22,571 nt of DNA from a virus, in the IMG/VR virus record IMGVR_UViG_3300027668_000114, positions 1 to 22,571 of that record. The stretch is one strand, 5' to 3'. Every line of letters starts with the position of its first letter. Position 1 is the stretch's first letter. Of this stretch, positions 1-22,571 are shown in pieces. The notes beneath the pieces are model-generated. The model made no database searches. It worked only from the letters and a program-made list of their open reading frames with translations, and was not told the DNA's origin. The position numbers and the translations under genes were made by a program.

Positions 1-2
1 GG

Positions 3-527
3 CCTGAGAAACTACCTAACCCCTTTGAGAAAGAAGAGGAAGGCACGTTTGTGGGTAAGGCTGTACTAAAAGCGGCCTATGGAAAGGATGCCACCGAACC
101 ACCAAAACAGTTTGATGCGAAGAGTAAGGAGTTGCCAGAAGACTTCAAACTCACCACAGGAAGCGTAGGGAATATAGCTGTCACGTTCTATCCCTATAAG
201 ATGGCAGAGGCAGGTGTGTCTATACGCCTACGAGCGGTACAGATTACTAAGTACGTACCTATGGAAGCCGCTTCACCTTTCGCCGCAGTAGAGGGTTTCG
301 AGCATGATAGTAGTAACCCCTTTGAAACTGTGTCCCCTGAAAATGTTGCTTCAGCCAAAGTTAACGAAGCTCAAACTCCCTTTGAAGTGGATGACGATAT
401 CTTTGGTGGTGACACCTCAGAAGAAGCTCCTGTTAAGCAACCAAAAAAGACTGCTAAGAAGAAGTCCGTAGCACCAAAAGAAGAAGACAAAGACTTAGCA
501 CTTATTGTTGACGGTTGGGACGGATAA
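3..527 (+). CDS. Phage single-stranded DNA-binding protein, 5' end cut off
   Basis: Probable ssDNA-binding protein that coats template strands during phage replication. The frame stays open leftward from the GTG at 51 to the window edge and encodes more protein-like sequence (PEKLPNPFEKEEEGTFVGKA), so 51 is internal and the true start lies outside. The core has the beta-barrel pattern of DUF2815-type phage SSBs, notably GSVGNIAVTFYPY followed by GVSIRLRAVQITKYV. The C-terminal third is low complexity: first acidic (EVDDDIFGGDTSEE), then a Lys-rich stretch (KKTAKKK), then a short tail ending DLALIVDGWDG. Acidic or aromatic tails of SSBs recruit replication partners, as in T7 gp2.5; that role is inferred here. 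An NPFE/TPFE tripeptide motif recurs three times (near positions 18, 319 and 380). It sits directly upstream of a primase-helicase gene on the same strand, which supports the role. Family assignment is by sequence pattern only. Confidence 0.75.
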   Translation, partial: PEKLPNPFEKEEEGTFVGKAVLKAAYGKDATEPPKQFDAKSKELPEDFKLTTGSVGNIAVTFYPYKMAEAGVSIRLRAVQITKYVPMEAASPFAAVEGFEHDSSNPFETVSPENVASAKVNEAQTPFEVDDDIFGGDTSEEAPVKQPKKTAKKKSVAPKEEDKDLALIVDGWDG

Positions 528-572
528 CTCCCCTACATAAGTAACCCGTAGCTAGGAACAATACACCGAAAA

Positions 573-602
573 GGGTGCGTACCTGCACCCCTGCTACTTT
601 TT
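573..602 (+). promoter_or_regulatory. Hairpin in the SSB to primase gap, possible weak terminator or attenuator
   Basis: The 90-base gap between the SSB stop and the primase start holds a perfect 6-bp stem, GGGTGC (573-578) and GCACCC (585-590), with a 6-base loop. A T-rich run (CTTTTTCTCTC) begins about 7 bases after the stem, so it is looser than a textbook rho-independent terminator. It could lower readthrough from SSB into the primase gene or mark an RNA processing point. No convincing -35/-10 pair with proper spacing was seen in the gap. Confidence 0.4.
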
Positions 603-617
603 CTCTCGGATGCGAAT

Positions 618-3437
618 ATGGATACTAAGTCATTTTTGCAGGGGTCTTTAGCCGCAGAAGGTTTTTATTGTATTTGGGCGCACAACAAGAAAACTGGTCA
701 CAAGCCGCAGAAGTTTTTTAAGACGGTAGATCAGTTACTCAGCGAAGCGCATGAACTAGATACAAACGGATACGACTGCTACTACGCCCTAGCAACATTT
801 AAAGAAGCTACTACACGTAAGGTAACGAACACCCACAAGTTACAGTCATTCTTTTTTGATATTGATTGTGGGGAAGGTAAAGACTACGCAACCCAAGAAG
901 GAGCTATTGTTGCGTTAGGGAGTTTTTGTAAGACTCTAAACCTACCTATACCCCTGCTTGTTAACTCAGGGCGTGGTGTACACGTGTACTGGCGTTTGTC
1001 TGAACCTGTTATATATGACGAGTGGTTCCCTATAGCTTCTAAACTTAAAGCTATGACCAAGAAACATGGGTTACTGTGCGACCATTCGGTGACCTCAGAT
1101 GCGGCTAGAATACTACGCATACCTACCACTCATAACTATAAGACATCTCCTCCTACTAAGGTTGGGTACTTTGGTAACACTTCTGTCCCACTAGTTAACT
1201 TTGATACGTTCTCAGAGCTGCTTGGTAGCGACTTGATACCAGTTCCCGAAAAGGCCGTGGAAGAGTTTAGTGCGGTAGTGCAGGGTCTTTACAGCAACAC
1301 GGAAAATTATTTTAAAGATATCATAGTCAAAACTGGTAAGGGTGAGGGGTGCGCTCAGATAGCGCATGTACTGAAGAACCCCAATGAAGTGAGTGAGCCG
1401 TTGTGGTTTGATGCTGTATCTATTGTTAAACACTGCGTAGATGGTGGTAGAGAAGGCGCACACAAAATATCACGGGGATACGAACATTACGACCCTGAAG
1501 AAACAGACAGCAAGTTTGACACCACTAAACACGTACACAGGTGTGAGACATTTAATGATAGTCGTCCAGATGTATGCACAGACTGTAAACACTGGGGCAA
1601 GATAGGCTCTCCGATAGTATTGGGTAAACGAGTTAAGGAAGCAGAGGTAGGAGATAATCTGGTAGAGGTAGCAGATGAATCTGGGGATAGTGAGACTTTT
1701 ACTATACCGTCCTACCCAAAACCGTATTTTCGCGGTGCTACGGGCGGCGTGTATCTACGTACTAAGAACGACGATGGGGATATAGACGAGAAATTAATTT
1801 ACCACAATGACTTGTACGTGATCAAACGTGTGCAGGATGTCGAAAGCGGTGAGGGTATAGTTATGCGCCTTCACCTACCAAGAGATGGGGTGCGAGAGTT
1901 TACTATACCTCTTACCGCTGCAACCTCTAAAGAAGAGTTTCGTAAACACATGGCACACAACGGTGTAGCCGTAACTAGAATGGATGATATTATGAACTAT
2001 ACAACTAGGTGGGTAAACGAGTTGCAAGCCACTACTGCTACGCAACATGCACGTAGGCAGTTTGGTTGGACTAGCGATGAATGCGAGTCTTTTGTACTAG
2101 GAGACAAGGAGATATTTGCGGATAGAATAGAATCCAACCCCCCTTCTACTCCTACCAGAGATTTGTTCTACGCCTTTGAACCCAAGGGTACTTTGGAAGA
2201 TTGGAAGAAGATGGTTAACTTCTATAACCGTGACAAGTTTGAGTTACACCAATATATCGTATGCACTAGCTTTGGATCGCCGCTAATGCAGTTATCTCCT
2301 ATAGCTTGTGCGGCTCTACACGTACATAGCGTGGAGTCTGGGGTAGGTAAAACGACTGCTATGTACGTAGGAGCCTCGGTCTGGGGTAAACCGAAAGAGT
2401 TAGTAATAGAAAAGAACGATACGCAGAACTCTAGAATGTTACGTGGGGAGATATACCACAACCTACCACTGTATATTGACGAGATGACGAACGCTAAACC
2501 CGAAGAACTCTCTGATATGATATACCAAATATCGGGCGGTAAGCAGAAGAATCGTATGGCAGGTGGTGGTAACACAGAGAGGGCTAGGGGAGAACCTTGG
2601 AGCTTGCTTTCTGTTACAACGGGTAACACTAGCATAATTGAAAAAGTAACCATGAAGAAGGCTATGCCAAAAGCGGAGGCTCAAAGAATGTTAGAAACTA
2701 AAGCGGTAAGATTATTTGATGACACAGAGAGTAAGCACCTAACAGACGCTCATGCTATTAATGCGGAGAACATATACGGTCATGCGGGTACTATTTACAT
2801 ACAGTACGTGATCAAGAACCTAGAAGAAGTTAAAGCTCTAATGGCTCGTATACAGGCGGCGATAGACGCAGAAGCGGGACTAACAGCAGAGAATAGGTTT
2901 TGGTCAGCGGGTACTGCCGCCACAATTACTGGAGCTATGATAGCTAAGAAACTAGGACTTATAGACTTTAGTATAAAGAAGTTAATGGCATATGTATTGG
3001 GATTACTACGGCAGAACAAAGCTGTGGTAGATGACATGGGTTCTTCAGCGCAAGAGACTCTTAATAATTACCTACATGAGAACTGGGGTAACATACTGAA
3101 GATACGTAGCACAGATGATCTAAGGAAGCCTCAAGATAACGGTTTGGATGAGCTTATAATTCCAGAACTTGATCCAAGGATACGTCTAGTCGGTAGGTAT
3201 GAAGTAGATGTGAAACGCTTGTATCTAACTCCAAAGCCTTTGAAAGCGTGGTGTGGGCTACAGGATATTAACTACAGTTCTTTCTTAGCAGATTTAACTA
3301 AGCACATGGGGGCTAAGAACATTACTATGCGCCTCACTAAGGGTACATCTACGCAGTTACCACCTTGCCGTGTGATCTCTATAGACTGCTCAGAGACTCC
3401 GCTAAACACTCCATCAAACACTCCGGTAGATGCTTAA
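618..3437 (+). CDS. Primase-helicase fusion: AEP-type primase/polymerase with DUF927-like ATPase
   Basis: Replication protein predicted to prime and unwind phage DNA. The N-terminal domain (about residues 1-200) carries archaeo-eukaryotic primase motifs: FFDID with acidic residues D81 and D83, SGRGVHVYW with H122, and SDAARILRIP with D161 and R164. A cysteine cluster follows (C309, C320, C323 in a CxxC setting, WGKIGSP after it), typical of a small zinc-binding element in phage primases. The C-terminal half holds a P-loop ATPase: Walker A SGVGKTT with K578, Walker B LYIDEM with D621 and E622, and a downstream GGKQKNRM segment. This arrangement closely resembles DUF927-type helicase domains. 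The start at 618 has no clear Shine-Dalgarno; an ATG at 610 is in another frame. The last 8 bases overlap the next gene. The primase-helicase class is firm. Whether the AEP domain also acts as a polymerase (PrimPol) is not shown by sequence. Confidence 0.85.
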   Translation: MDTKSFLQGSLAAEGFYCIWAHNKKTGHKPQKFFKTVDQLLSEAHELDTNGYDCYYALATFKEATTRKVTNTHKLQSFFFDIDCGEGKDYATQEGAIVALGSFCKTLNLPIPLLVNSGRGVHVYWRLSEPVIYDEWFPIASKLKAMTKKHGLLCDHSVTSDAARILRIPTTHNYKTSPPTKVGYFGNTSVPLVNFDTFSELLGSDLIPVPEKAVEEFSAVVQGLYSNTENYFKDIIVKTGKGEGCAQIAHVLKNPNEVSEPLWFDAVSIVKHCVDGGREGAHKISRGYEHYDPEETDSKFDTTKHVHRCETFNDSRPDVCTDCKHWGKIGSPIVLGKRVKEAEVGDNLVEVADESGDSETFTIPSYPKPYFRGATGGVYLRTKNDDGDIDEKLIYHNDLYVIKRVQDVESGEGIVMRLHLPRDGVREFTIPLTAATSKEEFRKHMAHNGVAVTRMDDIMNYTTRWVNELQATTATQHARRQFGWTSDECESFVLGDKEIFADRIESNPPSTPTRDLFYAFEPKGTLEDWKKMVNFYNRDKFELHQYIVCTSFGSPLMQLSPIACAALHVHSVESGVGKTTAMYVGASVWGKPKELVIEKNDTQNSRMLRGEIYHNLPLYIDEMTNAKPEELSDMIYQISGGKQKNRMAGGGNTERARGEPWSLLSVTTGNTSIIEKVTMKKAMPKAEAQRMLETKAVRLFDDTESKHLTDAHAINAENIYGHAGTIYIQYVIKNLEEVKALMARIQAAIDAEAGLTAENRFWSAGTAATITGAMIAKKLGLIDFSIKKLMAYVLGLLRQNKAVVDDMGSSAQETLNNYLHENWGNILKIRSTDDLRKPQDNGLDELIIPELDPRIRLVGRYEVDVKRLYLTPKPLKAWCGLQDINYSSFLADLTKHMGAKNITMRLTKGTSTQLPPCRVISIDCSETPLNTPSNTPVDA

Positions 3438-3645
3438 AATAGATGACATAGACCCCGATGGTATAAAAGTAATTATAAATTGGGGTAAGATGGTTATAGG
3501 GGCTTCTGTGTTCGTACCATGTATAAACACACAGAAAGCTGTTTCTCAGTGTAGAGCTATAGCCACTCGGAAGAAGTGGAAGTTACAAAGCGTTGTTATA
3601 ATACAGGATGGTAGACTAGGTATTCGTGTCTGGCGTGTTCTTTAG
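3430..3645 (+). CDS. Small conserved-looking protein of unknown function, 71 aa
   Basis: Not recognised as a characterised family. It starts inside the last codons of the primase-helicase gene (ATGCTTAA overlap of 8 bases), so it is probably translated by coupling; no strong ribosome binding site of its own is visible. The protein is compact, with alternating hydrophobic stretches (IKVIINWGKMVIGASVFVP, then LQSVVIIQDGRLGIRVWRVL) that predict an alpha/beta fold. It has two cysteines (CINT, SQCR) and a basic middle (ATRKKWK). A basic, compact partner of a primase could bind DNA or the replisome, but this is only inferred from position. It is the last gene before a strong terminator. Coding status is supported by the overlap, the strand and the plausible amino acid composition. 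Confidence 0.75.
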   Translation: MLKIDDIDPDGIKVIINWGKMVIGASVFVPCINTQKAVSQCRAIATRKKWKLQSVVIIQDGRLGIRVWRVL

Positions 3646-3659
3646 CAGGTTGTCTGCTT

Positions 3660-3696
3660 CTCCCTGTTCGTTTCCGAGGCGGCAGGGAGTTTTTTT
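3660..3696 (+). terminator. Rho-independent terminator closing the rightward replication unit
   Basis: A perfect 7-bp stem, CTCCCTG (3660-3666) and CAGGGAG (3683-3689), with a 16-base loop is followed at once by seven T residues. It starts 15 bases after the stop codon of the 71-aa gene. Only the rightward strand has the T-run after the stem. On the other strand the downstream bases are mixed, so it should act mainly on the rightward transcript. The T-run touches the stop codon of the convergent 2149-aa gene at 3695. Confidence 0.9.
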
Positions 3697-6600
3697 ATTT
3701 AAAGAACCCAGAATCATCGTACTCAGATCGTTGCTCTTCTAACGTCCTTTTCATAAGGGGGCTAAGAGTAGTTCCATTATGCATCTTAGCTGTTGTTCTT
3801 TGATGACCTTTAAAGGATCTTAGCAATGACTCGTTATCTATTCTTGCGCTAGGATGTTTTTTACCAAACTCCCGCATTTCTTTCTTTATAGCTTTAGCTT
3901 CTGGGTAATCTCCTTGCCTCATGGACATATAAAACTTTTTAAGTAGCTTAGATCGTTCTTTTGTTACTGCTTTACTTATACCTTGCTCTATACCAGTCTG
4001 CTCTTGGGCAAAGGTATACCCCGAAGGTGGAAACCCTATCATGCCAGCAAAGAAGTCACCCGCTGTTAGATCGTCGTATATGACATCCCCACGTCTAGTC
4101 TGCATACTTCCATCTTTCTGAAAACGTCCTATGGGACTATTTCTTAGCACATTGGTTAGACCTGCGGGTAACGCGCTTTCTACACCCCGTTCTATTTCTC
4201 CGTCAGCAAAATCTTTTCCCGCACGAAAAAATCTTTTACCCGTACTAAAGGCAGGGCCACCAAGATAATGTCCTATATACTCTTCTATGGACGTAGAGTC
4301 TCTTTTATGATATCTATTTGCTTCAAATATTAAACTGTTTAGTCTAACGCGGGCTGAGAAGTCTACACCTAGGGCATCAACAAGTGGGCCTTTATACCAC
4401 CCTTCTTTGAAGTACTTTCTTACTACAGTATCCGCATCGTCCTCGTCATCGTCTAGGTACAAATCCATAGCTAGTGCTACTGCACCATATAACGGCATAC
4501 CTTGTATACCTGCTATTAATAGAGCCGACAAGTGAATGGCTCGTACTTGCGCCCATGCTATTTTCTTCTGTCGTAGACGCTCTTCTTTTTGGGTAGCTGT
4601 TTCATTTTTAGGGGGAGAGAACTGTAGAACTAAAGCTCTTGCACCCGTCTTAGCCATAGTGGTATACATACGTATGCCGTAGTTCTTGTACATAAACGCT
4701 ACACGCCCAAGCCCCTGTGAAGATATCCTAGAACCTGTCTCTAGCACTGCTCCACCGTTGTACTCCATAGATTTATACAACGCATCTTCTGAGGCTTCTA
4801 TTTCCATTTGTGGATCTGTTAACCTATCAGCTTTATCCTTTTTAACTTCTCTAGCTTGTATGGTTTCTAAGGACAAGTTGTACGAGGCTAACAATGTAAC
4901 TTGACGGTTAAACCGCTCTCCTGCGTTAAACATAATTGCAGATACCGCAGACACACTGTTTAAAACTTTCTCTGGTTTGTTACCACGGTTTATACGTCCC
5001 GAACTTTCCATCCCTAGCTTTTCTCTTACAGACTCAAAGGACGTAGTGCTTTCATCAAGCCCCATTGCATCTGATAGGTACGACTGTGTTAGATAGGATT
5101 GTTCAGAAGCTAGTTTGACTAGAGTAGTTAGAGGCTTGTACTTCTTTACAATATCGTCTGGTAAGCCTTTTCTTAGCTCGTAAGTAACTTCCCCAAAGTT
5201 TTTTGACCCCGCATCTTCGTTCATTGTTATATCAAAATAACTATCTATGGAGTTACCCGAACTAGCTACCATAGAAGAAGCGTCGATTATTGCCTTACCT
5301 GTTTTAATATGCCCAAACTCAGCCCCTAGCATAGGGGCGACAAACAAAGGTATTTGGCTAGTGTTAACAAGAGCAGACGAAGCGTTAAACCCTATGGTGT
5401 ATATAAAAGCTATTTGGTTAGCACTCTTTACATAACCCTCAAGAGTCTTGTCCTCCGCACCGTTTTTAGCAAACTTAGCCCTTTCTGCTAACTCAATGGC
5501 TATGTTTTTTATAGTAGTAGAGTTAAGATTGTTTCTGCCTAAATCTATGGCCTTTTCTTTTATCTGTTTTTCTATATCGTTTATCTCTTTTGTAGACTTT
5601 ATTCTCTCTACCTGTCTAGATAGGTCAAATACTTTGGCTCTCATAGAGTACAAGGCATCTTTTTTATACCCCGCCTGTCCAGTCCTGCTCTTAAACGACT
5701 TAGCAAAAGAAGTTTCTGGTAGAGAGTTAATAAACAAATTCATTACTTCGTCTTGAATTGTAGGGTCAACGCCTTTCTTGTCTAACGCAGTAAGTATATC
5801 GCTCACAAATCCAGTGTCAGGTGCATTCTTTCTAAAGTTTGCTGCTGTCAAATCCCCGTCTGAGAACTCTACGTTTATATGCCCAGAGGCTTTAGCGTCT
5901 GCAACGGCTTTATTCTGTTCTGCCCTTGTCTCATACATCTCCACAACATAGTTATCGCGGTCTTCTCGCATACCACTAAGGTCTGGCCCTATCGTCTGTG
6001 CAGGTGTGTAGGACACTTTAAATTTGCCTTCTCGCACTAGTGGAAAGTAAACATCTAAGGCGGTCTTATCAAACAGCTTATCAAACACGTTCTTTTGTAA
6101 ATCAACTGCCTCTTCACCAAATATTTCTTTCATACGAGTAGTAAGAACTTTCTTCAACCGCTCGTACTGTATCTTATAGGTGTCACGTATATATCTATAT
6201 TGGTCTTGCCCTGACTTTCCCAAAGCATCCCAACTCTTACGTTGTTCTTTCCAGACCATAAATTCGTCAGAGTTAGAGCCGTACTTCTGCCTTGCGGCGG
6301 TGGGGTCTGCTGTAGTTCCTATAGTAGGGTCTACTTGATAGATTGTGGCACCGTAATCTCTACCGTAAATAAGCTCGTCTAATATTTTAGCCTTCTCAGG
6401 GTTACCCGTAGTCCACTTGGCGGCTTTCTTTACACGCTCAGTCATAAGTTTGTCAGACTGATCCATCTTACCGCGCATACGTTGAATAGCTTTATGTAGG
6501 TCATCACCTAACACTCCAAACCCTTTTTCTTTAGCTATGTCTCCCAGAGCTTGAGTGTCTAATATTTGTAATGCGCCTCGGTTAGATGCTATGTTAGTGA

Positions 6601-9600
6601 TCATATCTAAAACAGTAGCACCTTCTTTTCCGAAGTCTTCTCTAAACTTCTTCGTGGGAGGAGCAAAACTTTTTTGTACGTCACCTAACTCTCGAAGTAT
6701 TTTCTGTACTCCATCACGTGTAGACATCTTGTAGGTAGAACCAGCACCTATAGTAGCCGGGGAGGTAGATAAAATTGATATGATAGCTTGGTCAGCCGCT
6801 TCCAATGCCGAACCCAGAGGCTTAGTCTCCATACCAATAAGTCTACGTATAAAGTTAGATACTGATCTAAAGAACCTATCTAACGCATTATTAGCAGAGC
6901 CGTCTGGGTGCATACCTGCTAGCTTTTGTTGGAACTCAGAGTTACTTAGGGTTTCAGCTACAAACTCTTTTAGATCCTTAGAGCCGTATGCAGTGTCTAA
7001 GTCTCCCTTTAGCCCGTTGTACAAAGCAGTAAGTTGTTTTGTCATGGGGTGCGAGGCGTTATCTAGGGTAATATCTACCACCGCGTGAGTAGACTCATGC
7101 AATATGGTATGTACGTTAGCGGCTTTGTTTATGTATATAGTACCGTTAGAGGCTAGGTACGAATCTCCCTCGGTAATTTTAACTTTAGTGCTACCCACAG
7201 CCTCTGACAAAACACGGGCTATCTGCTTTACACGCCTGTCTTCACTTACGGCACTCAATGCTTTAAGAGCACCGCTAAGATTATCTTTCTTTAGTAGAGT
7301 CTTTACGTTAGGAGGCGCTACCCCATCTATCTCATTTACAAAGTTCTGAGGAAGTTGAGAAGTACCCCCAAGAGAATCTATAACTTGGGAGTTATCGTCT
7401 TCTGAATAATCTGAAATGCCATCATCAGATTCTGAAAATTCTTCTTCTTCTACAACTGATGTTTCTTCGGCTGTAGGTATTGGTTCAGGTTTATCTTTTA
7501 AAGCATTGTTAAAACGTAATCTTCTTTTACCTTTTAGATTTGCTATTAACCGTTCAATAACTTGTGATTCGGTCTCTCCTTTAGCTATACCTGCCTCAAT
7601 CTCTTCTGCAATTATCCGCTTACCTTCTATATTTGTAGAGGTTGCAACCCCCTCTGCTTGTTCCAACGCTTCTTTTCTCTTTGCGTTATTTCTCTCAGCG
7701 GTACGTATAGCAACTTCCTTTGTTATTTTAGCCGCCTCACTAACCCTTTGCCCTGTATTTATAGGTATACCTTCTTTCGCAAGCACGCCTCTATCTTTTA
7801 TGTCTGAGGGGGGTTTTTGATCTGTAGGAGTGAGTGTTTGATCTGTAGCTTCACCGGCAAACTTGTTTATGTACTCTTGCGTACCATCAGGTACGGGCTT
7901 ACGACTCTTCTCGTAGCCATCCCTTAGAAAAGTAGCTATCTGTTGGTTTGTTTCACCCTCACTGTCTTTTTTGAACGATTGAAATACCTTTATAAATCTT
8001 TCTTCTAAATCAAGTTTGTCTGTGAACTCCTTGTTAAGTTCAGGTACGTCAGCAGGTAGCCCAGTAAACTTGGCTTTGGGAGCAATAACCTTTTCTGCGG
8101 GTTTTATAGCTTCTACCGCACTAAGATTCTTTTGTGCAGCATCTATTTCTTGGTCTACCAGTTCATACGCTTCGTCAATATTGTACTTTTTGCCGCTATA
8201 CTTTCTTGACCCTTCCCCATCCAACGCTATTCCACGTCCGTTTTGCAGGGATCTTACCAACTTAGGCACGTCACTTAACGCTGGTGCATTTACAAGAGCT
8301 TTTTCTCCTTTTGCTGTTATGGCGAGCCTACGCTGCTCTGCTTCCGTTGGTGGCGTTGTAAATTTCTTATCTGTGTTGTCAGCAGCTAACTCATCTGTGG
8401 CTACCTCTACTGCTTGTCCATCTTTAACTAAAACTTGTTTAGCATATTCAACGTTATTGTTTATTTGTTCTCTTTGTTTAGCGACGGCGGCTGCTCTGGC
8501 TGCTGCTTCGGCTGCTAATGTAACAGCGTCTGGTTCTGCTCCTCCATCAAGACTTGCAGAGCCTTGCCTAGGCTCGTCCACTCCTCCTGCGTTAGCTTCG
8601 ATAATGTTTTCGCCACTAACGGAGGCGGCGGAGATTTCACCTTCTTCTGGGCCAGTAGTTGAAACGCTAGCTCCACTTCTTCCTGCGTCAGATAATACAG
8701 CATCTTCATCCACCGTTTTATAGTTCGTAGCTCTCTGATAGGCTTCTTCTACGACATCTTCAAGGTCACCTCTACCACGTCCCTCCAGTTGTTCTATTAA
8801 GCTCTCTCTGTTATCTACTCCCTGTGCTAAATCACTGTCTGCTATAGTTTGAATCTCAGCTATAATCGAACTATCATCTACCCTTTCCTCATTCTTAGTA
8901 GCATCGAGCCTTTCTTGATCGCCGTAAGTCAAATCAACAGCCATCTCTACTTCAGATTCTAACTCGCTAAAAGCATTATCAAAAGTTGCTCCTTCACCAA
9001 TTCTTGTTTTTATTTCTTCTGCAATATTTAAAGAAAACCCTACTTCGTCTACATCACTTTGAAGACTTTTTATTTTTTCTTGGCGTTCTTGGTCTTGACC
9101 CATTGCAGCGAGTGTTTCGTCGTCTGCTTTAGAAAGTTCTGTCTCTCCTGCCACTGCGTCAACGTCTACTTCTGTGTCTGCATCTACTACACTATCAAGA
9201 TCAGCCGCAGTTACTGCTGCAACATCTTCTTCACTTACTTCTGTTTCTTCAGGTTGAGTAGCACCAAGTCCTTCTCCGGTAACTACTTCACTAGGTTCGG
9301 AGCTTTCAGTGTCAGTAGTTCTAGGCTTACGCTTACCAGAAAGCACGTCTACAAGTGCTTGGAATATACCACCAGCAGTACCGCCTATAGCTGCTTCTTC
9401 AAGTACCCCAGCATCTACAAGTTCTTTTTCTGGGTTGTACCCTTGCTCTACAAGATTCTGAAGTATAGCGGCTGCACCCTCCTGCACCCCTTCTACTGCG
9501 ACTGTACCTGCGGCACTCTGTATTCTACTTTTTATACCCTCTATAGATTTAGGGCCAAGTTTGTCTAGTACTTTTTGTACTGCGGGAATCTGTAAGTTTT

Positions 9601-10144
9601 TAAATAACCTACCGAGAGGGAATAGTTCTGTAGCACCTACAGCAACACCTTTTAAAGCTGCAATACCACGGTCTTCTTCACTTGTTCCAAAAGAACGAGC
9701 GCGTTCACTTGCCTCGCCAGCACCTGCGCCAGCAGCTAAAACACCAGCAAGAGGTAATCCACCAACAAGGGCGGTTGGAGCAAGGGCTGCTATAGATCCA
9801 ATAGCAAGGGGGATTTGAAACGCTAAAGACTCTTCATCAGCCCCTTTTAGGGCTTCTATATCAAAAAAGTCTTTAATTTTTTTACGGGCTACAAGTTCGT
9901 CTTCTTCTTCAAGAGCAGTAGCTACACCTAGCGCACTAGTCTCAAGAAATCCTGTAACACCTCTACCAAGACCCTTGCCTATGTTTTCAAATATACCTGC
10001 ATCCGAAGCAGGTTCCCCAAACCTACTAATGGCTTGCGCTCTTTGGTAGTCAATAAGTTTCTCTTGTAACCTATACGCTTTATCTGTTTCTCCAGAACGA
10101 GCGTAAAAAGAGATAGCTTTTTTTAACTCCGCTATTGTAGCCAT
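3695..10144 (-). CDS. Giant polyvalent-type virion protein with HExxH metallopeptidase motif, 2149 aa
   Basis: Probably packaged in the virion and injected with the DNA. The first 40 residues form a short helical hairpin (SGETDKAYRLQEKL), a start seen in many large phage proteins. Residues about 100-265 are Gly/Ala-rich and hydrophobic with an EGVQEGAAAILQN element, suggesting membrane contact. Residues about 270-470 are strongly acidic and Asp/Glu/Thr-rich, likely an extended linker. A zinc-peptidase motif HESTH lies at 1016-1020, and KEFVAE (E1060, E1064) follows 40 residues on as a possible third ligand. This matches the metallopeptidase domain described in phage and plasmid polyvalent proteins. 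The C-terminal half is helical with hydrophobic segments near 1570-1600 and 1866-1900, resembling large-polyvalent-protein-associated domains such as LPD38. It is the last gene of the leftward unit, 7 bases after the 642-aa gene, with only a weak, distant AGGTGA upstream. Peptidase substrate is unknown. Confidence 0.75.
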   Translation of the reverse strand: MATIAELKKAISFYARSGETDKAYRLQEKLIDYQRAQAISRFGEPASDAGIFENIGKGLGRGVTGFLETSALGVATALEEEDELVARKKIKDFFDIEALKGADEESLAFQIPLAIGSIAALAPTALVGGLPLAGVLAAGAGAGEASERARSFGTSEEDRGIAALKGVAVGATELFPLGRLFKNLQIPAVQKVLDKLGPKSIEGIKSRIQSAAGTVAVEGVQEGAAAILQNLVEQGYNPEKELVDAGVLEEAAIGGTAGGIFQALVDVLSGKRKPRTTDTESSEPSEVVTGEGLGATQPEETEVSEEDVAAVTAADLDSVVDADTEVDVDAVAGETELSKADDETLAAMGQDQERQEKIKSLQSDVDEVGFSLNIAEEIKTRIGEGATFDNAFSELESEVEMAVDLTYGDQERLDATKNEERVDDSSIIAEIQTIADSDLAQGVDNRESLIEQLEGRGRGDLEDVVEEAYQRATNYKTVDEDAVLSDAGRSGASVSTTGPEEGEISAASVSGENIIEANAGGVDEPRQGSASLDGGAEPDAVTLAAEAAARAAAVAKQREQINNNVEYAKQVLVKDGQAVEVATDELAADNTDKKFTTPPTEAEQRRLAITAKGEKALVNAPALSDVPKLVRSLQNGRGIALDGEGSRKYSGKKYNIDEAYELVDQEIDAAQKNLSAVEAIKPAEKVIAPKAKFTGLPADVPELNKEFTDKLDLEERFIKVFQSFKKDSEGETNQQIATFLRDGYEKSRKPVPDGTQEYINKFAGEATDQTLTPTDQKPPSDIKDRGVLAKEGIPINTGQRVSEAAKITKEVAIRTAERNNAKRKEALEQAEGVATSTNIEGKRIIAEEIEAGIAKGETESQVIERLIANLKGKRRLRFNNALKDKPEPIPTAEETSVVEEEEFSESDDGISDYSEDDNSQVIDSLGGTSQLPQNFVNEIDGVAPPNVKTLLKKDNLSGALKALSAVSEDRRVKQIARVLSEAVGSTKVKITEGDSYLASNGTIYINKAANVHTILHESTHAVVDITLDNASHPMTKQLTALYNGLKGDLDTAYGSKDLKEFVAETLSNSEFQQKLAGMHPDGSANNALDRFFRSVSNFIRRLIGMETKPLGSALEAADQAIISILSTSPATIGAGSTYKMSTRDGVQKILRELGDVQKSFAPPTKKFREDFGKEGATVLDMITNIASNRGALQILDTQALGDIAKEKGFGVLGDDLHKAIQRMRGKMDQSDKLMTERVKKAAKWTTGNPEKAKILDELIYGRDYGATIYQVDPTIGTTADPTAARQKYGSNSDEFMVWKEQRKSWDALGKSGQDQYRYIRDTYKIQYERLKKVLTTRMKEIFGEEAVDLQKNVFDKLFDKTALDVYFPLVREGKFKVSYTPAQTIGPDLSGMREDRDNYVVEMYETRAEQNKAVADAKASGHINVEFSDGDLTAANFRKNAPDTGFVSDILTALDKKGVDPTIQDEVMNLFINSLPETSFAKSFKSRTGQAGYKKDALYSMRAKVFDLSRQVERIKSTKEINDIEKQIKEKAIDLGRNNLNSTTIKNIAIELAERAKFAKNGAEDKTLEGYVKSANQIAFIYTIGFNASSALVNTSQIPLFVAPMLGAEFGHIKTGKAIIDASSMVASSGNSIDSYFDITMNEDAGSKNFGEVTYELRKGLPDDIVKKYKPLTTLVKLASEQSYLTQSYLSDAMGLDESTTSFESVREKLGMESSGRINRGNKPEKVLNSVSAVSAIMFNAGERFNRQVTLLASYNLSLETIQAREVKKDKADRLTDPQMEIEASEDALYKSMEYNGGAVLETGSRISSQGLGRVAFMYKNYGIRMYTTMAKTGARALVLQFSPPKNETATQKEERLRQKKIAWAQVRAIHLSALLIAGIQGMPLYGAVALAMDLYLDDDEDDADTVVRKYFKEGWYKGPLVDALGVDFSARVRLNSLIFEANRYHKRDSTSIEEYIGHYLGGPAFSTGKRFFRAGKDFADGEIERGVESALPAGLTNVLRNSPIGRFQKDGSMQTRRGDVIYDDLTAGDFFAGMIGFPPSGYTFAQEQTGIEQGISKAVTKERSKLLKKFYMSMRQGDYPEAKAIKKEMREFGKKHPSARIDNESLLRSFKGHQRTTAKMHNGTTLSPLMKRTLEEQRSEYDDSGFFK
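6920..7147 (-). other. Zincin (HExxH) peptidase segment of the 2149-aa protein
   Basis: Residues about 1000-1075. The sequence reads HTILHESTHAVVD, with H1016 and H1020 as metal ligands and E1017 as the catalytic base. DLKEFVAETLSNSEFQ follows, whose E1060 or E1064 could be the third ligand as in gluzincin-like peptidases. The spacing and the EFVAE block are as in the MPTase-PolyVal group. All required residues appear intact. Confidence 0.7.
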
Positions 10145-10151
10145 ATATTAT

Positions 10152-12080
10152 TTAATCACCTGCCGCTGCTTGCATGGCTGCAACTGCCGTTGCTATATCT
10201 CCATCATTATCCTCAACTTCACCTTGATCTTGACCTTGTTTAGCATCGCTCAAAATCTGTCCACTTAACCCATCCGTAATATTAGTATACATAACTTTGG
10301 CTTTGGCTTCTTCAAGTTGAACTACAGCATACATAGCGTCATTCATTTCTTCCCTAGTTAACTCTGCCTCTGGATCTGCCGCACGTTTAGCCATTGCCGC
10401 TTGCCCATTCATAAATCTCTCATCCGTAGCTAAACTAGCTTTTATGTCTGCCTCTAATGCCATTAAATCTCTGTATAAATTTACATCTATCTTTCTATTC
10501 TCAATATTAGCCATTATTTCAGCGCGTCTATCAGCACTATCATCTCTAAGAGAAGTTAGTTTCCTATCTATCTGAGCGTCGTTAGCTTGCCGAGCCTCTT
10601 TAGCTAGCGCTGTTGCATTTTGCACATCTGCTACATTAACACTAGATAATATACTCATAGCGTTTGATCGTTCAGTAGCAAGAGTTCCCCATATCTTAGC
10701 TTTAAGTTCATTGCCCTTGTTTACAATAGCTAAGTCTGTACCTATCTTAGATTGCTCTAAGTTAAAGTATTGAACAAGACTGTTACGTTGGGCATTTTCT
10801 GCGCTATCCGTATAGCTGTTTCTAGCCGCATTTATTCCGGCTGAACCCGCACCAGCTACACCCATAGCTTCATAAGCTCTTTTTGCGGCTTCTCGCTCTA
10901 TCCTAGCAGGGTCATATCTCTTAGCATCGTATGCCTCTATATCATCTATCCTGCGTTGTAGAGTGCTAGCTACACCTGTGCGATCTGAATCTTGGTAGAA
11001 GTCATCTCGTTCTTGATTAGCTAAAGCCTTAGGATCTTGGCTTATTTGTTTTTGTAAAATCGTATTTATACCAGCCTCTTTGTTTCTATCAAAAATTGAA
11101 GTACCAGATATATCTGCCCTAGGATCAAAATCTTTGCCTTGAGCAATAAGTTCATCTTTTTGTCTTTGGATATCTAGTCTTCGTTCTTCTAAAGGATTAA
11201 CAGGAGGATCTTTTTTCTTTTCTTCTACTTTTTTTCTTGTACCTGTAACTGTAGTTGGTATAGGATCTGTTGATGTCTCGTCTGTTAAAGCGTCTATTGC
11301 CTTACCAGCTCCTGCTAGACCTAACCCTGCCGCTCCTATCTTTGTAGGACTAAGTTCCCTTGACCCCTGCACGACAGATACAGCCCTAGGATCTCTTGCT
11401 GATGCTGTAGGGGATCTAGCTGGAGGGGTTTTACGTGGCCCTGCTCTAGTAAAAAGGTTTGCTGCTTTTGCCGCAATGTCTCCTATCTTACCGGCTGCGC
11501 CGGGAAGGTTTTTAAGGTTTTTAAGTTTACCTATTGCTGATCTTGCAAGATTACCTAAACCCCCTGATTTTTTTGCTTCTTTAAGTTGATCAACAGCAAT
11601 AATTCCCCCACTAATTAAGCCCGCTGCGTTTTCTGTAAGAAAATCTATCATTCCTCCTTCGTCAGCATCTTCATCGTTATGCTCGCCACCATGCGCGTAC
11701 CCCATAATGCCACCTTGAGCGGCCATTTGAGGGGGTTGAGCCGCAGGTATACCTTGTCCTTTAGCAGTGCGCTGCATGTTTTTCTGTTGTTGTTTTTGCC
11801 GTTGTCCTAAAATTCCAGATACCTGCTTAGACATATCATCTTTAGTCATAGCCAAGACTTCTTGCTCGCGTTGCTGTGCTATGGTGTTAGGATTCTGATC
11901 CATCTTTAACTGCATGTCACGAGCAGCGGCTTCTTTATCAGACTTAACTTTTTGAAGGGCGAGCAAATCTAACAGTTGTTGATTCTGTTGATATCTTTTT
12001 TCTAATGCTTGAGGATTACCACGATAGGCATCAGCTTTTTGATTGACTAGCTCGTTTATTCCGCCTTGTTGCATGACCAT
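10152..12080 (-). CDS. Internal virion / ejection protein candidate, 642 aa
   Basis: Function not known with certainty; position and composition suggest an internal virion protein ejected into the host. The N-terminus (ALEKRYQQNQQLLDLLALQK, then a Gln/Lys-rich coiled coil to about residue 110) is of a type common in marine podovirus structural proteins. Two QGGI motifs occur, at residues 5-8 and 122-125, the second within MAAQGGIMGYAHGGE. A Gly/Ala-rich stretch with possible membrane helices follows (about 148-215, including AAGLISGGIIAVDQL). The C-terminal half (about 290-620) is charged, helical coiled coil rich in Ala, Arg and Asp, with no cysteines seen. Its start shares one base with the previous stop (TAATG), preceded by a strong GGAGGAGAG ribosome binding site at 12083-12091. 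A second ATG two codons in is an equally possible start. No enzyme motif was found. Confidence 0.7.
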   Translation of the reverse strand: MVMQQGGINELVNQKADAYRGNPQALEKRYQQNQQLLDLLALQKVKSDKEAAARDMQLKMDQNPNTIAQQREQEVLAMTKDDMSKQVSGILGQRQKQQQKNMQRTAKGQGIPAAQPPQMAAQGGIMGYAHGGEHNDEDADEGGMIDFLTENAAGLISGGIIAVDQLKEAKKSGGLGNLARSAIGKLKNLKNLPGAAGKIGDIAAKAANLFTRAGPRKTPPARSPTASARDPRAVSVVQGSRELSPTKIGAAGLGLAGAGKAIDALTDETSTDPIPTTVTGTRKKVEEKKKDPPVNPLEERRLDIQRQKDELIAQGKDFDPRADISGTSIFDRNKEAGINTILQKQISQDPKALANQERDDFYQDSDRTGVASTLQRRIDDIEAYDAKRYDPARIEREAAKRAYEAMGVAGAGSAGINAARNSYTDSAENAQRNSLVQYFNLEQSKIGTDLAIVNKGNELKAKIWGTLATERSNAMSILSSVNVADVQNATALAKEARQANDAQIDRKLTSLRDDSADRRAEIMANIENRKIDVNLYRDLMALEADIKASLATDERFMNGQAAMAKRAADPEAELTREEMNDAMYAVVQLEEAKAKVMYTNITDGLSGQILSDAKQGQDQGEVEDNDGDIATAVAAMQAAAGD

Positions 12081-13741
12081 TACTCTCCTCCTCCAATTAC
12101 TTCTTTAGCTTTTTCAGTAACTTGCTCTGTTACAGCATCACTACTACCCCCAAACAAACTACCAAGCCCATACCTGTTAAATAGAGTATTAATCGCATTA
12201 TCTCCACCGGCTAATTGAGACAACGTGCTAGGAGTAGAGTAAGACACTGACTGAGCTTCTAACGGTAATCCCTGTAGCAACGATTGCTGGTACTGCACTT
12301 GTTTGTAAGGGAAATCTCTTTCTTCTTCAAACTGAGATATATCGGCACTAATACCCTGTTGTTCTATATTACGTTGTTTGTCACCTGCCGTACCTTGCCC
12401 ACCAAGGACTTCAAACCCAAAGTTATTACGGGCGGCTTGCTCTTGGTTAAACTGCGCTAATCCTCTATCATAAGCAGAAGCGTATCCTTGTCCTGTTATA
12501 TCAGCTATACGATCCCCTAACGCACGATTACCTTCAGCTTCCATAACCGCTTGCCGTGAGCCTCCAAAAGCCCCTGCCTTAGTTAATCTACCTGCATCAG
12601 ATATGCGTTGTATTTCTGACTGTCTCCTAGCTTCATCTAACTGAGGATTAATAGAAGCCATTAAATATGGGTTCATATATTGTGTAGCAGCGGCAGAATC
12701 AAACCTGTTAACTCCCATGTTAGTAGGAGTTTGTAAATTACCAATGCCTGTAAAGGCTTGTTGCTGTAGATCAGAAACTCCAGCAGTAAGTGGGCCTTGA
12801 AACTCTTGGTAAGGTGTCTCAGCTAAAGCAGCGCCTTTACCTAACATGTCCGTTACGTATGGCCCTACGTAATTAGATAGCGAAGACTCTGAACCAGCAA
12901 TTTGATTTTCAGGATTATTCGCTCCTGTGTTGCCCATATTAGCAGTTGTAGGAGTACTTTTAATATCTGTGTCAGCTACTGCTACTCCATCACCAGTACC
13001 AAAATTAGTTTTAGGTACAACATTTTGGTAAACAGACCCACCACCTTGCAGGTTCATAATGCCACCCTGCGCCATCTTAGGCATAAACTGATTAGGGTTT
13101 ATTTGCTTGCCTTGTTTAGGGTTACCAGTACGCGCTTTACGTACATTATCCATCATGCCGTGCAGTTCTTTCGCACCTGCATCAGAGTTACCATTACCCA
13201 AATGACTTACTACATCAGCGGGTATAACAAATTCACCATCACTTAGACGTGCTTCTTGTGCACCATCAATAGTTGCAGGTACTAGATCAGCCATACCGTC
13301 AGTAGTACCACCTAGGTAGTAGCCTTGGTTTGCATTAGCAATACCCCCCATAGCCATAGCTTGAGGAGCTATATTACGTTGCTGTAGTTGAGCGCGTTGT
13401 GTAGCGGCTCTTGCTTGTGCTTCTGCAATACTAGGAGGCGTTGTTTCTTTAAAGCCCCCCGGTTTTTCTGCATACTGAGTATCGGTAAAGTACCTTTGGT
13501 TCTCCCCACCTCTACGCCGATTAGGGTCAGTAGGTACACGATCTCGCACAACTTCGTAAGACGGTATACCGCCTTGATAACCTACATTAGGTATATTAGG
13601 TTGAGATAACCCTAACTCTTTTGCCAGCAATCCCGACCCTACTCCTACAAGAGCATTTCCAATTGCTTGGCCTCCTTGAGTGCTATTAACAGTATTTAAA
13701 GCCTGAGTACCGACACTTTTAAAACCTTCCCACCATCCCAT
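12080..13741 (-). CDS. Virion protein with tape-measure-like GEFV segment, 553 aa, probable ejection protein
   Basis: Probable internal or tail-associated virion protein. The N-terminus (WWEGFKSVGTQAL, then GNALVGVGSGLLAKELG) looks amphipathic and membrane-seeking. Residues 128-240 contain two A-x-G-G-I motifs (AMGGI at 130-134, AQGGIM at 224-229). Between them lies a block with DLVPA (152-156) and DGEFVIPADVV (G169, E170, F171, V172), followed by GNGNSDAGAKELHGMM. Similar VPA...GEFV blocks are found in siphophage tape-measure proteins. The C-terminal half has YMNPYL followed by a helical region with GAFGGSRQAVMEAEGNRAL and ITGQGYASAYDRG, a pattern recurring in podovirus structural proteins. 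The gene starts on TGATG with the stop of the 1838-aa gene and has a good AGGAG ribosome binding site inside that gene's end. The exact location in the particle cannot be told from sequence. Confidence 0.7.
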   Translation of the reverse strand: MGWWEGFKSVGTQALNTVNSTQGGQAIGNALVGVGSGLLAKELGLSQPNIPNVGYQGGIPSYEVVRDRVPTDPNRRRGGENQRYFTDTQYAEKPGGFKETTPPSIAEAQARAATQRAQLQQRNIAPQAMAMGGIANANQGYYLGGTTDGMADLVPATIDGAQEARLSDGEFVIPADVVSHLGNGNSDAGAKELHGMMDNVRKARTGNPKQGKQINPNQFMPKMAQGGIMNLQGGGSVYQNVVPKTNFGTGDGVAVADTDIKSTPTTANMGNTGANNPENQIAGSESSLSNYVGPYVTDMLGKGAALAETPYQEFQGPLTAGVSDLQQQAFTGIGNLQTPTNMGVNRFDSAAATQYMNPYLMASINPQLDEARRQSEIQRISDAGRLTKAGAFGGSRQAVMEAEGNRALGDRIADITGQGYASAYDRGLAQFNQEQAARNNFGFEVLGGQGTAGDKQRNIEQQGISADISQFEEERDFPYKQVQYQQSLLQGLPLEAQSVSYSTPSTLSQLAGGDNAINTLFNRYGLGSLFGGSSDAVTEQVTEKAKEVIGGGE

Positions 13742-16700
13742 CAGTCTTCTCCTAATAGTCTTAGCAATTCGTTATTTCTACTTAACAATCCACCCTGCGC
13801 TGCGGCTCTTGGTTGCTGTCTTATTTGCCGTGCTTGTGGTTGTATAGCTGGCACTACATTGCTAGCCCCATAAGGGCTAAATAAATTTGTTCTTGCATTA
13901 GGGGCAAATACACTATCTCCACCTATATCGTACAAGTAATTTATATTTGCCGTACCCATTTGTTGAGTACTAGCTTTACCCCCAGTTAAATCTGAAGATC
14001 CTAAAATATCTCTAAGTAGTTCTTCTTCGTTACCCCGCTGTCGGGTAGATTCTATCTGCTGTTGTGTATTTAAATTTTGTTGCGTGTTTAAATCTTGTGC
14101 TGTTTGTATATCTTGTTGCGTTTGTTGGTTTACTTCGTATAACCCTGTTGGGTTAAACATACGTGCAAAGTCAACGTCTTGCCCAGCCTGTGCTTGTTCT
14201 AACATGGTCTGATCGTTTATGTCAATCACACCATCGTCATTTACATCATACTGTAGTTGTTGTTGGGTTAGAACTGCTAATTCTGTATTCGCTTCTTGTT
14301 GAGCTATGACATCTGCAACAAAATCTATGTCAGCATCAGTTACTTGCCCTACGTCTTTACCCACGTAATCGGCTACTAACTGAATATCTTCGCCTAGTTC
14401 TTGTTGCCCTTGAATAACAGTGCTTTCTACTTCTCCAAGCCTAGTAAGCAGGGTCTGCTCTGTCTCACCAATACGGTTTAACAGTTCTGTTCTAGTAGTG
14501 CCTAGCTGTGTAGATACTTCGTTAATAGCTGTACTAAGAGCTTGATCTCGCGCTATACCGGCAGACTCAATTTCATTAGACCGTTCTAGAATAGCATCTG
14601 TAGAACCTGCAATATCTGTTTGAAGCGTAGTTGTTTGGTCGTCAATATCTGTTTGAAGCGTAGTTGTTTGGTCGTCAATATCTGTTTGAAGCGTAGTTGT
14701 TTGGTCGTCAATAGCATCGGTAATAGTACTTGTTTGGGTATCAATAGCATCAAGAATATTACCTTCTGTAATACCTAATTGGGTAGCAATGCTCTCTATA
14801 GCTTGGTCGCGGGTTAGCCCTGCCGCTATTAAGTCTTTAATTCCTTCCTCTACGTCTGTTAGGCTATCTGCACTTAAACCATAATAGTTAATTACATTAG
14901 TAGTATTGGTAGTAGTATTGGTGGTAGTGCTGTTGTCTGTGTTGTAGGTATTATTAGTAGTAGAGCTGTTGTCTATGTTATTGGTGGTGGTTGTATTGCC
15001 ATCGCCAGTGTTAGTAGTTGTGCTATTAGTAGTTTCTAATCCATTGCTATCAGTTACAACAGTGGTTACAGTGCCTTTACCATCGTCAGTAACTACAGTT
15101 GTACTACCGTCAACCCCAGTAGTTGTAGTAGTAGTACTGCCGTCTCCTCCAGTAGTTGTAGTAGTAGTTTCATTATCATCAGGGGGAATCACTTTTCCGT
15201 CTGGATCGTAGTTAGTCTGTACTCCAGTGGTAGAGTTTGTAGTTGAGTAAGAACCATCACCGTTGTATTGGTAAGTGGTTATATCACCTCCACTATCTGT
15301 GGTGCTAGTAACTTGATTGTCTGAGTTTTTAGTTTCTGAAGAACCATCATCGTTGTACGTAGTGGTATTACCTTGACCATCTATACTAGAAACACGGTTT
15401 CCATTATTGTCAAATACATCAGTTCCTCCTGTATCTTCATTGGGAATGCTAGTTAATCCATCTTCAGAGGGGTCGTTAGGGTACTTATCGCTATTATCAC
15501 CAAGCCCATCGCCGTCTGTATCTACACTTTCAGAGGGGTCGTTAGGAAAAGCATCATCTTCATCTAATACCCCATCCTCATCTGTATCTACACCCTTAGT
15601 GCCATCAGTTACATCAATTACACCAGTTTCAAAGCCATCAGGTATATTGTTTCCGTTAAGATCTGTTACTTTTGTGCCGTCTCCCAACAAATCAAGTAAC
15701 CTGTCATTGGTGTTAAAAGAGTCAGGGTACTGTATGGCTAATTCTGCAACTTGGTCATCTGTTAGTGTAATACCATTAGATGCAGCCCATGCGTTTACTT
15801 CATCAGGGGTTAACTGCCGTGGGTCTACATATGTGTCTATAGCACTTCCAAGACTTTCATCGTTAAACTCATTACCTATATATGCATCTATTTCTGCGGA
15901 TGTGGGTTGGTAGTCTAATCCAACAAATGCTTCGTTGGCTTCTTGAGGAGAGGTATACGCTTCGTCATATACGTTATCTAGCAATACTGCATGTACACGC
16001 GGAAAACTTTCTATATCTATACCCGCATCTTCCATAACCTGCGTAATACCTTCCGCAGTTAATTTTGGAGAGCCATCGGGGTTACGTTGCATAGCTTCGG
16101 CAACTTTGGGGTTCCAGTCTGACAGTAAAGAAGCTGCCGCTAATGATCCACTTGTTACTCCTGCACTTACAACAGCGGCTTGAGTACCTGCATGAGCAGC
16201 AGAATCAAAAACTTCTTCAGTAGTTATAGAAGGGTCAAAGTTATTTTTTGCTACTGTTTTTATAAACCCTTCTATATAAAACTCTTCTCCATACTCACTA
16301 AGACCTTCCTTTCCTAAAGCACCTGCCCCTTCACCAGCTTCTTTAGCTACTTTTTTTATGCCTTCAGTTAAATATTCAGTTACATTGTCTCCAAGAACTT
16401 TTTTAATTATTAACTTATCGGCAGCTAGTCCTCCAAGTGCTAAAGACCCTGTTGCTAAAGCCATACCCATGCCAACAGCTTCTGGCACTAACGCAGCAGC
16501 ATTTTCTCTAAACTCGTCTTGTTTACTTTCAAGTATATTACTAACGTATTCTTTTTGTTGTTCTGCACTAGGGTAATTACCGTTGGCATCCGCAGTTTTC
16601 CTAAACTTCGCAAACTCGGAACTATCTTGTATTCTTTTAAACTCTACTTCGTTTTGAGCGCCTAAATAACTGTCAAATGCTTGCTTGCCCGCGCCTCCCC

Positions 16701-19257
16701 CAGCTTCAGCTATATCAGTAGCTGCCGCCGTTGACAGTCCTACAAACTTACTTACTATTTTAGCGGTAGCGGCAGATATAGCTCCTGCGGCAGCGGCTGG
16801 CCCTAATACTACAGATGCAGCACTTGCGGCTAATGCCCCTACTGCAAGAGGTACACCTTCTTGGATAATCTCTTGACCAATTTGAACACCTACACCTAAA
16901 GGATTTTCTTTTGCTGCTCCCCAATAAAACTTAGCAGCATTAGCCATAGAGTTCCCAATCTCATTATCAAACAAGTCTTCCTTTACATACTCTTCTTGCA
17001 TTTTGTCTAAATTTTCTAGTGCTTGCTTAACATTATCTGTATTAGAGCTATCTCCTAAAGCGATTAAATTATTAGCTAGTTTTGCTATTTCTGTATTATC
17101 AGGGTACTTATCTCCAATAGTTAGCAAAGCATTTAAGGTGCCTAATAGCTCGCCTCCTGATGACAAGATCATAGCTACGCTTTGTTGTGCTGCACTATTC
17201 TCCCCGCCAAAAAGTTTTTCTTGTTTAGAGTCATCTACTAAAAACTGAGCCGTATTGTAGACAGCCGCCCCTAAAATTTGACTTAGAGACTGTGCTGTAT
17301 CTTCATTCTCGCTAGCTCTAACAATTTCTACAGCAAACTCTTTAGGTTTTTCTTCTCTAAATAAATCTAGTGCAGCTATAAATATCTCTTTAAACCCTAC
17401 AGATTCGCCGTTTAAGTTTGTAAACATACCTGTCTGAGGATCTACTTCAAATGCACCCTCCGGTACAGGTACACCAGCCTGTGTCATCGTAGTGCCTAGC
17501 TGAACCATAGTGCCTGATTCATAAGCTCTAATTTCTTCACGAGTTAATATGTTACCGTATTTGCCTCTTTTTGGTGACCCATCAGGGTTATAAGGGTTAA
17601 CTGGATCTGAAGGGGCGTTAAGTACTGCATCTCCTAGTATAATAAGATCAGAAATACTAAAAGGCCCGCCATCTTCCCGTGTCATTTCAGCACCGGCACC
17701 CCCGCCTACTTCAAGAGTAACGTCAAAGGGTAGTGGTAAATTAGGGAAAACCTCTCCTAAAGTTGTAGGTATAGGCGGTATTGGAGGCACGGCGCTAGCT
17801 AACTGTACATTTATACCGTCAATAATTCCGGGGGCAGCACGTAGCCAGTCAGACGTGTGTAAAGTCTCACCTGATAGTCCTTTAATAGCTGTATAAGTAG
17901 CACCTATTATCGGCCCAATCCCCGGAATCATAGTTATTATGTTCACAATAGGATCAAGAGTATCAAAGAAACTAGGGTCAAAGTCGTCTGTTCTTGTACC
18001 AAAACCGTTGGCTGCACGACCTACATCTTGAGAGTTTTTATATTTAGTAAGTGGGTCATCTGACGTATCATCAGGGTAGAAATTAGCATTTATTAAATCC
18101 ATGCTTGGAATTAACTCTCGTGACCCAGACGTGTCTAAGTATACTTCCCCTTCTATTTCTACAAATTTATAGTTATCAGGCGTTTTCTCTGGATCGTAGT
18201 TAGAGTTAACTTCTTGTATGTAAAGCCCTTCGTACTCTTCTTTTGTTAAAGACCCCTTACTTTGCAAATCACTCAAATACAGTAATTTGTCCTCGATAGG
18301 TAAGTATGCATAAATCTCTTGGTATATGTCAGGGTCGGTAGCGCGTAGCTCTCCAAGTTTATAAGTAAACTCATCAAACATTTCTATAGAACGTTCAGCC
18401 GTCATAACTTGAACATTATATGCAACATTTCCTTCAGCAAAGACTGAGTTTAATCCTTTAGCATTTTCCCAATACTCGTTAGGTTTATCTGCTACTTTTT
18501 CTAGTTCCCCCCATAATGCATCTGGATCTACTCCAGCACGTAACGCTTTTACAAATTCCCCCCATGCAATTCCTTTAGACATAGATGGTATATCTTGAAA
18601 GAAATTAGGGTCAGAGGCGTTTACAACGTCAGCAAAATATGTACGTAACACTTCTTCTTTTTCGGGCGTAAACCAATCTTGTTCGGCAATAGTCTCTCCC
18701 GACAAGGTTCTTATTTTAGTAGGGTCATACAAAGTAGTTGTATTGTTAACTACTTGATCAAACTGGCTGGGTAAAGTGCTAGCGTCAAAATTAGGGTTAG
18801 GGACAAGCACTTCTAACTCAGGATTCCAAAAATCTTCTGACGTAGTATTTTTAGCTAGGGTATCTTCAGGTGTTATACCTATAATTGGCGGAGTTCCTAC
18901 CGAATACTCCATTGCTTGAGCTAAAAGGTCTCCAATATCATTATCAGGATCACCGTAAATCTCGTCTACGTCTGGCATAGAGGAAACACTGGGCATACTA
19001 CTATTTAGCATCGTATTAGCAAAAGCTGCGTACTCAGGAGGAAACCACTCAGGTAAAGCCAGATTACCTGACCCATACTGCCCTCGGTTTGGAAAACGCT
19101 CTTCTGCATACTCTTCAGAAAAACGATCACGAGAAGCTGTAGACTCCCAATCTAGATACGCTTGAGTCTCAGATGTAAGAGGTATATAAGTTTCAAACTC
19201 TCCTCCTTCTAAAAGGTCTAAGTAAGAGCTTGTATTTTCTACGTTCTCATCAGCCAT
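13741..19257 (-). CDS. Giant modular virion protein with calcium-binding repeats, RHS-like segment and coiled coil, 1838 aa
   Basis: Probable ejected or tail-associated virion protein; no single known function. The first 790 residues are acidic and soluble-looking with one hydrophobic patch (about 435-465, IITMIPGIGPIIGATYTAI). Residues about 800-1060 are Gly/Ala-rich and hydrophobic in several blocks, with EGLSEYGEE and DSAAHAGTQAAVVSAG, resembling the module near the start of the 2149-aa protein. Residues 1199-1268 hold thrombospondin type 3-like calcium repeats (DTDEDGVLDEDD, DTDGDGLGDNSD). Residues about 1270-1350 are RHS-like (DGQGNTTTYNDDGS). Residues about 1360-1456 are almost all Thr, Asn, Gly and Asp. 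A coiled coil follows with three identical 11-residue repeats, then an EF-hand-like loop DVNDDGVIDIND (1671-1682), a Gln-rich helix and a C-terminal AAAQGGLL (1818-1825). It couples to its neighbours by one-base stop/start overlaps on both sides. Confidence 0.75.
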   Translation of the reverse strand: MADENVENTSSYLDLLEGGEFETYIPLTSETQAYLDWESTASRDRFSEEYAEERFPNRGQYGSGNLALPEWFPPEYAAFANTMLNSSMPSVSSMPDVDEIYGDPDNDIGDLLAQAMEYSVGTPPIIGITPEDTLAKNTTSEDFWNPELEVLVPNPNFDASTLPSQFDQVVNNTTTLYDPTKIRTLSGETIAEQDWFTPEKEEVLRTYFADVVNASDPNFFQDIPSMSKGIAWGEFVKALRAGVDPDALWGELEKVADKPNEYWENAKGLNSVFAEGNVAYNVQVMTAERSIEMFDEFTYKLGELRATDPDIYQEIYAYLPIEDKLLYLSDLQSKGSLTKEEYEGLYIQEVNSNYDPEKTPDNYKFVEIEGEVYLDTSGSRELIPSMDLINANFYPDDTSDDPLTKYKNSQDVGRAANGFGTRTDDFDPSFFDTLDPIVNIITMIPGIGPIIGATYTAIKGLSGETLHTSDWLRAAPGIIDGINVQLASAVPPIPPIPTTLGEVFPNLPLPFDVTLEVGGGAGAEMTREDGGPFSISDLIILGDAVLNAPSDPVNPYNPDGSPKRGKYGNILTREEIRAYESGTMVQLGTTMTQAGVPVPEGAFEVDPQTGMFTNLNGESVGFKEIFIAALDLFREEKPKEFAVEIVRASENEDTAQSLSQILGAAVYNTAQFLVDDSKQEKLFGGENSAAQQSVAMILSSGGELLGTLNALLTIGDKYPDNTEIAKLANNLIALGDSSNTDNVKQALENLDKMQEEYVKEDLFDNEIGNSMANAAKFYWGAAKENPLGVGVQIGQEIIQEGVPLAVGALAASAASVVLGPAAAAGAISAATAKIVSKFVGLSTAAATDIAEAGGGAGKQAFDSYLGAQNEVEFKRIQDSSEFAKFRKTADANGNYPSAEQQKEYVSNILESKQDEFRENAAALVPEAVGMGMALATGSLALGGLAADKLIIKKVLGDNVTEYLTEGIKKVAKEAGEGAGALGKEGLSEYGEEFYIEGFIKTVAKNNFDPSITTEEVFDSAAHAGTQAAVVSAGVTSGSLAAASLLSDWNPKVAEAMQRNPDGSPKLTAEGITQVMEDAGIDIESFPRVHAVLLDNVYDEAYTSPQEANEAFVGLDYQPTSAEIDAYIGNEFNDESLGSAIDTYVDPRQLTPDEVNAWAASNGITLTDDQVAELAIQYPDSFNTNDRLLDLLGDGTKVTDLNGNNIPDGFETGVIDVTDGTKGVDTDEDGVLDEDDAFPNDPSESVDTDGDGLGDNSDKYPNDPSEDGLTSIPNEDTGGTDVFDNNGNRVSSIDGQGNTTTYNDDGSSETKNSDNQVTSTTDSGGDITTYQYNGDGSYSTTNSTTGVQTNYDPDGKVIPPDDNETTTTTTGGDGSTTTTTTGVDGSTTVVTDDGKGTVTTVVTDSNGLETTNSTTTNTGDGNTTTTNNIDNSSTTNNTYNTDNSTTTNTTTNTTNVINYYGLSADSLTDVEEGIKDLIAAGLTRDQAIESIATQLGITEGNILDAIDTQTSTITDAIDDQTTTLQTDIDDQTTTLQTDIDDQTTTLQTDIAGSTDAILERSNEIESAGIARDQALSTAINEVSTQLGTTRTELLNRIGETEQTLLTRLGEVESTVIQGQQELGEDIQLVADYVGKDVGQVTDADIDFVADVIAQQEANTELAVLTQQQLQYDVNDDGVIDINDQTMLEQAQAGQDVDFARMFNPTGLYEVNQQTQQDIQTAQDLNTQQNLNTQQQIESTRQRGNEEELLRDILGSSDLTGGKASTQQMGTANINYLYDIGGDSVFAPNARTNLFSPYGASNVVPAIQPQARQIRQQPRAAAQGGLLSRNNELLRLLGED
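14611..14709 (-). repeat. Three perfect 33-bp tandem repeats inside the 1838-aa gene
   Basis: Units at 14611-14643, 14644-14676 and 14677-14709 are identical base for base. Each adds 11 residues (DDQTTTLQTDI in one register) to a coiled coil without changing frame. Diverged copies flank them: DAIDTQTSTIT before and AGSTDAILERS after. Eleven-residue periodicity fits a hendecad coiled coil. DNA-level identity suggests recent expansion. Confidence 0.95.
14885..15175 (-). repeat. Thr/Asn-rich low-complexity coding stretch
   Basis: Residues about 1361-1456 of the 1838-aa protein consist almost only of Thr, Asn, Ser, Gly, Asp and Val, built from ACT/ACA/ACC and AAT/AAC codons. On the plus strand this appears as runs of GTAGTAGT and GTTGTAGT. 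It is degenerate, not a perfect microsatellite. It links the RHS-like segment to the coiled coil and probably forms an extended or beta-solenoid-like spacer. Confidence 0.8.
15454..15663 (-). other. Thrombospondin type 3-like calcium-binding repeats in the 1838-aa protein
   Basis: Residues 1199-1268 contain successive D-x-D-x-D-G-x-x-D loops: DLNGNNIPDG, DTDEDGVLDEDD and DTDGDGLGDNSD. The last two are each followed by an FPNDPSE or YPNDPSE spacer. This is the classic pattern of TSP3 calcium repeats found in bacterial surface proteins. Two short DNA stretches coding the NDPSE spacers are nearly identical (near 15466 and 15531). Confidence 0.85.
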
Positions 19258-19580
19258 TATGTAATCTCAAGTATGCTAGCTACAACGTGCAGTCTATTGG
19301 CAGTAGCAGCGGTTACTTTTAGTATCTCGCCTGTCTGTACTACCAGCGGGGCGGTCAGTAGCTCTACAGCAGTATTAGCGCCAACGGTTTTAACCTTAAA
19401 CAAGCTAAACACCGCGCCAGCGGCATTAGTTAGCGTCACGGTAATAGTGTCTGCGTTACCAGAGTCTTCTGATACCAATATAGACTTTACGATGCCCGTG
19501 GTTAACGCTGCACAGGTATATAGTGTAGTTACACCCGTTCCGGTTAGATCGACTTTTGCGTTTACGTATGTATTAGCCAT
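19257..19580 (-). CDS. Small beta-rich virion protein, 107 aa
   Basis: Probable small structural protein; not matched to a named function. The sequence is almost entirely alternating beta-strand pattern, rich in Thr, Val and Ala (GTGVTTLYTCAALTTGIVKS, then NADTITVTLTNAAGAVFSLF, ending RLHVVASILEIT), consistent with a single beta-sandwich. It has one cysteine and no signal peptide. Small all-beta proteins of this sort serve as capsid decoration or neck/tail accessory proteins in phages. Here the position between tail-nozzle and ejection genes favours a tail or neck role, by inference. Start and stop both share one base with the neighbouring genes (TAATG). No strong ribosome binding site precedes the start, so coupling is likely. 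Confidence 0.65.
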   Translation of the reverse strand: MANTYVNAKVDLTGTGVTTLYTCAALTTGIVKSILVSEDSGNADTITVTLTNAAGAVFSLFKVKTVGANTAVELLTAPLVVQTGEILKVTAATANRLHVVASILEIT

Positions 19581-19774
19581 TAGCTTATAAACCAGCTAGT
19601 AGCTTCAGCTTGAAGCACGAGCGTATCGTTACGTAGGGCTTTGTCTAGTTGATTAAAGTACAGACGTAGAGCGTTGTTAAACTTCTCAAACTCTAATCTA
19701 GAGTACTCGTTAGGGGGGCTAGGCAGGAGTGGAGCAACAAACTCTACTCCGTAGTTCGTACAGTCTGTAGACAT
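19580..19774 (-). CDS. Small protein of unknown function, 64 aa, in the tail gene block
   Basis: Not recognised as a characterised family. It has a Pro-rich N-terminal part (EFVAPLLPSPPNEYSRLEF) followed by one amphipathic helix (KFNNALRLYFNQLDKALRN) and a short C-terminal strand (TLVLQAEATSWFIS). It is coupled through TAATG to the 616-aa gene, whose 3' end supplies a GGGAG ribosome binding site, and through TAATG to the 107-aa gene. The helix plus Pro-rich arm suggests a small assembly or adaptor protein that oligomerises, but that is inference from shape and position only. Confidence 0.7.
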   Translation of the reverse strand: MSTDCTNYGVEFVAPLLPSPPNEYSRLEFEKFNNALRLYFNQLDKALRNDTLVLQAEATSWFIS

Positions 19775-21624
19775 TATCTTCTCCCATCAGGGCGCATATC
19801 AATGCGAGGTGAGCCTAACTGCCACGTTACTCCTTGTGCCGTAGATTCTACCTTAAAACTTACCTGCCTACCTCGTACACGCAGGAATATCTGTTCTGTA
19901 AACTTCTCAACAGGAGATGTAGCTGTCCTAGTTACTGACCCCCCACTGTTGCCGCTTTCGGATAACGGAGAATTAAACCCAGACCCTGAGTTTTGCAACG
20001 CAGATAAAGACATACTAACAGCGGGAGAGTCAGCGGTAGATCCATCAAAAGTTATATCAGGAACCATACGAGACACTAGCATAAACTTATGCCCATCATC
20101 TAGGTCAAACTGGGCAGACGTAATAGAGGCTGTTATAGCCGCTGTGGTGCCAGTTTCGGCATCGTCTAACCCTACCTCATGTTGTACTAGGTTATTGCTG
20201 TTAGTAGCAGCTAAAGGGAAGTCACGTATGCCGGAGTCTAACCATGCTGTACGGGATAACGTACCGTAGTACCATATCTTTTGCACGTAGTTATACACTA
20301 CATATCTATTGTTAGTATTGCTATTAGCAGATGGGTAGAACCACCATATCTCATCAAATCCCTCGTTGGTACTACCAAATATCTGTTGAATATTGTCACG
20401 GTTTATATCGTCAAATATGTACCGCTTTACGTTACACGGCAGTACTTTTACTCCCCCGTCATACATGTAGAACTTGTCCTTGCCAAACCAATAAGCCACG
20501 TTGTCGGCAACAGCTACGCTGTTCTGAGACATAATAGATGCGTTCTCACCTACAAGCTGCGCTGCCCATACAACAGGTGCGCCAACATACTGTAACGAGT
20601 ATACGGAGAAATCAGTCCACACCAATAACTCTTGTCTAGTCTGCTCGGCTGCAATAATCTCGGAACCACGGGACAACCTAAGATCACCTGCCTGTGTTGT
20701 TGCAGTAGGTGTCCAGTTAGTAGCATCTTCTTGGTCAGACCATCTAATAAGCATAGGGTCTTGAGTAGTAGTGCCTAACGTATTAGCACCGAAGCAAAAC
20801 ACGAATCTATTAATATCTGATACAAGTATTATGTTCTGTGATGTAGGTACGTTAGATGCACCAGTTTCTGCACTAAGTAACGTAGCACGATTATCTAGGG
20901 GAGTGTTTTCAGAAGCGTCCCAGAAGTACAAAGGACTGCCCCTAAACCCAAGTATTAAGTCTTCTCCAAAATTACCTTGGCTCCATATACGAAGACTCTC
21001 TGTACTAGCCCCACCGTTGCCCCATGTACCTTCTCCCCATGTACCGGCACTCCAACCTACTAAAGGGGATTCTAAAGCTACTCCGGTATTAATCTGATAA
21101 GCAGCCGTGACTGTACCACCACCTGTAGCAGACGAACCAGCAGTTGAGGCCGCTACAATCGTATAGGTGTTACCCGTAGTAAAAGTTATCTGAAACTCAC
21201 CATTTAGAGTAAGCCCCCCTGCGGCAGAAGCGTTACTAAAGGTAACAAAATCCCCATTAGTGTACCCTCCATTAGCATCAGTAACGGTAACAGTCGCAGA
21301 ACCACTAACAGTTGCAAACGGGTTTGAAAGGGTAACAGTAGCGCGTAGAGGCGTAATGTCATAATACGCTCCACCGTTTTCTATATAGTATTTAAGATGT
21401 GTGCCTACACTCGTTATAGTTAGGTTAACCAAAGTTACCCACGAATGTAATGATCGGCATACACCTAAAAAGAAACTAGAGGATATACGCTCCCACCCAC
21501 CAATCTTTTCGGGCATGCCTTGACGGAACCGTACCTTGTCGCTTTCGTACCACCCACCCTCACTGGTATACCGTGTATTCTCGCGGTTAACTCCGGGTTT
21601 TAGTAATAATTTTTGTAGGGGCAT
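19774..21624 (-). CDS. Tail nozzle / DNA-stabilisation-type protein, 616 aa
   Basis: Probable tail protein, analogous in place and size to P22 gp10 or T7 gp12 (head-tail stabilising or nozzle proteins with beta-propeller cores). The N-terminus has GVNRENTRYTSEGGWYESDK then VRFRQGMPEKIGGWE, and the C-terminus ends LRVRGRQVSFKVES...WQLGSPRIDMRPDGRR. Both ends are familiar in structural proteins of aquatic short-tailed phages. Between them are many Trp- and Gly-rich beta strands (WSAGTWGEGTWGNGGAS, YWFGKDKFYMYDGG). Residues about 95-180 look like an inserted Ig-like or beta-sandwich domain (DANGGYTNGDFVTFSNAS, TGNTYTIVAAS). The gene follows the endolysin by 7 bases; its AGGTGAG ribosome binding site overlaps the endolysin stop codon. 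Exact gp10/gp12 equivalence is not certain. Confidence 0.7.
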   Translation of the reverse strand: MPLQKLLLKPGVNRENTRYTSEGGWYESDKVRFRQGMPEKIGGWERISSSFFLGVCRSLHSWVTLVNLTITSVGTHLKYYIENGGAYYDITPLRATVTLSNPFATVSGSATVTVTDANGGYTNGDFVTFSNASAAGGLTLNGEFQITFTTGNTYTIVAASTAGSSATGGGTVTAAYQINTGVALESPLVGWSAGTWGEGTWGNGGASTESLRIWSQGNFGEDLILGFRGSPLYFWDASENTPLDNRATLLSAETGASNVPTSQNIILVSDINRFVFCFGANTLGTTTQDPMLIRWSDQEDATNWTPTATTQAGDLRLSRGSEIIAAEQTRQELLVWTDFSVYSLQYVGAPVVWAAQLVGENASIMSQNSVAVADNVAYWFGKDKFYMYDGGVKVLPCNVKRYIFDDINRDNIQQIFGSTNEGFDEIWWFYPSANSNTNNRYVVYNYVQKIWYYGTLSRTAWLDSGIRDFPLAATNSNNLVQHEVGLDDAETGTTAAITASITSAQFDLDDGHKFMLVSRMVPDITFDGSTADSPAVSMSLSALQNSGSGFNSPLSESGNSGGSVTRTATSPVEKFTEQIFLRVRGRQVSFKVESTAQGVTWQLGSPRIDMRPDGRR

Positions 21625-21631
21625 AACTCAC

Positions 21632-22084
21632 CTATATGCTAGTCCAGTCTTTATTCTGCCATAGTAATGCTTCTGCTTCTCTACGTCTAACAAGTCCGTC
21701 TAGCACCTTACCTCCAGCCCTGTTCCAACGCTTTATCTGATGGGGTATATCAGCACGGCTGCTGTCAGTATCGTCATTGATACGAACCAGTAAAGTAGAT
21801 TCAGAAAGGTTACCTCCACCAAGATTGTATACCCAAGACACGAGCGCATCGAACTGATGCTGCTGAAGAGGTACATTGACCTGTTTGTGTACAATCTTCT
21901 CAAATTTAAATAGGTCGTCTGCAAGTGAAGTCTCAGCCTCGTCCTGCGTACAGGTAGCTCCTTCTTTAACTCCCTTAGTTGTTCCAAAACCGATTGTCCA
22001 TACTCCCGCACTACACTGATATGCATCTAACCTACAGCCCTCAAATTTTTTAATAAGGGCTATGCCCTCGCCACTAGTTTTCAT
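21632..22084 (-). CDS. Endolysin, GH24 lysozyme (T4/P1/lambdoid type), 150 aa
   Basis: Muramidase that cleaves the glycan strands of peptidoglycan at the end of infection. The catalytic signature is clear: KKFEGCRLDAYQCSAGVWTIGFGTT, with E15, C24 and T30 spaced as E-8-C-5-T. This is the variant of the T4 E-8-D-5-T triad seen in P1 Lyz and phage 21 R. The downstream helices carry QQHQFDALVSWVYNLGGG and a C-terminal LVRRREAEALLW, standard for the family, and the length is normal. There is no signal peptide or SAR domain at the N-terminus (MKTSGEGIALIKK), so it should depend on a holin to reach the periplasm; a holin lies upstream. Its start lies inside the 3' end of the 47-aa gene (11-base overlap). 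Confidence 0.95.
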   Translation of the reverse strand: MKTSGEGIALIKKFEGCRLDAYQCSAGVWTIGFGTTKGVKEGATCTQDEAETSLADDLFKFEKIVHKQVNVPLQQHQFDALVSWVYNLGGGNLSESTLLVRINDDTDSSRADIPHQIKRWNRAGGKVLDGLVRRREAEALLWQNKDWTSI

Positions 22085-22217
22085 TTAGCTTATCAACTCT
22101 TTCTTTTAACTTCTCGATTATAATACGTTGTGCCTCTATCTCCGTCTTTTGTTTTAACATTAAAACACGAAGACGCTCTTCATCACTAACTTGCGGCATA
22201 GGAAAGGGTAAGATCAT
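22074..22217 (-). CDS. Small coiled-coil protein between holin and endolysin, 47 aa
   Basis: Unrecognised. It starts on the ATGA that overlaps the holin stop by 4 bases and stops at 22074, 11 bases inside the endolysin gene. That tight nesting is the main evidence that it is real. The protein begins MILPFPMPQVSDEERLRV and continues as one charged helix (LKQKTEIEAQRIIIEKLKER) with heptad-like Leu/Ile spacing, ending VDKLNEN. It has no membrane segment, lipobox or cysteine, so it is not an obvious spanin or antiholin. It might regulate holin or endolysin, or simply carry translational coupling. A weak GAGAG ribosome binding site lies just before the start. Confidence 0.65.
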   Translation of the reverse strand: MILPFPMPQVSDEERLRVLMLKQKTEIEAQRIIIEKLKERVDKLNEN

Positions 22218-22571
22218 TTCTCTCGACTCACTTTCTGCACTTTCTCAACAGACCTCATAGCTCCAAGACCGAGCATACCCATTAGCACCGGCATCATTGT
22301 AGATGTCTCGATCAGTGGTATAACAATGCCCGACTCGGCTAACGCAAGACCAAAGTTTGCCATAGGTATTACAATAAAGTTTGAAGCCATGCCCAGTACG
22401 CACACCCAGCCTACAGCGGGTCGCCACCCAGCCACAAACATACTGCTACTTGCGGCCTCAACTTTATTTACTTCTAACTGTCCCTTCGCTAATTCTTGGG
22501 CATGGACTTCTGCCATCGTGCTAATCTGGTGAGCTAGAGCGTTCTTCGTGTCTTTGTCCTCAATGAACTTG
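22214..22571 (-). CDS. Holin of the three-transmembrane gene-transfer-agent type, 5' end cut off
   Basis: Membrane protein that opens the inner membrane for the endolysin. The frame stays open past the ATG at 22516 to the right edge and codes in-family residues (KFIEDKDTKNALAHQIST), so the gene begins outside the window. The pattern AKGQLEVNKVEAASSSMFVA then GWRPAVGWVCVLGMASNF is characteristic of GTA_holin_3TM proteins. Counting from that ATG, hydrophobic segments lie at about 33-57, 60-70 and 73-88, followed by a basic tail (EKVQKVSREK) likely in the cytoplasm. It stops on TGA at 22214-22216, overlapping the start of the coiled-coil gene, with the endolysin next. That is a standard lysis cassette order. 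Confidence 0.85.
   Translation of the reverse strand, partial: KFIEDKDTKNALAHQISTMAEVHAQELAKGQLEVNKVEAASSSMFVAGWRPAVGWVCVLGMASNFIVIPMANFGLALAESGIVIPLIETSTMMPVLMGMLGLGAMRSVEKVQKVSREK

What the first reader, a model, noticed from the sequence alone, without database searches (positions are those of the whole stretch)
6920..7147. Intact HExxH peptidase inside a probably injected protein
HESTH at 1016-1020 with a downstream EFVAE block is a complete zinc-peptidase signature inside a 2149-aa polyvalent-type protein. Polyvalent proteins of phages and plasmids are thought to enter the recipient cell and counter defences or remodel it. The peptidase could act in maturation of the neighbouring giant proteins, on peptidoglycan-associated proteins, or on a host defence factor once inside.
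Basis: partly seen in the sequence, partly recalled or inferred. Interest (0 to 1): 0.6.

Follow-up and report, generated by a model that had tools for sequence, protein, structure and literature searches.

The report
Zinc peptidase in phage ejection protein
A giant protein that this short-tailed phage probably shoots into its host carries an intact, strongly conserved zinc-peptidase domain of a kind already described in injected phage proteins; the same domain sits in well-studied phage ejection proteins, where it is usually labelled an 'endolysin'.

Summary
HESTH lies at aa 1016-1020 (nt 7085-7099, minus strand) of a 2149-aa ORF, with the third-ligand Glu at 1060. In 84 aligned sequences H1016, E1017, H1020, Tyr1053, E1060 and E1064 are invariant, although the search seeds did not contain HExxH, and the domain is under strong purifying selection. 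A confident model (pLDDT 92) is a zincin. Its best structural matches are the tetrameric ejection protein of phage PhiM1 (Z 10.0) and the C1 domain of N4 virion RNA polymerase (Z 7.7), then Pro-Pro endopeptidases and lethal factor (about 4). The rest of the protein is a PLxRFG/LPD39/DarB-like polyvalent scaffold ending a conserved four-gene cassette. Best reading: an M34-like gluzincin carried intact in the virion, ejected, and acting in the infected cell; the substrate is unknown. Iyer et al. (2017) already described zincins in polyvalent proteins, so this is a new member of a known kind. Side result: the same zincin is in the PhiKMV/KP34/PhiM1 'internal virion protein with endolysin domain', where that label looks wrong. 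Self-cleavage before packaging is less likely, because in PhiM1 and N4 the domain stays attached.

The parts
3695..10144 (-). P0001, 2149-aa polyvalent-type, probable ejection protein
   Evidence: ORF; PLxRFG, LPD39 and DarB-like matches; orthologues in the same gene order
6755..7312 (-). zincin domain, aa 945-1130
   Evidence: AlphaFold2 pLDDT 92.1; VIA-align Z 10.0 to PhiM1 TEP, 7.7 to N4 gp50 C1; conservation
7085..7099 (-). HESTH, aa 1016-1020: two zinc-ligand His and catalytic Glu1017
6986..6988 (-). Tyr1053, invariant, placed like the catalytic Tyr of PPEP enzymes
   Evidence: 84 of 84; 36 residues after the catalytic Glu, 7 before the ligand Glu
6953..6967 (-). EFVAE, aa 1060-1064: Glu1060 third zinc ligand, Glu1064 invariant
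9275..9994 (-). conserved N-terminal block aa 51-290 with membrane-like segments at aa 109-143 (nt 9716-9820)
   Evidence: conservation and hydropathy
7325..9247 (-). hypervariable linker aa 300-940
   Evidence: 4-15% identity per 50 aa over most of it, many gaps
6074..6424 (-). LPD39, aa 1241-1357
   Evidence: PF18858, 29.2 bits against cut-off 27
3758..6052 (-). PLxRFG region, aa 1365-2129
   Evidence: NF032893, E=1.6e-72, 245 bits against cut-off 100; DarB-like PHROG 10089
10152..12080 (-). P0002, 642-aa cassette neighbour, function unknown
   Evidence: no family match; conserved order
12080..13741 (-). P0003, 553-aa cassette neighbour, function unknown
   Evidence: no family match; conserved order
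13741..19257 (-). P0004, 1838-aa cassette neighbour with a membrane-like segment at aa 801-827
   Evidence: no family match; hydropathy; conserved order
19774..21624 (-). P0006, 616-aa virion structural (stabilisation/nozzle-type) protein upstream of the cassette
   Evidence: PHROG 3287, E=2.7e-69; phage stabilisation-protein relatives

Best explanation
The domain is a zinc-dependent endopeptidase (gluzincin, working like M34/PPEP enzymes: His1016, His1020 and Glu1060 hold the metal, Glu1017 activates water, Tyr1053 stabilises the intermediate) built into the largest ejection protein of a podovirus. Shown: signature, conservation, predicted fold, homology to ejection-protein zincins, cassette position. 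Inferred: the protein is packaged with the domain attached, is threaded through the tail ahead of or with the DNA, anchors through its N-terminal hydrophobic block, the zincin refolds, and it then cuts a protein in the envelope or cytoplasm of the infected cell. The target is a host protein or one of the ejection proteins; a host target is slightly preferred.
For: All three metal ligands, the catalytic Glu and the Tyr are invariant in 84 sequences under strong purifying selection. The fold matches the zincins of PhiM1 TEP and N4 vRNAP, both encapsidated and ejected. Those relatives keep the domain attached in the virion or in the full-length protein. Polyvalent scaffold and conserved ejection-type cassette.
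Against: No activity, metal or virion data for this phage. N4 and PhiKMV copies lack the Tyr. In ArdC, a plasmid zincin, the active-site Glu was dispensable for anti-restriction. Other gp16-type proteins do without the domain. Structural similarity to the proven peptidases PPEP and LF is weak on its own (Z about 4).
Confidence: 0.55

Rival explanations
1. Self-processing: the zincin cuts its own polypeptide (for instance in the aa 300-940 linker) or its three cassette neighbours before, during or just after packaging, releasing functional pieces.
For: Proposed for polyvalent proteins, from the processed phage P1 DdrB protein. The long variable linker before the zincin could be a cleavage region.
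Against: PhiM1 TEP retains the domain in the mature virion; N4 gp50 is packaged unprocessed and was purified full length. No conserved cleavage-site block is seen in the linker.
Confidence: 0.2
2. The domain no longer works as a peptidase: it is a structural ejectosome module, or a metal enzyme of another kind that uses the same HExxH scaffold.
For: The N4 authors note that HExxH also occurs in other enzymes; an alpha-ketoglutarate oxygenase HExxH domain appears at Z 3.1; ArdC activity without a working zincin.
Against: Invariance of all catalytic residues including Tyr and low dN/dS are hard to explain for a purely structural remnant; PPEP and LF rank above the oxygenase.
Confidence: 0.13
3. 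The domain opens the cell wall: it hydrolyses peptidoglycan cross-links or wall-linked protein to let the channel through.
For: No SLT transglycosylase was found in 10 related records, most about 60 kb, and no murein hydrolase domain in the cassette proteins; the PhiM1 authors call their copy endolysin-like.
Against: PhiM1 and PhiKMV carry the zincin beside a separate lysozyme-like domain in the neighbouring protein; the closest characterised enzymes of this fold cut proteins; divergent murein hydrolases could have been missed.
Confidence: 0.09

Closest known systems
Zincin-like MPTase domain of polyvalent proteins (Iyer et al. 2017, PMC5512222)
   Same: HExxH helix, Glu on the following helix, helix plus small beta sheet before them; fused to LPD-type domains in giant phage proteins; lethal factor as nearest classical fold
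   Different: Their 12 clades could not be compared directly (alignment not held); no Pfam zincin family reaches its cut-off here
N4 virion RNA polymerase gp50, C1 domain (2124-2375)
   Same: Zincin fold match Z 7.7; HELVH and ligand-type Glu; ejected protein
   Different: No RNA polymerase domain here; N4 lacks the Tyr seven residues before the ligand Glu; longer insert between HExxH and Glu (82 against 44 residues)
PhiM1 TEP gp48 / PhiKMV gp37 / KP34 gp48 (PHROG 342, internal virion protein with endolysin domain)
   Same: Best structural match (Z 10.0); HExxH, Tyr (not PhiKMV) and Glu; last and largest protein of a T7-like ejection cassette
   Different: 1,230-1,340 aa without PLxRFG or LPD39; beside a lysozyme-like neighbour
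Pro-Pro endopeptidases (PPEP-1, -2, -3) and lethal factor (M34)
   Same: HExxH, Glu ligand and Tyr at nearly identical spacing (36 residues from catalytic Glu to Tyr in PPEP-3 and here)
   Different: Fold match only Z about 4; secreted enzymes, not ejection proteins; no significant Pfam M34 match for the window
PLxRFG / DarB-like giant proteins (Skulduggery, Parlo, ZX1, Atu_ph08)
   Same: Share the LPD39/PLxRFG C-terminal region (21-26% identity)
   Different: Mostly 3,000-4,900 aa, with methylase or helicase annotations in some; this zincin not found by profile, two have HExxH of another type

Membership tests
Polyvalent-protein zincin MPTase (Iyer 2017) | HExxH with a downstream Glu ligand on the next helix | tested here: met
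   84 of 84; both on helices in the model
Polyvalent-protein zincin MPTase (Iyer 2017) | zincin core: N-terminal helix, three-stranded sheet, two C-terminal helices | tested here: met
   helix 40-52, strands 58-61, 66-67, 73-76, helices 81-96 and 128-137 in the model; fold matches
Polyvalent-protein zincin MPTase (Iyer 2017) | fusion with LPD or other polyvalent domains in a large phage protein | tested here: met
   LPD39 over cut-off, PLxRFG, DarB-like
Polyvalent-protein zincin MPTase (Iyer 2017) | placement in one of the 12 published clades | not testable with these tools
   clade alignments are on an external server
M34 peptidase family (lethal factor / PPEP) | catalytic Tyr 7 residues before the ligand Glu | tested here: met
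   Y1053/E1060, 84 of 84; M34 spacing from PDB titles and general knowledge
M34 peptidase family (lethal factor / PPEP) | match to the Pfam ATLF model over its cut-off | tested here: not met
   no match for the window; only E >= 0.003 in some relatives
T7 gp16-type ejection protein | last and largest gene of the ejection cassette downstream of tail-nozzle genes | tested here: met
   gene order in window and relatives
T7 gp16-type ejection protein | N-terminal lytic transglycosylase | tested here: not met
   no SLT match in P0001 or in 10 related records; the feature is phage-specific
T7 gp16-type ejection protein | present in the virion and ejected | not testable with these tools
   needs virion proteomics
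N4-type virion RNA polymerase | single-subunit RNA polymerase domain | tested here: not met
   only the zincin segment matches PHROG 2206
PLxRFG protein family NF032893 | score above the NCBIfam cut-off | tested here: met
   245 bits against 100

The most novel reading that the evidence does not exclude
One family of virion-delivered M34-like endopeptidases is spread over Schitoviridae vRNAPs, PhiKMV/KP34/PhiM1-type ejectosome proteins (labelled 'endolysin domain') and a large uncultured group of roughly 60-kb podophages, and cuts a host protein in the first minutes of infection; the endolysin label hides it in hundreds of phage genomes.
Probability: 0.35. Interest if true: 0.72.

Novelty: new member of a known kind. 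Interest (0 to 1): 0.42.

Why it matters
It ties an uncharacterised domain of environmental phages to domains with solved structures (PhiM1, N4), so the question 'what does the ejected zincin do?' becomes testable with one point mutation in phage N4 on E. coli K-12. If it cuts a host protein, it is an immediate, virion-borne host-takeover protease; if it trims the channel, it explains a step of genome entry. It also suggests that the 'endolysin domain' or 'exotransglycosylase' label on PHROG 342 proteins should be revised, including in many Klebsiella and Pseudomonas phages.

Tried and rejected
Foldseek against the PDB with the zincin model gave nothing significant; the second-look aligner and sequence profiles found the relatives. 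The C-terminal 1,029-aa model (pLDDT 77, pTM 0.75) gave no credible PDB match, so a shared fold with the N4 C2 region or T7 gp16 was neither shown nor excluded. First profile hits to phosphatidylinositol phospholipase C (E about 0.08) were judged chance: the aligned chain has no second His of HExxH. P0002-P0004 have no credible family match. Relatives of the nozzle protein (HTVC023P, DSL-LC04, CRP-902) do not carry this zincin in the stretches fetched. Phages SH-Ab 15519 and mellemsur have the gp16-like protein without HExxH, so the module is optional. The paper library gave no report of peptidase activity for PhiKMV gp37-type proteins, but it holds only open-licence papers. The sequences compared are mostly the best 80 of 329 viral hits, so more distant copies that lost the residues could have been missed.

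Full report
What is there. The minus-strand ORF 3695-10144 encodes 2149 aa. It has one HExxH, HESTH at aa 1016-1020 (nt 7085-7099), and EFVAE at 1060-1064 (nt 6953-6967); 0.008 HExxH are expected from composition.

Conservation. A scan of viral contigs with a 14-sequence profile, seeded on FQ..LA.M and EF..E patterns and not on HExxH, found 329 relatives, of which the best 80 were kept. In 84 aligned sequences H1016, E1017, H1020, Y1053, G1054, E1060, F1061 and E1064 never vary, while identity to the window domain is 35-57%. Because one seed contains EF..E, invariance of that motif is partly by construction; HExxH and the Tyr are in no seed. In the 11 close pairs with dS below 1, dN/dS of the domain is 0.03-0.16 against 0.21-0.57 in the linker. 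Along the protein there are three conserved blocks: aa 51-290 with hydrophobic segments at 109-143, aa 945-1130 (the zincin, with the best conserved 50-aa stretch of the protein), and aa 1200-2149; aa 300-940 is hypervariable.

Fold. AlphaFold2 on a 57-sequence alignment gives pLDDT 92.1 and pTM 0.88, with HESTH on one helix and Glu1060 on the next. VIA-align ranks the PhiM1 ejectosome protein TEP (8vb2, residues 278-515, Z 10.0, 141 aligned) and N4 vRNAP gp50 (residues 2124-2366, Z 7.7) first, then PPEP-2, PPEP-3 and lethal factor near Z 4. Sequence profiles agree: 8vb2 at E=9e-4 and 9sfn, a 1337-aa internal virion protein, at 5e-4. The aligned 9sfn stretch and its length match PhiKMV gp37; that identification is an inference. 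Nine of 14 members of the first alignment match the N4-type vRNAP family PHROG 2206; for the window the match lies on the zincin segment. Foldseek alone found no significant PDB match, but in the viral library it returned internal virion proteins, vRNAPs and polyvalent proteins with E down to 1e-13. PhiKMV gp37 residues 415-563 match the N4 segment at E=2.5e-17.

Catalytic competence. Tyr1053 lies 36 residues after the catalytic Glu and 7 before the ligand Glu; PPEP-3 has 36 (E153, Y189) and PPEP-1 35 (E143, Y178), residue numbers taken from the entry titles. The Tyr-x6-Glu pattern is in 84 of 84 window-type domains and in VAC_51, PPWS2, Nobby, KP34, PM16, FE11, Kadastiku and BB8, but not in N4 gp50 or PhiKMV gp37. 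This supports an active peptidase here; it does not prove one.

Context. P0001 matches PLxRFG (NF032893, E=1.6e-72), LPD39 and DarB-like PHROG 10089. It ends a cassette after a nozzle-type protein, a 107-aa protein and three large proteins, and converges on a DUF927 primase-helicase gene. The order P0004-P0003-P0002-P0001 followed by convergent P0005 is kept in relatives whose loci reach that far and where the neighbours are similar enough to be seen. Related contigs reach about 60-68 kb. No SLT transglycosylase was found in ten of these records; five of nine have a phage lysozyme gene, and the window has a lysozyme-like ORF at 21632-22084 (judged by eye).

How it most likely works. In PhiM1 the TEP is a tetramer of the pre-infection ejectosome and this domain is resolved within it. 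Full-length N4 gp50 (3500 aa) was purified and its C-terminal domain modelled. So in the two best-studied relatives the zincin is delivered attached, and the simplest reading is action after ejection. Whether the substrate is a host protein or an ejection protein cannot be decided here. ArdC is a caution: a zincin in a plasmid polyvalent protein whose metal-binding Glu was dispensable for anti-restriction.

What is known. Iyer et al. 2017 (PMC5512222) named the zincin MPTase the commonest polyvalent-protein domain, found it in N4 vRNAP with lethal factor as a nearest structure, and proposed self-processing, processing after entry, or attack on host proteins. The N4 preprint (PMC12633501) notes the HExxH of C1 without a function. 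The present case is therefore a new member of a known kind.

A point beyond the finding. The PhiM1 authors (PMC11440229) described TEP 268-528 as endolysin/exotransglycosidase-like, and PHROG 342 and many records carry 'endolysin domain' or 'peptidoglycan lytic exotransglycosylase'. That stretch is the best structural match of the zincin modelled here, has HExxH, and shows no Pfam murein hydrolase. Searches with the PhiKMV, KP34 and PPWS2 copies of the domain match 118, 326 and 70 phage records, with overlap. The label is probably wrong for this stretch. Residues were read in eleven such proteins: nine have HExxH (PhiKMV, VAC_51, PPWS2, Nobby, FE11, KP34, PM16, Kadastiku, BB8) and two do not (mellemsur, SH-Ab 15519).

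Noticed in passing
L092:6567-10580 (PhiKMV gp37), L096:1496-5194 (KP34 gp48), L093, L100; PHROG 342: The 'internal virion protein with endolysin domain' of PhiKMV/KP34/PhiM1-type phages carries this zincin (HExxH, mostly Tyr-x6-Glu) and no Pfam murein hydrolase; the endolysin label looks wrong.
   Followed up: partly
L091:9524-20026 (N4 gp50) and L092:6567-10580 (PhiKMV gp37): These two share the segment around the zincin at E=2.5e-17 but both lack the Tyr found in all other copies read; possibly a subgroup with a changed or lost activity.
   Followed up: no
window 14610-15168: Tandem repeats (33-bp units) inside P0004, encoding DQTTTLQTDI-type and Thr/Asn-rich stretches.
   Followed up: no
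L085:1283-13834: A 4,184-aa ORF in Candidatus Propionivibrio aalborgensis holds the same zincin at about residue 3000 (profile E=6e-25), probably a prophage giant protein.
   Followed up: partly
L086 (Skulduggery, ORF 6511-17598) and L087 (ZX1, ORF 5458-17061): Giant PLxRFG proteins hold a different HExxH type (HEAFH or HELFH followed by EELGAY) at about residues 2502 and 2775, not matched by the present profile.
   Followed up: no
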